This document shows, piece by piece, positions 1 to 64,000 of a stretch of DNA of 64,000 nt (its first letter is position 1; each line of letters opens with the position of its first letter). This DNA is from Phycisphaerae bacterium (lineage in GTDB: Bacteria > Planctomycetota > Phycisphaerae > Sedimentisphaerales > Anaerobacaceae): contig JAGOLX010000030.1 in the NCBI GenBank assembly GCA_017993835.1, positions 1 to 64,000 of the forward strand, written 5' to 3'. Made by a program: the position numbers and the translations under genes. Under the pieces are notes generated by a model, which worked only from the letters and a program-made list of their open reading frames with translations, did not search any database and was not told the origin of the DNA.

Positions 1-512
1 GGGTCTCTCACACGGCTGAACAACTCGGCCACCGCCTTGCGGACCTGCACGTCGCGGTCTTTCGACAGGGCCCGTTCCAGTGCGGTCCGGGCTTTCTCGT
101 CGCGGGCGAATGGCTCGAGACCCCGCACCGCCTGGGCTCGATGGTCCACGTCGCCGATCTGGAGCGTCTCGACGAGTTCGTTTCTCTGGAGCAACTGCTG
201 CTCGGTGAGCGGCTCGATCTTCTCGACCTTCGGCCGCGGCGGGGCGGGCTTGTCCTCTTCGACGACGACCTTCTGTCGGTGTATGACAACCGGGGGAACG
301 ACCACGACCGGCCAGGGATCCCACCAGGGGTCGCACCAATAGTAGTCTGGCCAGGCACACCAACCGCCGTACCACCCGTGGACGTGATGGCCATGATGGG
401 GGCCAAACACCGGTCCGAAGCCGATGCCGACATGGACGTCTGCCGAGGCCGTGCCTGCCATCAACATCGCGAGGCACGCCATCGCCGCAACGAGGTACTG
501 AATCTTGCTCAT
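1..512 (-). CDS. Exported HEAT-repeat protein, C-terminus cut by window edge
   Basis: Open frame from an ATG at 512 running off the left edge (170 codons seen). It opens with a signal peptide (MSKIQYLVAAMACLAMLMAG), then a short stretch rich in His, Trp, Gly and Pro (about residues 25-75), then a helical part with Asp-x-x-x-Arg spacing typical of HEAT or PBS-lyase-like repeats (about residues 110-168). The role is probably protein-protein contact in the periplasm; no enzyme motif is visible. A TATAAT box lies 44 bases upstream on the same strand (556-561). Confidence 0.65.
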   Translation of the reverse strand, partial: MSKIQYLVAAMACLAMLMAGTASADVHVGIGFGPVFGPHHGHHVHGWYGGWCAWPDYYWCDPWWDPWPVVVVPPVVIHRQKVVVEEDKPAPPRPKVEKIEPLTEQQLLQRNELVETLQIGDVDHRAQAVRGLEPFARDEKARTALERALSKDRDVQVRKAVAELFSRVRD

Positions 513-555
513 CTGAATCGACCTGCCTTTCGTGCCGCTCGGGGGCACTTTATGC

Positions 556-561
556 ATTATA
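556..561 (-). promoter_or_regulatory. Candidate -10 box (TATAAT)
   Basis: Reading the minus strand, a perfect TATAAT preceded by CCGAC sits 44 bases before the ATG at 512. No good -35 hexamer is seen at 16-18 bases. The sequence around it resembles the boxes before the ECF sigma gene (32804-32809) and the prepilin-type gene (47526-47531). Confidence 0.4.
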
Positions 562-609
562 GTCGGCGAAGCAGGGAATATCCAGATTTCTGCGCCGGGG
601 CTGCCACGG

Positions 610-1905
610 TTATTGTCTCACGTCGTAGCACCAGAGCGTGTCGTGATAGCGGAGGTAGAGGCGACCGTCGAGCAGGACGGGATGGGCCCAGGCGTCTCGG
701 ACCTCGTCTGTGGTGAGTCGGAACCGGCCCGCGATTTCGAGGCTGTCGGCGCTTGGCTTCAGCAGGGCGACTGTGCCCCGCTCGTCGAGGACGTAGAGCC
801 GCTGGTCGGCCCAGATCGTGGCGCCTGTGGTCAGGTCCTTCAACTCGCACTTCGTCCGGCCTGTTTGCCAGTCGATGGCCATCCACCATTTGGCGTCGCG
901 ATAACCCGATGCGAAGAGGGTATCGTCCACGAGCACGCCGCAGCCAGTCACTGTGTCGATGGGCGAGGTCCACACGTGTTCGGCGACCATGCTCTGATTG
1001 TTCGACGTGAGCCGGTAGAGTCGCCCGTGCTCGGAATAAGGGGTCACGAAGAACACGCTGCCTGATCCGTAGATCGGGGTCGAGGTGTTGACGCCGTGCG
1101 GATTCTTCAGCGGGACCGTCCAGAGCAGCTTGCCGGTGTCGGCATCGACGCCGAAACCGTGCGCCGAGGAGCAGTTGGCGATGATCCGCTCACCGCCCCA
1201 TTCGAGCAGGATGGGCGAAGAATGCGACGCGAGGTCGTCTTCGAGCGGCTCGGTCGTCCAGAGTGTCTCGCCCGTGCGTTTGTCCAAGGCGGCCATGAGG
1301 GCTCGTCTTCCGCCCGGCGTGACGATGACCCGCTCGCCATCGACGAGCAGACACTCACTGAGAGCCCACGTGATGTTCTTGCCCTGGAAACGTTCGAGGA
1401 TATCGACTGCCCACTGTTCCCGACCCGAAGCGGCATCCAGGCACGCCAGTCGGCCGTGGGCGTTCAGATTGTACACCCGACCCGCTGAATAGACGCAACA
1501 AGCTCTGGCTCCGCCGTAAGGGGTCTTCCATGAGCGTCCGTTCTTGACCTGCCATTGGATGACGCCGCCCAAGTCGAGGGCGTACACGATCAGATCGTCG
1601 CCCTTGTCGCCAGTGATGTAGATCCGCTCGCCGACGACGATCGGCGAGGACCAGCCCTTGCCGAGGTTGTCGGTCTTCCAGAGCAGCGTGGGACCGCCTT
1701 GCGGCCAGCTTACGAGCAGGCCTTTCTCATCGCAGACGCCATCGCGCCGCGGACCTCGCCACTGCGGCCAGCCGGGCTCGGGCGACGCGATCAGACCCTC
1801 AGCGACTGCCCTGCCCGGGATGGCGCAGGTTGACACGAGCACAAAGCAAAGGGCCGCGAACCTCTTTGTGCGCCGCGTGTCATGGATCCTCGGGGAACCG
1901 ACCAT
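610..1905 (-). CDS. Exported PQQ-like beta-propeller protein
   Basis: 431 aa. A basic N-terminus and hydrophobic stretch (about residues 14-35, ending AVA) look like a signal peptide. The mature part opens with WPQWRGPRRDGVCDE, the motif that begins many planctomycete outer-membrane-assembly-BamB-like propellers. Repeated blade motifs of the form A-L-D-x-x-T-G-x-x-x-W follow (for example DKRTGETLW and DADTGKLLW). It is probably a periplasmic scaffold or a non-catalytic PQQ-fold protein; substrate unknown. The start overlaps the end of the upstream helicase gene by 26 bases, so the two are probably co-transcribed. A second propeller of the same type lies at 17119-18411. Confidence 0.85.
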   Translation of the reverse strand: MVGSPRIHDTRRTKRFAALCFVLVSTCAIPGRAVAEGLIASPEPGWPQWRGPRRDGVCDEKGLLVSWPQGGPTLLWKTDNLGKGWSSPIVVGERIYITGDKGDDLIVYALDLGGVIQWQVKNGRSWKTPYGGARACCVYSAGRVYNLNAHGRLACLDAASGREQWAVDILERFQGKNITWALSECLLVDGERVIVTPGGRRALMAALDKRTGETLWTTEPLEDDLASHSSPILLEWGGERIIANCSSAHGFGVDADTGKLLWTVPLKNPHGVNTSTPIYGSGSVFFVTPYSEHGRLYRLTSNNQSMVAEHVWTSPIDTVTGCGVLVDDTLFASGYRDAKWWMAIDWQTGRTKCELKDLTTGATIWADQRLYVLDERGTVALLKPSADSLEIAGRFRLTTDEVRDAWAHPVLLDGRLYLRYHDTLWCYDVRQ

Positions 1906-3841
1906 CGACGACCTCGATCTTGCACCTGGGGATGGCGGCGAGGAACTGGCCGCCGTAACGCTTGTTCACGATGCGACTGTCCAGCACGACCACGATCCCG
2001 GTGTCGGTCTTGCTGCGGATCAGGCGCCCGAAACCCTGCTTGAATTTGATGATGGCCGATGGGAGTTGGTAGTCGTTGAACGGGTTGCCCCCTTGCTGGC
2101 GGATCTGTTCGAGCCGGCCCGCCAACAGCGGCTGATCGGGCACGGCGAACGGCAGGCGGACGATAATCACGTTCGAGAGCGCCTCGCCGGGGACATCGAC
2201 GCCTTGCCAGAAGCTGTCCGTGCCGAAGAGGACGCTGTTGCCGGTCCGCTTGAACCTCGCGATCATCTCGCTGCGGTCTATTTCAGCGCCTTGTCGGAGC
2301 AGGCCAAAGCCGTTTTCCGTCAGCCAGTCTTCGAGCTGCTCGGCCATATTATCGAGCATCTGGTAGCTCGTGAACAGGACGAAGGCCCGTCCGGCGGTCT
2401 TTTGCACGTGCTTTTTGACGGCGTCCACCGCGGCGGTGAGGAACCCCGGTTCGTTCGGGTTCGGCATGTCCTTTTCGATGTACAGCGTGACCTGCTTCTC
2501 GTAGTCGAATGGGGAATCGAGGCGCAGGCCTCGAAAGTCGGTCAGGCCGATCCGTCCGGCGAAGAAGTCGAACGCCCCATCGGCACCGGTGCTCAGGGTT
2601 GCGCTGGTAAGGATCACGGAGCTGTACTTGCTGAAGAGACACCGCCGGACGTCGGGTCCGACGTTCAGCGGCGCTGCTCGCAGGCGGATGGTCCGCCCGG
2701 TTTTGCCTTCGGCCTCGACCCAGTAGATGCGGTCGGTCTGTTCCTGCGACAGGAAATTGTCGATGTCGTCGATCAAGGCGGTGCAATGGTCGGCGGACCT
2801 GGCGATCTCGAACTGCTTGTCCGGATCGTCGGTCTCCTTGCCCAGCCTGCCCAGTGCCTTTCGCAGGTCCTTGAGGTTCGACGAGAGCGTGTCGTTGACG
2901 AAGCGGGCGGGGCACCGGCCGTTGGTCTTGTCCTTTTCGGTGTCGTACCAAGCCTGGACTTTTCGGAAGAAGTCGCCTGCGGCGGTGCCGGTCTCGCCGA
3001 CCAGCTTGATGACCTCATCTCCGTCGCTGTGGGCCAGCAGGCCGCGGTGCGTGCGGGGATTGTACAACTCGTCCACGAGGTATTTGGCCCGATGGTTTGT
3101 GATGTCGATGCCGAAGTGCTCCTCCGCGACGCGTTCGAGATTGTGGGCCTCGTCGAGGACGACGATCTTGTAGTCGGGCAGCAGGCCGACGCCTTGTTCT
3201 TTGAGCGTCAGATCGCTCAGCAGCAGGGCGTGATTGGCGACGACGAGGTCCGCCTGGTCCCATTTCTTCCTCGCGAGGGTGTAGAAGCATCCGCGATAAT
3301 GGGGGCATTTGCGTCCCCGGCAGTTTCCGTGTTCGCTGCGGACCTTGTCCCACGTGGAGCGGCTGGGCAGGAACGACAGGTCGCTGAGCGAACCGTCTTC
3401 GGTGGTCTGGGCCCACTGGCGGATGGCGTCCAGCTCGTGCGAGGCCGGCCCGAACAGCGACTGTTGCATCCGATACGCGAAATCGAGCCGCCGTTTGCAC
3501 AGGTAGTTGCCGCGTCCCTTGGCCAGGACCGCCTCGAACGACTGGGGCAGGCATTCCTTCAGGAACGGGATGTCCTTGTGGCTGAGCTGTTCCTGGAGGG
3601 TGATCGTGAACGTGCTGACGACCGCCTTGAGCTTGCTCTCGCAGATTCGACGAATGACCGGGACCAGATAGGCGAAGCTCTTGCCGACGCCGGTGCCGGC
3701 CTCGACCGCCAGGTGCCGACCGTCCGCGAACGCCTGTTCGATTGCGGCAGCCATCTCGATCTGCTGCGGACGGGCCTCGAAGCCCGTCATGGCCGCCGCG
3801 ATAGGTCCGCTCGGTCCCCAGAACTCCCGTGCATCTGCCAT
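1880..3841 (-). CDS. DinG/XPD-type ATP-dependent DNA helicase
   Basis: 653 aa from the ATG at 3841, chosen over the longer frame because AGGATCG lies about 8 bases upstream. It is a superfamily 2 helicase of the DinG/XPD group: Walker A EAGTGVGKS at residues 47-55, DEAH at 230-233, ILTSATLS, then GTDSFWQGVDVPGEAL and the arginine-finger motif QGFGRLIRS near the C-terminus. Four cysteines at 115, 174, 179 and 185 fit the Fe-S cluster that these 5'-3' helicases use. Role: unwinding of damaged or structured DNA in the cytoplasm. No exonuclease domain is fused at the N-terminus, unlike some Gram-positive DinG proteins. Confidence 0.93.
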   Translation of the reverse strand: MADAREFWGPSGPIAAAMTGFEARPQQIEMAAAIEQAFADGRHLAVEAGTGVGKSFAYLVPVIRRICESKLKAVVSTFTITLQEQLSHKDIPFLKECLPQSFEAVLAKGRGNYLCKRRLDFAYRMQQSLFGPASHELDAIRQWAQTTEDGSLSDLSFLPSRSTWDKVRSEHGNCRGRKCPHYRGCFYTLARKKWDQADLVVANHALLLSDLTLKEQGVGLLPDYKIVVLDEAHNLERVAEEHFGIDITNHRAKYLVDELYNPRTHRGLLAHSDGDEVIKLVGETGTAAGDFFRKVQAWYDTEKDKTNGRCPARFVNDTLSSNLKDLRKALGRLGKETDDPDKQFEIARSADHCTALIDDIDNFLSQEQTDRIYWVEAEGKTGRTIRLRAAPLNVGPDVRRCLFSKYSSVILTSATLSTGADGAFDFFAGRIGLTDFRGLRLDSPFDYEKQVTLYIEKDMPNPNEPGFLTAAVDAVKKHVQKTAGRAFVLFTSYQMLDNMAEQLEDWLTENGFGLLRQGAEIDRSEMIARFKRTGNSVLFGTDSFWQGVDVPGEALSNVIIVRLPFAVPDQPLLAGRLEQIRQQGGNPFNDYQLPSAIIKFKQGFGRLIRSKTDTGIVVVLDSRIVNKRYGGQFLAAIPRCKIEVVDGRFPEDP

Positions 3842-3931
3842 ATGTCGATCCTGTGTCACCTGAGACCTCGAATACCAGGAACCGGAAATGATACGCCGCG
3901 GCCGGAAATGCCGCAAGTCTTGAGATCGTCC

Positions 3932-3959
3932 TTGACACCGGCGGCATCGCCACTACGAT
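3932..3959 (+). promoter_or_regulatory. Candidate sigma-70 promoter for the C1 peptidase gene
   Basis: Perfect -35 TTGACA at 3932-3937, a 16-base spacer and -10 TACGAT at 3954-3959 (4 of 6 matches). Transcription would begin near 3966, giving a leader of about 29 bases to the ATG at 3995. Confidence 0.5.
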
Positions 3960-3994
3960 GACCGCAAACGATACGTCTTTTGTGGAGGTTCGAT

Positions 3995-5497
3995 ATGAAG
4001 CAGGGCATGAAGTGGTCCGCAGGGTTATGTCTGGTTCTGATGGCGCCGGCGGTCGGCGTCTTCGCGCAGGAGGGGGCTCTGACGCCGGAGACGGTCGCGC
4101 AGATCCGCAGCGAATTCAAGATGGACGTCCACGCCCGGGCGACGCGGAACGCCCTGACGAACGCCGGGATCAAGGACATCTCCGAGAACCGCGAGATTCT
4201 CGCCGACCACGACACCAAGTTCAGCCATAAGATCAAGACCAGGGGCATCAGCAACCAGAAGGGCAGCGGACGGTGCTGGATGTTCGCAGGCTTTAACATG
4301 ATCAAGCCGGTCCTGATGAATAAGCTCGAACTGGACGATTTCGAGTTCTCGCAGATCTACCTGCAGTTCTGGGACAAGATGGAGAAGGCCAACAAGTTCC
4401 TCGAATGCATGATCGAGTTCCGCGACCGCGACCTGCTGGATCGCGACGTGGTGTTCCTGCTCCAGGACCCGTGCCCGGACGGGGGGTACTTCGAGAACTT
4501 CGCGGACCTCGTGGGCAAGTACGGCGTGGTCCCCCGGGAAGCCATGTTCGAGACGGCCAGTTCCGAGGGGACCGCCATGATGAACCGCCTTCTCGGCCGG
4601 CTTCTGCGAAACCACGCGGTCGAGCTGCGGGAGATCTACAAGGACACCGGGTCGGTCAAACAGATGCGCGTGGCCAAGGAGCGAATGATGGCCGAGGTCT
4701 ATCGCATGCTCGTTCTGAATCTCGGCGAGCCCCCGGTCGAATTCACGTGGCGACACACAGGCAAGGGCGCCGATCTGGAGGACGAGGCCGATGAGGAAGA
4801 GGAAGGCGACGAAGAAGGGGATGACGAAGAGGAAGAGGACGACGAGGACGAGGATAAGCCCAAGGATGACTACAAGGTGCAGCAGAAGTGGAGCGAATCC
4901 CAGGTCTACACGCCGCAGTCGTTCTATAGCGAATGCGTCGGGCTCGATCTTCGCGAATTCGTCAATATCGGCGATGACCCGATGCACGCCAAGGGCAAGC
5001 ACTACGAGATCGATTTGACGAAGAGCCTCTACGACGGGCGCAACCTGAACTACGCGAACGTCGAGATCCAGACCCTCAAGGAACTGGTGATCAAGGTGCT
5101 CCTGGACAACAAGGCGGTCTGCTTCGACGCGGACGTGTCGCCGGACCAGGACAGCGGCAAGGGCATCATGGCCCGCAATTTGTACGACTACGAATCGGTC
5201 TACGATCTCGATCTGGGCCTGGCCAAGACCGAACGGCTCTTGTTCCGCGACGGCACCATCAATCACGGTATGGTCTTCGTCGGCGTGGATCTCCAGGACG
5301 GCAAGCCGGTCAAGTGGCTCGTGGAGAACAGTTGGGGCTCCGATCGCGGCAAAGGCGGCTTGTGGACCATGTACGACGACTGGTTCGAAGACAACGTCTA
5401 CAAGATCATCGTGCACCGCGACTACGTGCCCGAGGAGATCCTCCAGATTCTGGAGCAGCCTGCCGAGAAGCTGCCGGTCTGGGACCCCATGTGGTAG
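3995..5497 (+). CDS. Exported bleomycin hydrolase / aminopeptidase C-like cysteine peptidase (family C1)
   Basis: 500 aa from the ATG at 3995, which has GGAGG at 3984-3988; a TTG 15 bases upstream is less likely. The N-terminus is a signal peptide (MKQGMKWSAG then a hydrophobic run to VFAQ). Papain-type catalytic residues in the bleomycin-hydrolase order are present: Q88 and C94 in NQKGSGRCWMF, H424 in TINHGM, N445 in VENSWGS. Residues about 262-290 form a low-complexity run of nearly pure Asp and Glu that is not part of the normal family. Known bleomycin hydrolases are cytosolic hexamers, so both the signal peptide and the acidic loop are unusual. The gene converges on the next one with only 3 bases between stops. 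Confidence 0.88.
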   Translation: MKQGMKWSAGLCLVLMAPAVGVFAQEGALTPETVAQIRSEFKMDVHARATRNALTNAGIKDISENREILADHDTKFSHKIKTRGISNQKGSGRCWMFAGFNMIKPVLMNKLELDDFEFSQIYLQFWDKMEKANKFLECMIEFRDRDLLDRDVVFLLQDPCPDGGYFENFADLVGKYGVVPREAMFETASSEGTAMMNRLLGRLLRNHAVELREIYKDTGSVKQMRVAKERMMAEVYRMLVLNLGEPPVEFTWRHTGKGADLEDEADEEEEGDEEGDDEEEEDDEDEDKPKDDYKVQQKWSESQVYTPQSFYSECVGLDLREFVNIGDDPMHAKGKHYEIDLTKSLYDGRNLNYANVEIQTLKELVIKVLLDNKAVCFDADVSPDQDSGKGIMARNLYDYESVYDLDLGLAKTERLLFRDGTINHGMVFVGVDLQDGKPVKWLVENSWGSDRGKGGLWTMYDDWFEDNVYKIIVHRDYVPEEILQILEQPAEKLPVWDPMW

Positions 5498-5500
5498 GGG

Positions 5501-6235
5501 TCATCTGCGGCGGAACGTGCCCTGTGCGGTCCCCGTGCTCCCGGGAAGCCCGCCGGGGTCGCCTGTGCCGTAGTATCCGCCGGGCATATAGGATGATCGC
5601 ATGCCGTAACCCATGCCTGGGCCGCCGCCGTAGTTGCCGTACCCTGTGTTGCCGTACCCCATGGTGCCGAAGCCCATCGGCCCAAAGGGCATCGAGGGCG
5701 GCGATGTCAGGTCGCTGATGTCATAGACACGTGCGATCATCCTGCTCCCGGGCAGCGCCGACGTTGTGGCGATGGTGATCAGACCTTGGTGGACTGTGTA
5801 GCCGACCTTCGCCGACGCGCCTGCCGACAGCGAGGACACCAGCGTGTCGAGATACTGGCGCAGTCGAAGACCGGGGATGCCGTCGATGCCGATGGCGGTG
5901 TCCTGGTAGATGCCCGCACTGTCGAGGTCTCGCCAGAGCACGATGATCGGCAGCGGCGGCGTCGTGCACGTGCGCAGAATGTCGATTGCCTCGCTGAGCG
6001 GCATGTCCCGCGTGAACGAGGCGGGCGTACGAACGCCGGGCTTCAGCACTGGCTTGGACGCCTGCGGTTTCGGCTGCGGCAATGTCTGCGGTGTGCTGGT
6101 CTTCGCGAGGGGCTTGGCATTGGGGTCGGACGGGGTGTTCGGGGCGCCGGCATACGCCATGGCCGGCAGCAGGATCATCGCGCCAGCCCAGACCCACGTG
6201 TTTCGGACGGTTGCTTGTGGAATTCCCGTGCTCAT
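5501..6235 (-). CDS. Exported protein with STN/secretin-N-like domain and Gly/Tyr-rich tail
   Basis: 244 aa. Signal peptide at residues 1-29 (ends AMAYAG), then a Pro/Lys/Gln linker. Residues about 75-165 have the pattern of short secretin/TonB N-terminal (STN-like) domains seen in many planctomycete proteins: an opening FTRDMPLSEAIDILR, a central LRLRQYLDTLV helix and VGYTVHQGLITIAT. This is followed by RVYDISDL and a low-complexity tail of Gly, Met, Tyr and Pro (about 175-244). Probably periplasmic or envelope-associated; the partner is unknown. Confidence 0.6.
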   Translation of the reverse strand: MSTGIPQATVRNTWVWAGAMILLPAMAYAGAPNTPSDPNAKPLAKTSTPQTLPQPKPQASKPVLKPGVRTPASFTRDMPLSEAIDILRTCTTPPLPIIVLWRDLDSAGIYQDTAIGIDGIPGLRLRQYLDTLVSSLSAGASAKVGYTVHQGLITIATTSALPGSRMIARVYDISDLTSPPSMPFGPMGFGTMGYGNTGYGNYGGGPGMGYGMRSSYMPGGYYGTGDPGGLPGSTGTAQGTFRRR

Positions 6236-6342
6236 CCTCAGCCTCCCATTTCGCTTCAGAGCAGGAACGAAACCACGCTCGGCAAGGACGCTCCCTGCCG
6301 CAACATCCGCTATTAGACCGCGCGGCGGTTCGTGACATCAAA

Positions 6343-6371
6343 TAAAAAAACGGCAAACCTCGTGCGGCCGT
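6343..6371 (-). terminator. Candidate intrinsic terminator after the HEAT gene
   Basis: Read on the minus strand just past the stop codon: a short stem ACGGC/GCCGT with a 12-base loop followed directly by seven T. The stem is only 5 bp, so strength is doubtful, but the T run is the clearest in the window. Confidence 0.45.
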
Positions 6372-6372
6372 G

Positions 6373-7716
6373 CTATTTCGTGGTGGAGGCGATCGGCAGC
6401 ATCTGTGCCGACTTGTCGAGAGACTCCGCGCTGGCTGTGACGGCATAAGGGCGTTTCTGAATGGTGTCGAGTGTCCGACTGGCCGCCGTGACCACCTTCT
6501 CGTTCGACCCTTCCGCGACGAGACGCTCCAACAGGGCGCTTGTCTGCTCGCAGGCGAAATTCGCCAGGGCCTCGATGGCGGCGGTCTGGCCGTATTCTGC
6601 CGAAACCTCCTTGTTGCCGGCGGCCGCGTAGAGAAGCTGGGCGTAACCTTCCTGGCTGTCGATCCGGGTGATGGCGTTGTAGATGCTCGTTCCTTCGCCC
6701 GGCGTCGTTGCTTCCAGCCGTCGTAACAGGTAGCTGACGCACTGGGCGTCGCCGATGTTCGAGAGGGCGTCGATGGCCGCCTGTTGCAGGCAGTCCTGCA
6801 CTGCGTCGCTGACTTCTCCCGCCAGCGACAGTAGCGAGGTGGTGGCCGCCGGAGACTGGATATTGCCAACCAATTGGGCGAGACGTCCGATCTCAGCCTC
6901 GCTCGTGGCGGCTTCATACCGAGCGACGATCTCGTCGATCACCGGCGTGTCCGCCATCCAGGCCAACGAATCGCCGGTGGCCCGGGCGACCGAGGCGTCC
7001 TCCGTTTGGAGCATGGCGTCGAGCAGAACAGGCCAGCTCTCGTGGTTTGCGATGCCCGCAACGCGACCGGCGAGATCCTCCTTGAACTGGCCCTCCTCGG
7101 TCTGTCCCAGGGTGTCGAGCAGAGCTACGGTTGCCGACGGGGTGCCGATCCTGGCGAGGGCTTCCGCGGCCCAGAGTCCGGCCTCGTCCTGGCCGTTGAC
7201 CATGTCCACGAGGCAAGCCACCGCGTCATCGCCCATCACGACCAGTTCTTCGAGGCACTGTTTGATCAACGCCTGGTCGTTCTGTTCGACGGCATTGTGG
7301 AGCATCGCTGCGGTTCTCGCAGATCCTTCCAGGCCATCGAGGTCGATGGTCCGGAGTCCTCCGGCAGTTGCCGCCGGAGTGGTACCGATCCCGGCGCCAT
7401 CCTGTGCCACGACCGACGTCGTCCCGTCCGGAATGCGTGTTGGTTCGACAGACAGCGCCGACCCGGCGCCCGTCGTGGACGCGGAGGGCAAGGAGCCATC
7501 CGATGTCGAGGCTGCTTGCTGAACGCTCCCTCGCTCGAGCGGCAGGAGCGACTCCCGCTCGATCGAGCGGTTCACCACGTACAGAACGGCCAATGCCGCC
7601 AGAATGGACGCTGGATACAGGAGAATCGCCCAGTCCAGCCTCATGCCATGCCTGGAAGCGGGGGATGGGGTGGCGTCTGCTGGCTGGCTGCCTTTCTTGG
7701 GAGGGGTGGCTTTCAT
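6373..7716 (-). CDS. Membrane-anchored HEAT-repeat protein
   Basis: 447 aa from the ATG at 7716; the frame extends upstream but that part crosses a hairpin and has no ribosome site. A short cytoplasmic N-terminus with basic residues is followed by one membrane helix (about residues 24-48, LDWAILLYPASILAALAVL), a Ser/Thr/Gly linker, then several HEAT-like helical repeats (about residues 140-430) such as AGLWAAEALARIGTPSA and AAIDALSNIGDAQ. Probably an extracytoplasmic scaffold. It lies 115 bases downstream of the PPC/LamG gene and could be co-transcribed through the hairpin at 7737-7770. Confidence 0.7.
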   Translation of the reverse strand: MKATPPKKGSQPADATPSPASRHGMRLDWAILLYPASILAALAVLYVVNRSIERESLLPLERGSVQQAASTSDGSLPSASTTGAGSALSVEPTRIPDGTTSVVAQDGAGIGTTPAATAGGLRTIDLDGLEGSARTAAMLHNAVEQNDQALIKQCLEELVVMGDDAVACLVDMVNGQDEAGLWAAEALARIGTPSATVALLDTLGQTEEGQFKEDLAGRVAGIANHESWPVLLDAMLQTEDASVARATGDSLAWMADTPVIDEIVARYEAATSEAEIGRLAQLVGNIQSPAATTSLLSLAGEVSDAVQDCLQQAAIDALSNIGDAQCVSYLLRRLEATTPGEGTSIYNAITRIDSQEGYAQLLYAAAGNKEVSAEYGQTAAIEALANFACEQTSALLERLVAEGSNEKVVTAASRTLDTIQKRPYAVTASAESLDKSAQMLPIASTTK

Positions 7717-7736
7717 AGAGATCTCGCAAACTGCTT

Positions 7737-7770
7737 CCCGGTTGGCCCGGGGTGACCCGGGCCAACCGGG
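7737..7770. other. Perfect 15-bp inverted repeat, 4-base loop
   Basis: CCCGGTTGGCCCGGG (7737-7751), loop GTGA, then its exact complement (7756-7770). It lies between the stop of the PPC/LamG gene (7832) and the start of the HEAT gene (7716) on the minus strand, about 20 bases before that start. No T run follows on either strand, so it is not a classic intrinsic terminator. It may be a 3'-end stabiliser, a factor-dependent terminator or a translational control hairpin. Confidence 0.8.
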
Positions 7771-7831
7771 GTTGTCCTCATGTTCTTCGCAGGACGACAC
7801 TGCCTGCGTAGAGAGTTCGGCAATCCAACTC

Positions 7832-10800
7832 CTACGGCTTGCCGTACGTCCCTTCGCGGATCTTGGTAATTTCTGCCGTAGTGAGGATGTCGCTGAACAC
7901 AACAACCTCATCCATCAGGCCACGCAGGGCTCTGTACCACAAGCCGTCCACTCCGCCGACGAAGAATGCGGCGTTGTTTGTAGCCAGCGCCGAGAAGTCC
8001 GCCTTCGTCGCCTTCGTTCCAAGGATCGCGCCGGCGGCAGCGTCCCAGATATCGATCGTGCCTGTGTGGGAGGCGTCATCGAAAGTCACAGTAATGTGAT
8101 ACCATTGATCGGACGCAACGCGTGTCGCGTGTGCCAGCCGCTCAGTGCCGATGTTGAGTGCAATCTGCCCATTCGCCTGGCAGGTGATGGCATATCCGTA
8201 GGGACTCACGCCCGAACCCCAATTGCTCTTGGTAACGAGGCCCCAGTAGTTGGTGCTGGTGGGCAGCGTCTCGATGTATGTCCAGAAGCATATGGAGAAC
8301 CTCTTGTTGCTGGTGCCACTTTTGCCCGGGAAGTCCTCGGACATTACTGCATCTGCCAGAGAGAGCGAGGTCCGATTTTCCCAAGTCGTGAACGCCTTGA
8401 AGAACGCGGAAGCCAGACCTTCTTTGAAGTTCGATGTATCCGTGGTCATTGCGATACTTGTCAGAGTATTGGATCCGAGGGTATCAACCGTCAGTGCCCC
8501 TTCCTCGAATCGCCACCAGGCGACCGCATCGGGATCCACGGAGAAATCGTTGCCCGGGAAGGCGGTGCCGTAGGTGGCTACCAGGGTCACACCAGTATAG
8601 GCCTGGTAGCCTCGCAGCATGATGTACCACGTGGCGGCCGCAGGGTCCGTGATTTCCACGGTCTCCGCATTGCCGATCAGGTAGGGCCGATAGTCATAGC
8701 TCGTCAAGGTGGGCTTGGAACCCCTGCGGACGTACAGGTCCGCGTCGCCGGTGCCGCCGGATATCTCGATTGTCAGCGAGTCCTGGCCCGCGGGCACGAC
8801 GATCTTGTAGAACTTCTCACTGCCGGCTGCGCCGGAGATCCCGCTGACGGGCACGCCGTTGTCGAGTTCGATCGCGTCGTCGGAGATCCCGGTGTACGTG
8901 GCCTTCAACGCTACGCCGGTGTACGCCTGGAACCCGCGGAGCATGATGTAGTACGTTCCAGCCGTCGGCGTGTTGATTGTGACCGTTTCCTCGTTGCCGA
9001 TCAGATACGGTCGGTAATCCCAGGTGCTGGTCGTGGGCTTGGCGCCCAGTCGGACGTACAGATCCACGTCGCCGGTGCCGCCGGAGGTGAAGATCACGAG
9101 ACTGGTCTGGCCGGACGGGACGACGATCTTGTAGAAGGTCTCGCTGCTGGCCGCGCCGGCGATCCCGGTGACGGGCACGCCGTTCGTCAGTTCGGTGACC
9201 GTGTCCGGTATGGTGCCGCCGTAGGTCGCCAACAGGGTGACATTGGCGAAGGCGGCGCGCCCGCGGATCATGATGTACCAGATGCCCGCGGTCGGATTGT
9301 TCACGGTGACGGATTCGTTGTTGCCCGTCAGGTACGGACGATAGTCATAGGTTGTTGTGGTCGGCAGCTCGCCGAGTCGGACGTACAGATCGGCGTCGCC
9401 GGTGCCGCCGGACATCTGGATTTCCAGCTTGCTCTGGCCGCTCGGGACCGTGATCTTGTAGTATTTCGCAGTGCCCAGGCTGCCGGAGATTTCGTTGACG
9501 GGGGTGCCGTTCGTGAGCGTTACCACGCTGGCGAGGGCCTGGTAGTCCGCCTTGAGCGTTACGCCGCTGTATGCCGCCGTCCCCTTGAGCATGATGTACC
9601 AGGAGCCTGCCAACGCCGGGCTGCCCATGCTGACGTTCTCGTTGTTGGTCGAGTTGATGGAGGCATAATCGTAACTGGACGGGGTCGGCTTGCTTCCCTG
9701 TTTGATGTACATGTCCGCATTGCCGGTGCCACCGGACATCATAAACAGCATGGAGTCGTACCCTTCGGGCACGTCGATCCGGTAGTACGTGACGCTGTTC
9801 AGGGCGCCGGCGATGCCGGTGACGGCCACGCCGTCCTGAAGGATGATCACGCCGCCGTAGGAGGCGGTCAGCGTCAGGCCGGTGTACGCGCTGTAGCCCC
9901 GGATCATGATGTACCACGTCCCACCGGTCGGCGAGGGGACAGTGACCGTCTCCTCATTGCCGGCCAGGTATGGGCGATAGTCATAGCTGCTCACCGTTGG
10001 GCTCGCTCCGTACTTGACGTACAGATCGGCGTCGCCTGTGCCGCCCGTGATCACGATGGACAGGCTCGTTTGGCCGCTGGGCACCTCGATGCGAAAGAGC
10101 GTTTCGCTGGCCTTCGCGCCGGCGATGCCGGTTACGGAGACGCCGTTCTCGAGGAGCGTGCCGACACCGCCGCCGCCGTAGCTGGCCAGCAGGGTGACGC
10201 CGGAGAACGCATTGAATCCGCGAACCATGATGTACCACGTCGCCCCGGCGGGATTGTTGATGGTCACCGACTCGTTGTTGCCGGACAGGTATGGGCGGTA
10301 GTCGTAGCTGCTCGTCGTGGGCAGGGCGCCCTGTTTGACGTACAGGTCGGCGTCGCCGGTGCCGCCGGAGATGCTGATCTCCAGCTTCGTCTGGGACGCC
10401 GGAACGATGATGCTGAAATACAGCTCGGCGCTGGCGGCCCCGCTCAGCCCGGTGACCGGCACGCTGTTGGTCAGCGTCGTGATGGTCATTGCGGCCGAGT
10501 ACTGGGCCAGAAGGGTCACGTTCGCATAGGCGTTGTAGCCCCTCAGCATGATGTACCAGGTGCCGGCCAGCGGATTGGAGACGGTGACCGTCTCCTCATT
10601 GCCGATCTTGTAGGGTCGGTAGTCGTAGCTGGTGGTCGTAGGCAACGACCCGCGTCGGACGTACAGATCGACGTCGCCGGTGCCGCCGGAGGTGCTGATG
10701 ACCAGTTCGTCCTGCCCGGAGGGGACCGTGATCATGTAGAACTTCTCACTGCCGGCTGCTCCGGAGATCCCAGTGACCGCCACGCCGTTCGTGAGGTTGG

Positions 10801-10888
10801 TCTGGGCGTGAACCACCGAAGCGAACATACCCAGCACTGCGACCAGAACCGCGAGGCTTTTAGCGCTTCTTGTGTTCAAACTGTTCAT
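7832..10888 (-). CDS. Exported surface protein: seven PPC domains plus C-terminal LamG
   Basis: 1018 aa from the ATG at 10888, preceded by GAGAGGAG. Signal peptide at residues 1-29 (ends SVVHAQ). Then seven tandem repeats of about 105 residues, each with the bacterial pre-peptidase C-terminal (PPC) pattern: an opening like LTNGVPVTGISGAAGSE, the core SGGTGDADLYVRRG, a YDYRPY motif, and GTWYIMLRGYxAYxxVTL. The last 230 residues form a LamG/concanavalin-like domain (VAWWRFEEGAL at its start; WYHITVTFDD and LMDEVVVFSDILTTAEI near its end). No catalytic domain is attached. Probably a carbohydrate- or surface-binding protein outside the cell. Repeat 4 is the most diverged (it lacks the YRPY motif). 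Confidence 0.88.
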   Translation of the reverse strand: MNSLNTRSAKSLAVLVAVLGMFASVVHAQTNLTNGVAVTGISGAAGSEKFYMITVPSGQDELVISTSGGTGDVDLYVRRGSLPTTTSYDYRPYKIGNEETVTVSNPLAGTWYIMLRGYNAYANVTLLAQYSAAMTITTLTNSVPVTGLSGAASAELYFSIIVPASQTKLEISISGGTGDADLYVKQGALPTTSSYDYRPYLSGNNESVTINNPAGATWYIMVRGFNAFSGVTLLASYGGGGVGTLLENGVSVTGIAGAKASETLFRIEVPSGQTSLSIVITGGTGDADLYVKYGASPTVSSYDYRPYLAGNEETVTVPSPTGGTWYIMIRGYSAYTGLTLTASYGGVIILQDGVAVTGIAGALNSVTYYRIDVPEGYDSMLFMMSGGTGNADMYIKQGSKPTPSSYDYASINSTNNENVSMGSPALAGSWYIMLKGTAAYSGVTLKADYQALASVVTLTNGTPVNEISGSLGTAKYYKITVPSGQSKLEIQMSGGTGDADLYVRLGELPTTTTYDYRPYLTGNNESVTVNNPTAGIWYIMIRGRAAFANVTLLATYGGTIPDTVTELTNGVPVTGIAGAASSETFYKIVVPSGQTSLVIFTSGGTGDVDLYVRLGAKPTTSTWDYRPYLIGNEETVTINTPTAGTYYIMLRGFQAYTGVALKATYTGISDDAIELDNGVPVSGISGAAGSEKFYKIVVPAGQDSLTIEISGGTGDADLYVRRGSKPTLTSYDYRPYLIGNAETVEITDPAAATWYIMLRGYQAYTGVTLVATYGTAFPGNDFSVDPDAVAWWRFEEGALTVDTLGSNTLTSIAMTTDTSNFKEGLASAFFKAFTTWENRTSLSLADAVMSEDFPGKSGTSNKRFSICFWTYIETLPTSTNYWGLVTKSNWGSGVSPYGYAITCQANGQIALNIGTERLAHATRVASDQWYHITVTFDDASHTGTIDIWDAAAGAILGTKATKADFSALATNNAAFFVGGVDGLWYRALRGLMDEVVVFSDILTTAEITKIREGTYGKP

Positions 10889-11526
10889 TGTGTACTCCTC
10901 TCTACCAAGGGTTCGTACAGGTTCCATGATTCCTGCTCTCAATGTCGGACCGATGCCTTTTCATCATAAGTGCCATATGCGTGCGGATTCATAACGCGAA
11001 TTCCTCAAACTTTCTCCTTCGCGACAGACGGACGGCGGACGCAGATTCCCCGCCGGTGCAGGAACGACCGCGAACCCATTGCCGGTCCGAGAATAGAGAC
11101 GAACGGGGGCTTCTGAGGGCCGGGGCGTCGATGGACTGGATGTTCTGCTAAACAACACATCGCAGAATCTGCGCACCACACAAGCACACGACAACCCCTC
11201 GGGAGATTGAATACCCACCGTCCGGCTGCCCCTTGAATTCCACGCTGGTTGTTTACTGGCGGTAGTGATTATCGCGCCTTGCGACGTGCTTGTCAACCGT
11301 CCGGGCCGCGGAAGCTCTTTTTTTCCCGGAACATCCGTCTGCTCGAACCAAGTCTGATAACCGACGCCCCTCGTCCGGCCCAGGCCTTCTGTGCCGAAAG
11401 GGGTCTGTCAATTTGGCACGAGTCGATCGCGTCTCCGCGCACAAACGACAGTTTGCAGCGTCAAGAACCGTCGCCAGACAACCCTAAGTCATTTTAGAAA
11501 AGGCTCTTACGGCTGAATGGGCGGTC
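10889..11526. other. Gene-free stretch between divergent genes
   Basis: About 640 bases between the PPC/LamG start and the sigma-54 promoter. Short frames on both strands lack ribosome sites and family motifs, so I call no gene. It should hold the promoter of the minus-strand gene and any enhancer site of the sigma-54 promoter, but I cannot point to a clear dyad. Confidence 0.5.
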
Positions 11527-11542
11527 TGGCACGCCATTTGCA
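11527..11542 (+). promoter_or_regulatory. Sigma-54 (RpoN) promoter upstream of hsp20 pair
   Basis: TGGCAC at 11527-11532, five bases, TTGCA at 11538-11542. This is an exact match to the -24/-12 consensus TGGCAC-N5-TTGCA. Transcription would start near 11553, leaving a leader of about 60 bases before the ATG at 11614. A second TGGCAC upstream (near 11414) lacks the -12 element. Confidence 0.8.
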
Positions 11543-11613
11543 AATGGGTATCGACGTACGATTGGCGCCAAGAAGATGAGTCTCTGAGTGATCAGAAAGG
11601 GAGGTTTTGAGCT

Positions 11614-12051
11614 ATGTTCATGGATCATTGGTTTCCGTTTTTTGACATGGGCAAGACCCTGGAGGAGATGGACCGGGTTCTCGGGCGGATGGGCAGGCCG
11701 CTCGGTCTGCGCAGCGTCCCGAGAGGCACATTTCCCGCGATCAACATCTATCAACAGGATGACGCCATCGTCCTGACAGCCGAGGCCCCGGGCCTTCAGC
11801 CGGAGGACCTGGAACTCACCGTGCTGAACGAATCGGTGACCCTTGCAGGCCGCCGCCAGGAGACGGATCGCCCCCAGGACAACCGCTTCTGCCGAAGAGA
11901 GCGTCCCAGCGGACCTTTCAGCCGCACGGTCGCTCTTCCGGAAAAGGTCAATCCGGATTCCGTCAAGGCCGAGTATCGCAACGGCGTCCTGATCGTCCGG
12001 ATGACCAAGGCCGAGGAGGCGAAGGTCAGGAAGATCGCCATCAAGTCCTGA
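11614..12051 (+). CDS. Hsp20/alpha-crystallin small heat shock protein (first copy)
   Basis: 145 aa; ATG at 11614 with GGAGG nine bases upstream. The alpha-crystallin domain covers about residues 40-145: FPAINIYQQDDAIVLTAEAP at its start, LTLAGRR-type strand, and the signature EYRNGVLIVRMTKAEEAK near the end. The family consists of ATP-independent holdases that bind unfolding proteins in the cytoplasm as oligomers. It is transcribed with the second copy 43 bases downstream, probably from the sigma-54 promoter. Confidence 0.93.
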   Translation: MFMDHWFPFFDMGKTLEEMDRVLGRMGRPLGLRSVPRGTFPAINIYQQDDAIVLTAEAPGLQPEDLELTVLNESVTLAGRRQETDRPQDNRFCRRERPSGPFSRTVALPEKVNPDSVKAEYRNGVLIVRMTKAEEAKVRKIAIKS

Positions 12052-12094
12052 TGTCACGATGCAAAGAAGCAGAGGATGAATAGGAGGTTTCCCT

Positions 12095-12487
12095 ATGGTT
12101 GTGGAACAGAAAACGACAGGAGTAGAGCAGTCCGAAACGACCCGTCGGGATGGGCACGCTCGCTATTTCCAGCCTGCCACCGATGTCATCGAGACGGCCG
12201 ACGCCGTCCTCTTGAAGCTCGATATGCCGGGTGTCGCCAAGGAGAACGTCGACCTGACGATTGACAAGGACATGCTGACCATCATCGGGAAGGCCGATCC
12301 GGAGCAGGCCGGCGAGGCCGTCTATCGGGAGACGCACGTCGGCGACTATCAGCGTCAGTTCAGTCTGACCGCAGATCTCGATCCCGGCAATATCACCGCG
12401 AAGATGAACCATGGCGTCCTGACCGTGCAGATCGGCAAGGCCGAGCGGGCCAAGCCGCGAAAGGTCAAGATCGAAGCGGCTCAATGA
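12095..12487 (+). CDS. Hsp20/alpha-crystallin small heat shock protein (second copy)
   Basis: 130 aa; ATG at 12095 with AGGAGG six to eight bases upstream. The alpha-crystallin domain spans about residues 24-128, with ATDVIETADAVLLKLDMPGV at the start and MNHGVLTVQIGKAERAKPRK at the end (the V/I-x-V/I C-terminal region is modified). It diverges from the first copy, so the pair may form mixed oligomers; that is inference. Two hairpins follow it. Confidence 0.93.
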   Translation: MVVEQKTTGVEQSETTRRDGHARYFQPATDVIETADAVLLKLDMPGVAKENVDLTIDKDMLTIIGKADPEQAGEAVYRETHVGDYQRQFSLTADLDPGNITAKMNHGVLTVQIGKAERAKPRKVKIEAAQ

Positions 12488-12517
12488 GCGTCGGGACACA
12501 CCCTGACGTGAAGTTCT

Positions 12518-12535
12518 GCGATGCAAACGCATCGC
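12518..12535 (+). terminator. Candidate terminator hairpin after hsp20 pair
   Basis: GCGATGC, loop AAAC, GCATCGC, followed by TTTC; 7-bp stem, 31 bases after the stop codon. The T run is short. Confidence 0.45.
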
Positions 12536-12553
12536 TTTCATGTGATGTCGCCT

Positions 12554-12595
12554 GGATCGGCTCGTCGCCGACGCGGATGGTGCACGAGCCGATCC
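12554..12595. terminator. Second hairpin after hsp20 pair
   Basis: A 12-bp perfect stem (GGATCGGCTCGT at 12554-12565 and its complement at 12584-12595) with an 18-base loop and no T run. It may act with the hairpin at 12518-12535 to end transcription. Confidence 0.4.
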
Positions 12596-12785
12596 GGGCC
12601 GTATGAATCATCCCGAAACGCCTGCCGGGACTGCCGCTCAGCGATTCCTTGACGGTCTTCGTGTGTTCGTCTACAGTGACCGTTCAAGTGTGGGGTCTGA
12701 CGGCTCGCGCGATCGGTTTCTTGCCCTGGTCGCCGGGGTCGTCTGGTTCGGCGGCAAAGGCAAGGGATTCAGGGGTGAATCGGCG

Positions 12786-15700
12786 ATGAAGGCGAATCCA
12801 TCGAGACTTGCGGCGTGCATTCTGGCGTTGGTTTCTTTGTCCGGGCAGGCGGCGACGCATCATAGTGACACCGACTGGTTCCGCGACGCGAAGTACGGCG
12901 TCTTCATGCATTTCCTGCCGGGCGACGCGGCGGGCTTGGTTCGCACAGGCGAGTTCGACGTGGAGCACCTGGCTCGCCAGTTGGAATCCGCAGGGGCGAG
13001 GTACTTTGTCCTGACGCTGGGACAGAACTCCGGCTTCTTCAACTCGCCGAACGCTGCCTACGACCGATGGACAGGCTATGCACCGGGCGAGCGGTGTTCC
13101 ACTCGCGATCTGCCCCTGGATCTGTATCGAGTTCTGAATCCCAAGGGCATCCGCCTGATGCTCTATCTGCCTTGTCAGACTCCGAACGTGGACACCCGCG
13201 CCCAGAGGGCCTTCGGGCTGCCCGAGGGCCAGCGCGACCAGCCGATCAACCTGGAGTTCGCGAAGAAGTGGGCCGAAGTGATCCAGGAGTGGTCCGACCG
13301 CTACGGCAACAAGGTGGCCGGCTGGTGGTTCGATGGCGGCTACAAATGGATCGAGTTCGGCGAAGAGATCGCCCAGGTCTATGCCGCTTCGGTCAAGCAT
13401 GGCAACCCGAACGCCATCGTGACCTTCAATCCCGGCGTCAGTCTGATCCGCCACACGCAGGCGGAGGACTACACGGCGGGGGAGCTGAACGAGCCATTCG
13501 ATGTGCTCCCGGCGTCTCGATGGGTGGACGGTTCCCAGTGGCATGCCCTGACCTATCTCGGCTCGCACTGGTCTGCGCGGGACACGCGATATCCCGCGGA
13601 GCGGTGGGCGAAATGGGTCGGCACGGTTGTGTCCAAGGGTGGCGTCGTCACGCTTGACCTGGGTCCGAACTGGGACCCGCAGGCCGGACCGATCGGCTCG
13701 CTCGCACCGGCGCAGATTGAGCAGGTCCAGGCCATTCAGGCCGCGGTGAAGGCGACGCTTGTTCTGCCCGACTCAGCGGATCGTGCGAATCCCTCCCGTC
13801 CAGCGGTGGAGCTGCGGGCCCGCGACGGCCTAGCGAACTTCTTCTCCAAAGCCAAGGCCGGCGGGAAAGTGACCGTCGCCTACTTTGGCGGCAGCATCAC
13901 CGCCGCCAATGGCTGGCGGCCCCAGACAACCGCCTGGCTTCAGCAGCGACACCCGAAGGCCCAGTTCACGGAGATCAACGCCGCCATCGGCGGCACGGGC
14001 TCGGATCTGGGCGTCTACCGGCTCGGGCGCGACGTGCTCGCGCACCGGCCGGACCTTGTGTTCGTCGAGTTCGCGGTCAACGACGGCGGCGCGCCGCCCG
14101 AGCAGATCTACCGGTGCATGGAGGGCATCGTCCGCCAGATTCGCCGTGCGGATATGGCTACCGACATTTGCTTCGTCTACACGATGCACGACGGGATGCT
14201 CAAGGATCTCGCGGCCGGTCGGCTGGCTCGGTCCGCTTCCGCGATGGAGTTGATCGCGGATCGCTATGGAGTTCCGTCTATCCTTCTTGCGCAGGAAGCG
14301 GCCCGACGGATCAACGCCGGCGAGTGGGTCTTTACGGCGCCAAAGCCCGAGGTCCCTGCCGATCCGAGCAAGGGGACGCTCGCGCGTCCGGCGTTTTCGT
14401 CGGACAGTTGTCATCCTTTTGCGGAAACCGGGCATCGGCTCTATACCGAGGCGATTGCCCGTTCGTTCGAAGCGATGGAGAGTCTCGGAACCGCCGGGGC
14501 GCACTCGCTGCCGACGCCGTTCACGCCGGACAACCACGAAGCCGCCAAACTCATTCCGCTGACTGGCGCCATGCTGGGTGATGGCTGGCGGGCACTCGAC
14601 CCTCAGACGGACTCTCTTGCACGGGATTTCTCGAATCGGCTGCCTGCCATGTGGTGTGCGGACAAACCCGGCGCGACGCTGAGTTTCACGTTTCACGGGC
14701 GTGCGGCGGCAATCTACGACCTGCTCGGTCCCGACGGGGGCGAACTGGAGGTGGTCGTAGACGACCAGCCCGCCAGGCCGGTCCGACGGTTCGACGCTTA
14801 CTGCACGTATCACCGCCTGGGCACGACCTCGCTGCTGTCGCAGACGCAGGCGGGGGACCACACCGTGACGGTGCGTCTGACCGGGAACTCCTTCGACAAG
14901 GCTGAGATCCTCAGCCGCAACAAGAACAAGATCGACGATCCCACCCGCTATGCGCCGTTGCGATGGTACGCCGGGGCGCTGTTGATCGACGGGGCATTGA
15001 AGTCCGATGGCGCCGCAAGCCTCCCGAAGCGCCTTACCAGGGCACAGAGTTTCCTCGGAATCCACTATGATTTCCACGCCGGGCCGGACTGCAACGCGAT
15101 CGGCAAGAACACGACCCGCGCGATGATCGAGAACATCATTGACCAGGTCCATCCCGACTACATCCAAACCGACTGCAAAGGCCATCCCGGGCTGTCGAGT
15201 TACCCGACGAACGTCGGCAATCGGGCGCCGGGCTTCGTCGGCGACCCGCTGCGTCTGTGGCGCCAGGTGACCGCCGAACGGGGCGTCGCACTCTATATGC
15301 ACTATTCCGGTGTGTGGGACTCCGAAGCCATCCGTCTCCATCCCGACTGGGGTGTCGTCAGCGCCGACGGCAAGACGAACGGCAACGCCACGTCGCGTTT
15401 CGGTCCGTACGCCGACACTCTGATGATTCCGCAGTTGCGCGAGCTGGCGGGCGACTACCGCGTGGACGGGGTCTGGGTGGACGGCGATTGCTGGGCCTCT
15501 GTGCCCGACTACAGCGAGCGGGCGTTGAAGGCGTTCCGCGAGGCGACCGGCGTCGAGGATGTCCCTCGCAAGCCGGGGGACCCGCACTGGTTCGAGTTCC
15601 TCCAATTCCACCGCGAGGCCTTCCGCCAGTACGTGCGTCACTACATCGCGGAAGTGAAGAAGACGAATCCCGAGTTTCAGATATGCAGCAACTGGGCATT

Positions 15701-16958
15701 CTCCGATCACATGCCGGAGCCGGTCAGTGCGCCGGTCGATTTCCTCTCGGGCGACTACTCGCCGGATGACAGCGTCAACTCCGCCCGCCTGTCGGGACGG
15801 TACCTCGCCCACCAGGGAGTGCCCTGGGACCTGATGGCGTGGAGCTTCTCGCGCACGCCGGGCAAGGACGGGAAGAACCAGAAGAGCGTGGTCCAGTTGC
15901 AGCGGGAGGCCGCGGTGGTCCTCGCGCTCGGCGGCGGCTTCCAGGCGTACTTCACCCAGAAGCGGGATGGCTCGATCCGCGAGGAAGGAGTTCCTGTGAT
16001 GGCGGAGGTGGCCCAGTTCTGTCGGGCACGACAGGCCCTTTGTCACCATGCGACGCAGGTACCGCAGGTGGCGATGCTGTACTCGACGGCTGCCCACTTT
16101 CGCCGGAACAACGGCCTCTTCCACCGCGACTTGGGCCGAATGAGCGGCACGCTGCAGGCCCTCTTGGAAGGCGGGCAATCCGTGGACCTCGTCGGCGAGC
16201 ATCACTTGACCGGTCGCATGGCGGACTATCCGCTGATCGTGGTGCCCGAGTGGGATTACCTCGAAGCTCAGTTCAGGGACGAGCTGATCGCATACGTGAA
16301 AGCCGGCGGCAACTTGCTGCTCAGCGGACCCGGGACAGCGGCCCTGTTCCAGGCAGAACTGGGCGCTGCGTTGGAGGGCGAGCCACAGTCGGCGAAAGAC
16401 TGCCGGCTTGCACACGCCGGCCAGGTGGCTGCCATCCGGGGCCAGGTGCAGTCGGTGAAGCTGGGACCGAAGTGCAAGACGTTCGGCCGGATTCAAATGG
16501 GCGATGGAGCCGATTCACCCTCGCAGCCAGCCGCGTCCGTCACCGAGTTCGGGCAGGGCAAGATCGCGGCGATCTACTTCACGTTCGGCCAAGGCTACGT
16601 CGATGGGAGGACCGACCTGGCCCGGCAATTCCTGGATGATCTGGTGCGTGAGTTGTTCCCGAAGCCGATGGTGGAGGTGAAGGGCTCGCACGAAGTGGAC
16701 GTAGTGGTCAATCAGATTGGCGGCAAGCTGGCGGTGAACCTCGTCAGCACTGCCGGGCCCCATCGGACCGAGCCGATTGTGGAGTCTATCCCACCCGTCG
16801 GCCCGCTCGACGTGACCATTCGTCAGGTTGCGAAACCGACGAAGATCATGCTGGAACCTGCTGGAGTCTCGCTGCCTTTCGAGCACCATGACGGCGAGAT
16901 CCACCTCACCGTCCCTCGCGTGGACATCCACGAAATCGTGGTCGTTGAGGGCCTTTGA
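12786..16958 (+). CDS. Exported three-module enzyme: GH29-like, SGNH esterase, GHL6/trimerisation-like
   Basis: 1390 aa from the ATG at 12786 (AGGGGTGA upstream); the frame is open further upstream but without signals. Signal peptide at about 1-25. Module 1 (about 27-340) resembles alpha-L-fucosidase family GH29: WFRDAKYGVFMHFLPGD, and VAGWWFDGG with D183 as the probable nucleophile. Module 2 (about 358-565) is an SGNH/GDSL hydrolase: YFGGSIT with S370, GGTGSD, EFAVND, and the D540-S-C-H543 dyad. Module 3 (about 755-1390) resembles hypothetical glycosyl hydrolase family 6 with a beta-galactosidase-trimerisation-like part (YVKAGGNLLLSGPG near 1170). The order suggests removal of fucose-like sugars and ester groups from one polymer. 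Substrate is inferred only. Confidence 0.82.
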   Translation: MKANPSRLAACILALVSLSGQAATHHSDTDWFRDAKYGVFMHFLPGDAAGLVRTGEFDVEHLARQLESAGARYFVLTLGQNSGFFNSPNAAYDRWTGYAPGERCSTRDLPLDLYRVLNPKGIRLMLYLPCQTPNVDTRAQRAFGLPEGQRDQPINLEFAKKWAEVIQEWSDRYGNKVAGWWFDGGYKWIEFGEEIAQVYAASVKHGNPNAIVTFNPGVSLIRHTQAEDYTAGELNEPFDVLPASRWVDGSQWHALTYLGSHWSARDTRYPAERWAKWVGTVVSKGGVVTLDLGPNWDPQAGPIGSLAPAQIEQVQAIQAAVKATLVLPDSADRANPSRPAVELRARDGLANFFSKAKAGGKVTVAYFGGSITAANGWRPQTTAWLQQRHPKAQFTEINAAIGGTGSDLGVYRLGRDVLAHRPDLVFVEFAVNDGGAPPEQIYRCMEGIVRQIRRADMATDICFVYTMHDGMLKDLAAGRLARSASAMELIADRYGVPSILLAQEAARRINAGEWVFTAPKPEVPADPSKGTLARPAFSSDSCHPFAETGHRLYTEAIARSFEAMESLGTAGAHSLPTPFTPDNHEAAKLIPLTGAMLGDGWRALDPQTDSLARDFSNRLPAMWCADKPGATLSFTFHGRAAAIYDLLGPDGGELEVVVDDQPARPVRRFDAYCTYHRLGTTSLLSQTQAGDHTVTVRLTGNSFDKAEILSRNKNKIDDPTRYAPLRWYAGALLIDGALKSDGAASLPKRLTRAQSFLGIHYDFHAGPDCNAIGKNTTRAMIENIIDQVHPDYIQTDCKGHPGLSSYPTNVGNRAPGFVGDPLRLWRQVTAERGVALYMHYSGVWDSEAIRLHPDWGVVSADGKTNGNATSRFGPYADTLMIPQLRELAGDYRVDGVWVDGDCWASVPDYSERALKAFREATGVEDVPRKPGDPHWFEFLQFHREAFRQYVRHYIAEVKKTNPEFQICSNWAFSDHMPEPVSAPVDFLSGDYSPDDSVNSARLSGRYLAHQGVPWDLMAWSFSRTPGKDGKNQKSVVQLQREAAVVLALGGGFQAYFTQKRDGSIREEGVPVMAEVAQFCRARQALCHHATQVPQVAMLYSTAAHFRRNNGLFHRDLGRMSGTLQALLEGGQSVDLVGEHHLTGRMADYPLIVVPEWDYLEAQFRDELIAYVKAGGNLLLSGPGTAALFQAELGAALEGEPQSAKDCRLAHAGQVAAIRGQVQSVKLGPKCKTFGRIQMGDGADSPSQPAASVTEFGQGKIAAIYFTFGQGYVDGRTDLARQFLDDLVRELFPKPMVEVKGSHEVDVVVNQIGGKLAVNLVSTAGPHRTEPIVESIPPVGPLDVTIRQVAKPTKIMLEPAGVSLPFEHHDGEIHLTVPRVDIHEIVVVEGL

Positions 16959-16995
16959 TATGGATTCGGAAGTCCCTCTCTCGCGGTGACGACTC

Positions 16996-17080
16996 TGTCA
17001 TTCCTGCGAACGCAGGAATCCAGGAGCCGTGGGCTATGGCGCAACCTGTGAAGTGGATTCCCGCTTCCGCGGGAATGACA
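16996..17080. repeat. 85-bp double-hairpin repeat, copy 1
   Basis: Begins TGTCATTCCTGCG and ends CGCGGGAATGACA. The outer ends are inverted repeats of each other, and each half is itself a short hairpin (CCTGCG..CGCAGG, CCCGC..GCGGG). A second copy of identical length lies at 51536-51620. This is the layout of intergenic REP/BIME-like elements. It sits between two convergent genes. Confidence 0.85.
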
Positions 17081-17118
17081 ACCGGGCGCTGGGGACATGC
17101 GGTGTCACGCACCCGCTC

Positions 17119-18411
17119 TCAGTTGGCTTGCCGGCCGAAGCAGAAGAGGTGCTTGAAGCCTCGCAGGAAGACTTGGCCGTCGCTGATCGCGGGCGATGCG
17201 TAGCACTGCTCGCCCAGCTCGAATTGCGCGACCCGCTCGAATCGTGGGCCGGGCTTGATGACATTGATCTGTCCATCGTCGTTGATGAGATAGACCAGTC
17301 CCTCGATGAGGACGGGGGAGGCGTGATGCTTGCCCAGTTTCTCCTGCCAGAGCACCTTCCCGGTGGCGGCCTCGTAGCAGAACGCGGTGCCTCCGTTGTT
17401 GACGCTGAGCAGGTAGTCGCCCACGACGATCATCGAGGGGACATAGGGGGCGCCCTTCGAATCCTGCCAGACGAGGTGTGTTTCCGTGACGTTGCCGGCG
17501 CCGTCGGGACGGATTGCGTAGATGACCTGCTTGGGCCAACTGCTGTTGATGAATACCAGTCCCGCCTTCTCACTGTAGACCGGTGTGGCGACAGATTCCT
17601 GGGAAGGCCCGTCCACGGTCCAGATCTCCTTACCCGTGTCGGGATCGAAGCTGGTGACTCGTCGATCGCCGCACTGGATCAATTGCATCCGGCCGGCCAG
17701 TTCGCGGATCAGGGGGGCGCTGTAGCTGATCCCTTTGTTCGTGCGTGGGACACGCCAGAGGGTTCTTCCGCTCTCACGGTCGAGGGCCACGAGGAAGGAA
17801 TCGCCCTTGCTGTCGCCGTCCAGGATGACCTTGTCTTTGTAGAGAATGGGCTCGTTGCTGAATCCCCACTCGCCGGCGTGGGTCCCGGGGCGGACCAGCC
17901 AGAGCTGCTCCCCGCTGGCCAGGTCATGGGCGGCCACAACGATGTCGTCGCCGACACGGAATGCGGCGTAGACCCGCTGGCCGTCCGTGGCGGGCGTGCC
18001 GGAGGCGTAACTGTTCTCTTTGTGCAGCTTCTCCAGCGGCCCTTGCACGACGGTCTTCTGCCAGAGGATCGCTCCGGTCGTGCGGTCCAGGCACAGGAGC
18101 ACTCGTTCCTGCGTCTCCGGCAGGGCGGTGACTGTGCAGACGCGGTTGCCCCAGACAATGGCGGAGGCGTGTCCGTAGCCGGGCATCTCGACCTTCCACG
18201 TCGCCCCGGCGGGGTCCCAGTTGGTCGGGATGTTCTCCTCGATGCAAGTCCCGTCGCCTCGCGGGCCGCGCCAGCAGGGCCAGGACTCGCCGTAGAGAGC
18301 GCCTGGATCAATGGCAAAAGCCGCTATCACGGTAGCCAAGCCAATCAGCCGACGAATGCTGCTGGTCCAAACAGTGTTCGAGCGCATGTGCGTTTTCTGC
18401 ATAGAGTCCAT
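17119..18411 (-). CDS. Exported PQQ-like beta-propeller protein (second copy)
   Basis: 430 aa; ATG at 18411 with GGGAGAG just upstream. N-terminal membrane or signal segment (about residues 18-42), then WPCWRGPRGDGTCIEENIP, the same opening motif as the propeller at 610-1905. Blade motifs include LDRTTGAILWQK, HDLASGEQLW, LDRESGRTLW, FDPDTGKEIW and YEAATGKVLW. Probably periplasmic; function unknown. Its C-terminus converges on the glycosidase gene with the 85-bp repeat between them. Confidence 0.85.
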   Translation of the reverse strand: MDSMQKTHMRSNTVWTSSIRRLIGLATVIAAFAIDPGALYGESWPCWRGPRGDGTCIEENIPTNWDPAGATWKVEMPGYGHASAIVWGNRVCTVTALPETQERVLLCLDRTTGAILWQKTVVQGPLEKLHKENSYASGTPATDGQRVYAAFRVGDDIVVAAHDLASGEQLWLVRPGTHAGEWGFSNEPILYKDKVILDGDSKGDSFLVALDRESGRTLWRVPRTNKGISYSAPLIRELAGRMQLIQCGDRRVTSFDPDTGKEIWTVDGPSQESVATPVYSEKAGLVFINSSWPKQVIYAIRPDGAGNVTETHLVWQDSKGAPYVPSMIVVGDYLLSVNNGGTAFCYEAATGKVLWQEKLGKHHASPVLIEGLVYLINDDGQINVIKPGPRFERVAQFELGEQCYASPAISDGQVFLRGFKHLFCFGRQAN

Positions 18412-18419
18412 TTCTCTCC

Positions 18420-18694
18420 CTACTGGCCGGGAGTAATTCTGACTGTAACTACTGCCTGCCGGACCATTGGTTCGAGCTGAATTCCGAGACGGGTCGGAAG
18501 TTCCTTCGTGTGGACGTGTTCGCGGATCTCCATGGGGACGATTTCAAAGTCCACGCTGTCGGTGTGGATCTGGGGGTCGATAGCTGCTGTGCCCTCTTCG
18601 ATCCCTCCTCGGTGGCGACGGTGTGCCGGGTCCGTTCCTCGCACAGGGATCGGATCGTCTCCTCCAGTTCCGGGATGACTCGCCAGAGTCTCAT
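18420..18694 (-). pseudogene. Small gene of unknown family with one frameshift
   Basis: An ATG at 18694 starts a frame reading MRLWRVIPELEETIRSLCEE..TVATEE. At about 18605-18612 the sense-like reading moves to another frame (GIEEGTAAIDPQIHTDSVDF onward) and continues to the stop at 18420. One extra G in the GAGGAGGG run would restore about 91 codons. It follows the MscS-CNB gene by 53 bases on the same strand. Could be a true pseudogene, a sequencing indel or programmed slippage. No family recognised. Confidence 0.5.
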
Positions 18695-18747
18695 CGTGTG
18701 TGGAACCTCCCGTGCAAACCGGTGTTCGGGGTGTGCGTTCCTGCCCT

Positions 18748-20427
18748 CTATCGACCTCGCCATTCGCCCAGGATGCGTTTGAGGCGGCGCATGATGCCGT
18801 CTTTTCCCAGCTCGACCGGCGTGGTGGATGTGGCTCGCAGTTTCTCCAGGGATGCGGCGTTCTGAGCCGCGCGGGTCGCCGCCAGGTCCGAGAGGACCTG
18901 GGGGATTTCCTCCCGCAAAGACAGCAGGCGAGAAAAAGCCGCCCGGTTGAATTCCAGCAGCTCGCAATCGGTGGTTGCCGTCATGGTCGCGGTTCGCGGC
19001 AGGCCGGTCAGCAGACTCATTTCACCGAAGAGGGCGCCGGGACGCAGTTCGAACTCGATGGGTTTGGCCATGTCGGAGTTCGTGATGGTTCCTCGCACGG
19101 CGCCTTTCACCAGGACATAGAACGATTCCCCGTCGTCGTTCTGGTGCATCAGGGTTTCCCCATGCGTGAACAGGATGCGTTTCACGTCGCGAGCCACCGC
19201 CTTCATGTCGTCGCGACTGAGCATGCAGACGCCCTGGGCGTCCGCCACAAGCTTGCGTCCGAAGTCGCTGCGGACCAGATCGTCCACGATGGCCTCGATC
19301 TCGGACGCCAGCGGCGTTTCGATCTTCAGCGTGCGGGCCGTCTCCATGAAGCTGTCCAGTAGCCGGCCGCTCATGGGGAACGGGATCTCGATCCCGCGCC
19401 GGGTGAACTTGTACCAGATCATCCGCATCACGTCGCCCTCGATGGGCGTGCGCAGTTCGTATTGTCTCGTCCAGAAACGCAGCACGTAGTCGATGCAAAA
19501 ATCCTTGAATCCGGTCACGTAGGCATCCGGGGCCGGGTGCTTCTCAATCTTGGGCACGCAGTCAGCAGCTTCGAGCAACGCTTCGATGACATCGCCCGGC
19601 GCGTCGCCGTAGCTGGCCGAGATGGGAACCATATGCCGGCGCAGCTTCGTGGGCGAGGAAAAATTACGGATCGTCGTATCGGCGAGCTTGCCATTGGGGA
19701 CGATGACAATGTGTCCTCCTGTGGTGCGAAGACGCGTCTCCCGCCAGCTCACCAGGATCACCTGCCCGATGGTGTCATCCACCTCGATCCAGTCACCCAC
19801 GGACATGGATCGGCAGGCGTGCAGGGACATGCCGGCCAAGAGATTGCCCAGGACCCCCTGCATGGCGAAACCGATGACGCCGGTGACGATGGCCGTCGAG
19901 GTCAGCAGCACGCCGATCTGCTTGCCCATCTGGTATTTCAGGAGTATGAACACGATGCCCACGATGATCGCCAGGCGGAGCATGCCTCGCGTCAGCCGGC
20001 TCAACGGACACGGGCGTCCCATCTGTGCGAACCCCTCGACGAAGAGCCCTTCACCAAGCCTGACGATGCCGTACAGACCCCAGAACAACAGCCAGGGATG
20101 ATGGAACTCCGACCATCTTGGTTGGCCGCGATTGACCACATAGATCAGTGGAGTCGAGATCGCCAGAACGAGGATGGGGACCACGACGTAGTTCGCCAGC
20201 ACGCCTATGAACTGCCGTCCTGTGTGGCGCCTCGCATCCACGCCATCCGAGGGGGTATAGCGACGACGAAGCGGCGTTGCCAGGATGTACGCCAGGAGCA
20301 GCACCATCAGGCCGGTCGCGACGTCGCGAACGTAGGGCAACGTCTCCCGCAAAGGCTTGGGAGCGGCTGCCGTCGCCAGCAGGAGGGTCTGAATGTGCGT
20401 GGTCAGCGATTGGAGATACTCGAGCAT
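18748..20427 (-). CDS. MscS-family channel with C-terminal cyclic-nucleotide-binding domain
   Basis: 559 aa. Four or more membrane helices lie in the first 200 residues, then the MscS pore-lining pattern IVTGVIGFAMQGVLGNLLAG, the beta-domain GDWIEVDDTIGQV and VPNGKL. The C-terminus (about 400-530) is a CNB domain: GESFYVLVKGAVRG and FGEMSLLTGLPRTATMTA, which keeps the Glu and Arg of the phosphate-binding cassette. Proteins of this layout (bCNG channels) are described as gated mainly by cyclic nucleotide rather than tension. It starts 9 bases after the MBL gene ends, downstream of an adenylate cyclase, so its ligand is probably cAMP. Confidence 0.92.
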   Translation of the reverse strand: MLEYLQSLTTHIQTLLLATAAAPKPLRETLPYVRDVATGLMVLLLAYILATPLRRRYTPSDGVDARRHTGRQFIGVLANYVVVPILVLAISTPLIYVVNRGQPRWSEFHHPWLLFWGLYGIVRLGEGLFVEGFAQMGRPCPLSRLTRGMLRLAIIVGIVFILLKYQMGKQIGVLLTSTAIVTGVIGFAMQGVLGNLLAGMSLHACRSMSVGDWIEVDDTIGQVILVSWRETRLRTTGGHIVIVPNGKLADTTIRNFSSPTKLRRHMVPISASYGDAPGDVIEALLEAADCVPKIEKHPAPDAYVTGFKDFCIDYVLRFWTRQYELRTPIEGDVMRMIWYKFTRRGIEIPFPMSGRLLDSFMETARTLKIETPLASEIEAIVDDLVRSDFGRKLVADAQGVCMLSRDDMKAVARDVKRILFTHGETLMHQNDDGESFYVLVKGAVRGTITNSDMAKPIEFELRPGALFGEMSLLTGLPRTATMTATTDCELLEFNRAAFSRLLSLREEIPQVLSDLAATRAAQNAASLEKLRATSTTPVELGKDGIMRRLKRILGEWRGR

Positions 20428-20436
20428 AGCGATTCC

Positions 20437-21279
20437 TCAGTCACAGATCGTCAACCATTGTCCGGCCCGCGCGAGCAGGGCGCCGGGCGAGAGTCTTTGT
20501 ACCTGCTCCTCCACGGCCAGCAACGTCTTGTCGTCGGCATTCGGCGCATGGTGGCCGAGGAGCACGCGGGGGATGCCCGCGGCCTCGGCGATTGCCAGGT
20601 CGTCCTCCCGGCAACTGTGCCCCCACCCGGCGAAGGCGTCCTTTTGCGCCTCGCCGAAGTGGGCGTCGATGATGAGCATGTCCGCGGGTCTCGGGGTCTC
20701 GCACATCGCCATAAAGGCCTTCTCGTCGGCTGGCGTCCGTTTGCGCCATTCGATGTCCGTGGCGAAGACGACCGACGCCTTGCCGCCGGCGTCGTCAATG
20801 CGATAGGCCAGACACCCGCCGGGATGGGGTACGGGACACCCTTGGATTCGCAGACCCCCGACGCGGATTCCCGCCGGGGGGAATTCGGCAAACTCAAGCC
20901 GGGCGCTCGTTTGCTTCCACGAGATCGGCCAGTACGGCTGGGCCAGCAGGCCGGTCACGGCGCTGCGGACGCCGCCATCGGCGAAGGTCGGACCGGCGAA
21001 GAGGAAGGACCATTGTCTCTGATAGAGCAACGGATTCATCGTCAGGCCGGCCAGATGGTCCAGGTGATAGTGCGAGAACAACACCGTCACTTGGCCGGGC
21101 TGTGTCTGGGCCAGTTGTGCCGCGACCGCGCGCATCCCGGTGCCCGCGTCGAGGACGAGTCGTTCGCCGCCCGAGCCGACGAGCAGCAGGGAGGTTGTGT
21201 CGCCGCCGAATTCATCGAAGCCGGCCCCGAGGGCGGGCTGACTTCCCCGCATTCCGCCGATGAACAGCCGCATGGTCAT
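20437..21279 (-). CDS. MBL-fold metallo-hydrolase, possible cyclic-nucleotide phosphodiesterase
   Basis: 280 aa. The ATG at 21279 overlaps the cyclase stop in ATGA, indicating translational coupling; the frame upstream of this lies in the cyclase gene. Metallo-beta-lactamase motifs: H70-Y-H72-L-D74-H75, H152 in PHPGG, D175 in FATD, H221 in GWGHS and H243/H244. This set would bind two metals. The opening GGMRGSQPALG and LDAGTG are common in the RNase Z / class II cAMP phosphodiesterase-like branch. Context between a cyclase and a CNB channel suggests it hydrolyses the cyclic nucleotide, but phosphodiesterase activity is inference. Confidence 0.85.
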   Translation of the reverse strand: MTMRLFIGGMRGSQPALGAGFDEFGGDTTSLLLVGSGGERLVLDAGTGMRAVAAQLAQTQPGQVTVLFSHYHLDHLAGLTMNPLLYQRQWSFLFAGPTFADGGVRSAVTGLLAQPYWPISWKQTSARLEFAEFPPAGIRVGGLRIQGCPVPHPGGCLAYRIDDAGGKASVVFATDIEWRKRTPADEKAFMAMCETPRPADMLIIDAHFGEAQKDAFAGWGHSCREDDLAIAEAAGIPRVLLGHHAPNADDKTLLAVEEQVQRLSPGALLARAGQWLTICD

Positions 21280-23429
21280 TTCTCCGTAAGCCCCCAGACC
21301 CCGTCCCAGGCAGCCGGAGGATGGGTGGCCAGGTTGGCACAACGTTGAGCGTAATGTCTCGCCGGCGGATCGTCGGGTAGTTGCTCGAAGATCGCCTTGG
21401 CCCCTGCGAAGTCGCCTTCGCGGAAGCGAGCCAGCCCGGCGGCGAACGTCTCCCAACCGGCGGGCGCCGGGTCCGGCGCGAATCCCGTCAGCTCGAAGAC
21501 TTCGACCGCGGTTTTGCGACCGACCACGCGGAGGTCTGCCAGCTTGCGACCTCGGAACTCGGACGACGCCTGTTGCCACGTGCTGCCCGAGACCATGGTT
21601 TCGGTCCCGAAGGCCTTGTTGGCGCCCTCCAGGCGGGAAGCCAGATTCGCGGCGTCGCCGAGGATGGTGTAGTTGAACCGTTTGCGCGACCCCATATTGC
21701 CGACGACGACGTCGCCGGTGTTGAGTCCCACCCTCATCCTCAGGGTGGCCCCGGTCCGCTGCAGAAAACCATCTCGCAGCTCGGCGAGCCGGCGTTGGCA
21801 TCGCATCGCGGCGCGGCAGGCTCGGACCGCATGGTCCGCCTGGCCCAGCGGGGCGTTCCAGAACGCGATAATCGCGTCGCCCTCATACTTGTCGAGCGTG
21901 CCGCCTTCCTCCATGATGATGTCCGTCATCTCGGTGAGGTAGTCGTTCAGCAGGGTGGTCAGCTCGACCGGGCCCAGCTTCTCGGAGAAGGTCGAGAAGC
22001 CCGCGAGGTCGGTGAACATGATCGTCAGCTCTCGCTTCTCGCCGCCGAGTTGGAGGTGTTTGGGGTTGCGGATGATCCTCTCGATCACATCGCCGCTGAG
22101 GTAGTGACGGAACGCCTGTTTGATGAAGGCTTTCTGTCGTCCCTCCGTCCAGTAGTTCGCGGCCAGCGCGCCGACCATGCCCAGCGTCGACCCACCTGCC
22201 TGGGCAACGACCGGCCACCAGAACCCTTTGGCGTAGGCGGCGAATCCGATCGCCAGCGGCGCCGCGAGCCAGAGGAGGGCCAGCGGTCCCGCCTGCCACC
22301 ATTTGCCGCCGTAGGTCAGGGAGATCGTGGCGGCCAGGGCTGCGAGCAACACGCCGGGAATGACCAGCGATGAAGGCGACTCGGCAATGAAGGAGTTGGT
22401 GAGCAGGTTATCGACGAACGTTGCGTGCAGGACGACGCCGGGACACTTCGGATTGACCGGGGTGGGTCGCAGGTCCAGCAGACCCGGCGCACTGTACCCG
22501 ACAAAGACATAGCAGTCCTTGAATACCTCAGGCGACAACACGGGAGCCTCGCCCGATTGCAGACGCAGTTCCGATTGGATAACCGCGGCGAGCGAGAACG
22601 CCTCCGGCAAGCCCTCTCGACCGCGGAATCGCAGAATCGTCCTGCCTCGCCGGTCGAGAGAGACGACCTTGTCGCCCACGTGCAGTTGCCGGCCGGACAC
22701 GGTGACCCTGGGCGGGGCCACCACAGTGGCTGCGGGGGCATTGGGGTCCTGCGAGGCGTTGGGATCGGTCTGGGAAGGAGGGCATAGCCAAGCCGCCAGT
22801 CCGAGCGTCGGGACCGCGACCCCGTCGAATCGTCGGAAGGTCTCGATCCGACGGAAGACGCCATCCGGATCGGCCGAGCCGCTGACATGGCCCAGTGCCG
22901 CCGCACCAGCGGCTATCTCCGGAACCGGGAACGACAAGTTGACGTCCTGGGCCATGGCGGGCAGGTCAACCTGGAGATCCGGACGCGGCACGTAGTCCGG
23001 CCACGCCTTTCGCATCCCTCCCGCCATGACCGCCATGACCGTGGGTGTGCCGGTTCGCAGACCCTGTCCCAGCGCCTCGTCGTCGGCCACTCCCCGCGAG
23101 GACGGTTCGGTGAAGAGCACGTCGATGGCGAGGGCCCTGGCGCCGGCTCTCGCACAGAACGCGGGGATCACGCTGTACACCTCGCGCGGCCAGGGCCAGC
23201 CCCAATCCGGGTTCTCCTGCTGCGCCCAGTCCAGACTGGCCCGGTCCAGCAGGATCAGCTTTACCCTGGACGAGGGAGTCTCTCGCTGCGAGAAGTACTT
23301 CGCTCGCCAGGTCCACGTGGGAGCTTCCCAGGAATCGAGCCAGCCGACTCGCCACAGCAACAGCGCCATGACGCCGGCAACCAAGCCGATCCCGGTCCCT
23401 CGCAGACACTTGCTGTCGAGCTTGAACAT
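21276..23429 (-). CDS. CHASE2-domain class III adenylate/guanylate cyclase
   Basis: 717 aa from the ATG at 23429 (GGAAGAA upstream). One membrane helix (about 13-30), an extracytoplasmic CHASE2 sensor domain (about 35-345), three membrane helices (about 350-435), then a class III cyclase domain (about 470-690). Catalytic signature: metal Asp in FTDLAGFS, substrate Lys plus metal Asp in DKYEGDAIIAFWNAP, and the transition-state pair Asn/Arg in GDAANLASRLE. The Lys favours ATP over GTP. It signals an outside stimulus as cAMP. First gene of the MBL and MscS-CNB unit. Confidence 0.93.
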   Translation of the reverse strand: MFKLDSKCLRGTGIGLVAGVMALLLWRVGWLDSWEAPTWTWRAKYFSQRETPSSRVKLILLDRASLDWAQQENPDWGWPWPREVYSVIPAFCARAGARALAIDVLFTEPSSRGVADDEALGQGLRTGTPTVMAVMAGGMRKAWPDYVPRPDLQVDLPAMAQDVNLSFPVPEIAAGAAALGHVSGSADPDGVFRRIETFRRFDGVAVPTLGLAAWLCPPSQTDPNASQDPNAPAATVVAPPRVTVSGRQLHVGDKVVSLDRRGRTILRFRGREGLPEAFSLAAVIQSELRLQSGEAPVLSPEVFKDCYVFVGYSAPGLLDLRPTPVNPKCPGVVLHATFVDNLLTNSFIAESPSSLVIPGVLLAALAATISLTYGGKWWQAGPLALLWLAAPLAIGFAAYAKGFWWPVVAQAGGSTLGMVGALAANYWTEGRQKAFIKQAFRHYLSGDVIERIIRNPKHLQLGGEKRELTIMFTDLAGFSTFSEKLGPVELTTLLNDYLTEMTDIIMEEGGTLDKYEGDAIIAFWNAPLGQADHAVRACRAAMRCQRRLAELRDGFLQRTGATLRMRVGLNTGDVVVGNMGSRKRFNYTILGDAANLASRLEGANKAFGTETMVSGSTWQQASSEFRGRKLADLRVVGRKTAVEVFELTGFAPDPAPAGWETFAAGLARFREGDFAGAKAIFEQLPDDPPARHYAQRCANLATHPPAAWDGVWGLTEK

Positions 23430-23543
23430 GCTGTTCTTCCTACCGAGCGGTGCCAGTCGTTCGTAATGACGCCGTGAGGCGTTCTCTTCCCTGTCATGAA
23501 GATACGCCCTCACGGGCACACTACGAACGTCGCCTGCGGGATT

Positions 23544-24470
23544 CTACTTTCCGGCTATGATGGATTGCATGGCCGCGGCGAACCGCTGTTGTCGAACCGT
23601 GTTGATGGGCGACCCGGTGTCGACCACATCCCCACGAAGCGATTCCACCCGACTGGACGCGGAAGGATGCGTCTTGGCGAACCCGAGTCCGCCGGCGTGG
23701 CTCAGCCGCTGATCCATCCGCTGGAGCATGGTGATAATCGCGGCTTCCGGATAGCCGGCGCGGCGCAGGATTTCCACCGCTCCGAGGTCCGCACGGAGTT
23801 CCTGTTTTCGCGAGTAGCCGCCGACCGTCAAGGTCTTGACCACGTCGCCGACTGATCCTTCAAATTCCTCGGTCAGCGCGGCCAGCTCTTCGCCGCCCAG
23901 TTGCTTGGCGGTCTCGGCGCCGATGATCGTGAAGGCCTCCGTCAGACGACCCTGTTTGATCGCGCCGAGTCCGTGCTTCATGGTGACGTGGCAGATCTCA
24001 TGCGCCAGCACCGCGGCCAGCTCGTCTTCGTTCTGGCAGCATCGGACCATGCCTCGCGTGACCAGGATCAGCCCGCCCGGCGCCGCGAAGGCGTTGATCT
24101 CATCCGAGTCCAGCAGGACGAAGTGATAGCCGCCGAAGGTCTCGGGGCGGTCGGAGAAGATCGCGAGCGACTGGCCCAGCAGATTCAGGTAGGCGTTGGC
24201 TTCGGGCTGGTCCAGCGGGGGGTAGCTCTGGAACACCGTGGCCGCTACGGCTCGCCCGATATAGTACTCCTGTTCCGGCGTCAGGTCCTGAAACGTCTTG
24301 TCGACCGCCTGGGCTCCGCGTTTGACGGATTCTGCTTCGCTGTCGGTCAGCACGCCCGTGGCCCTGCCCACTTCCGCGCCCACATCGCCCACAGTCTCGC
24401 ACCCGCAGAACAGCAGTGCGATCGGCAGGCTCACCAGGACGCTCATTGCCAGCCAGTATCTCCCGTTCAT
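23544..24470 (-). CDS. M48-family metalloprotease, probable lipoprotein
   Basis: 308 aa. Hydrophobic N-terminus ending LLFCGC, where C24 may be lipidated. Catalytic zinc motif HEICH at residues 157-161 (HExxH form), preceded by NAFAAPGGLILVTRG, which is conserved in the BepA/LoiP-type M48 group. A downstream RKQELRADLGAVEIL supplies the third zinc ligand Glu. Role: probable envelope protein quality control. Its ATG overlaps the stop of the SH3-like gene in ATGA, with GGAGG upstream, so the two are translationally coupled. Confidence 0.9.
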   Translation of the reverse strand: MNGRYWLAMSVLVSLPIALLFCGCETVGDVGAEVGRATGVLTDSEAESVKRGAQAVDKTFQDLTPEQEYYIGRAVAATVFQSYPPLDQPEANAYLNLLGQSLAIFSDRPETFGGYHFVLLDSDEINAFAAPGGLILVTRGMVRCCQNEDELAAVLAHEICHVTMKHGLGAIKQGRLTEAFTIIGAETAKQLGGEELAALTEEFEGSVGDVVKTLTVGGYSRKQELRADLGAVEILRRAGYPEAAIITMLQRMDQRLSHAGGLGFAKTHPSASSRVESLRGDVVDTGSPINTVRQQRFAAAMQSIIAGK

Positions 24471-24931
24471 TGGGCACCTCCCTGCAGGCTGCCCTGCGCC
24501 CGGAATGCCTCGATCTGGGCGGGGTCCACCGCGAACTTCGACATGCGGTCCACCCAGGTGTAGTCCAGCTTCCCGTCCGCCTTCATCTTGCTCTCGACCT
24601 GTTCGTTGAAGCCGAAGCCCGCCAGGGAGGTTTCATCGGAGGAGACGCCCGTGGCGGCATCGCTAGTCCCTGCGCTCATGACGACTTTCTTCTTGGTGAG
24701 CGTTGACTCGTGCAGCCAGCCGGTGGCGCCGTTGGGCAGGGTCACCGGATACCAGCCTTTCTGCAGCGTTCCCGTCTGAACCGATGAGCCGTATGCGACG
24801 TCGGCGACGACTTTGCCCAGTTGAGAGGGGGTCGCTCGGACCTTGGCATTGCGCACCTGCACGTTCAGTGTCCCTGCGAGTGCTGTGCCGGCACAGATCG
24901 CCAGCAGCACTGCAACAACTCTGATCCTCAT
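24467..24931 (-). CDS. Exported bacterial SH3-like protein
   Basis: 154 aa from the ATG at 24931 (AAGGGAG five bases upstream). Signal peptide at 1-20 (MRIRVVAVLLAICAGTALAG). An SH3b-like domain spans about 22-85: VQVRNAKVRATPSQLGKVV, a central YGSSVQTG and the closing GWYPVTLPNGATGWLHES. A short C-terminal tail follows (about 95-154). Probably binds a cell-wall or protein partner and works with the coupled M48 protease. Confidence 0.82.
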   Translation of the reverse strand: MRIRVVAVLLAICAGTALAGTLNVQVRNAKVRATPSQLGKVVADVAYGSSVQTGTLQKGWYPVTLPNGATGWLHESTLTKKKVVMSAGTSDAATGVSSDETSLAGFGFNEQVESKMKADGKLDYTWVDRMSKFAVDPAQIEAFRAQGSLQGGAQ

Positions 24932-25006
24932 ATGTGTCTCCCTTGAAAGCACATTCTCTTGTCGCTGTCCGATGCCCGAAAGACGCATCGCATAGCACAT
25001 CGCACT

Positions 25007-25034
25007 ATGATATCCATTGCCGGCGCGAAAGCAA
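25007..25034 (-). promoter_or_regulatory. Candidate sigma-70 promoter for the SH3/M48 pair
   Basis: On the minus strand: -35 TTGCTT (25034-25029), 16-base spacer, -10 TATCAT (25012-25007; 5 of 6 matches). It would give a leader of about 70 bases. Confidence 0.4.
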
Positions 25035-25119
25035 GCGATCATGTGCGCCCCCCTGTAGTCACTGGCGTCGAGTGTGGCATCGTGGTACCATGGCGGCCAT
25101 CAATGGAAAGGGCGTTGTG

Positions 25120-28100
25120 ATGATGCATCGGGCGAAGGTAGTGATAGCCGCCGTGGTTGCGGCGATGGCGGCAGGGGCGATCTGTCATGGGTCTCAGTTC
25201 GTGTGGTTGGAGGGCGAAGCCGGCCAGGCGGACGTGACGGTCAACAACACCGGCTGGGGCAACGCCCACTTCCTGTCCGAAGGCAAGTGGATGCACATCT
25301 CCATCGACGCCGAGAAGGTCGATGCCGAGATGAAGGCCGAAGCGGTCCTCATCCAGTACCGTTTCGACGTGAAGAAGGCCGCCCGGCACGAGGTCTGGAG
25401 CCGGATCGGGTTCGAGTTTGTACGCTCGATGTTCGAGTACCGCATCGACGAGGGCCCCTGGAAGGCGATCAGTCCCGATGATCTGACGACCGACCTGATG
25501 GAGATCGCCTTCTTCTGCGAAGTTGCCTGGATTCACATGGGGGATGCCCAGCTCGGCGAGGGCGGGCATGTCCTGGAGATACGCATCCCCAAGACCAAGG
25601 ACAAGGATGGCAAGACCCAGCGCATCCTCTATGCCTGTGACGCGATCTGCTTGGCGGACGGACCCTTCCACCCGAATTCCAAGTACAAGCCCGACGAGGC
25701 CGGACGCGACGAGAAGGACGAGGCAGCCTCGAAGCACGTCTTTCAGCTTCCCGAAGCGCCCGCGGGGGCGCGGTCCAGCGTGTCCCTCAAGGGTGAGTGG
25801 GAAGTGACCCGCGACGACGAGCAGATGCCCGGCGAAGTGGCCGAGCCGATCAAGTCGCTGCCCCAGACGACGTTCTTCAAGGCCATCGAAGTGCCGTCGG
25901 ACAAGAACGTCAGTCGGCCGGACTTGGTGTTTGCCCACCGGCTCTGGTACCGCACGCGGGTCCACGTGCCTGCGAGTCTGGCCGGCCGGGCGTTCTACAT
26001 CGAGTTCCCCCAGAACAGCCTGAATACGACGGTCTACGTCAACGGCGTCTACCGCGGCTTCGAGAAGAATCCGTTCTGCCGGTTCCAGATCGACGTGACG
26101 AAGGGAGTCAGGCCGGGACAGACCAACGAGGTCTGGGTCGGCATCCGTGACGCCTGGTACGGTCGGACCGCGGATCCCGATCGGCCGCTCAAGCTCCGGC
26201 GGACCTTCAACGTGCCGATCAAATTCTTCCACGACGGGTTCCAGGACCTGGACTACCCGATCTGGAACTCGCCACAGTCGGGCATCCTGTGTACGCCGAC
26301 GTTCGTCGCGGCCGGTGGAATCTACGCGTCCGATGTCTTCGTCAAGCCGCTCGTGGATCGCAAGCAGCTTGAAGCGGACATTGCGCTGACCAACAGCACC
26401 GCGAAGGACGCCTCCGGCCAGATCCGCTGGGAAGCGGTCAACGACGCGACCGGGCAGGTCGAGAAGACATTCGCGGCCAAGCCTTTCACGGTCCGTGCAG
26501 GCGGGACGCAGGCGCTCACGCTCAACGACGCCTGGACGAATCCGAAGCTCTGGTGGCCCGACACGCCCAATCTTTACCGGCTTCGCACCCTCGTCACCGT
26601 GGGCGGCAAGACGGTCGATACACGTGAGACGGCCTTCGGCTACCGCCAGTGGAAGATCGAAGGACGAAAGTTCACCCTCAACGGCGTCGTCTGGCACCTG
26701 TGGGCGGACCTGATCGGAGACACCGGGACGACCGCAGAGAGCTTCGTGACCGCCTATCGACAGGCCAACGTCCGCCTGATGCGGTACGCGACCGCCGGCC
26801 AGGGGGGCGACAACACGCTCTGGTATGGCATGGAGCCCCCCGAGGCGCTGGACTTCATGGACCGCAACGGGCTGGTCGTCCGTCGAAACACCTCGCTCGA
26901 CGGCGAGGCCATCGGCTCGCACTTCTCCGAGAACGATCCGGAGATCTGCAAGAAGCAGGGCGGCTCGAAGATGAAGGTCAGACTCATGCAGAACTGGCGG
27001 GATCAGTGCGTCGCCCAGGTCAAGGGCGAGCGCAATCACCCTTCGATCCAGATCTGGTCCATCGAGAATGAGTTCGCCTTCATCAATCTGATCAACCTGC
27101 TGGGCAACAGCCCGCTGATGGATGAGTACGAGGCGCAGATCGCCAAGTGCCACGACGCGGTCATGGCAGTCGATCCGACGCGAAGCGTTATGACCGATGG
27201 CGGCGGCGCGATGAAGGCCAACACGCTCGCTGTGCATGGCGACCACTACGTCGCCACGCTCGACGTCCGCTACCCAGACCAGGCGTATGAGCCATTCGCC
27301 GAGGGCGGCGGGCGGGGCCGCTGGAAGTGGGACATGACCCGGCCTCGCTACATCGGCGAGGACTTCTACGCCAACGGCATCAACCCGGCCGACTACGCCA
27401 TGTGGGGCGGCGAGGTCGCGTTCACAGGCAAGGCCGCGACGAAGGACGCCGTCGCGACGTGCTATCGCATGTTGCAGGAGGGCTACCGCTGGAGCGGTCT
27501 CTACGCCGGCTGGCATTTCTGGGTCGGCAGCGAAGGAGGCGAGCGGTCCCGCGTCGCCAACGCGCCGCGTGCGGCCCTCGTGCGACAGTGGGATTGGACA
27601 TTCGCGTCGGGCGAGAAGGTCGCTCGTACGTTCGGCGTGTTCAACGACACGCAGTACGCGGACTCCATCGCGTTCACCCGCGTGCTGACGATGGGCGGTA
27701 AAGAGGCCTATCGCAAGACTTCGCAGCACAATGTGAAACCGGGTACCGCTGAGAAGTTCGACGAGGTGATCCCGATGCCCAGAGTGGACAGCCGGCAGGA
27801 AGGCGAGCTGCTTATGACGCTCTCGGTCCAGGGCAAGGAGATCTTCCGCGACACGAAGGCGGTCTCTGTTTTGCCTGCGGCTAAGGTCGCCGGCGGCGCT
27901 CCGGTCGGTGTGTACGACCCCAAAGGCAAGCTCAAGGCGTTCCTCGATGCCGCCGGCATCCAGTGCGTGCAGGTCGCAAGTCTGGAGAGCCTGCCGCAGG
28001 TGAAGGTCCTGATCGTCGGATCTGACGCCCTGAGCGAGACCGACGCGACATCCACTGCGTTGGCGGCCTTCGCCTCCACCGGTCGGGCGGTGATTGTGCT

Positions 28101-30183
28101 CGATCAGACGAACGTCCTGAAGTACCAGGCGCTGCCCGCGGAGATGGAGCCTGCGGAACGGACCCGTCGGAACGACTTCGGCATGGAAGTCCCCGCCGCC
28201 GACGGCAAGACCGCGTTCATCGAGGACGCCTCCCACCCCGCGCTCGACGGCCTGAAAGACAAGGACTTTTTCACCTGGCCGGGTGACCACTGGGTGTATC
28301 GCAACGCCTATGTGAAGCCCGTCCGGGGCGGCAAGAGCCTGATTCAGGTCGGGCCCAGGTTGCTCAACAGCGCCCTGGTCGAAGTCCCGGTCGGCAAGGG
28401 CGTGATGTGCCTGTGCCAGCTTGCCATCGGCGCCAAGCTCGACCGGTCCGTTGTGGTGCAGAGGCTCCTCGTGAACATGGTCGAGTACGGGCGGACCTAC
28501 AAGCTCCAGACCTCGAACGTTGCCGCGGTGATTGCCGATGAGCAGCTCGGCAAAGCGATGGACGCCATCGGCGTGCAGTACAGCCGAGCGGCCGACGTGC
28601 TCTCTGCGATTGGCGATGCGGACAAGAAGATCGCGGTGATCTCCGCGACGCCCGCCAATCTCAAGGTCCTGGCAAGCAACACAGGCAAGGTCGAGGCCTT
28701 CTGGAATCGCGGCGGTTACATCCTTCTTCACGGCCTGACGCCCGAGGGGTTGGCCGACTACAACAGGATCGTTGGCTTCGATCACGTCATCCGCAAGTTC
28801 AAACGCGAGCGAGTGACCTTCCCGCCCGTCCGCAATCCGCTGACCAGCGGCCTGACCACCGGCGACGTCACCATGCTCTCGGGCAAGCGGATCTTCGGCT
28901 GGACCGCCGACGAGTACGTCGCCTCCGACGTGTTCACCTACGTCGTTGACATGGACGAGATCGCTCCCTTCGCGACGAGCACTTTCTTCGGCTGGGACAA
29001 CATGACCAACGGCTTCGTTGGCTCGGATGGCTGGCCCCTGATCATGGACTTCGAGGCGCACGCGGATGGCAGGCCCTACGAGTTCACGATCACGCTGCCC
29101 CGCGAGGAGACGATCACGGAGTACATCCACGACCAATCGGTCAATTACAATCCGACCGGCAGCGTGACGGTGTTGTTCGACGGCAAGGACCCGGTGCAGT
29201 TCGACCTCACGCCCGACGGCGAAGTGGTGAGCTGTCCCATCAATCCGCCTCGCAAGGCCAAGGTGCTCACCGTCCGGCTTGGCGACTACGAGTTCGCGCC
29301 CGGCAAGGCCAAGAACATCGGCATGGACAACATCCAAGTCAAGGTCCAGCGTCCCGCTCAGTTCACGCAGGCTGTCAAGCCCATGCTGAACATCGGCGCC
29401 GTGGTGCAATACGCCAAGGGTCCGGGCGGTGTCGTCCTGTGCAACCTGAACCTCCAGGACAATGAGACCGTCCCGGTGAACCAGACGAAGAAGCGGACGA
29501 TCCTCGCGACCGTGCTGCGGAACCTCAAGGCGCCGTTCGCCGGCAAGACCGTCATCGCGGGTGCGGATGTGGACTACACGCCCATCGACATCCACACGAA
29601 GGCGACGACCTTCAAAGACGAGCGAGGCTTCTTCGGCGACAGGAACCGGACGTTCAAAGGGCTCCCGTCAGGCCGACAGCGTTTCATGGGCGTGGACTAC
29701 GACATCTACGAGATGCCGACCTCGCCCGTGCCGCAGGTGCTCATGCTCGCAGGGGAGGGCCTGTCAAAAGACCTGCCCAACGAGATCGCCGGCATTCCGA
29801 TCCACGCCAAGGCCGATGCGCTGTTCTTTCTGCACACCGCCAGGCTGGGTCGGCGAATGAACGACGAGGAGAAGCGCGAACACAAGAAGCTTGCGATCTT
29901 CAAATACGTCGTGCGGTACGCCGACGGCCAGAGCGAGGAGGTGCCCATCTGCTCGGAGATCGACATCGACCACTACGTGCAGCAGTCTCCTCGCGCGTTG
30001 CCCGGCGCCCAGGTCGCTTGGACCGGGCCCTATGAGAACAGCGAGGACAAGGCGGTCGCCTACGCCAGGCAGTGGAACAACCCACATCCCGATGTGGAGA
30101 TTGCATCCGTGGACATGGTCTACATCGACAAGGAACTGGGCGTCCCGGCCCTCCTGGCGATCACCGCCGCGAAGGCCCGGTAG
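25120..30183 (+). CDS. Very large exported GH2-type glycoside hydrolase
   Basis: 1687 aa from the ATG at 25120 (GGAAAGG eight bases upstream); a second ATG follows directly. Signal peptide at about 1-28. An N-terminal carbohydrate-binding-like region (about 30-200), then GH2 modules: sugar-binding (WYRTRVHVPASLAGRAFYIE), Ig-like (DTPNLYRLRTLV) and the catalytic barrel. Probable acid/base E651 in QIWSIENEF and nucleophile E747 in RYIGEDFY. After the barrel come about 900 residues: a GATase-like part (KVLIVGSDALSETDAT, near 960) and beta-sandwich regions. The size is well above usual GH2 enzymes (700-1100 aa). Exact sugar unknown; beta-galactosidase, mannosidase or glucuronidase activity are all possible. 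Confidence 0.82.
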   Translation: MMHRAKVVIAAVVAAMAAGAICHGSQFVWLEGEAGQADVTVNNTGWGNAHFLSEGKWMHISIDAEKVDAEMKAEAVLIQYRFDVKKAARHEVWSRIGFEFVRSMFEYRIDEGPWKAISPDDLTTDLMEIAFFCEVAWIHMGDAQLGEGGHVLEIRIPKTKDKDGKTQRILYACDAICLADGPFHPNSKYKPDEAGRDEKDEAASKHVFQLPEAPAGARSSVSLKGEWEVTRDDEQMPGEVAEPIKSLPQTTFFKAIEVPSDKNVSRPDLVFAHRLWYRTRVHVPASLAGRAFYIEFPQNSLNTTVYVNGVYRGFEKNPFCRFQIDVTKGVRPGQTNEVWVGIRDAWYGRTADPDRPLKLRRTFNVPIKFFHDGFQDLDYPIWNSPQSGILCTPTFVAAGGIYASDVFVKPLVDRKQLEADIALTNSTAKDASGQIRWEAVNDATGQVEKTFAAKPFTVRAGGTQALTLNDAWTNPKLWWPDTPNLYRLRTLVTVGGKTVDTRETAFGYRQWKIEGRKFTLNGVVWHLWADLIGDTGTTAESFVTAYRQANVRLMRYATAGQGGDNTLWYGMEPPEALDFMDRNGLVVRRNTSLDGEAIGSHFSENDPEICKKQGGSKMKVRLMQNWRDQCVAQVKGERNHPSIQIWSIENEFAFINLINLLGNSPLMDEYEAQIAKCHDAVMAVDPTRSVMTDGGGAMKANTLAVHGDHYVATLDVRYPDQAYEPFAEGGGRGRWKWDMTRPRYIGEDFYANGINPADYAMWGGEVAFTGKAATKDAVATCYRMLQEGYRWSGLYAGWHFWVGSEGGERSRVANAPRAALVRQWDWTFASGEKVARTFGVFNDTQYADSIAFTRVLTMGGKEAYRKTSQHNVKPGTAEKFDEVIPMPRVDSRQEGELLMTLSVQGKEIFRDTKAVSVLPAAKVAGGAPVGVYDPKGKLKAFLDAAGIQCVQVASLESLPQVKVLIVGSDALSETDATSTALAAFASTGRAVIVLDQTNVLKYQALPAEMEPAERTRRNDFGMEVPAADGKTAFIEDASHPALDGLKDKDFFTWPGDHWVYRNAYVKPVRGGKSLIQVGPRLLNSALVEVPVGKGVMCLCQLAIGAKLDRSVVVQRLLVNMVEYGRTYKLQTSNVAAVIADEQLGKAMDAIGVQYSRAADVLSAIGDADKKIAVISATPANLKVLASNTGKVEAFWNRGGYILLHGLTPEGLADYNRIVGFDHVIRKFKRERVTFPPVRNPLTSGLTTGDVTMLSGKRIFGWTADEYVASDVFTYVVDMDEIAPFATSTFFGWDNMTNGFVGSDGWPLIMDFEAHADGRPYEFTITLPREETITEYIHDQSVNYNPTGSVTVLFDGKDPVQFDLTPDGEVVSCPINPPRKAKVLTVRLGDYEFAPGKAKNIGMDNIQVKVQRPAQFTQAVKPMLNIGAVVQYAKGPGGVVLCNLNLQDNETVPVNQTKKRTILATVLRNLKAPFAGKTVIAGADVDYTPIDIHTKATTFKDERGFFGDRNRTFKGLPSGRQRFMGVDYDIYEMPTSPVPQVLMLAGEGLSKDLPNEIAGIPIHAKADALFFLHTARLGRRMNDEEKREHKKLAIFKYVVRYADGQSEEVPICSEIDIDHYVQQSPRALPGAQVAWTGPYENSEDKAVAYARQWNNPHPDVEIASVDMVYIDKELGVPALLAITAAKAR

Positions 30184-30206
30184 ATGGGCACAAGGCCCGA
30201 CGGGGA

Positions 30207-30367
30207 CGAAAATCCGAAATTCGAAACTCAAAATCCGAAACAAGCACGAATGACCCAAACCCGAAATCCAAAACGGGACATCCGACGTGCGTGGGCGTTT
30301 CGGTCATTTGGGCTTTGGTCCTTTGGATTTGTTCCGGATTTCGATATTCGGATTTCGGATTTCTGGT
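30207..30367. repeat. Imperfect inverted repeat of about 160 bp, AT-richer than flanks
   Basis: Left arm (30207-30281) is built from units like AATCCGAAATTCGAAACT and CCGAAATCCAAAAC. The right arm (30295-30367) is its imperfect reverse complement (GTTTCGGTCATTTGGGCTT, GGATTTCGATATTCGGATTT). It would fold into a long cruciform or hairpin. It sits between the GH2 and CBM9-like genes and stands out from the GC-rich surroundings. Confidence 0.75.
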
Positions 30368-30404
30368 GTGAAGGTGTGTCGCGACTGAGAAAGGAGAGAT
30401 GGAG

Positions 30405-31148
30405 ATGAGCATTCGCAGGTTGGCGGCAGTCAGTTTCGTTGTCCTGCTTGTCGTGGTTTCCTGGGCGTTTACGCAGCGGGCGCCCGGCCAGCAGGCGGGC
30501 CTCAGGACGTTAAAGGTCGTCCGGACGGAGAACTTCACCGTCACCGGCCTGGGGGATTCGCCTGCCTGGGCGAAGGCTGCCTGGGAGCCGCTGAACGCTC
30601 GCGGCGCCGGTGGAAGTCCTCAGCAGACCCGTGTGAAGATGCTCTACTCATCGACCGGCTTGTACGTCTTCATGGAGGCCGAAGACCGCAAGATCACAGC
30701 GACGATGAACGAGGATTTCCTGGACCTGTGGAACGAGGACGTGTTCGAGTTCTTCCTGTGGCCGGACGAGCGGCACCCGGTCTACTTCGAGTACGAGATC
30801 TCGCCCCTGGGCTATGAACTGCCCATCCTCATCCCGAACCTGGACGGCCAGTTCCTGGGCTGGCGACCCTGGCACTACGAGGGTCCCCGCAAGACGGTCA
30901 AGGCGACGACCACCATCGGCGGTCCCAGGCAATCCGGTGCGGCCATCACCGGCTGGCGGGCGGAGGTGTTCGTCCCGTACGATCTGCTCAAGCCGCTGCG
31001 GAATGTGCCCCCGCAGCCGGGGACGAAATGGCGGGCCAATCTGTATCGCATGGATTACGACGACGGCAAAGGCGTTGCCTGGGACTGGGCACGGGTGGGA
31101 CCGAGCTTCCACGAGTTCCAGAAGTTCGGCACGCTGGTCTTCGAGTGA
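30405..31148 (+). CDS. Exported CBM9-like carbohydrate-binding protein
   Basis: 247 aa from the ATG at 30405, eight bases after AAAGGAG; an ATG at 30399 is too close to it. Signal peptide at about 1-25 (ends SWAFTQ). The rest matches the family 9-like carbohydrate-binding fold: PAWAKAAWEPL near the start, VKMLYSSTGLYVFMEAEDR, LWNEDVFEFFLWPDERHPVY, and WRANLYRMDY plus FHEFQKFGTLVFE at the end. Probably binds sugar chains outside the cell and assists the upstream GH2 enzyme, from which it is separated only by the inverted repeat. Confidence 0.82.
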   Translation: MSIRRLAAVSFVVLLVVVSWAFTQRAPGQQAGLRTLKVVRTENFTVTGLGDSPAWAKAAWEPLNARGAGGSPQQTRVKMLYSSTGLYVFMEAEDRKITATMNEDFLDLWNEDVFEFFLWPDERHPVYFEYEISPLGYELPILIPNLDGQFLGWRPWHYEGPRKTVKATTTIGGPRQSGAAITGWRAEVFVPYDLLKPLRNVPPQPGTKWRANLYRMDYDDGKGVAWDWARVGPSFHEFQKFGTLVFE

Positions 31149-31166
31149 CGCCGAGGTGCGAGGGTC

Positions 31167-31946
31167 CTATCGCGGCTGGTCGGGACGGCCATTTGGATCG
31201 GCCGGCGGCATGGGCGGCGGGCCTCCTTCGAAGTCCCTGAACCCGCCCGGCGGTCTGTTGCCGTGAGGACCGTTGGGATCGCCCATCCATCGGTCCGGCG
31301 GCCTGCCATCGCCTCGTTGGCCGCCGGGTCCCATGAAACCCTCCGGCCCTCGACCTCCGCGAGGACCGTTCGGATCTCTCAGCGGGCCGCCGGGGCCCCA
31401 GTTCTCGCGCCAGTCATTTGGGTCCATTCGTCGGTCACGCGGCCTGTCGCCTCGCGGCCCGCCACGACCGCCCGGGCGGCCTTCATACGGACGCATGCCT
31501 CGGAAATGCTCGAACCTCTTCCTGATGTCGCCTTCCCATTTCTCGTACTGTTCGGGAGTCAGGGTCTTCTTCATGGCCTCGGTGAACTTCTGACGCTGCG
31601 TCTGTTCCGCCTGCATGAACTTCTGCCAGAGCTCTCGGGTGCCCGCCCACTGTTCGGTGAGCGTCTCCTTCACGCGTTTGGCCTGCTCATCGGACAGGCC
31701 GTAGTCTTCCGTCCAGCGTTCCACGAGGAAATTCGGTTCCGGTCCCGGTCCCGGGTCCGGAGGCATCAGTTTGAACCGTGGGATGATTCGATCTTTGAGG
31801 GCCAGGATGGCGCCGCCGGAGCCGATGCCAATGCCGCTGAAGAGAATCACTGCGGCGACACAGATCTGCGCGAAGACCTGGCGACGCGTGAGAGGCGGAC
31901 GATGGTGCGGCATCATCGGATGCTCGGGTTTCGCCGGCTCTACCAT
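31167..31946 (-). CDS. Membrane-anchored Spy/CpxP-like protein
   Basis: 259 aa from the ATG at 31946, which overlaps the stop of the upstream gene (TATGGTAG) and has GGAGATGAGG before it. One membrane helix at about 22-48 (QICVAAVILFSGIGIGSGG), then a helical part with the LTxxQ-type motif twice in degenerate form (DYGLSDEQAKRVKETLTEQW and KKTLTPEQYEKWE), as in Spy/CpxP/Zra periplasmic sensors. The last 100 residues are rich in Gly, Pro, Arg and Asp. Third gene of an ECF sigma unit; probably a sensor or regulator of the envelope response. Confidence 0.75.
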   Translation of the reverse strand: MVEPAKPEHPMMPHHRPPLTRRQVFAQICVAAVILFSGIGIGSGGAILALKDRIIPRFKLMPPDPGPGPEPNFLVERWTEDYGLSDEQAKRVKETLTEQWAGTRELWQKFMQAEQTQRQKFTEAMKKTLTPEQYEKWEGDIRKRFEHFRGMRPYEGRPGGRGGPRGDRPRDRRMDPNDWRENWGPGGPLRDPNGPRGGRGPEGFMGPGGQRGDGRPPDRWMGDPNGPHGNRPPGGFRDFEGGPPPMPPADPNGRPDQPR

Positions 31947-32203
31947 AGCCTCATCTCCGGCAGGGGAGCCAACAGCTCCATAACGGGACTGCTCATGTAT
32001 TTCCAAAACTCGATGGCCAGGAACAGGGTGATCGAGGCTGCCACAGCGGACAAGCCCCCAAACAGGCCCAGCGGAATCAGAGTGACCGCGTCCGGCTTCT
32101 GCGATCCGATCCGCAGACGGACCCGATCCGCCACGTCGAAGGCGGGGATCGGCTCCTCACGTGCTTTGCGAGCCAGTCGAGCCAGGGCCTCTAGAGTGTC
32201 CAT
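31940..32203 (-). CDS. Small membrane protein in ECF sigma operon, possible anti-sigma
   Basis: 87 aa. The start overlaps the end of the sigma gene by 13 bases. A charged N-terminal part (about 1-35, LARLARKAREEPIPAFDVAD) is followed by one membrane helix (about 42-65, LIPLGLFGGLSAVAASITLF). No HxxxCxxC zinc anti-sigma motif is seen, so if it inhibits the sigma factor it does so by another fold. Role inferred from position only. Confidence 0.7.
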   Translation of the reverse strand: MDTLEALARLARKAREEPIPAFDVADRVRLRIGSQKPDAVTLIPLGLFGGLSAVAASITLFLAIEFWKYMSSPVMELLAPLPEMRLW

Positions 32204-32763
32204 CCGAGTCTCTCCAAAAGGTGTTCTCTTTCGGCGATTTCCTTGATCTTTCTTCGGGCACGGAGGGCCTGGGTCTTGACTTTGGCCCGGCTCCAGCCCA
32301 TCCGTTCGGCGATTTCCTGCGTGCCGCAGTCCTCGAAGTACAGCAGCGTCAGGACCAGGCGGTCGTCGGCCGGCAGGCGGGCGAGCAGCGATTGCAGGAC
32401 CGCGGCTGCCTCCGCCGGGTCGATTTCGTCCTCTTGTGCCGCTTCGATCTGTTCCAGAATGTCCGAGTCCGGCAGCGGGGTTTCCACCGATTCCCTGGCC
32501 TTGTCGCGCCAGTAATGATAGCCCGTGCGTGTGGCGATCTTCCGCAGCCAGTGCAGCAACGGGGCATCGCCGCGATAGGTTCTCAAACTGAAGTAGGCGT
32601 CGACGAATACCTGTTGCACGAGTTCCTCACACTGCGCCGGGTCGCGAGTGAAACGCCAGAGCAGGCCGGTGATGGCCTTCTCGTACCGTCGGACAATGCG
32701 ACTATACGCGGCGTCATCACCAGTGAGCGAAGCGGCTACGTCGGACCAGTCTGCGTTTTCCAC
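32191..32763 (-). CDS. ECF-family RNA polymerase sigma factor
   Basis: 190 aa. Region 2 covers about 25-90 (DPAQCEELVQQVFVDAYFSL, then LLHWLRKIATRTGYHYWR). Region 4 covers about 120-180, with LPADDRLVLTLLYFEDC and the helix-turn-helix EIAERMGWSRAKVKTQALRA. It directs polymerase to a stress or envelope regulon. First gene of a three-gene overlapping unit with a small membrane protein and a Spy/CpxP-like protein. A perfect TATAAT lies 41 bases upstream. Confidence 0.92.
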   Translation of the reverse strand: MENADWSDVAASLTGDDAAYSRIVRRYEKAITGLLWRFTRDPAQCEELVQQVFVDAYFSLRTYRGDAPLLHWLRKIATRTGYHYWRDKARESVETPLPDSDILEQIEAAQEDEIDPAEAAAVLQSLLARLPADDRLVLTLLYFEDCGTQEIAERMGWSRAKVKTQALRARRKIKEIAEREHLLERLGWTL

Positions 32764-32803
32764 ACGTCTATTCTACATCCTTTCCGTGCATCGTCCAGTC
32801 ACC

Positions 32804-32809
32804 ATTATA
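32804..32809 (-). promoter_or_regulatory. Candidate -10 box for the ECF sigma operon
   Basis: TATAAT on the minus strand within GCCACTATAATGG, 41 bases before the sigma start. The same GCCACTATAATGG core precedes the prepilin-type gene at 47477. No convincing -35. Confidence 0.45.
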
Positions 32810-33327
32810 GTGGCATCGGCCGACCACTGGTGACAGGAAAACCACCAAAGACGTCAATTGTCGGATTCCGCCGACTTGTCATCGGGACCTCGTTGTCTGC
32901 GATATACCCATGACGAAGTAGGAATGCGATACGCCGTGAACAGGGGCGACCTGGGTGCAACGTCCGAGAATGCTGGCAGGCCTTCTGGAGGGTCTGTGCG
33001 AGCTTCCAGGCATCCAGGGAGGCGATCTCCCCTCAAGATCGCCAGAATCACAGTATTTGACGATCCGGGCAATGTTGGCCGCCAGGTTGGCGTCTTCACT
33101 ATGTCGGGCGCGGATCACGGGTTGCCGGTCGGTCGTGTGGAACGGGTTGAAGCCCGCGGGCGCGGATCGCCGATGTCTCCTCATGTTCACGCGCGTTGCC
33201 CCTTGCGGTCACGGATTTCTGTAACCGCCGTGAGGAACCGAGCACTTATCGGGTGATGAATGGGACATCACAGCACAGCAGATCCCACAGGAACACGAAC
33301 GGACGGATCACCGAAGGAGTCGCAACG
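32810..33327. other. Stretch with no gene I can support
   Basis: Short frames occur on both strands (the longest about 130 codons) but none has a ribosome site plus a recognisable motif. Could hold a decayed gene or the promoter of the operon that begins at 33328 or 33631. Confidence 0.4.
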
Positions 33328-33549
33328 ATGGGTCCTGAAGAAATGAGGATGGAGCTCGAACGGTTCGTCAACGCGGGGCTTGAGGAAGGCTGGACCGGCT
33401 GGCCGCTGAAGGTTGACTCTTGCATATCCAAGCGGTTCAGCGGAGAATGGTCGCCAGCCTCGGTGCGGTCCTGGCTCGGCGAGTCGAATGCCCTGGCGGT
33501 TCCCGACAGGCTGGCAGGCATGTTCGCGTCCCTGCACACGTTGTGCTGA
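33328..33549 (+). CDS. Hypothetical small protein
   Basis: 73 aa, starting MGPEEMRMELERFVNAGLEE with AAGGAG about nine bases upstream. Predicted soluble and partly helical; contains two Cys (positions about 30 and 73) and several Trp. Not recognised. It precedes the Spy-like gene by 81 bases in the same direction. Call rests on the ribosome site and plausible composition only. Confidence 0.4.
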   Translation: MGPEEMRMELERFVNAGLEEGWTGWPLKVDSCISKRFSGEWSPASVRSWLGESNALAVPDRLAGMFASLHTLC

Positions 33550-33630
33550 CGGAGGAAGGACTCGGGCCTTCGCCCGATGCGTATGTGCTCGTGAGCACGG
33601 TTCAACTGAGGTTCTGAAAGGAGAAGTACG

Positions 33631-34236
33631 ATGCAGAAGAAAGTGATCGTGATGGGTATTGTGGCTGGCGTTCTGGCCTTGGTCGCCGGCGGGTTGTGCC
33701 TGGCTCAGCCGCCGCAGGGTGGTGGACAGGGGGGACCCGGCTTCGGCGGTCCCGGCGGGAACTTCGATCCGGCTCAGATGCGTCAGCGAATGATGGAACG
33801 CTGGAAGGAACAGCTCGGCGCCGATGATGACGCCTGGAAGGTAATCGAGCCTCGGCTCACGAAGGTCATGGAGATCAATCGCCAGACGATGGTCGGCGGC
33901 ATGGGCGGCATGTTCGGCATGAGAGGCATGAGAGGCATGAGAGGCCAGGGCGGTCCCGGCGGCCAGCAGGGTCGGGGTGGTCCGCAGGGCGACAGGCCTC
34001 GCTTCCCCGGCGACGAGAACCGCGAGCCCTCGGCTGTAGAAAAGGCCCAGGAGGCCTTGGAGACCACGCTGGACAACGAGTCTGCCTCGGCCGACACAAT
34101 CAAGCAGCAGCTCACGGCGCTGCGTCAGGCCCGCGAGAAGGCCAAGCAGGAGCTGGCGGCTGCCCAGCAGAGCCTGCGGGAGATCCTCACCGTCCGGCAG
34201 GAAGCCCTCCTGGTTCTCACTGGAATGCTGAACTAA
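33631..34236 (+). CDS. Exported Spy/CpxP-like Gly-Met-rich protein heading the type II secretion operon
   Basis: 201 aa; ATG at 33631 with AAAGGAG upstream. Signal peptide at 1-26 (ends GLCLAQ). Residues about 26-50 are Gly/Pro rich, then a helix MRQRMMERWKEQLGADDDAW, a low-complexity block of Gly, Met and Arg (about 88-130), and a C-terminal coiled-coil-like helix (about 135-200) with Gln/Glu/Ala heptads. Similar in style to the Spy/CpxP-like protein of the ECF unit 1.7 kb away. Its stop is 16 bases before gspE, so it is probably part of that transcript. Confidence 0.7.
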   Translation: MQKKVIVMGIVAGVLALVAGGLCLAQPPQGGGQGGPGFGGPGGNFDPAQMRQRMMERWKEQLGADDDAWKVIEPRLTKVMEINRQTMVGGMGGMFGMRGMRGMRGQGGPGGQQGRGGPQGDRPRFPGDENREPSAVEKAQEALETTLDNESASADTIKQQLTALRQAREKAKQELAAAQQSLREILTVRQEALLVLTGMLN

Positions 34237-34252
34237 GGTAACGGCAGAACTG

Positions 34253-35986
34253 ATGAATCCTATCGTACACAGAATGCTCGATCAGGGTGTGATTGATGAA
34301 TCCGCGGCCCGGGGAATCAGCGGCTTGCTCGCCGAGGGCGAGCCGCCGACCCGGGCCTTCGCGGCCTGCGGCGTGGCCAGCGAGCCGTTGCTGCGGTTCC
34401 TGGCCCGCGATCTCGGACTGGCCTACGTGGAACTCGAAGGGCGGACGTTCACCCGGGAGTTCCTCACCCAGTTCCCCGCCCGCATCCTCCTGGACAAGCA
34501 CATCATGCCCGTTCAGGGCGACAACGGCGATCTGCTCGCGGTCACGAGCGATCCATTCGACACGTCGAGTGTCGATGAGCTGCGCCTGGCGACGGGACGC
34601 GACTATCAGGTCGCGCTGGCGCCTCTGGCGGAGATCGACCGATGCATCAAGAAGTACCTGGGCGTCGGCGCCGACACGGTTCAGTCGATGATCTCGGAGG
34701 CCGGCGACAACGGCCTGCAGGTCATTGACACGGACTCGGACGACGATATGGATTTAACGGAGGCCGCGGAAGGGGCCTCCATCATCCGATTCGTCAACCA
34801 GATTTTGACCGAAGCGATCGAACTGCGAGCGACGGACGTGCACATCGAGCCGTTCGAGGAGAGCCTGCGGGTCCGCTATCGAATCGATGGCGTCCTCCAG
34901 GAAGCATCCCTCGCGGCCGAAGTCAAGCAGTTCCAGGCGGCCATCGTCTCGCGTCTGAAGATTCTCGCCAAGCTGGACATCGCGGAGAAACGTGTGCCGC
35001 AGGACGGGCGCATCAAGATCGTCATCTCCGGTCGCGAGATCGACGTTCGTGTCTCCGTGATCCCGATGATCTACGGCGAAGCGGTCGTGCTCCGTCTGCT
35101 GGACCGATCCAACGTCCTGTTGGGCCTGGACAAGCTGGGGATGTCCGCCCGCGACCTGAAGATCATGGAGATGATCCTGGAAAGGCCGCATGGGATCATC
35201 CTGGTGACCGGACCGACCGGTAGCGGCAAGACGACCAGCCTCTACGCGGCCCTCTCCCACATCAACGACATTCAGCGCAAGATCATCACGATCGAGGACC
35301 CCATCGAGTACCAGCTCCACGGGATCAACCAGATCCAGGTCTCGCGCAAGGCCGGACTGACGTTCGCCAGCGGTCTTCGCTCCATTCTGCGTCACGACCC
35401 CGACGTGGTCCTGGTCGGTGAGATTCGCGATTCGGAGACTGCGGAGATCGCGATCCAGGCGTCCCTGACCGGGCACCTGGTCTTCTCGACCCTGCACACG
35501 AACGACGCGCCGAGCGCCCTGACTCGGCTGGTCGATATGAAGATTGAACCGTATCTGGTGGCCTCCTCGCTGGAGGCGGTCCTGGCGCAGCGGCTCATCC
35601 GCACGATCTGCAAGCACTGCAGGGAACCGTTGACCGCCAGCGAAATGGCGCCCCTGAAGCACCGGTTCGGCGACCGGCTGCCCGATGTCCTGTACAAGGG
35701 ACGAGGATGCCGGGAGTGCCAGGGGACGGGGTATCGCGGGCGGATCGGCATCTTCGAGATGATGGTGGTCACCGACGATGTTCGCTCTTTGATCATCGAG
35801 AATGCCTCGGCCCCCGAGCTGCGGAAAATGGCGGTGAAACACGGCATGACCAGCCTCCGCGATGACGGGTTCCGCCACCTGTCCGGCGGGCGGTCCACGG
35901 TCGAGGAGATCCTCCGCGTGACGAAGGACGAGGTGTTCGAGATGAACGGGCTGCTCGGCGCGGAGCCGCCCAAGGAACGCGAGTGA
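34253..35986 (+). CDS. gspE: Type II secretion / type IV pilus assembly ATPase GspE
   Basis: 577 aa. N-terminal MshEN-like domain (about 1-150), then the secretion ATPase core: Walker A GPTGSGKT at 320-327, Asp box IITIEDPIEYQ, Walker B DPDVVLVGEIRD and His box GHLVFSTLHTNDAPSA. Zinc-binding cysteines occur as C453-KH-C456 and C486-RE-C489. The protein powers pseudopilus assembly at the inner membrane. First core gene of the gspEFGHIJKLMCD order. Confidence 0.95.
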   Translation: MNPIVHRMLDQGVIDESAARGISGLLAEGEPPTRAFAACGVASEPLLRFLARDLGLAYVELEGRTFTREFLTQFPARILLDKHIMPVQGDNGDLLAVTSDPFDTSSVDELRLATGRDYQVALAPLAEIDRCIKKYLGVGADTVQSMISEAGDNGLQVIDTDSDDDMDLTEAAEGASIIRFVNQILTEAIELRATDVHIEPFEESLRVRYRIDGVLQEASLAAEVKQFQAAIVSRLKILAKLDIAEKRVPQDGRIKIVISGREIDVRVSVIPMIYGEAVVLRLLDRSNVLLGLDKLGMSARDLKIMEMILERPHGIILVTGPTGSGKTTSLYAALSHINDIQRKIITIEDPIEYQLHGINQIQVSRKAGLTFASGLRSILRHDPDVVLVGEIRDSETAEIAIQASLTGHLVFSTLHTNDAPSALTRLVDMKIEPYLVASSLEAVLAQRLIRTICKHCREPLTASEMAPLKHRFGDRLPDVLYKGRGCRECQGTGYRGRIGIFEMMVVTDDVRSLIIENASAPELRKMAVKHGMTSLRDDGFRHLSGGRSTVEEILRVTKDEVFEMNGLLGAEPPKERE

Positions 35987-36052
35987 TTGTCGACGCCTGA
36001 TCTGCGATTCGTCCAATCGACAATCAACCTTCCAGGTTCAGACTGAGATCCT

Positions 36053-37264
36053 ATGGCAACCTTTCTCTACAAGGCGATTGACACGCAGGGCCGTCAGGTG
36101 GCCGACAAGCTGGTGGCGCCCGACCGGGCGGCGGCGATCGACCAGCTCTTCGGCCTGAGTCTGAGCCCGATCTCCGTGGAGCGGCAGGAAGAGCGGCCCG
36201 CAGAGGGGCTGTTCTCCCGCGGCGGTCGGATCTCCAAGGGCGAGGTCGAGGCCTTCACCCGCCAGTTGGCCAACCTCCTGGCGGCCGGCGTGCCGCTGAG
36301 CCGGGCACTGAGCATTCTCAGTCGCGAATCCGCCAAGCCAGCGGCCGGCAAGCTCTGGGCCACCGTGCATGACCAGGTCTCCGGGGGTATGTCCCTGGCC
36401 GATTCGCTCGGCCAGCACCCCCGAGCGTTCCCGCCCGTCTACGTGGCCATGGTCCGAGCGGGCGAGACCGGCGGATTCCTCGACGTGGTCCTCGAACAGA
36501 TCGCCACGTTCCGCGCCCAGGAGCAGGAGTTGAAGAACAAGGTCACCTCGGCGATGTTGTACCCGCTGATCCTCTCGGTGCTGGCCACGGGCATCCTGGT
36601 GTTCCTGCTGGTGTACTTCATCCCGAAGTTCTCGACGATGTTTGCGGAGTATGGCGGGTCGCTGCCGACCTTGACGAAGGCCATCGTGTCGGCCAGCGAG
36701 TTGGTCGCACGCTACTGGTTCGTCGTCGTGCTCGCGGGGGCCCTGGCCGTCTTCGGGGTGCGCCGCACGGCGACCACGGACGAGGGCCGTCGGCTCGTGC
36801 AGCGCATCGTGCTCCGCCTGCCCCTGTTCGGGCGGGCGGCCGCGAGGTTTGCCCTCGTCCGGTTCTGCCGGATGCTGGGAACCCTCGTCGGCGCGGGCGT
36901 GCCCCTCGTCGCGGCGCTTCGCGTCGCCAAGGAGGCCATCGGCAACCAGGTCCTGGCCGATACCGTGGACAGCGCCATCGAGGACGTGCAGCGAGGGACC
37001 GCGCTGGCCCGCAGTCTGGAGGGATGCCGGGAGCTGTTCCCCGCGTCGGTCATCGAGATGGTGTCCGTCGCGGAGGAGAGCGGGCGTCTGGACAAGGAGC
37101 TGACCCGCTTGGCGACGGCCTACGAGCAGGAGTTGGATCGCTACCTGAAGATGCTGGTAGCCATGGCCGAGCCGGCGCTGTTGTTCATCATGGCGGCGGT
37201 CGTCGGGACTATCGTGATCGGCATGATTCTGCCGATCTTCAGCCTGCAAGAGTTGATTCGGTGA
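36053..37264 (+). CDS. gspF: Type II secretion inner-membrane protein GspF
   Basis: 403 aa. Typical GspF/PilC layout: an N-terminal YKAIDTQG segment, two cytoplasmic GspF domains (about 70-190 and 275-395; FTRQLANLLAAGVPLSRAL and RFCRMLGTLVGAGVPLVAAL) and three membrane helices (about 168-200, 222-245, 368-400). It is the platform that links the ATPase to pseudopilin insertion. 66 bases after gspE. Confidence 0.94.
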   Translation: MATFLYKAIDTQGRQVADKLVAPDRAAAIDQLFGLSLSPISVERQEERPAEGLFSRGGRISKGEVEAFTRQLANLLAAGVPLSRALSILSRESAKPAAGKLWATVHDQVSGGMSLADSLGQHPRAFPPVYVAMVRAGETGGFLDVVLEQIATFRAQEQELKNKVTSAMLYPLILSVLATGILVFLLVYFIPKFSTMFAEYGGSLPTLTKAIVSASELVARYWFVVVLAGALAVFGVRRTATTDEGRRLVQRIVLRLPLFGRAAARFALVRFCRMLGTLVGAGVPLVAALRVAKEAIGNQVLADTVDSAIEDVQRGTALARSLEGCRELFPASVIEMVSVAEESGRLDKELTRLATAYEQELDRYLKMLVAMAEPALLFIMAAVVGTIVIGMILPIFSLQELIR

Positions 37265-37350
37265 GAAGGCAGGGAACCGCCGCTGAGACGGTCGAACGAA
37301 GGGTTGGAAGAAGCCACTGCCGGTTAGGAATTCTTGGATTGGGATGGATT

Positions 37351-37821
37351 ATGAAATCAGCAGCGAAATACGGAACGAGTCGGAGCAGTTGTGGGCGGCA
37401 CGCCAGGCGGACGCGGGGCTTCACCCTGATCGAGCTGATGCTGGTGCTGGTGATCCTGGCCACGTTGGCGACAATCGTGGCGCCGAAGCTCACCGGCCAG
37501 TCTCAGAAGGCCAAGAAGACTGCGGCTCGCACGCAAATCTCCCAGTTCGAGGTGGCCCTCGACGCCTTCGAGATCGACCTGGGGCGCTATCCGACGACGG
37601 CCGAGGGGCTGCGGGCGCTGGTCGAAAAGCCGGCCTCGGACTCCGAAGACTGGACGCAGCCGTACCTGAAGCAGGCTGTTCCGCTCGACCCGTGGAAGAA
37701 CGAGTACGTCTACCGCTATCCCGGCCAGTATAACCAGGACGGCTACGACCTGTACTCCTGCGGCCCGGACGGCAGGCAGGGCGGCGACGACGATATCAAG
37801 AACTGGTCGGATGAGAAGTAG
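37351..37821 (+). CDS. gspG: Major pseudopilin GspG
   Basis: 156 aa from the ATG at 37351. A long basic leader of about 22 residues, then the prepilin cleavage site RG/FTLIELMLVLVILATLA with Glu at mature position 5. The C-terminal half has the GspG signature: GRYPTTAEGLRALVEKP, PLDPWKNEYVYRYPG, and YDLYSCGPDGRQGGDDDI, which is the calcium-binding end. Main subunit of the secretion pseudopilus; needs a prepilin peptidase, which is not in the window. Confidence 0.94.
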   Translation: MKSAAKYGTSRSSCGRHARRTRGFTLIELMLVLVILATLATIVAPKLTGQSQKAKKTAARTQISQFEVALDAFEIDLGRYPTTAEGLRALVEKPASDSEDWTQPYLKQAVPLDPWKNEYVYRYPGQYNQDGYDLYSCGPDGRQGGDDDIKNWSDEK

Positions 37822-37902
37822 CCGACGAGAGCCAGGGCTCCACGACCCGTTGAAAGAAACACCTGGCAATCGAAGAGACGACATCTCTTCCCGGACAGGC
37901 AC

Positions 37903-38427
37903 ATGATTGCGAATCCGAGACAACACGATGGGCACAGGGGGATGACCCTCCTGGAGCTGATTCTGGTCATGATGATCCTGTCGACCGTCCTGGCGATGGC
38001 GGCGCCGTCTCTTCGCGGGTTCTTCATCTCTCGTCGGGGTGACGACGCGGCCGCCCAGATCCTCGCGATGACTCAGTACGCTCGTTCGCAAGCCGTCAGC
38101 GAGGGGGTCATCTACCGCCTGAACCTCGATGTTCAGCAGCGGACGTACTGGCTGACGGCTCAGAAGTCGGGCGACTACGAGCGCCTGGAGAACGAGTTCG
38201 GTAGGACCTTCGCCATCTCCAAGGACCTTGTCCTGGAGGTGGAGGACGTTGTGAAGGAGGGTCGGGAGGCTTTCCTGGAGTTCTCGCCGTACGGGACGGT
38301 GACCGCCGCGACGATCCGATTGATCGACCGGCAGGGGCGGGCCCTCGAAATCACCTGCCCGACCGCGACGGAATCGTTCTCGATCACCGAGTGTGAAGAG
38401 GTCTACAAGCGATATGCATCCCAGTGA
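37903..38427 (+). CDS. gspH: Minor pseudopilin GspH
   Basis: 174 aa; prepilin motif RG/MTLLELILVMMILSTVLAM at about residues 13-32. The rest is a beta-rich minor pseudopilin body (MTQYARSQAVSEGVIYRLNL, FLEFSPYGTVTAATIRLID), as in GspH/FimT proteins. It overlaps the start of gspI. Confidence 0.9.
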   Translation: MIANPRQHDGHRGMTLLELILVMMILSTVLAMAAPSLRGFFISRRGDDAAAQILAMTQYARSQAVSEGVIYRLNLDVQQRTYWLTAQKSGDYERLENEFGRTFAISKDLVLEVEDVVKEGREAFLEFSPYGTVTAATIRLIDRQGRALEITCPTATESFSITECEEVYKRYASQ

Positions 38428-38827
38428 GCCGACAACCTGGTCCGCACGTGCCGCGAGGGCCGGATGCGGCGGCTTCACCTTCATCGAGCTGCTCGTCACG
38501 ATCGCGCTGCTCGGGATCATCATGCCGGTGGCGATGCGAACCATCGGGATTTGCACCCGCCTCGGGGGCGAGTCCCGCAGGCAGATGGAAGCAGCCTCCC
38601 TGGCCAAGACCAAGCTCAGCGAACTGATCGTCACCGGCGATTGGGAGAACGGCAATCAGCAGGGGGAGTTCGACGAGGACGACTGGGCCGACTACAAATG
38701 GTCCGCGACAGTGACCAACTGGACGGACACCTCGGTTCGCCTGGTGGAACTGACGGTCACCTGGCAGTCCATGGGACGCCAGCGGGGGGTCACGCTCAGC
38801 ACGTTGATGTACCCGGAGGAGAGCTGA
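38414..38827 (+). CDS. gspI: Minor pseudopilin GspI
   Basis: 137 aa from the ATG at 38414, chosen over a GTG 21 bases upstream; either way it overlaps gspH (14 bases from the ATG). Prepilin motif GG/FTFIELLVTIALLGIIMPVA. Then SLAKTKLSELIVTGDWENG, which matches the GspI pattern of an A-x-x-x-L-x-E-L-x-x-x-G helix. Part of the pseudopilus tip with GspJ and GspK. Confidence 0.88.
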   Translation: MHPSEPTTWSARAARAGCGGFTFIELLVTIALLGIIMPVAMRTIGICTRLGGESRRQMEAASLAKTKLSELIVTGDWENGNQQGEFDEDDWADYKWSATVTNWTDTSVRLVELTVTWQSMGRQRGVTLSTLMYPEES

Positions 38828-38828
38828 G

Positions 38829-39617
38829 ATGACGCCTTGGACGCGACAACCCGAAGGCTTCACCCTCATGGAGCTGCTGGTGGCCATGGTGCTGATGGTC
38901 GCGGTGGCTTCCTGCCTGTACACGGCGTTGTACACGGGCTTCCGGGCGCAGCGCAGCGCCCTGCAGGCGGTGGAGCCGACGCTGCAGGCGCTCAACGCGA
39001 TCGATCTGCTCAAGGAGGACATTCTGGGCGTTCTGCCGCCGGGCGACAGCAACAGTCTGGCGGGCGCCTTCGTCGGCGAGGATTCCGGCGGGGTCAAGGG
39101 GGTGGAAGCCGATTCGCTCGAGTTCTACACGACCCACGTGTATGCCGGGGACGACGAGATCAGCGGGGGAGTCGGTAAGATCGAACTGCTCCTGGAAGAG
39201 GAAGATGCCCAGGACCGGCAGCGCACCTATACGACATACAAGCTCGTCCGGGATGTGACGACGAATCTGCTGGCTCGCAAAGCGCAGGAGCCTGTCCAAC
39301 AGGTCCTGTGCCGCGACGTTGTGTCCCTGAACTTCCGCTACTACGACGGCGAAGACTGGCTGGACGACTGGGATTCCTCGGAGGACGCCAATAGTCTGCC
39401 GCTGGCGGTCGAAGTGGACATCGAGATCGCCTATCACCGCAGGAGCGGCCGACGCGACAAGAACAGCCAGGAGAAACCCGAGACACGCCGGCTCGTGCAG
39501 AGCTTCGCCGTGCCGTGCAAGGCCGCCGAGGAGACGAGCGACACCGAGACGACGTCGAGCGGAACGACCTCGGGCAGTTCAGCATCGAGCGGTTCGACGT
39601 CGGGGGCAGCACGATGA
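38829..39617 (+). CDS. gspJ: Minor pseudopilin GspJ
   Basis: 262 aa; prepilin motif EG/FTLMELLVAMVLMVAVAS. The body has the GspJ-like FYTTHV and LCRDVVSLNFRYYDGEDW segments. The last 35 residues are a Ser/Thr/Gly tail beyond the usual family end. Stop and gspK start overlap as ATGA. Confidence 0.88.
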   Translation: MTPWTRQPEGFTLMELLVAMVLMVAVASCLYTALYTGFRAQRSALQAVEPTLQALNAIDLLKEDILGVLPPGDSNSLAGAFVGEDSGGVKGVEADSLEFYTTHVYAGDDEISGGVGKIELLLEEEDAQDRQRTYTTYKLVRDVTTNLLARKAQEPVQQVLCRDVVSLNFRYYDGEDWLDDWDSSEDANSLPLAVEVDIEIAYHRRSGRRDKNSQEKPETRRLVQSFAVPCKAAEETSDTETTSSGTTSGSSASSGSTSGAAR

Positions 39618-41026
39618 TGCGACAACAGATGGCTGGACAATTCGAATCGCGTTCAGGATTTGGCCCAACTCACGACCGGCGAGCCCGGGGGACCGTCCTG
39701 ATCGTCACCATCTGGGTCGTCCTGGTCCTGGCGGGTCTGGCCCTGGTGTTCGCCCGGTCCATGCGCGTCTCCGCCAGCGTGGCGGCCAACCATGTGGCTT
39801 CCCTGCAGGCGGAGTGCCTGGCCGGCGGTGCGCTGCAGTACGTCGTCGCGAAGATCACCGAGGCCGCGGACGCGGAAGAGGACGAGGCCGGTCTCGACGA
39901 CAGCGACGACTACGAGGAACGGGAAGTGGGCGAGGAGGGCTTCTTCTGGGTTCTGTCTTCGAACCTCGAGAGCGACCGCGAATTCGCCTATGGTCTGACC
40001 GACGAAGCGGGCAAGATTAACCTCAACTCCGCGTCGGTCGAGATGCTCCAGAAACTGCCCGGGATGACCGCCGAACTGGCGGCCTCGATCGTCGACTGGC
40101 GGGACTCGGACACCGACGTCACCACCAGCGGGGCCGAGAGCGAGTACTACCTCCTCCAGGCCGACGGATACCAGTGCAAGAACGCCCCCCTGGAGACCGT
40201 CGACGAGATCCTCCTGATCAAGGGAGCCACGGAGGAATTGCTCTACGGCGAGGACACCAACCTCAACGGCTACCTGGATGACCACGAGAACGACGGTGAC
40301 GAGAGCGAGCCGGACGACAACCACAACGGCAATCTCGACGCCGGGTTCTATGACTACGTCACGGTCTACAGTGTGGAGCAGAACGTGGACGCCGATGGCG
40401 GGGACCGCGTCGACATCAGCGACGCCAGCGCCGTCTCGGATCTCCAGACGCTGTTGGAGGAGACGTTCAAGCAGGATCGAGCCCTGGAGATCGTAATGAC
40501 CAGTGGCATCAGCTCGAACCCGAGCTACGAGAACATCCTGGACTTCTACTACCGGTCGGGCATGACGCTCGACGAGTTCTCGCAGATCGCCGACAAGCTG
40601 ACGACCAGCAGCGAGGTGACGCTGACCGGCATGGTGAATGTGAACACCGCGCCGAAGGAGGTGCTGGCGTGCCTGCCTAACCTGGAGAACAGCGACGCGG
40701 AGTCGCTGGTCGCGTATCGCGAATCGCACAGCGACAAGCTCGGCTCCATCGCCTGGGTGACGCAGGTCCTGGATCAGGAGAAGGCCGTCGGGATCGGCAG
40801 CTACATCACCGTGCGTTCGTACCAGTATTCTGCGGACATCGTCTGTGTGTCCGCCAACGGGCGGGCGTACAAACGGTATCGCGCGGTCCTCGACACGCAG
40901 GGGGATTCGCCGCGGGTCGTGTATTGGCGGAGTCTCACCCACTTCGGCTGGCCCTTGCAGCCGGAGATTCTGGACGCCCTCAAGAAGGGGCAGCCACTTA
41001 CCAGTGTTGTCTTGAGTATGCATTGA
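39614..41026 (+). CDS. gspK: Minor pseudopilin GspK
   Basis: 470 aa from the ATG at 39614, coupled to gspJ by ATGA overlap. N-terminal segment RARGTVLIVTIWVVLVLAGL is a GspK-type prepilin end, with Gly/Thr in place of Phe and no Glu at position 5, which is normal for GspK. Two helix-hairpin-helix-like parts: INLNSASVEMLQKLPGMT and VNVNTAPKEVLACLPNL. An acidic insert with EDTNLNGYLDDHENDGDESE resembles calcium-binding loops. It caps the pseudopilus. Confidence 0.9.
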   Translation: MMRQQMAGQFESRSGFGPTHDRRARGTVLIVTIWVVLVLAGLALVFARSMRVSASVAANHVASLQAECLAGGALQYVVAKITEAADAEEDEAGLDDSDDYEEREVGEEGFFWVLSSNLESDREFAYGLTDEAGKINLNSASVEMLQKLPGMTAELAASIVDWRDSDTDVTTSGAESEYYLLQADGYQCKNAPLETVDEILLIKGATEELLYGEDTNLNGYLDDHENDGDESEPDDNHNGNLDAGFYDYVTVYSVEQNVDADGGDRVDISDASAVSDLQTLLEETFKQDRALEIVMTSGISSNPSYENILDFYYRSGMTLDEFSQIADKLTTSSEVTLTGMVNVNTAPKEVLACLPNLENSDAESLVAYRESHSDKLGSIAWVTQVLDQEKAVGIGSYITVRSYQYSADIVCVSANGRAYKRYRAVLDTQGDSPRVVYWRSLTHFGWPLQPEILDALKKGQPLTSVVLSMH

Positions 41027-41032
41027 CGGGAC

Positions 41033-42460
41033 ATGAACATGGTCGGCACACGCCACATAGTAGGACTGGCTATCGACGAAGGCGGCATCTTCGCAACGGA
41101 ACTGCACGTCCGGGCGGGTCGCCCCGAGGTGCGCGGCTCCGGCGAGTTCTCCTGGGAAGGGGAATGGACCGCCGAGAACGCCAAAGACCAGGGGCAGCGT
41201 CTGCACAAGTTCCTGCGGGAGCATGGGTTCACCGCGAAGCGTGCGGTGGTTGGCCTTGCGGCCAAGTGGGTCCTGGCGAAGGAGGTCGAGGCCCCTCCGG
41301 CGTCGTCGGAAGCCTTGGCGGGGATTCTGGGCATCCAGGCGGAGCGGGCGTTCTCGATGAACGCCAGCGAACTGGTTTTTGACTACTGCGGGCGGACCAG
41401 TGCGTCCCAGAAGAGCCAGGTGCTCCTCCTGGCCACCCGCCGGCGGATGATCGATCAGATCAAGGATCTGGCCCAGGCGGCGGGGTTGCAGGTCGAGTCC
41501 ATCACGGTCTCGGCTTTCGCCTGCGGTCGGACCCCGTCCGAGAAGGGAGGCGCGTGCCGTTACGGCCTGTACACTCGCCCGACCTACTGCGAGTTTTGGG
41601 GCCAGCTCGACGGCAATCTGCGATTCCTCAAGCATATCCCGATGGTTCTGGACGGGAACCCGTCCGCCTGTACGGACGTGTTGGGTTCCACGATCCAGCG
41701 TCAGATCCTGCTGTCGTCCCGTCAAGATCAGTTGCCGCCGCACCAGGTGGCGGCGTTCGACGCCTGCGGACTGCCGACGGAGGTCTTCGACCGACTCAAC
41801 AAGCGACTGGGACCGCAGATCACGGTCGGCCAAGGATCGACCGGGATGCCTGCCGGCGAGGCGTCGCGCGATCCCAAAGAGGCCCGCGCGGTGGCCGCCA
41901 CGGCGGTGGCGTGGACTGCGGTGGAGCCCGAGGGGGCGGTCGTTGACTTCTTGAATCCGCGCATCGGCGAGAAGAGCAAGAAGGCCGCGGACCAGCGGGT
42001 CATGGTCTGGGCCATTGCGGTGGCCGCGGTCTCGCTGATCGTCCTGGGGGTCTGGTTTGCCCGCTGGCAGGCCGACAGGAACGACATCGCAGAGTACAAA
42101 CAGCAACTGGAGGTCTTGAACGCCGACATCGCGGAGGCCAGGGATGTGGTCGAACGCCTGTCGTATGCCCGCAAGTGGGGCGATACGGATCCCCGATTCC
42201 TCCGTTGCCTGCGCGATGTGACAGAGGCGTTCCCGGAGGAAGGGATCGTCTGGGCGACCAGCCTGGCCTTGAACGACGCCGGCGCCGGCTCCGTGGTGGG
42301 CAAGACGTCGAGCGATGCCAGCTTCTATGAAGTCTGGGACAAGATCAATGCGAACGAGGCGTTCTCCGACGTCAAGATGGTCCACTATCGGGATGTCGGG
42401 CGCAATTCGCGAGAGAAGGAATTCGCCGTCAACTTCACGTTCAACAAGGGGACGAACTGA
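41033..42460 (+). CDS. gspL: GspL-like protein (PilM-type actin fold fused to PilN-type membrane part)
   Basis: 475 aa. Cytoplasmic actin-like domain (about 1-310): IVGLAIDEGGIFATEL at the start, VVGLAAKWVLAKEVE, AVAATAVAW. Then a membrane helix (about 325-347, MVWAIAVAAVSLIVLGVWFA), a coiled coil and a PilN/GspL ferredoxin-like C-terminal domain. This fits the GspL role of docking the ATPase to the membrane ring. Sequence is more PilM/PilN-like than classical GspL. Confidence 0.85.
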   Translation: MNMVGTRHIVGLAIDEGGIFATELHVRAGRPEVRGSGEFSWEGEWTAENAKDQGQRLHKFLREHGFTAKRAVVGLAAKWVLAKEVEAPPASSEALAGILGIQAERAFSMNASELVFDYCGRTSASQKSQVLLLATRRRMIDQIKDLAQAAGLQVESITVSAFACGRTPSEKGGACRYGLYTRPTYCEFWGQLDGNLRFLKHIPMVLDGNPSACTDVLGSTIQRQILLSSRQDQLPPHQVAAFDACGLPTEVFDRLNKRLGPQITVGQGSTGMPAGEASRDPKEARAVAATAVAWTAVEPEGAVVDFLNPRIGEKSKKAADQRVMVWAIAVAAVSLIVLGVWFARWQADRNDIAEYKQQLEVLNADIAEARDVVERLSYARKWGDTDPRFLRCLRDVTEAFPEEGIVWATSLALNDAGAGSVVGKTSSDASFYEVWDKINANEAFSDVKMVHYRDVGRNSREKEFAVNFTFNKGTN

Positions 42461-42462
42461 CC

Positions 42463-43044
42463 ATGGTTCTGACGAAACGAGAGCGAATGCTGGCGATCGC
42501 CACCCTGCTGGTCGTGGGGATCGGAGGGCTTTACGTGGCGGTGATCAAGCCCTTGAGCGACTGGCGACGGGAAACCGAGAACGAGAAGATCGAACTGGAG
42601 GCCCAGCTCCAGGAGGCTCAGGACCTGTTCAGTCGCAAGCGGCTCCTGGAAGGCAAGTGGAGGGGGCTCCTTTCCGAAGGCATGAAGAGCGACGCGGACG
42701 CAGAGAACCGCATCGCGCGGGCGCTGGACGAGTGGTCCCGCCAGACCGGATTGTCGCTGAGCTCGATGAAGGCCGACCGCTCCGTCACTGAGAAAGGAAT
42801 GAACGAGATCATCCTCTCGGTGGGGGGCCGGGGGACCATCGAAGCGGTGGCGTCCTTCCTCTACCGGGTCGAGACTGCCGAGCTGCCGGTGAGGGTCATG
42901 AACCTGCAGCTCGGCTCCGAGTCCGGCGACACCCTGTCCCTTCAACTCCAACTGTCCGCGATCTACCTGGGCAGCGTGAAGAATACGTCCGTACCCACCT
43001 CGCCACAGCAACCGGAGGCCAACGATGAAGAACAAGAGATCTAA
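42463..43044 (+). CDS. gspM: GspM/PilO-like inner-membrane protein
   Basis: 193 aa; membrane helix near the N-terminus (about 9-28, MLAIATLLVVGIGGLYVAVI), coiled coil (about 30-60), then a ferredoxin-like domain with VSVGGRGTIEAVASFLYRVE style strands and helices. Matches PilO/GspM position and layout directly after gspL. Its last 20 bases overlap the next gene. Confidence 0.82.
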   Translation: MVLTKRERMLAIATLLVVGIGGLYVAVIKPLSDWRRETENEKIELEAQLQEAQDLFSRKRLLEGKWRGLLSEGMKSDADAENRIARALDEWSRQTGLSLSSMKADRSVTEKGMNEIILSVGGRGTIEAVASFLYRVETAELPVRVMNLQLGSESGDTLSLQLQLSAIYLGSVKNTSVPTSPQQPEANDEEQEI

Positions 43045-43684
43045 CCGTGCGAGTGTCCCGGCGGTGATATGGGTCGTCGTCGGTGTCGTCCTGGTTCTGG
43101 GGCCGACGGTCGCCTACAGTCAAAGGTCGTCGCGTCAGCGAGTCTCGCGGACTCGTACGTCGTCGGCGCCGGTCGACCCGAATCAGGCCGCCAAGCCGAA
43201 CTCCTGGGAGAGCTTCAACCTCGTTCTGACGCGGAACATCTTCTCCCGCACGCGGACCGCATGGCGTCCGCGGCAGGAGGAAGAACAGCCCCGGGCGAAC
43301 GTCGTGACTCGCAATCCCGAGGCCTACTACGTGCTCAAGGGTGTGGTTCAGGAGAACGACGATTTCTACGCGTTCATCGAGAACTCCCAGGACGGTACGA
43401 GCCTGCAGGTCCGACGGGGTGATCCGGTGGCCCGGGGCACGATCAAGACTCTGACCCTCGATGGGCTGGAGTATCAGATGGAAGGGAAGGACCCGGTGGT
43501 CGTCCGTGTGGGGTACGACCTCGAAGGAGGGATCGGGGTGCTGTCGACGAATCAGATGTTCGATTTGGCGTCGACGCCGTCTTCCTCGACCTCGACGTCC
43601 GACCAGTCGTCGGGCAGCGGCGCGGACGAATCCGAGATCCTCAAACGCCTTATAGAACAGCGTAAACAACAAGTGGGGCAGTAG
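43025..43684 (+). CDS. gspC: GspC/PilP-like periplasmic linker protein
   Basis: 219 aa. One N-terminal membrane helix or signal (about 12-32), then an HR/PilP-like domain: LVLTRNIFSRTRT (the NIFS/R motif typical of GspC), YYVLKGVVQENDDFYAFIEN and VRRGDPVARGTIKTLTLDG. The tail is Ser/Thr rich. It links the inner-membrane ring to the secretin. In the family it usually comes first; here it is between gspM and gspD. Confidence 0.8.
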   Translation: MKNKRSNRASVPAVIWVVVGVVLVLGPTVAYSQRSSRQRVSRTRTSSAPVDPNQAAKPNSWESFNLVLTRNIFSRTRTAWRPRQEEEQPRANVVTRNPEAYYVLKGVVQENDDFYAFIENSQDGTSLQVRRGDPVARGTIKTLTLDGLEYQMEGKDPVVVRVGYDLEGGIGVLSTNQMFDLASTPSSSTSTSDQSSGSGADESEILKRLIEQRKQQVGQ

Positions 43685-43774
43685 TGTCCCGATCCGATGC
43701 GTCTTGTCCGGGATCCCAACGCGTCGTCCTGCGTTGGGGGGCCCCTCATAGACCTGTGCGAAGGAGTACGTGCA

Positions 43775-46594
43775 ATGCGATCGTTCAGAATCATTCTGGT
43801 TGGCCTGGTCCTGGCGGCAGCCCTTGTGACGGCGCCCGGCAATACCGCCGCGCAGGAGTCCTCCGCGGCGCCGCCCGAAACGAAGACGGAGCCGATCGAG
43901 GTGGTCAAGACCAACGGGGACACGAAGATCAAGCTCAACTTCCAGGACACGCTGCTCCAAACGGTCCTGGAGTACCTGTCGGAGACGGCCGGATTGACCA
44001 TCGTGTCGGATGAGCCCCTCTCCAGCACGCGGATGACGGTGATCAGCCGCCAGCCCATCACACTGGATGAGGCGGTGACCCTGATCAACTCGATCCTCAA
44101 GGAAAAGGGCCTGACCACGGTCCGCACCGCCAAGACCCTCAAAGTCGTGGCCTTGTCGGGCGCCGTGAAGGAGAACATCCCCGTGCTGACGGGTCGCGAC
44201 CCGGAGGAGGTCGTCGCGGGCGACGACGTGGTGACGTACGTCATTCCCGTCTCGCACGTGACCGCGTCGGCTCTCAAGCAGAACCTCGAAGCCCTGCGTC
44301 CGGAGTACGCGAGCATCGAGGCCAACGAGGACAGCAATACCCTGATCATCACGGACACGACGGCCAACATCAAGCGTCTGATGAGGATCATTGCCGCCCT
44401 GGACAAGCACATGTCGTCCGTGGCGGAGATTCGGGTCTTCCCGCTGAAGAGGGCGGACGCTGCGAGCACGGCTACCCTGATCAACAATCTCTTCGAGCAG
44501 CAATCGCAGGGCAGCGGCAGCAGTCGCAGCCGACAGGGGGGCCGGGGCGGCAACCCGTTTGAGATGATGATGCAGATGCGCGGCGGCGACCGCGGCGGTC
44601 CGGGCGGCCAGACGCAGACCGGACAGGCCGGCGGCAGCATGAACGTCCAGGTCATCGCGGCGGCCGACGAACAGACGAACTCCCTCGTCGTCCGTGGTCC
44701 CAGCGATGCGCTGGAGATCGTCCAGGGCGTGATCGATTCCCTGGACGACACGTCGGCCAGGATCGCGGACGTCCGGGTGTTTCAGCTTCGCTATGCCGAC
44801 GCGACGAACGTCGCCGACGTGATCAACCAGGTCTTCGGGGATCAGTCCTCTTCGTCGAGGTCGTCGAGATCGGGCATGGGGCAGATGTTCCGCGGTCCGA
44901 TGGGCGGCCCGCCGGGAATGGCGCAATCGCAGGAGTCCAGCGCCGTGAGCGTGGTCGCGGCTGCCGACAGCACGAGCAACACCGTCGTGGTGACCGGCCC
45001 GGACGCGATTCTCGATCTGATCGCGACCGTGATCGAGAAACTCGACGCCAAGATTGCGAATGTGGCCGACGTGAAGGTCTTCCATCTGCAGTACGCCGAC
45101 GCCACCGACACGGCCGAACTCATCAATGAGGTGTTCGGAGAGCAGACGAGCACCTCGTCCCGGTCGTCGCGGTCGTCGCGGGGCAGCCAGAACCAGGGCG
45201 TCATGTTCGGGAGAGGCGGCATGGGCGGTCCCGGCGGCATGATGATGGGCGGTGGGCAGAGCACCAGCAGCGTATCGGACGTATCCGTGATCGCCTCGGC
45301 CGACTCCCAGACGAACGCGGTGGTTGTGAGCGGTCCGGCGGAGACGCTGACGATTGTCGCCCAGGTCGTCAAGGAGCTGGACGTGAACCCCGAGCAGGAG
45401 CGTCGGATCTTCGTCTATCCCCTGGAGAACGCCAACGCCACGAACCTCATGACGATCCTGAACAACCTGTTCACGGAGATGGCCAACCTGGAGGCACAGG
45501 GCACCAGCTCGCGCACCGGCAACCAGCAGTTCCAGGGGGGCCAGGCGAGCCGGGGCGGGACCGCTGGGGGCACGTCGTCGTCGTCCTCGGACAATGACGA
45601 CCTCTCCGACGAGACCTACTTCGAAGCCGATCCGAACACCAACTCCCTGCTGTGCATGACCTCGACGAAGAACTACGAGAAGATCAAGCCGATCATCGAG
45701 GAGCTGGACAAGCCGGTCGGCCAGGTCCTCATCAAGGTCCTGTTTGCCGAAGTGACCCACAGCGACGGCCTGGACCTCGGTACCGAGTTCTCCATGCTGA
45801 ACATGCGCGACAGCGGCGGCTCCACGCAGAGCATCGGGATCTACGGCAAGGGCGATACGCTCACGACGATGGCCAACGAGACCAGTACGACCGGCCTGGC
45901 GATACGAACCCTCGAAGGAGATCTGGACCTCACCCTGCGGGCCCTGGCGGAAACCCAAAAGCTGAATGTCCTGTCCCGACCGTACGTGCTGACTCGGAAC
46001 AACCAGACGGCCACGATCACGGTCGCTGAGGAAGTCCCGATCCCTGAGAGCGAAACCACCTCGGGATCGATCGGCAGCACGACCAGCTTCACGTATCGCA
46101 AAGACATCGGCATCGTCCTGGAGGTTACGCCGTCCATCAACCGCAAGGGGTTGGTCAACATGACGGTCGTCCCGCAGATCACGACGCGGACCGGTGAGAC
46201 GGTGCAGATCTCCGAGTCCCTCAATCCGGCGGTCTTCGCTACGCGTTCGGCCAGTACCCAGGTGGCGGTCGCCGACGGCCAGACCATCGTCATCGGCGGT
46301 TTGATCGAGGACCAGGTCAGCGAAACGACAAAGAAGATCCCGTTGTTGGGCGACATTCCCATTGCGGGCGCCCTGTTCAGACGGCAGGTCAAAGACAAGT
46401 CGAAGACGGAACTGCTGATCTTCCTGACGCCGCACGTGGCGCAAACTCCGGAGGAACTGACCCCCATTTCAGAGCTTGAGAAGTCACAGAGCACTCTGGA
46501 CAGCAACAAGGATATCGCGGAGATCTACCAGCGACATCTGGATGCCATGAAGGCCCATCCGGAAGGAGTGACGGCCGAACCAAACAAGCCATAA
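43775..46594 (+). CDS. gspD: Secretin GspD with extra N-domains
   Basis: 939 aa from the ATG at 43775 (AAGGAG eight bases upstream). Signal peptide at 1-26. N0 domain (about 45-120; LNFQDTLLQTVLEYLSETAG), N1, then four successive ring-building repeats with lines such as RADAASTATLINNLFEQ, YADATNVADVINQVFGD, YADATDTAELINEVFGE and NANATNLMTILNNLFTE, each followed by a Gly/Ser/Met-rich loop. The secretin barrel covers about 630-900 (VPIPESETTSGSIGS, VADGQTIVIGGLIEDQ, IPLLGDIPIAGALFR). Canonical GspD has N0 to N3 only, so one to two domains are extra. It forms the outer-membrane channel. Confidence 0.95.
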   Translation: MRSFRIILVGLVLAAALVTAPGNTAAQESSAAPPETKTEPIEVVKTNGDTKIKLNFQDTLLQTVLEYLSETAGLTIVSDEPLSSTRMTVISRQPITLDEAVTLINSILKEKGLTTVRTAKTLKVVALSGAVKENIPVLTGRDPEEVVAGDDVVTYVIPVSHVTASALKQNLEALRPEYASIEANEDSNTLIITDTTANIKRLMRIIAALDKHMSSVAEIRVFPLKRADAASTATLINNLFEQQSQGSGSSRSRQGGRGGNPFEMMMQMRGGDRGGPGGQTQTGQAGGSMNVQVIAAADEQTNSLVVRGPSDALEIVQGVIDSLDDTSARIADVRVFQLRYADATNVADVINQVFGDQSSSSRSSRSGMGQMFRGPMGGPPGMAQSQESSAVSVVAAADSTSNTVVVTGPDAILDLIATVIEKLDAKIANVADVKVFHLQYADATDTAELINEVFGEQTSTSSRSSRSSRGSQNQGVMFGRGGMGGPGGMMMGGGQSTSSVSDVSVIASADSQTNAVVVSGPAETLTIVAQVVKELDVNPEQERRIFVYPLENANATNLMTILNNLFTEMANLEAQGTSSRTGNQQFQGGQASRGGTAGGTSSSSSDNDDLSDETYFEADPNTNSLLCMTSTKNYEKIKPIIEELDKPVGQVLIKVLFAEVTHSDGLDLGTEFSMLNMRDSGGSTQSIGIYGKGDTLTTMANETSTTGLAIRTLEGDLDLTLRALAETQKLNVLSRPYVLTRNNQTATITVAEEVPIPESETTSGSIGSTTSFTYRKDIGIVLEVTPSINRKGLVNMTVVPQITTRTGETVQISESLNPAVFATRSASTQVAVADGQTIVIGGLIEDQVSETTKKIPLLGDIPIAGALFRRQVKDKSKTELLIFLTPHVAQTPEELTPISELEKSQSTLDSNKDIAEIYQRHLDAMKAHPEGVTAEPNKP

Positions 46595-46639
46595 ACGCGG
46601 CGGACCGTCCGACATCATCGCGGGCGGCCTGAGAGGCAA

Positions 46640-46679
46640 AGGACGGCATCAGCAGACACGGGTTCGCTGATGCCGTCCT
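46640..46679. terminator. Bidirectional terminator hairpin between gspD and a prepilin-type gene
   Basis: Perfect 14-bp stem: AGGACGGCATCAGC (46640-46653) and its complement (46666-46679), 12-base loop. It lies between convergent stops at 46594 and 46722. T runs are short on both sides (TCGTTTC; TTTGCC). Confidence 0.65.
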
Positions 46680-46721
46680 CGTTTCTGCTCCCCGGCACGA
46701 ATGGCCGGCGGGGACGTGCCA

Positions 46722-47477
46722 TCACGGTGACTCGACGCCGCACCAGTAGCGCGAGGTGTTCTCCGAAGCGGACAGCCAATCGGCGTGGCCGTCGAAGAAC
46801 AGATTGTTGCAGCCCTTCGTGCGATGACGGTCCGCTGCGACCCGCCGGGTCAGGTTGTTACCCACGCTCTCTTTGTCGGAGGCGGGCATGTGCGTCGCCG
46901 ACCACACATCCAGCAGGTTGAACACGGATGCAATATCGAGGTCCTTGCGGTCGAGGATCACCGGGCGCCAGGGGCCGGCCTCGTTGTCTGCGAGGTAGAT
47001 CCGTTCGGCCGGGCGAGGAATCCCGCCCAGCTTGCTCGGCGTGTCCTTCTGCCTGCCCCGGTTGCCGCTCGTGAGGCCGGGATCGTCCATGTCCCACGCG
47101 TTGACAGCGTAGTCCACCGTCTGCTGGGCATTGCTCACGTTACGCTCTCCGGCGCCGGCTCGGGGAAATGCGGGGCACTGATACACGTCCACCTCGCGAT
47201 AGTCCTGGGCGTATCGGTACTTCTCGCCCAGGAACGGCATGAAGGCCAGCAGCCACTTCACCCGGTTGTCCAGGGCCCGCGGGATATAGTCGTTGTTCTC
47301 CTGGGCATATCCGTGCAGGGCGACGCCGATCTGTTTGAGGTTGTTCAGGCAGTAGACCCCCCAAGCCTGCTTTCGAGCCCGGCTCAGCGACGGCAGCAGA
47401 ATTCCCATCAGCAGGGCGATGATCGCGATCACGACGAGCAGCTCGATCAGCGTGAATGCCCTGCGTTTGTCGGCCAT
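46722..47477 (-). CDS. Prepilin-type N-terminal cleavage/methylation domain protein
   Basis: 251 aa. Short leader, then the type IV prepilin motif [22 protein letters not shown] with Glu at position 5. The body is the planctomycete/verrucomicrobial type ([28 protein letters not shown]) and ends with the H...DGH motif ([17 protein letters not shown]). Such proteins are numerous in this phylum; their role beyond assembly by a pseudopilus is unclear. Close to the secretion operon, which may process or assemble it. Confidence 0.9.
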
Positions 47478-47525
47478 TACGACACCTCCATCGAAGCGGA
47501 ACCGAGGCTGACAGTGTCCAAACCC

Positions 47526-47531
47526 ATTATA
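47526..47531 (-). promoter_or_regulatory. Candidate -10 box for the prepilin-type gene
   Basis: TATAAT on the minus strand within GCCACTATAATGG, 49 bases before the start at 47477; the same 13-base core precedes the ECF sigma gene. Confidence 0.45.
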
Positions 47532-47588
47532 GTGGCTGGACGGGAGGTGTGTACCGCCAAATCAAGCGGCGGGCCGCATGCGGGCCTC

Positions 47589-47966
47589 TCACAGAGGCGA
47601 TGCGATGTACCGGATGACGTCGCTGCGACTGATGATGCCCACCAGTTTGCCGCCGGACAGGATCGGCACCCGGCGGAAGTGGTTCTTCATGAGGCACTCG
47701 CAGATCGCGATGAAGTCGTCCTCGACGTCGAAGGCGACGACGTCCCGCGTCATGTACTGCTCCGCCGGGCCATCGGTGCCCTTTGGGTTGGTCAACAGGG
47801 ACAGGATGTCCTTCTCCGTCAGAATCCCCGCGAGGGTGCCATCCTCGTTGACGACCGGGATGCCTGTGATGTCCTTGTCCACGAGCAAGTCGATGGCCTG
47901 GGAGACCGGCGTGCTCCGCTGGACGCAAACCACATCAGTCGACATGATGGTCTCGGTTTCGAACAT
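47589..47966 (-). CDS. CBS-domain pair protein (second of tandem)
   Basis: 125 aa, two CBS motifs: STDVVCVQRSTPVSQAIDLL..GIPVVNEDG..GILTEKDIL and RDVVAFDVEDDF..FRRVPILSGGKLVGIISRSD. Nothing else is attached. CBS pairs (Bateman modules) bind adenosine nucleotides such as AMP, ATP or c-di-AMP and regulate partners. It lies 11 bases after the other CBS gene on the same strand and is clearly its paralogue. Confidence 0.92.
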   Translation of the reverse strand: MFETETIMSTDVVCVQRSTPVSQAIDLLVDKDITGIPVVNEDGTLAGILTEKDILSLLTNPKGTDGPAEQYMTRDVVAFDVEDDFIAICECLMKNHFRRVPILSGGKLVGIISRSDVIRYIASPL

Positions 47967-47977
47967 GGGGATGGACC

Positions 47978-48400
47978 TCAGAAGACCAGCTCGAGAAGGC
48001 TGTCTTTCAGAACCTGGTCTTCGCGCTGGAGGTTGCGGATGTACGTGATGATGTCTCTTCGGCTGATGATCCCGACGAGTCGGCCCTTGTCCAGGATGGG
48101 GACCCGGCGGAAGTGGTTCATCCGCAGGGATTCGACCACGCTGTGCAGGTCGTCTTCCTGATCGAAGCTGACCACGTTGGAGGTCATGAAATCCTTGACC
48201 TCGCCGGGCCGGTCCTCGTTGTTGTAGAGCAGCGAGAGAACATCTTTCTCGGTGATGATGCCCACGAGCGTTTCGGTCTCGTCCACGACCGGCAGGCCGG
48301 TGATGTTGTTCAGGGCCATCATGCGGATGGCCTCATAGATATCCTCGTGCAGGCCGACGCTGATCACTTGAGTATTCATTACCGCTTTCGCCTTGGTCAT
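47978..48400 (-). CDS. CBS-domain pair protein (first of tandem)
   Basis: 140 aa, two CBS motifs (NTQVISVGLHEDIYEAIRMM..GLPVVDETE..GIITEKDVL and SNVVSFDQEDDL..FRRVPILDKGRLVGIISRRD). A short charged tail follows. It shares the NHFRRVPIL core with the next gene, so the pair arose by tandem duplication. The two may form a heterodimer; target unknown. Confidence 0.92.
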   Translation of the reverse strand: MTKAKAVMNTQVISVGLHEDIYEAIRMMALNNITGLPVVDETETLVGIITEKDVLSLLYNNEDRPGEVKDFMTSNVVSFDQEDDLHSVVESLRMNHFRRVPILDKGRLVGIISRRDIITYIRNLQREDQVLKDSLLELVF

Positions 48401-48533
48401 CGATCATACCTCCAAAGACCACGCAGATTGGATGTTCTCCAGTACTTCCCGTCTCTCTATCGGCAATTGCGTGCGTCATGATAAGCAGGGCGCCCGAATC
48501 TCGTCTGATGGGCACAGAAGGGCCGCAATCCGA

Positions 48534-48561
48534 TTGCATTTGGCCTGAGCGAGGGTACAAT
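48534..48561 (+). promoter_or_regulatory. Candidate promoter for the prepilin-type gene at 48695
   Basis: -35 TTGCAT (48534-48539), 16-base spacer, -10 TACAAT (48556-48561; 5 of 6 matches). Confidence 0.35.
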
Positions 48562-48694
48562 AGAGGTGTTTCACGGCGGTCTTCTTGCCGGCATCGGGCG
48601 AGATTATCGGTCGTGCGGAGGCCCATGCGAGGGAGAAGTCGCCTGGTCGTCGGTACGGGCATACGAACTCCCGAAAGGAAAAGGAGCCATCGCC

Positions 48695-49486
48695 ATGGGA
48701 TGCCGCAAACACGCCTTCACACTCATCGAGTTGCTCGTCGTCATTTCCATCATCGCGATTCTGATGGCCATCATGATGCCCGCCCTCCAGCGGGTCAAAA
48801 CGCAGGCCCAGGAGATGACCTGCCGGGCCAACTTGCGCCAGTATGGAATCGCCCAGACCATGTACCTTGACGAGTCCGACGACCGGTATCCCTACGCGTG
48901 GAACTCGCTGGTCAAGAATGAGCGCCCGGTCGCCGGGTATGAGCGGTACTGTAGGTGGCATGACCCACGCTATCCTGCGGATGGCCCGTTCTGGCCCTTC
49001 CTGAAGGAGGAGAAGGTCCATTTGTGCCCGACGTTCAATGTTCTGGCCAAGACCGAGGGGGCCCGGCACCCGAGCCACGTGTCGACCAATCCGATCGATC
49101 CCTACTACAGCTACAGCATGAACGCCTTCCTTGGCAACCACGACAGCAGCACGAGTCCGTCCGGCGTGCTCAAACGCTCCGGGATCACGAGGAGCCATGC
49201 GGAGGTGTTCTTCTTCGGGGAGGAGAATATGTGGGCCCGGCCCGGGAACTCGAACGTGCTCAACGACAACGCGCTGTGCGGCGACGGCCGGGACTGGTTC
49301 GGCACGTTCCACGGCGCCAAGCAGAGCGACTGGAACGGCGGCACCGCTACCCTTGTGTTCGTCGATGCGCACGTCGATTCCGTACGGTCCGCTCTGCAAG
49401 TGGCGCCGAATGGAACAATGGACAAATCCACGGCGGAGTACGGGCGGTTCGAGAAGTTCGCCTGGCCCCTGAGCAAGACGCCCTGA
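48695..49486 (+). CDS. Prepilin-type N-terminal cleavage/methylation domain protein
   Basis: 263 aa from the ATG at 48695 (AAAAGGAG eight bases upstream). Prepilin motif [22 protein letters not shown]. Body: MTCRANLRQYGIAQTMYLDE, then a Tyr/Pro/Trp-rich part (RYPYAWNSLVK, CRWHDPRYPADGPFWPF) and the closing TATLVFVDAHVDSV, a variant of the H...DG ending. Same family style as the gene at 46722-47477 but only distantly similar. Confidence 0.9.
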   Translation: MGCRKHAFTLIELLVVISIIAILMAIMMPALQRVKTQAQEMTCRANLRQYGIAQTMYLDESDDRYPYAWNSLVKNERPVAGYERYCRWHDPRYPADGPFWPFLKEEKVHLCPTFNVLAKTEGARHPSHVSTNPIDPYYSYSMNAFLGNHDSSTSPSGVLKRSGITRSHAEVFFFGEENMWARPGNSNVLNDNALCGDGRDWFGTFHGAKQSDWNGGTATLVFVDAHVDSVRSALQVAPNGTMDKSTAEYGRFEKFAWPLSKTP

Positions 49487-49579
49487 TCGACGAATGCCTG
49501 GCGTTGGAGATGCGGGACGGTACAATGGCGACATGGGACGGATAAGGACTGCATACGATTGCCGGAGAATAGGGACCCC

Positions 49580-50599
49580 ATGAAACGCAGACATCTCGTT
49601 GGAGCAGGGTGCATCGTGTTGTTGTTGACGCTGGCGGGAGATGCACTCGCGGGCACCGTCGAAGAAGCCGGGCCGGTGGCGTCCAAGCCGCTGTATCGCG
49701 ATCCCGTCTACGACGGAGCGGCAGATCCGGTCCTCATTTGGAATCGCCAGGCGCACGCGTGGTGGATGTTCTACACGAATCGTCGGGCGAATGTCGCGGG
49801 ATTGCCTGGCGTCTCGTGGGTACACGGAACTCGCATCGGGATCGCGGAGTCCGCCGACGGGGGGGCAACGTGGAAATATCGCGGCACGGCCGAATTGCCT
49901 GTCGGAGGCAGCGAGGACACGCATTGGGCGCCGGATATCGTCTTCCACGAGGGGACATACCACATGTTTCTGACGTTCGTGCCGGGCGTACATGAGGACT
50001 GGTCCGGCCAGCGACGCATCGCGCATCTGACGAGCCCTGATCTGGTGACCTGGAAGAACGCGGGACAGCTTCCCTTCGCATCGGACCGCGTCCTGGACGC
50101 CTCGGTCCTGCGCCTCGCGGACGGCACCTGGCGGATGTGGTACAACGACGAGAAGGCGGGCAAGACGATCTTCCTCGCCGAGAGCTCCGACCTGATGACC
50201 TGGACCGACCGCGGCAGGGCGATTGCCGACCGGGGCGAGGGCCCCAAAGCCTTCCGCTGGCGCGATTTCTACTGGCTCATCGTGGATCGCTGGGCGGATG
50301 GTCTGGCGGTATACCGTTCGACCGACGCACGTAATTGGACGAAGCAATCCGATGCCCTGCTGGTCGCACCCGGCACAGGCGAGGACGACAAAGTCCACGG
50401 CGGACACGCCGACGTGGTCGTCTCAGGAGATCGGGCGTTTCTGTTCTACTTCACGCACCCCGGTCGGCGGCCCGATGCCCCCAAAACCGACACGGAACAG
50501 CGCCGAAGCTCGATCCAGGTCGTGGAATTGAGATACGAGGACGGCCGACTGACCTGCGACCGCAACCAACCCACGCATATCCGCTTGTTGCCAGGTTAG
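49580..50599 (+). CDS. Exported GH43/five-bladed-propeller glycosidase-like protein
   Basis: 339 aa from the ATG at 49580 (AGGGA upstream). Signal peptide at 1-25. Blade motifs of the GH43/GH32-related propeller fold: YDGAADPVLIWN (first Asp), WWMFYTNRRA, ESADGGATWKYRG, HWAPDIVFHEGTYHMF, LDASVLRLADGTWRMWYND (Asp of the pKa modulator type) and FRWRDFYWLIVDRW. The catalytic acid Glu is probably in GEGPKAF. Predicted to act on arabino-, xylo- or related sugars outside the cytoplasm; substrate unknown. Confidence 0.78.
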   Translation: MKRRHLVGAGCIVLLLTLAGDALAGTVEEAGPVASKPLYRDPVYDGAADPVLIWNRQAHAWWMFYTNRRANVAGLPGVSWVHGTRIGIAESADGGATWKYRGTAELPVGGSEDTHWAPDIVFHEGTYHMFLTFVPGVHEDWSGQRRIAHLTSPDLVTWKNAGQLPFASDRVLDASVLRLADGTWRMWYNDEKAGKTIFLAESSDLMTWTDRGRAIADRGEGPKAFRWRDFYWLIVDRWADGLAVYRSTDARNWTKQSDALLVAPGTGEDDKVHGGHADVVVSGDRAFLFYFTHPGRRPDAPKTDTEQRRSSIQVVELRYEDGRLTCDRNQPTHIRLLPG

Positions 50600-51342
50600 T
50601 CCAAGTCTCCGGGCGGTTCGATGGCCCCTCGCTTTTGAAGAAACTGGGCGACGAGCCACCAGAGCAAGGCCCAGATCACGCCGATGCTCCAGCCGGCGAG
50701 CACATCCGTCGGGTAGTGGGCGCCCAAGTAGACCCGGCTGAACCCCACGAGCAGCGTGACCAGCATGGCCACCGTGACGAAGTACAGCTTGACGTGGTAT
50801 CGTTTGCTGACCCGGGCCAGCAGGGCGCCGAGCGTGAGGTACACGACGGCCGAGAGCATCGAATGCCCGCTGGGGAAGCTCGATGTCGCGATGTACCCAG
50901 CGCCCGAGAAGAAGGCGGGCCGAGGCCGGTCGAACAGGCCCTTGAGCAACAGTGAAACCAGCAGGCCACCGGCGGTGGCGATCCCCAGCAGCGCCAGCGC
51001 GCGGTATTGCCGTCGGATGAACAGATACCCTGCACAGGCGAGGGTCACCAGCGTCAGCACGGCGGCACCGCCCAGGGCCGTTACGTCGCGCCACACGTCC
51101 TCGAACCACCTCGGGCCGACGGGGTCGGTCATGTCGCCCGGGGTGCGGAGAAGGCGGAGCACCCACTCGTCGTATTGCTGCGTCGTCCCTTCCAGGACCT
51201 CGTCGACCAGCTCGATTGCCAGCCAGCTTGCGCCGACGATGACGGCCAGAACGATCAGCATGAGCAGATCGATGTTGACTCGGAGCCAGTTCATCGCATC
51301 CGATGCCCTGGCTGCTATCGTGTTTGTCGTTTCCGTCTTCAC
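50596..51342 (-). CDS. PAP2-family membrane phosphatase
   Basis: 248 aa from a GTG at 51342 (GGGAG about ten bases upstream; the frame is open further up). Five or six membrane helices. The three PAP2 motifs are complete: KGLFDRPRP, SSFPSGHSM, and SRVYLGAHYPTD. The catalytic His is in the last motif. Likely substrates are lipid phosphates such as undecaprenyl or phosphatidylglycerol phosphate. It converges on the GH43-like gene with a 4-base overlap of stops. Confidence 0.9.
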   Translation of the reverse strand: MKTETTNTIAARASDAMNWLRVNIDLLMLIVLAVIVGASWLAIELVDEVLEGTTQQYDEWVLRLLRTPGDMTDPVGPRWFEDVWRDVTALGGAAVLTLVTLACAGYLFIRRQYRALALLGIATAGGLLVSLLLKGLFDRPRPAFFSGAGYIATSSFPSGHSMLSAVVYLTLGALLARVSKRYHVKLYFVTVAMLVTLLVGFSRVYLGAHYPTDVLAGWSIGVIWALLWWLVAQFLQKRGAIEPPGDLD

Positions 51343-51854
51343 GTCCGGATGCTCCCGCCTATTCAGTCCTCGTCGCGCACACAACACCAGGTGAAACCGG
51401 TCGATTGTCCAGCATCATCCGTGCTGCCGGTAGACCGCATTCTATCGTCATCAGTCGCGCGTGTACACAGCGAGGAGCCGGGACAACAGGGTGCGGCGTG
51501 CCTGCAGTCCCACACTGCGCGGACCACCCGCGGATTGTCATTCCCGCGCACGCGGGAATCCACATTCCGGGACATTCGGCAGCCTACGATTCCTGGATTC
51601 CTGCCTACGCGGGAATGACAGAGTCCACGCAATGCCTTGCTGCACACAGGGGGCACCGCCTGCCATTGCCCTGCTTCCACTGGCCGCATCCTGGACTCCA
51701 GGCGGCAGTCTGGAGTATCCTGTTGCTCGGGACGCTGGCCTTGTGGCTGATATCCTATGCCACGGCGGCCTTTGTCCTTCTGCTCGCGGCGCTGGCGCTG
51801 CCCTGGCAGCCGAAACGTCCGACGGACAAGGCTGCATCGGATTGAAGTGAGTCA
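51343..51854. other. Stretch without a firm gene; holds repeat copy 2 and a hydrophobic frame
   Basis: Contains the 85-bp repeat (51536-51620). From about 51620 to 51845 a frame encodes a hydrophobic end (SILLLGTLALWLISYATA) that stops 9 bases before the YgiQ gene. It has no clear start or ribosome site, so it may be chance or a remnant of a small membrane protein. Confidence 0.4.
51536..51620. repeat. 85-bp double-hairpin repeat, copy 2
   Basis: Same ends and length as the copy at 16996-17080 (TGTCATTCCCGCG at one end, CGCGGGAATGACA at the other). The two halves here are CCCGCGCACGCGGG and CCTGCCTACGCGGG. The middle differs in sequence but not in length. Confidence 0.85.
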
Positions 51855-53666
51855 ATGATCTCTTTGAATGATACGAACCAGTTCCTGCCGACGACGCCGG
51901 AAGAGATGCACCGCCGGGGGTGGGACCGGGCGGATGTGATCCTCGTCACAGGCGACGCCTACGTGGACCATCCCTCCTTCGGCGTCGCGTTGATTGCTCG
52001 CTGGCTGGAGAAGCTGGGGTACCGCGTCGCGATTCTCGCCCAGCCCGATTGGCGGAGCGTGGACCCGTTCCGCTCGCTCGGCGCGCCGAGGTTGTTCTGG
52101 GGCATCACTTCCGGCTGCATCGACTCGCGCCTGAACGACTACGCGTCGATGGGCAACCGCAGGCAGGCGGATGTCTACAGTCCCGGCGGAGCCACGGGGA
52201 TGCGCCCGGCGCGGCCCCTGCTGACTTACGCCGCCCGGGCCCGCGAGGCCTATCCGCACGTCCCGATTGTCCTGGGCGGCCTGGAGGCCAGCCTCCGCAG
52301 GCTCGTTCACTACGACTACATCTCGGACAAGATGATGCGGTCCGTTCTGGTCGACGCCAAGGCGGATCTGCTGGTCTTCGGCATGGGCGAGCTGGCGATT
52401 GCCGAGATTGCCCGCCGGCTGGATCGCGGCGAATCGACTGACTCCATGACCGATATTGCGGGCACCGCCTATCGCCTGGTCCGGAACGTGTCGGCGCCGG
52501 CTGACGCGGTGCGCCTGCCCTCCCTGACGCAACAGAGCGAAGACAAGCAGCAAGTCCTCGCGGCGCAAACCCAGTATCAGCAACTCGCCCGGCCCGGCGG
52601 TTCGCCTGTGATTCAGGACCAGGACCCCGGCACAATCGTGGTGATGCCGCCCGCCCGGGCTCTGACTGGCGACGAGCTGGATGGACTCTACGATTTGCCT
52701 TTCACGCGGCGGGAGCACCCACGCTACGCGAGCCTGGGCGGGATCGCGGCGTTGGAGCCGGTGGCCTCTTCGATCACGACGCACCGCGGCTGTTACGGCG
52801 GCTGCTCGTTCTGCTCCATCTACTTCCACCAGGGCAAGGAGATCGTCTCTCGCAGTATCAGATCGCTGCTGGCGGAGGCGGATCGGATCGCGGCCGATCC
52901 CCGTTTCCACGGCACGATCAGCGATATCGGCGGTCCCACCGCCAACATGTACGGTACAAACTGCGCCGCGGAGCAGGCCTGCTCGCGAGCGAGTTGCGTC
53001 TTCCCTTCCGTGTGCTCGAACCTGCGTCTGGACTTCGGGCCATTGCTCGAGATGATGGAGGCGTTCGTCCGGTGGAAGGGACAGGGGCGGGGCAGGAGAC
53101 ACGTCTACGTCGCCTCGGGCATCCGGCACGACCTGGCGGTAGGCAGCCGAGAGTATCTCGATCTGCTCGTCGCGCACTTCGTGGGCGGACACCTGAAGGT
53201 GGCCCCGGAGCACTACTGCGACCAGGTCTTGCGGCTGATGGGCAAGCCCTCGTTCGAGGTCTTTCACGAGTTCGAGGATCAATTCGACGACGCCTGTCGC
53301 CGGGCGGGCAGGGAGTACTACCTCGTGCCGTACTTCATCAGCTCCCACCCCGGCTGCACGCTCGACGACGCGGTCAAGCTGACCGAGTATCTGGTCTCTC
53401 GCAACTGGCAGCCTCGCCAGGTGCAGGATTTTGTGCCTGTGCCGCTGACGCGATCGACGGCGCTGTACGTCTCCGGGCAGGATGAGAAAGGCCGCTCGAT
53501 CCACGTTCCCAGCGGTCGCAGCGAGAAGCGTCTCCAGGCGGCCCTGCTGCAGTACTACCGAGACTCCAACGCCAGACTCGTCGCGGAACACCTTCGGGTG
53601 GGCGATCACGGCCGGCTTCTGAAGGACGTCCAGCGGATTTGGTCTGCCAATCGTCGGCGGAAGTAG
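51855..53666 (+). CDS. YgiQ-family radical SAM protein (UPF0313)
   Basis: 603 aa. N-terminal domain typical of YgiQ ([46 protein letters not shown]). The radical SAM Fe-S motif CYGGCSFC (C-x3-C-x2-C) lies at about residues 313-320, preceded by ITTHRG. The C-terminal part has RHDLAV and [15 protein letters not shown]. Family function is not settled; an iron-sulfur enzyme with an unknown substrate. Normal family length is 600-740 aa. Confidence 0.93.
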
Positions 53667-53761
53667 GAGTCTGCCCACTTTTCGCCAGGATGCGCACGGC
53701 CATTGCGGAAGACGGCCCACGTGGGTAGAGTCTTTGGACTAGTCGTGAATCGCGAATTCAG

Positions 53762-54463
53762 ATGGTGAACCAAGGAAGTGATGGTATGGTTCTTGGAGTG
53801 CTCCTCAGAGGCGGGGTGGAAGACTGGGCGGGTCCGGTCGGGCTCGTCGTTCATCATGCCCTTCTGTTGTTTGCGGTAGTCAATCCGGTCGGCAACATCC
53901 CGGTCTACGCCGATCTGACGCGAGAGCTGGCGATCCGCGAGCGGGGAAACGTCATGAATCTCGCAGTCCTCACGTCGCTGTGTGTCGTGACGATCTTCGC
54001 CCTGGTCGGCGACTGGAGCCTGGTCTACCTGTTCAACGTGACCGTGGGAGAGCTGGCGATTGCCGGCGGCATCCTCCTGTTCATCGTGGCCCTTCGCGGC
54101 GTAATGGCCCAGGGGGCCGTATACCAGCATTCCAAAGACAGTCGTATGTTGGCGGTTTTTCCGATTGCCTTTCCCATCATGGTGGGCCCCGGCGCGATTA
54201 CGATGACGATCATCACGACGGGCGCGATCGGACAGGGCCTGATGGTCGTCACCGCGGTAGTCACCTTCTTCTTTGTTTTTCTGATCGCCCGCAACGCCGA
54301 CCGCTTGATGCGTTTGGTCGGTCCTTACGCCGGCATGATGATCGCTCGGCTTCTCTACATCTTCCTGGCGGCCCGGGCGGTCGCCATGGTCCTCGACGGC
54401 GTGACGGCGTTCATTCACAGCCTGTCCCCAGGCGACCCAAACGCTGTCGCCATGCTCCTCTAA
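53762..54463 (+). CDS. MarC-family membrane protein
   Basis: 233 aa with six predicted membrane helices. Family motifs: LLFAVVNPVGNIPVYADLT and FPIAFPIMVGPGAITMTI. A longer N-terminus than usual (about 28 residues before the first helix) may mean translation starts at the second Met (residue 9). MarC proteins have no proven transport role. Its stop overlaps that of the convergent sigma gene by 4 bases. Confidence 0.88.
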   Translation: MVNQGSDGMVLGVLLRGGVEDWAGPVGLVVHHALLLFAVVNPVGNIPVYADLTRELAIRERGNVMNLAVLTSLCVVTIFALVGDWSLVYLFNVTVGELAIAGGILLFIVALRGVMAQGAVYQHSKDSRMLAVFPIAFPIMVGPGAITMTIITTGAIGQGLMVVTAVVTFFFVFLIARNADRLMRLVGPYAGMMIARLLYIFLAARAVAMVLDGVTAFIHSLSPGDPNAVAMLL

Positions 54464-55935
54464 GCTGTTGCGTTGTCCTGCCGGTTCAAGGACGGAAAGG
54501 GCGTGCCTCTGACAAGCTCGACGACCTGGCCGGTGCGGGCCGACGCCCAGGGTTCGAGGTGGATTCCGAGCGAAGCGACCTGGACCTCCTCCGGCAGGAT
54601 CGACCAATGGTTGTGGACACCGCCGATGGCCGCCGGGATGGGGTTGTCCCCGAGCTGCATCCGCAGTGCCGCACGGTAACGCGGCTCCTCGTAGGGACTG
54701 AATTGCACTGACATCTTTGGGACGACCCGTTCTGCCAGACGGCGCAACAGTTCTTCCACCGCCTGCAAGTCCAGCGGTCCCGCCTGCTTCCAGAGCAGTC
54801 CCAAAGTGTCGCTCATGCAGCCACCTGTCTTCAGTTGGCTTCTGAAGGCCTCCTGCGTGGCCTTCCTGGCGATCAGCTCGCCCATCGCGAGGACGGACCC
54901 GTCCTCGTCCTCGATCAAAAGGCTTCTCTCAGTCGTGATGTAGGCTCCCTGCGGTTCGCGAGTGAAGTCCGGCGGGAGTGAAAACGACATCGCGTGGGCC
55001 CGGTCGTCGAACAGTCGTCGGGCGACGCTGTTGAGATCGATCTTGGATACGTCCACCTGCCAGGAGTGAAAGTCCGGAAGCGCCTCGCGAATCGCATTTG
55101 CTGTCGCGCCGACTGGATGATTCGGATCTTTCGCTCGCTCGGACGGGTCGTGATGCTCGCGAAGCGACCGTCGGACTGTCTCCTCCCTCTTGGGCGTCAT
55201 GGCCGGCCCCTCTTTCGGCATCCTCGCTGCGAAGTGGCGTCTCATGATGTCCCCAAGCACCTCGCGCGGCACCGGGCCAAAACTCGCTGCCTTGCGGATG
55301 ACCTGGTAGAAGGCCTCGGAATCCAGTCCCTCGTCCGCTGCCTCGCGGAGTTGTCGCAGGATCTGCTCGTATTCCTCGCTCATGGGTTTGCTCCCTTCGA
55401 GGATGCGCTCCGCGGCGGCCTGGAGTCGCTTTCGCCCATCGTGTAGCCTGCGTTTGAGCGTGCCGGCGGGTACGTCCAGGAATCGGGAAGCAGCCTCGAC
55501 CGTGTAGCTCTCGAAGTAGAACAGCGAGATGGCCTCGCGGAGGATGGGGGGCAGGCTTCGCACCGCTTCCTGCACGAGAGCCGCCAGTTCCTGTCTTTCC
55601 AGACGCTCGCCCGGCGTGGGAGTTCTGGAATCGTCCGATTCCTGGGACTTGACGCTGTTCGCGGCGCACGTTGCATTTCGCAGACGCCGTGCTGTGCGAA
55701 CGACAATCGTCCGCAGCCAGGGGCCGAAGCGGTCCGGATCGCGGAGGCTCGTCAAGCCCTCCATCGCGGCAAAGAAGCCCTCGGATGCCGCGTCCTCTGC
55801 TAGCGACAGATCGCCCGTCACGCCGAAGGCCGCTGCACGAGCTGCACGCCAGTATCGCTGGTACAGCCCAGCGATTGCCGCCGGCTCGCCGCATCTGGCC
55901 TGTTCCACCCAGTCGTGTTCTGCTCGTTCTGCCAT
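54460..55935 (-). CDS. ECF sigma factor with about 300-residue C-terminal extension
   Basis: 491 aa from the ATG at 55935; no strong ribosome site, and the frame is open upstream. Sigma region 2 at about 10-90 (GEPAAIAGLYQRYWRAARAA, AEDAASEGFFAAMEG, FGPWLRTIVVRTARR) and region 4 at about 125-185 (LPPILREAISLFYFESYTVE, SRFLDVPAGTLKRRLHDGRK). The remaining 300 residues are not a known domain to me; they hold a region of charged helices, then mixed beta strands and no membrane segment. Some planctomycete ECF sigmas carry long C-terminal domains that replace an anti-sigma; that role is inferred here. No anti-sigma gene is adjacent. Confidence 0.8.
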   Translation of the reverse strand: MAERAEHDWVEQARCGEPAAIAGLYQRYWRAARAAAFGVTGDLSLAEDAASEGFFAAMEGLTSLRDPDRFGPWLRTIVVRTARRLRNATCAANSVKSQESDDSRTPTPGERLERQELAALVQEAVRSLPPILREAISLFYFESYTVEAASRFLDVPAGTLKRRLHDGRKRLQAAAERILEGSKPMSEEYEQILRQLREAADEGLDSEAFYQVIRKAASFGPVPREVLGDIMRRHFAARMPKEGPAMTPKREETVRRSLREHHDPSERAKDPNHPVGATANAIREALPDFHSWQVDVSKIDLNSVARRLFDDRAHAMSFSLPPDFTREPQGAYITTERSLLIEDEDGSVLAMGELIARKATQEAFRSQLKTGGCMSDTLGLLWKQAGPLDLQAVEELLRRLAERVVPKMSVQFSPYEEPRYRAALRMQLGDNPIPAAIGGVHNHWSILPEEVQVASLGIHLEPWASARTGQVVELVRGTPFPSLNRQDNATA

Positions 55936-56011
55936 ACCATATACTGTGTGTCCTGCAACGGAGCGGAGGTTCGCGCCTTGTGGCGTCGGCAAGAGATATA
56001 TCTGAGGCGAT

Positions 56012-56257
56012 CTACTGTTGTCGTGATCGCAGCCTGCCTTCACGGGCCCCTCGCGGCTGGCCCGGCCGGATCGGCGTTCGGGCCCCTCGAACCTCCATCG
56101 GGATCGAATAGAGCGAGGTCCGCGCCGTGAGCGCGAAATCACCGGCCAGCTTCTTGATCTGCGCGCCGGCCGCTACGATACGGGTATTCTCCTGGGCACT
56201 ACATGCGGCCGCTGTTGCCGTGAGAACCAACGTCAATGCCAGTCTCTTGCTGATCAT
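56012..56257 (-). pseudogene. Truncated SMP-30/gluconolactonase-like gene, N-terminal fragment
   Basis: 81 codons from an ATG at 56257 with AAAGGAC upstream. Signal peptide MISKRLALTLVLTATAAACS, then TRIVAAGAQIKKLAGDFALT, which resembles the start of exported SMP-30/gluconolactonase/LRE-like propellers (normally about 300 aa, with a following EGPAWD motif). After that the frame reads into Arg/Pro-rich sequence and stops. So the rest of the gene seems lost by deletion. It lies just upstream of the extended sigma factor. Confidence 0.5.
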
Positions 56258-56536
56258 AGTCGTGTCCTTTCCATTTCCAGACGAGTCTATCCGCCGACTC
56301 GCCGCACGGCAAGCGTCTGACGCGGCCTTCATGGAACACGCAGGTCTTTGGGGTCTGTGGTATACCGCCAGTTGCCGTGCAGATCAGTGAACCGCCCGAT
56401 GGAGGCGTGCGTAGTCTCAATAATGCTCGCAGGCAGGCGAGCTGGTGAGACTGTACGCGCGATTGGCGGTCGGCACAACGTGGCAGCCGTCCGTTCGCGC
56501 AGAGTATCTGCTCCTTTGTGCTATGGGAGGTTCATC

Positions 56537-56878
56537 ATGGCAGGGAAATTCGAACTCAAGAAGAGCAAGAACGGCAAGTTCATGTTCAACCTCAGAGCGG
56601 GGAACAACCAGGTCATTCTGACCAGCGAGACGTACAACGACAAGGACGGCGCCCAGGGCGGGATCGAATCGGTCAGGAACAACGCCAACGACGATGCCCG
56701 ATACGAACGCAGGAACTCGACGAAGAATGAGCCCTACTTCGTTCTGAAGGCGATCAATGGGGAGATCATCGGTACCAGCGAGATGTACTCGTCCGCGTCG
56801 GCCATGGAAAACGGCATTGCATCCGTCAAAGCGAATAGCCCCGCTGCCTCCGTGGTGGACACGACCGCGAACGGATAG
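56537..56878 (+). CDS. YegP-family DUF1508 protein, two repeats
   Basis: 113 aa; ATG at 56537 with GGGAGG six bases upstream. Two copies of the DUF1508 unit: FELKKSKNGKFMFNLRAGNN..ETYNDKDGAQGGIESV and RRNSTKNEPYFVLKAINGEI..EMYSSASAMENGIASV. Small soluble protein, function unknown across the family. Last residues are a short Ala/Thr tail. Confidence 0.9.
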   Translation: MAGKFELKKSKNGKFMFNLRAGNNQVILTSETYNDKDGAQGGIESVRNNANDDARYERRNSTKNEPYFVLKAINGEIIGTSEMYSSASAMENGIASVKANSPAASVVDTTANG

Positions 56879-56917
56879 CGATGCCTGTGAAGGGGGACTC
56901 GGTGTTCCGGCCCGGGC

Positions 56918-57565
56918 TCACCGGATCTTGTAGCTGATGGCCATTCCGTCGTTCTTCTCCATGGAGGAGCGAATGATGACCGTGTCGTAGTCGGGACTGG
57001 TCTGGACGTAGTCGAGGTAGTCCTTCATCGCCCGGGCCGACTGGATTACGTTGTCCGCGACGACCACTGCGCCGACAGACAGCCTGGGCTCGATGATCTT
57101 GAGGTACTTGAAATAGTCCTGCTTCACGGCGTCGATGAAGACGAAGTCGATAGGGCCTTCGACGTCCCCCAGCGTCTTGAGGGCGTCGCCCTCCACGCAG
57201 GTGACGACGTTCTCCAGTCCGACCTTGGCGAGGTTCTCGCGGGTCTGGCGGACGCGGGCGGGATCGATCTCCAGGGTCCAGAGGTGCCCGCCAGTCCGCT
57301 CGAAGGCGATCCCCATGTTGATTGCGCCGAACCCGGCGGCCGAGCCGACCTCCACGCCCCGCTTGGCGCGAGCGGTCTCGACGAGGATGCGAAGCATCAT
57401 GGCGTCGCCGGGGGCGGTGCTCAGGCCGTCCCGTCTGAAGGTTTCGATGAACTGCTTGCGGAACTCGGGGCTGGGCTTGTCGCCTTCCCCAGCGTACGCA
57501 CACAAGGCGACAAGGCTCAACCCGGCGACACACAGAACGACTGCGACGATAAGACGATGCTTCAT
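56918..57565 (-). CDS. Exported class I SAM-dependent O-methyltransferase-like protein
   Basis: 215 aa from the ATG at 57565 (AGAGG eight bases upstream). It begins with a clear signal peptide (KHRLIVAVVLCVAGLSLVAL, then CAYAGEG). After that is a catechol-O-methyltransferase-like fold: SAM motif I VEVGSAAGFGAINMG, motif II region LWTLEIDPARV, and VFIDAVKQDYFKYLKIIEP with the metal-type Asp. SAM is made in the cytoplasm, so an exported methyltransferase is odd. Either the signal acts only as an anchor facing inward, or the protein has another job. Confidence 0.82.
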   Translation of the reverse strand: MKHRLIVAVVLCVAGLSLVALCAYAGEGDKPSPEFRKQFIETFRRDGLSTAPGDAMMLRILVETARAKRGVEVGSAAGFGAINMGIAFERTGGHLWTLEIDPARVRQTRENLAKVGLENVVTCVEGDALKTLGDVEGPIDFVFIDAVKQDYFKYLKIIEPRLSVGAVVVADNVIQSARAMKDYLDYVQTSPDYDTVIIRSSMEKNDGMAISYKIR

Positions 57566-57627
57566 CGACGATACCTCTGCCAATGTACTATTTGGTGACG
57601 CGACGCTGGGACTCCACGCTTCGCATT

Positions 57628-58533
57628 TCACGCAATATCCGCCAAGGCGTTGTTTATCCGCTGGATGGCTTCGTCGATCTCCGCGGTGTTCTTGAAGCCG
57701 ATGGTGATGCAGTCGAGCAGGCCGCACTGCATCGCGAAGCGAATGCTCTTTTCGCGGTCCTCGGGCGTAACGAACTTGCCCTCGCCCATAATCTTCATGC
57801 CGATGATGCCCCGACCCTTGGCCCGCATGAGCTTGATCTGTTCCATGACGGCTGCCACGTGCGATCCGTCGCTCGGCGCGTTCCAGGTGGGTGCCGGAGT
57901 GTCCATCTGAACGCCCTGCGGATTGACGCGGACCAGGTGCACATCGACCCAGTCCAGCTCGACCGACCGCTTCAACGCCGGCAGGCTGTGGCAGGAAACG
58001 CCGTGGACACGGATGATCTGTTTCTCCTTGGCCTCCTCGAGCGCGTCCATGACCGGCTTGCGTTCCTCTTCCCAGTTCGGAGTAGTCGTGCAATGCACGA
58101 GCACGCTGTCGATGTACTCGACGCCATAGGTCTTGCGATAGGCGTCGAGCTCTTCGAGCGGCTTGGCGGGAACGCCGCCCATCTTGGTCTGGATGAACAG
58201 CTTCTCTCGCGGCAGACCCTTGATGGCCTCTCCGAGCATCGCGTGCGTCTCGTACGACCGGGCAATGTCGACGTGCGTGATCCCCTGGTCATAGGCATAC
58301 CGGATCAGGCGGGTGAAGCCGTCCTGGCCCAGGTGAGACTGGACACGGCCGGAACTGGTGCCACAGCCGAAGCTGAGTCGGCAGGCCTTGAGCCCGGTCT
58401 TGCCCAGCGGGACGATATCCACCGCAGTCTTCTTGCCGGCCGCCTGTGCCGCCAGAGGAGACAACGTGAGCCCGCCGGCGATGGCCGCGGTCCGTTCGAT
58501 GAATTGGCGTCTGGTGAGTTGATGTCTCTGCAT
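57628..58533 (-). CDS. Tat-exported aldo/keto reductase
   Basis: 301 aa. Tat-type leader (TRRQFIERTAAIAGGLTLS), then an aldo/keto reductase barrel: PLGKTGLKACRLSFG, THVDIARSYETHAMLG with the catalytic Tyr, FIQTKMGG with Lys, VLVHCTTTP with His. The C-terminal part (TIGFKNTAEIDEAI) is also normal. Such exported reductases occur in planctomycetes; substrate unknown. Divergent from the two small genes at 58763. Confidence 0.9.
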   Translation of the reverse strand: MQRHQLTRRQFIERTAAIAGGLTLSPLAAQAAGKKTAVDIVPLGKTGLKACRLSFGCGTSSGRVQSHLGQDGFTRLIRYAYDQGITHVDIARSYETHAMLGEAIKGLPREKLFIQTKMGGVPAKPLEELDAYRKTYGVEYIDSVLVHCTTTPNWEEERKPVMDALEEAKEKQIIRVHGVSCHSLPALKRSVELDWVDVHLVRVNPQGVQMDTPAPTWNAPSDGSHVAAVMEQIKLMRAKGRGIIGMKIMGEGKFVTPEDREKSIRFAMQCGLLDCITIGFKNTAEIDEAIQRINNALADIA

Positions 58534-58762
58534 AGATGTGCCCCTTCTCTGAAGCTGTCAAGGTGCATACGCATGTCATGCACGCCGGTTCAGTTCCATC
58601 GGCTGCATCCACGGCAAGCGTTGTTGGATGCCCCTCTATCCTGCCAGACCCAGGCCGAAAAGGCAACAGTTTTGTCCGGCGTGACCGGATTGACTCGTCG
58701 ATGGAGGTGTGCTACCATTGTGCTGGTGGTGAATCTCGAGCGCGACGGATACTGGAAGTGTC

Positions 58763-59014
58763 ATGAAGAAGGGGCAGACAAACGTCGGTGGATTGACAAA
58801 CCAACTTGTTGCCCAATCGCGCGTGATTGCGCGAGGCCGGCGTATCCGTGATCTGGACCGGCTTCTCAAAGAGTACGGTGGCAGACCCTCGATGTGGACC
58901 AAGAGAAGCAGTCCAGTGGTTGAAATGGAGGGCCAGAGGTACGAGTATCATTGGTATGAGCATCACGGGATTGGGAGATTTGAGATCAAGAGAAAGAAGG
59001 TGACGGACTCATGA
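58763..59014 (+). CDS. Small protein resembling a polymorphic-toxin C-terminal domain
   Basis: 83 aa. The last 50 residues (LLKEYGGRPSMWTKRSSPVV, then GQRYEYHWYEHHGIGRFEIK) resemble the ends of contact-dependent or Rhs-type toxins: a K-x-Y-G-G start, a W-x-K-x-S-S core and a final HWYE-x-n-G-x-x-E-x-K motif. I recall this pattern but cannot search. No signal peptide. ATG at 58763 with GGAAG upstream. The next gene overlaps its stop as ATGA, as for toxin and immunity pairs. Confidence 0.55.
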   Translation: MKKGQTNVGGLTNQLVAQSRVIARGRRIRDLDRLLKEYGGRPSMWTKRSSPVVEMEGQRYEYHWYEHHGIGRFEIKRKKVTDS

Positions 59015-59337
59015 TTGTCAAGCTGAGGGAAGAGAGTGCCGATTTCTCCGATCTGACAATGGATCAGCCCTATTTCGTGATCGGAATTGAAGCAGATGAT
59101 TATCGGATACTGAACGACCATGGCAAGCCGTATCTCTATCCGGCCCATCTGTTCGAAGTGGTCGATCCGCACGAGCCGGGCATCTGGGTCACAGAGTATG
59201 GGGATGACGGGGAACGTTATTCATATCCGCCGGAGTTGAATGAGGCCGGCTTCTTTGAGGACTACTTCGACGGGGTTGGCGACGCCCTCTCCAAGTTCTG
59301 GCACGTGGTGAACAAACGTCTCTCCGAGGCAGCCTGA
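59011..59337 (+). CDS. Small acidic protein, possible immunity partner
   Basis: 108 aa, strongly acidic; starts in ATGA overlap with the gene before it. Segments MDQPYFVIGIEADDYRILND and KPYLYPAHLFEVVDPHEPG give an alternating beta pattern common in small immunity proteins. No membrane segment. Function inferred from the pairing only. Confidence 0.6.
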   Translation: MIVKLREESADFSDLTMDQPYFVIGIEADDYRILNDHGKPYLYPAHLFEVVDPHEPGIWVTEYGDDGERYSYPPELNEAGFFEDYFDGVGDALSKFWHVVNKRLSEAA

Positions 59338-59542
59338 GATTGGTGTCAACCGGTGTGGACGCGAGCCTGCCCACTTGCCTGTCGATTACGCGTACTGGCC
59401 AGACCGGAATGCCTGGATTCTCGAACCCTGAGTTCTTCACAACGGGATCGTGGAGGGAAGACAGGAAGGATGTATCGGGGATTGCGAGCGATTCGAATGC
59501 GATCAATCGTCCAGTGTTCGATAGGATAGGAGAGATTCTACT

Positions 59543-60019
59543 ATGACAAGTGACGAGGTTGTGGAGTGCTGTCCGCGGTTTGAGCCGGGGCCTTGGGATG
59601 GGACGGAGTTGAGCTGGAAGGACCGGAGGTTCGTGAAGGACCGGGTCCGGAGCTTCCTGCACATTCCGCTCAACTTCGGCTCGGTCATGGTGCGGAACAT
59701 GCAGAAGATCGAGGCGGCGGGGGCGAAATCCAGCGAAGCCATCGTGCTTTCCGATGAGAACTCGCTGTGGGGCGCCGATGTCTACATCGCGGTCGGCAAG
59801 GAGGTCCAGGGCGCAGACAACGTCACCCTCTCGGGCACCTTCCTGAGCAAGGTGTTCGAGGGTCCTTACCAGCGCGTGCCCAAGTGGATCCAGGAAACCA
59901 AGAGCTTCGTTACGTCGCGGGGCAAGCAGATCAAGAAGCTGTTCTGCTACTACACCACTTGTCCGAAGTGTGCGAAGAAGTACGGGAAGAACTACGTGGT
60001 GATCCTGGCCCAGGTGTGA
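59543..60019 (+). CDS. Conserved hydrolase-annotated protein of unknown function
   Basis: 158 aa; AGGAGAG about nine bases before the ATG. I recall a widespread bacterial family with the same landmarks: WDGTELSWKDRRFVKDRVRS, IPLNFGSVM, LSDENSLWGADVYIAVGKEV, LSGTFLSKVFEGPY, and the closing YYTTCPKCAKKYGKNYVVIL. The C-x-x-C pair could bind zinc. No biochemical role is known to me. Its 3' end overlaps the convergent EamA gene by 89 bases. Confidence 0.8.
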   Translation: MTSDEVVECCPRFEPGPWDGTELSWKDRRFVKDRVRSFLHIPLNFGSVMVRNMQKIEAAGAKSSEAIVLSDENSLWGADVYIAVGKEVQGADNVTLSGTFLSKVFEGPYQRVPKWIQETKSFVTSRGKQIKKLFCYYTTCPKCAKKYGKNYVVILAQV

Positions 60020-60890
60020 GCAGCAGGGGCAGTTGCACGACGATCAGGCCCGTGAACATCAGGGTGCAGCCGAGCAGGTCGCGCGGGCCGAGCCGCTCGC
60101 CCAGCGCGACGTAACCCGCCAGGGCCGCGAAGACGGTTTCGAGGCTCATCACGATGGCTGCGTGCGCGGGCGGGGAGGTTCGCTGGCAGACGACCTGGAG
60201 CGTGAAGGCGACTCCCGCGGAGAAGACGCCGGCGTAGAGGATCGGGATCGTGGCTGCTCCGATCCCGGCGAGGGTGGTCTGCTCGAACAGGATCGCGGCC
60301 GGCAGGCTCAGGGCTGCACAGGCGACGAACTGGATGCAGGCGATGTACAGGGGATTGGCCCGCTTGGCGAGATGGTCGATCCAGAGGACGTGAGCGGCCC
60401 AGAAGAACGCCCCGATGAGGACGAACAGGTCGCCTCGCCCGATAGCGAACGATTCCGTGACGCTCAGCAGATACAGGCCCGCCACCGTCACCATGGCTCC
60501 GATCCAGACCGCTGGGCCGCATCGATGTCCGAGGAACAGGCCCACGATGGGGACGAGCACGACGTAGAGACTGGTGATGAAGCTGGCCTTACCGGCGGTT
60601 GTGTGGACCAGTCCCATCTGCTGCATGGACGCACCGCCGAACAGGGCCAAACCCGCGAGGATGCCTCCCCACAACAGGAAAGACCCTCCCCGGTGGGAAT
60701 CCGGTCGTTCGTTCGTGCGAAACACCAGGAGCACGGGCACGAGCGTTGCCGCACCCACGGCGAACCGCAAGGCGTTGTACATCATCGGGCCGAGGTGGTC
60801 CATCGCCCTGCGTTGGGCGACGAACGTCGTACCCCACAGGAATGCCGCCAGGAGCAGCAGCAGGTCACTTTTCAGTGTCTTCGTTTGCAT
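59931..60890 (-). CDS. EamA/DMT-family transporter
   Basis: 319 aa from the ATG at 60890; no strong ribosome site. Ten membrane helices in two EamA repeats (LLLLLAAFLWGTTFVAQRRA and DLFVLIGAFFWAAHVLWIDH). The end MSLETVFAALAGYVALGE is typical. The last 27 residues, rich in Ser, Arg and Thr, are antisense to the end of the convergent gene and look like read-through past the normal stop. Drug/metabolite exporter; substrate unknown. Confidence 0.88.
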   Translation of the reverse strand: MQTKTLKSDLLLLLAAFLWGTTFVAQRRAMDHLGPMMYNALRFAVGAATLVPVLLVFRTNERPDSHRGGSFLLWGGILAGLALFGGASMQQMGLVHTTAGKASFITSLYVVLVPIVGLFLGHRCGPAVWIGAMVTVAGLYLLSVTESFAIGRGDLFVLIGAFFWAAHVLWIDHLAKRANPLYIACIQFVACAALSLPAAILFEQTTLAGIGAATIPILYAGVFSAGVAFTLQVVCQRTSPPAHAAIVMSLETVFAALAGYVALGERLGPRDLLGCTLMFTGLIVVQLPLLLTPGPGSPRSSSRTSSHTSDKWCSSRTAS

Positions 60891-61281
60891 GTTCTCAGGC
60901 ACATGGTTGCCGCCGGGGTCATGGTCCGAGGGTACGACCCGCCCCCAGTGCCCGTTCCCGTGCAAGCGATAGACGCCACTATAGCATCTTCTCCTGTATT
61001 CTCAAGACCGAACTTCCGTGGATGTTCGTCCGTCCCATACGGCGTAGGTGATTCGGCACATTGGCTTGCTCGCTCGGTGGTGCTCTCATGACTTGCTGAC
61101 GAACAGCGAGTGCCATTCTGCACCGCGCCGAGGTTCAGGTGAATGGTGAATTCTGCCGACAGGTCCGTATGCCTGTTGTCCTGCGGGTCAAGGGATACGT
61201 ATCATTAGCGACAACCTTGACTTCCTGTTGATCGCATGCAAAAAGGGGTTCTCTCAACGGATTTGTGGGTGGATTTGGGGG
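60891..61281. other. Stretch with no gene I can support
   Basis: Between the EamA start and the transposase remnant. Short overlapping frames only. Near 60975 a CACTATAG run could be part of a promoter. Part of it may be the lost 5' end of the transposase. Confidence 0.35.
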
Positions 61282-61483
61282 ATGAAGGCCTCGCAGGCGA
61301 CCCACATCCTGGATCGGTTTCACATCATGAGCCATCTGAACAAGGCGATTGACGATCTCCCTGCGAGAGTTGTTGCTGTACAACCTCAAGACGGTTCGCA
61401 GCTATCTGCTGAAAGAGGACTTTCAGCTCTTCTGGGCATATTGCCACGCTCCTTGGGCGGGTCGCTTTCTGGATCGCTGGTGC
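61282..61483 (+). pseudogene. ISL3-family transposase remnant
   Basis: First part (ASQATHILDRFHIMSHLNKA) and second part (LRELLLYNLKTVRSYLLKED, then FQLFWAYCHAPWAGRFLDRW) both match segments of ISL3-type DDE transposases, but they lie in different frames. The linking piece of about 45 residues normally found between them is missing, joined near 61363. Both ends of the gene are also gone. A dead fragment. A 6-bp hairpin (CACGGG..CCCGTG, 61494-61512) and a CCTTCGACAAGCTCAG run follow it. Confidence 0.75.
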
Positions 61484-61805
61484 CCATGCTACTCACGGGA
61501 AAGATGCCCGTGCTACGATATGCCCCTTCGACAAGCTCAGAGCCCGCCGTGAACGAAGCCAAATGGGGCAGGCTCTCACGGACACGTTACAAGCAGGCTG
61601 TCGCTCGCCATGACACCCGATGGCCAGTTTGTTTTCGCAGACACCTCGTGATTGTCCGGCGTGTTTTCCCCTTGCCATGAGCGGTCGCGTCGGCTTAGTA
61701 TAGGCGGTTGTGGGGAAGGCCGCAGGGCGGCGACGGGGGATGCGTTCGCCGGTGCGGACTCTTCAGCCGATGCGATGGGACAGGCACTTGAATGGAGGTG
61801 ACGCC
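61484..61805. other. Stretch with no gene I can support
   Basis: Between the transposase remnant and the phasin-like gene. Only overlapping shadow frames. Probably decayed insertion-sequence DNA plus the promoter of the phasin/UbiB pair. Confidence 0.35.
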
Positions 61806-62105
61806 ATGTTCGAGACGTTCGACAAACTGATGATGGCCGGCCTGGGGGCTCTGACCATGACCCGCGAACGCGCCGAGAAAATGTTCGACGAGTACGTCAA
61901 CAAGGGCCAGGCCATGAAAGAGACCCGCAGCGGGTTCGTCAAGGACGTGATGGACGGCGCCGAGCGGACCAAGGCGGAACTCCAGAAGCTCGTCGGCGAC
62001 CAGGTTCGCCAGACCGTCAACGGCCTGCACCTGGCGAGCAAGGAAGACGTCGAGCGGCTCGAACGCAAGCTCGATGAACTGCTGACCAAGTGCGGCGGGG
62101 AGTAG
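61806..62105 (+). CDS. Phasin-like helical protein
   Basis: 99 aa; GGAGGTGA just before the ATG at 61806. Predicted almost entirely helical: ETFDKLMMAGLGALTMTRER, AERTKAELQKLVGDQVRQTV and KEDVERLERKLDELLTK, the last a coiled-coil end with CGGE. This fits the small phasin/PhaP-type or poly(3-hydroxyalkanoate) regulator-like group often found next to UbiB/ABC1 kinases. The UbiB gene starts 6 bases after it. Confidence 0.75.
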   Translation: MFETFDKLMMAGLGALTMTRERAEKMFDEYVNKGQAMKETRSGFVKDVMDGAERTKAELQKLVGDQVRQTVNGLHLASKEDVERLERKLDELLTKCGGE

Positions 62106-62111
62106 TCGCCC

Positions 62112-63785
62112 TTGAGTCCGTGGGGATTCCGGTTCAAGAGTCGGCTCCAGCGACTGCGTCGCTACCGTCACATCGTCGGGGTTCTGATGAAGTACGGCCT
62201 GGAGGAAGTGGCGGACGCGCTGCGGTCCCGCGTGCTCGTCCGCCTGGGGGAGCGGATCGCGCCGGTGCGGATCAAGCGGATCGCGGAAGGGCGGACCCGT
62301 CCCGAGCGGTTCCGCCTGGCGCTGGAGGAGATGGGTCCGACCTTCATCAAGTTCGGGCAGTTGCTCAGCACGCGTCCCGACCTCATCCCGCTGGAATACG
62401 TCCACGAGCTCGGACGCTTGCAGGACCAGGTCAAGCCGGAACTGTTCGAGCGAATCCGCGTCGAAGTCGAGGCCCAGTTGGGCGGCAAGCTGGAGGAGGT
62501 GTTCGCCAGCTTCGATCCGTCGCCTCTGGCGGCCGGGAGCATCGCGCAAGTCCATCGGGCGACCACGCGGGAAGGGGACTCCGTCGTCGTCAAGGTCCGC
62601 CGGCCCGGCATCGTCCAGATCATTCAGGCGGAGTGCGAGGTGCTCGAAGAGCTGGCGGCCATCCTCAAGGTCACGCTGTTCGAGCACGAGACCATCGATC
62701 CCCGCCAGATGGTTCGCGAGTTCGCGGAGGCGGTGTCCAAAGAGACGGACCTGGCCAACGAGCGCCGCAACCAGACGCGATTCCTCAAGAGTTTCGCGAA
62801 CGACCCGACCATCCACATCGCACGGATCTACGAGGACTACTGCACAGCGGGGATCCTTACGATGGAGTACATCGACGGGATCAAGCCGGGCGATCCCACG
62901 ACCATGCGGGAGCAGGGACTCGACCCCGTGCTGATTGCGCGTCGCGGCGCCCAGTTCGTGCTGCACCAGATCTTCGATCTGGGGTTCTTTCACGCGGACC
63001 CCCATCCCGGGAATTTCTTCCTCCTGCCGGGCAACGTGCTGGCGCCCATCGATTTCGGGCAGGTCTCGCGGCTGTCCTCCCTCGACCGCAGGCTGTTCAA
63101 CGAGATCATTCTGGCGGTGGTCGAGAACGAGCCGGCGCGGGTCGTACGGACGCTGGATCGCCAGGACATGGTACACGAGAAGACGGACCTGTCACGGCTG
63201 ACGGCGGGCATGGAGCAGCTCGTCGATACCTATCGCGACCTTCCGCTCAAGAGCATTCCGTTCGGTCCCGCGGTGTCGCAGATCTTCGACCTGCTCCGCT
63301 CGAACTATGTCCGACCGCCCGCGCAGTTCACGCTCATGCTCAAGAGCATGGCGACGATCGAGTCGTTCGCCCACTCGCTCGATCCCGACTTCAATCTGAC
63401 GGAGGTGCTCAAACCCTACGCCCAGCGAGCGAGCCTGCGGGACTTTGAGCCCAAACGCCTGATGCAGCAGATGCGCCAGATGATGCTCGACGCGGGCGAC
63501 CTGGCCTCCCGACTGCCCGACGATGTGAACGTCATTCTCAGCAAGTTCCGACAGGGCAAGTTCCAGGTCCGCGTGCAGCACGAGCATCTCGAGACGCTGA
63601 CCAAGACGCTGGACAAGAGTTCCAATCGGATCAGCTTTGCCCTGATTATCGCGGCCCTGCTGATCGGCTCCAGCATGTTGGTCGCCCAGGAGAGCCTTCG
63701 GCAGATGGGGGTCATCGGCTATATGATCGCGGCGGTCTTCGGCGTCTGGCTGCTGATCTCCATCGTCCGTGGCGGCAAGCTGTAG
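62112..63785 (+). CDS. UbiB/AarF/ABC1-type atypical kinase
   Basis: 557 aa from a TTG at 62112 with GGGGAG upstream; an ATG at 62187 is a shorter choice. Family motifs in order: KFGQ within [19 protein letters not shown], the Ala-rich loop [21 protein letters not shown] with Lys, [11 protein letters not shown] with the metal Asn, and [10 protein letters not shown]. Two membrane helices end the protein ([20 protein letters not shown] and [18 protein letters not shown]). Such kinases support quinone or lipid metabolism at the membrane. Confidence 0.93.
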
Positions 63786-63814
63786 GGTGTGCTGTGCACA
63801 CCTTCCTCCGCCGG

Positions 63815-64000
63815 TCAGTTTGTGTAGCGAACCGTTCCCGTGTCGTCCACCTCATAACCCCACTTCTCAATGTAGTCCCCAGCACCGAGGAAGGCGTCAC
63901 TCGTCTGCGTCAATCGCTTGCTGAGCAGGGCCTCCATCTCTTTCTGCAGAGCGGCGTACTCGGGCCGGCCGCACAGGTTGTCGAGCTGGTATGGGTCCTG
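63815..64000 (-). CDS. Sulfatase, C-terminal end only
   Basis: 61 codons read from the right edge to a TGA at 63815. QDPYQLDNLCGRPEYAALQK is the usual C-terminal signature of formylglycine-dependent sulfatases (DP-x-Q-L-x-N-L, then L-x-x-x-L-x-x-x-L). The catalytic part is outside the window. Fits the polysaccharide-degrading theme. Confidence 0.85.
   Translation of the reverse strand, partial: QDPYQLDNLCGRPEYAALQKEMEALLSKRLTQTSDAFLGAGDYIEKWGYEVDDTGTVRYTN

Follow-up and report, generated by a model that had tools for sequence, protein, structure and literature searches.

bCNG channels belong to the MscS superfamily and carry, after the MscS pore and the beta domain, a cyclic-nucleotide-binding (CNB) domain at the C terminus. 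CNB channels are established in bacteria; to our knowledge, the native source of their ligand and their purpose have been unclear so far. A CHASE2 sensor is joined to a class III cyclase in CyaD1, CyaD2, and CyaK of Sinorhizobium meliloti, in which the output is the CRP-type regulator Clr. In this species, the envelope accessory protein NsrA feeds CHASE2 (PMC13001267). YhfI is a phosphodiesterase with a strong preference for cAMP/cGMP (PMC9117128); YhfI, Rv1339, and C. glutamicum CpdA form a phosphodiesterase class with a [T/S]HxHxDH motif (PMC9293780). Pycsar, taken together with phage Apyc1, comprises a class III cyclase, a CNB-containing membrane effector, and a metallo-beta-lactamase (MBL) nuclease that removes the messenger. 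In this study, we analysed an operon in a 64,000-nucleotide stretch of DNA from a Phycisphaerae bacterium (the whole stretch is hereafter called the window). Its products probably make up a self-contained circuit in which cyclic AMP is coupled to a membrane channel.

Five genes, all on the minus strand, encode in 5' to 3' order an SH3 protein, an M48 lipoprotein protease, a CHASE2 cyclase, an MBL hydrolase, and an MscS-CNB channel (Table 1). The cyclase-MBL-channel part runs end to end from 23429 to 18748. Direct reading of the DNA places the cyclase stop over the MBL start in an ATGA at 21279-21276 and shows the channel ATG following the MBL stop after a gap of 9 bases (20436-20428). Another ATGA, at 24470-24467, overlaps the M48 start with the SH3 stop. 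Ribosome-binding sites precede the SH3 ATG at 24931 (AGGGAG) and the cyclase start at 23429 (AGGAAG). Scanning for promoters and terminators gave results no better than those of shuffles. The preliminary description had reported three nearly abutting genes on one strand, which the translations, Pfam, and the DNA junctions bear out. Its three-gene linkage stands, but its unit size does not: the SH3 and M48 genes, co-directional and immediately upstream of the cyclase, are part of the same conserved operon, and the triad as a complete unit is ruled out. In homologous loci, the SH3 gene occupies the matching position.

Table 1. Coordinates of the operon genes and their features in the window.
Feature	Position	Strand	Basis and remarks
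Gene 1, SH3_3-domain protein of 154 aa, secreted; N terminus resembles a signal peptide	24467..24931	-	SH3_3 2.5e-7; SH3 at about 24698-24850
Gene 2, M48 metallopeptidase lipoprotein	23544..24470	-	Pfam 2.6e-32
M48 lipobox Cys24	24401-24399	-	Kept in 46/46 homologues covering the position
M48 HExxH	24002-23988	-	HExxH and Glu224 invariant, n=47 homologues
Gene 3, predicted CHASE2 class III adenylate cyclase, 717 aa	21276..23429	-	Extracytoplasmic CHASE2, transmembrane segments, cyclase domain
CHASE2 sensor domain, residues 20-360	22350..23372	-	PF05226, E 1.7e-40
Cyclase catalytic domain	21507..22034	-	PF00211 (Guanylate_cyc) 1.2e-20, above cut-off
Gene 4, hydrolase of MBL fold; predicted cyclic-nucleotide phosphodiesterase of the YhfI/Rv1339 type (atypical class II)	20437..21279	-	Pfam, AF2 model, Foldseek
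MBL metal motif HYHLDH, residues 70-75, within SHYHLDH	21055..21072	-	Fits the published [T/S]HxHxDH signature
Further MBL metal ligands	His152 20826-20824; Asp175 20757-20755; His243 20553-20551	-	Sequence comparison
Gene 5, channel of the MscS family, 559 aa, CNB domain at the C terminus	18748..20427	-	Pfam
Predicted pore helix, residues 172-204, contains TSTAIVTGVIGFAMQGVLGNLLAGMSLHA	19816..19914	-	Near-invariant in 20 homologues; helix in a low-confidence model
CNB domain	18922..19170	-	PF00027 1e-20
Phosphate-binding cassette GALFGEMSLLTGLPRTAT, Glu469 and Arg478	about 19038-18985	-	Sequence comparison

The five-gene order and strand recur in Planctomycetota, Verrucomicrobiota, and Latescibacterota. 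Because it is conserved across three phyla, the arrangement lies far beyond chance; the linkage is real and old, and the check for conserved linkage in related genomes, set beforehand, held. Among close homologues whose contigs allow the test, the cyclase adjoins the MBL gene in 15/15 loci of Planctomycetota, 23/25 of Verrucomicrobiota, and 17/18 of Latescibacterota. This genome and most of its planctomycete relatives have the ATGA overlap between the two genes. The channel adjoins the MBL gene in 15/15, 10/23, and 17/17 testable loci of these phyla, respectively, and is the least constant member of the operon. In the 13 of 23 Verrucomicrobiota loci in which it has no place next to the MBL gene, the cyclase-MBL pair mostly stays; hence, cAMP there would need a different target or one located elsewhere. 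A CNB scan of the channel-less loci found a CNB-DUF1003 membrane protein adjoining the MBL in one locus, which speaks for the cAMP circuit, and the downstream neighbours checked in others looked unrelated. A universal swap to another cyclic-nucleotide effector in such loci was not found. Within the host's family, the operon-type cyclase occurs in 8 genomes and the channel in all 8, and one further genome has a channel gene in which the contig breaks off (Fisher p 3.5e-9, uncorrected for relatedness). Cyclase, MBL, and channel show correlated pairwise distances (r 0.91-0.93). Genes for MlaD and TPR proteins lie upstream in several Verrucomicrobiota. MBL homologues that adjoin no cyclase also exist.

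The CHASE2 domain of the cyclase scores 139.6 bits against a curated cut-off of 26.3. The catalytic residues reported earlier are all in place: Asp474 and Asp518 for metal binding, Asn595 and Arg599 for the transition state, and Lys514 and Asp592 for adenine selection. All six are identical in 61/61 homologues. The solved structures nearest to the cyclase profile are bacterial adenylate cyclases, and, judged from these residues, the product is predicted to be cAMP.

The HxHxDH metal site claimed for the MBL hydrolase, which matches Lactamase_B_2 at 2.7e-11 in Pfam, is likewise present; the motif, His152, Asp175, His243, and His221 are invariant in those of 74 homologues that cover the respective position. 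The AF2 model (pLDDT 93.4) is nearest to YhfI and BA1088: the top nine Foldseek matches are all BA1088 (1zkp) or YhfI (6kns). Hydrolysis of 3',5'-cAMP is the activity that this likeness suggests. Against the phosphodiesterase family NF041851 of NCBIfam, the protein scores 40.8 bits, far under the curated cut-off of 400. This model is narrow, because none of the proteins in 14 control genomes, B. subtilis and C. glutamicum included, passes the cut-off either. The score against the RNase Z model is comparable (43 bits, cut-off 293), and PhnP-family enzymes, RNase Z, and Apyc1 structures occur among the lower Foldseek matches. The enzyme might thus cleave another phosphodiester (an RNA end, a 2',3'-cyclic nucleotide, or a PhnP-type cyclic ribose phosphate) or a lactone, which would leave the circuit with no dedicated off switch; the RNase Z and PhnP likenesses and the homologues outside cyclase loci fit such a substrate. 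We regard this as unlikely in view of the leading structural matches, the tight co-translation and co-evolution of the MBL with the cyclase, and a stretch of 30 residues, against about 68 in RNase Z, which shows that the tRNA exosite (flexible-arm) insert is lacking. The last point rules out the MBL as the genome's RNase Z, together with another protein of the genome that is a better candidate for this enzyme (63 bits).

A cyclase, a CNB membrane effector, and a built-in Apyc1-like signal eraser would also make a Pycsar-like anti-phage system. Among the PADLOC models, those for PycC hit the cyclase (1.5e-33) and those for PycTIR/effectors the CNB domain (6e-10); Apyc1 was among the structural matches noted above. 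The PADLOC matches, however, cover only the shared generic cyclase and CNB domains. The adenine-type cyclase residues, the envelope genes in the operon, and an MBL nearer YhfI than Apyc1 all argue against defence, as does inheritance by long common descent, with linked distances, in place of a patchy, island-like spread. A defence role is therefore highly improbable.

The MscS-plus-CNB architecture described earlier for the channel agrees with Pfam (MS_channel_2nd 1.3e-17, MS_channel_3rd 2.4e-11, cNMP_binding 1e-20). The structure model is weak (pLDDT 73, pTM 0.37) and too low for a fold search. As the preliminary description stated, the CNB cassette keeps its Glu and Arg; no channel that spans these positions departs from Glu469 and Arg478. 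The position after the Arg, which bears on nucleotide choice, varies among Ser, Thr, Ala, Met, and Gly across channels, a point against the cAMP circuit. Gating by a cyclic nucleotide is predicted from the sequence. A profile search of the source genome (99% complete) for PF00211 (class III cyclase) and PF00027 (CNB) proteins found one of each, both in this operon. Because the sole PF00027 protein is the channel, cAMP would act via membrane conductance and not via a CRP regulator. This inventory of one class III cyclase and one PF00027 receptor suggests that the messenger acts mainly or only through the channel.

The channel could instead be primarily a tension-gated osmotic release valve, in which cAMP only tunes or blocks the pore (e.g., by setting the threshold during envelope stress) and the operon is an osmotic or envelope-stress module. 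The MscS pore, beta, and alpha-beta domains are complete; the SH3 and M48 genes, and MlaD/TPR where they lie upstream, give the channel an envelope setting; a distant MscS homologue in Azospirillum adjoins osmoprotectant (NAGGN) genes; and titles cited in PMC4560390 report mechanosensitive bCNG members. We consider this fairly unlikely, since a CNB cassette invariant over three phyla in the only PF00027 protein found indicates that the nucleotide input matters. The sequence features fit tuning and gating of the channel alike.

In the proposed cAMP circuit, the periplasmic face (CHASE2, with SH3 and M48 as likely envelope accessories) would register an envelope or outside condition, and the cyclase would make cAMP. 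The messenger would bind the CNB domains of the channel and shift its open probability, and the channel would then release or equilibrate ions and solutes. By removing cAMP, the phosphodiesterase, an MBL protein translated together with the cyclase, would reset the channel. We infer the catalysis, the input signal, the gating direction, and the self-limiting dynamics of these steps. The preliminary description had proposed such a cyclase-MBL-channel circuit; the linkage, the likeness of the MBL to YhfI, the adenine-selecting Lys and Asp, the intact CNB domain, and the sole PF00027 protein speak for it. The proposal is borne out in part, with two corrections: the operon has five genes, and the channel is inconstant. 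A broader proposal, for which we see slightly less than an even chance, is that cAMP in this lineage is not a messenger of gene regulation and that the envelope-reading CHASE2 cyclase with its M48/SH3 partners, the phosphodiesterase, and a cAMP-gated MscS channel are the cell's entire cyclic-nucleotide signalling. If true, the system would correspond, in bacteria, to sensory cyclic-nucleotide-gated transduction. The operon would also provide a cAMP pathway from envelope state to membrane conductance that involves neither CRP nor transcription. Maker, eraser, and receptor come from one operon, and no second PF00027 receptor was detected in the genome, which opens the ligand source and purpose of bacterial CNB channels to direct testing in a heterologous host.

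A literature search on CHASE2 with metallo-beta-lactamase, CHASE2 in Planctomycetes, and channel-cyclase operons found no paper describing such an operon, which is a new combination of known parts. The channel resembles bCNG channels in domain order and differs in that its operon also encodes a cyclase and a predicted phosphodiesterase. Its best plasmid homologues among the matches listed share 25-29% identity with it, and the only annotated one of them lies in an osmoprotectant cluster with no adjoining cyclase. The cyclase shares its CHASE2 and class III architecture with CyaD1, CyaD2, and CyaK; the S. meliloti output is Clr, whereas the sole PF00027 protein found here is the channel. The MBL hydrolase has the fold and [S/T]HxHxDH motif of YhfI, Rv1339, and CpdA, the group of its best structural match, but is about 22% identical to them and is coupled to its own cyclase. 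Unlike Pycsar with Apyc1, the operon combines a cyclase with adenine-type residues, an MscS pore, envelope genes, and vertical-looking inheritance, and it carries the eraser in the same operon.

Translation and Pfam annotation confirmed the three minus-strand genes of the preliminary description, which encode a CHASE2 cyclase, an MBL-fold hydrolase, and an MscS-type channel. As described, the cyclase gene ends in an ATGA (21279-21276) that also contains the MBL start codon, and the 9-base spacing between the MBL and channel genes was also present in the window DNA. However, this triad was not the full set, as the SH3 and M48 genes in front of it had been overlooked. These two genes are joined by an ATGA overlap in the window, and the gap between the M48 and cyclase genes is 114 bases, compared with about 10-40 bases in most planctomycete relatives. 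Elsewhere, the window carries a secretion-type gene cluster and a very large two-domain ORF.

Features of the window and of homologous loci (L-numbers) from other genomes
Locus	Feature	Position	Strand	Basis or remark
Window	Secreted SH3-domain protein	24931-24467	minus	In front of M48
Window	M48 lipoprotein metallopeptidase	24470-23544	minus	In front of cyclase
Window	CHASE2 + class III cyclase, 717 aa	within 23429-18748	minus	Translation, Pfam
Window	MBL-fold hydrolase, 280 aa	within 23429-18748	minus	Translation, Pfam
Window	MscS-type channel, C-terminal cyclic-nucleotide-binding (CNB) domain, 559 aa	within 23429-18748	minus	Translation, Pfam
Window	T2SSE, T2SSF, PilM-like, and secretin genes	33631-46594	plus	Type II secretion/type IV pilus-like cluster
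Window	Alpha-L-fucosidase and GDSL lipase domains	12603-16958	plus	Joined in one ORF
L121	MlaD-type + TPR genes	1114-2930		Directly upstream of SH3-M48-cyclase-MBL; Pfam
L126	MlaD-type + TPR genes	1081-2906		Directly upstream of SH3-M48-cyclase-MBL; Pfam
L129, L136	MlaD-type + TPR genes			Verrucomicrobiota; same upstream place; similar N termini
L123	CNB-DUF1003 membrane protein	7389-8567	minus	Verrucomicrobiota
L043	Palindrome insert	1902-2039		In MBL gene
L039	Palindrome insert	1440-1577		In cyclase gene
L034	Second MscS-channel start	7979-8200		Behind channel gene
L264	Distant MscS-family homologue	4231-11266		Azospirillum plasmid

Conservation was surveyed by profile searches of whole genomes, fetched regions, and HMM annotation. 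Relatives of the cyclase, MBL, and channel genes co-occurred in the fetched loci, and SH3 and M48 were also present wherever planctomycete contigs extended far enough upstream. Neighbors were counted, uncorrected for genome relatedness, only at loci with an MBL score of at least 260 bits and a contig permitting the test; group labels were taken from MAG records and group searches. The MBL gene had the cyclase beside it at 15/15 loci in Planctomycetota, 23/25 in Verrucomicrobiota, and 17/18 in Latescibacterota, bearing out the linkage anticipated in the preliminary description. For the channel, the counts were 15/15, 10/23, and 17/17, and for M48 plus SH3, 8/8, 17/23, and 12/12, respectively. 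Therefore, cyclase and MBL form the most constant unit; SH3-M48 usually lies upstream, and the channel, a constant neighbor in two of the phyla, is missing from many loci of the third. MBL homologs below about 260 bits mostly lacked an adjoining cyclase. Channel presence required six changes on the cyclase tree, which does not separate gain from loss. Cyclase, MBL, and channel distances were correlated (r 0.91-0.93 overall, 0.93-0.94 within phyla), as would be expected of genes travelling together. In two relatives, an imperfect palindrome (start GAAAAGGGGACATTCT, end AGAATGTCCCCTTTTC) is inserted in frame in two different operon genes, adding peptides that resemble KRGHSPFS...KVECPLF; the insert appears to be a palindromic repeat element that encodes protein.

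The cyclase catalytic residues reported earlier are present: Lys514, Asp592, both metal Asp, Asn595, and Arg599 were identical in 61/61 homologs. As in class III cyclases generally, Lys514 and Asp592 are assigned to adenine selection and the two Asp to metal binding. Solved bacterial adenylate cyclases were the closest matches to the cyclase profile. The genome from which the window comes spans 6.37 Mb at 99% completeness; it encodes a single PF00211 cyclase and a single PF00027 protein, and the operon contains both. Among 60 same-family genomes, eight carry the operon-type cyclase, each as its single PF00211 match, and all eight carry the channel (Fisher's exact p = 3.5e-9, uncorrected for relatedness); a ninth has the channel without the cyclase, on a contig cut inside the channel gene. 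The channel is the sole PF00027 match in eight of these nine genomes, and the remaining one (G1011) has four. This co-occurrence and the inventory, which covered PF00211 cyclases and PF00027 receptors, argue that cAMP here would act mainly on membrane conductance, not via a CRP-type regulator.

The HxHxDH metal site noted in the MBL protein was invariant, together with His152, Asp175, His221, and His243, in 74 homologs where the position was covered. The AlphaFold2 model was good (pLDDT 93.4). Its nearest solved structures were BA1088 and YhfI, followed by RNase Z, a PhnP-family diphosphatase, and yeast PDE1, with Apyc1 further down. YhfI strongly prefers cAMP/cGMP over cCMP/cUMP (PMC9117128). 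That the enzyme acts on another substrate is one of three main rival explanations. The protein did not reach the curated cut-off of the phosphodiesterase model NF041851, but neither did any protein from 14 genomes used as controls, a set that includes B. subtilis and C. glutamicum. Assignment as RNase Z was rejected: a better candidate gene lies elsewhere in the genome, and the exosite insert was judged missing because a 30-residue MBL stretch aligns to about 68 RNase Z residues in the profile alignment.

The channel pore helix and CNB cassette were near-invariant among homologs, and the Glu and Arg described as kept (Glu469 and Arg478) were identical in every channel covering them. The residue after this Arg varies, so cAMP versus cGMP is not readable from that position. 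The whole-channel structure model was poor, and no conclusion rests on it. A second main rival holds that the channel is a tension-gated valve merely tuned by cAMP. One relative has a second, contig-truncated channel start (L034), possibly a tandem duplication; the distant homolog L264 lies between a BLUF-domain gene and NAGGN osmoprotectant genes.

In the most probable mechanism, CHASE2 would be activated by an external or envelope condition, perhaps relayed by M48 and SH3; cAMP would rise, CNB binding would shift the channel, and the MBL enzyme would clear the signal. An envelope protein that feeds CHASE2 cyclases has a precedent in S. meliloti (NsrA; PMC13001267). In several Verrucomicrobiota (L121, L126, L129, and L136 among them), the genes preceding the operon (MlaD-type and TPR) are again envelope-related. 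At L123, where the operon lacks the MscS channel, a CNB-DUF1003 gene convergent with the MBL gene would fit an alternative membrane effector, as a single case. The third rival, a defense role like that of Pycsar, an anti-phage cyclase system, is unlikely because of the adenine-type cyclase residues, the envelope genes, and the inheritance pattern of the operon. No description of this combination was found in a search of the open-access literature. Every operon part belongs to known kinds. The MBL family shows the [T/S]HxHxDH signature of YhfI, Rv1339, and C. glutamicum CpdA, which a published study groups as atypical class II phosphodiesterases (PMC9293780).
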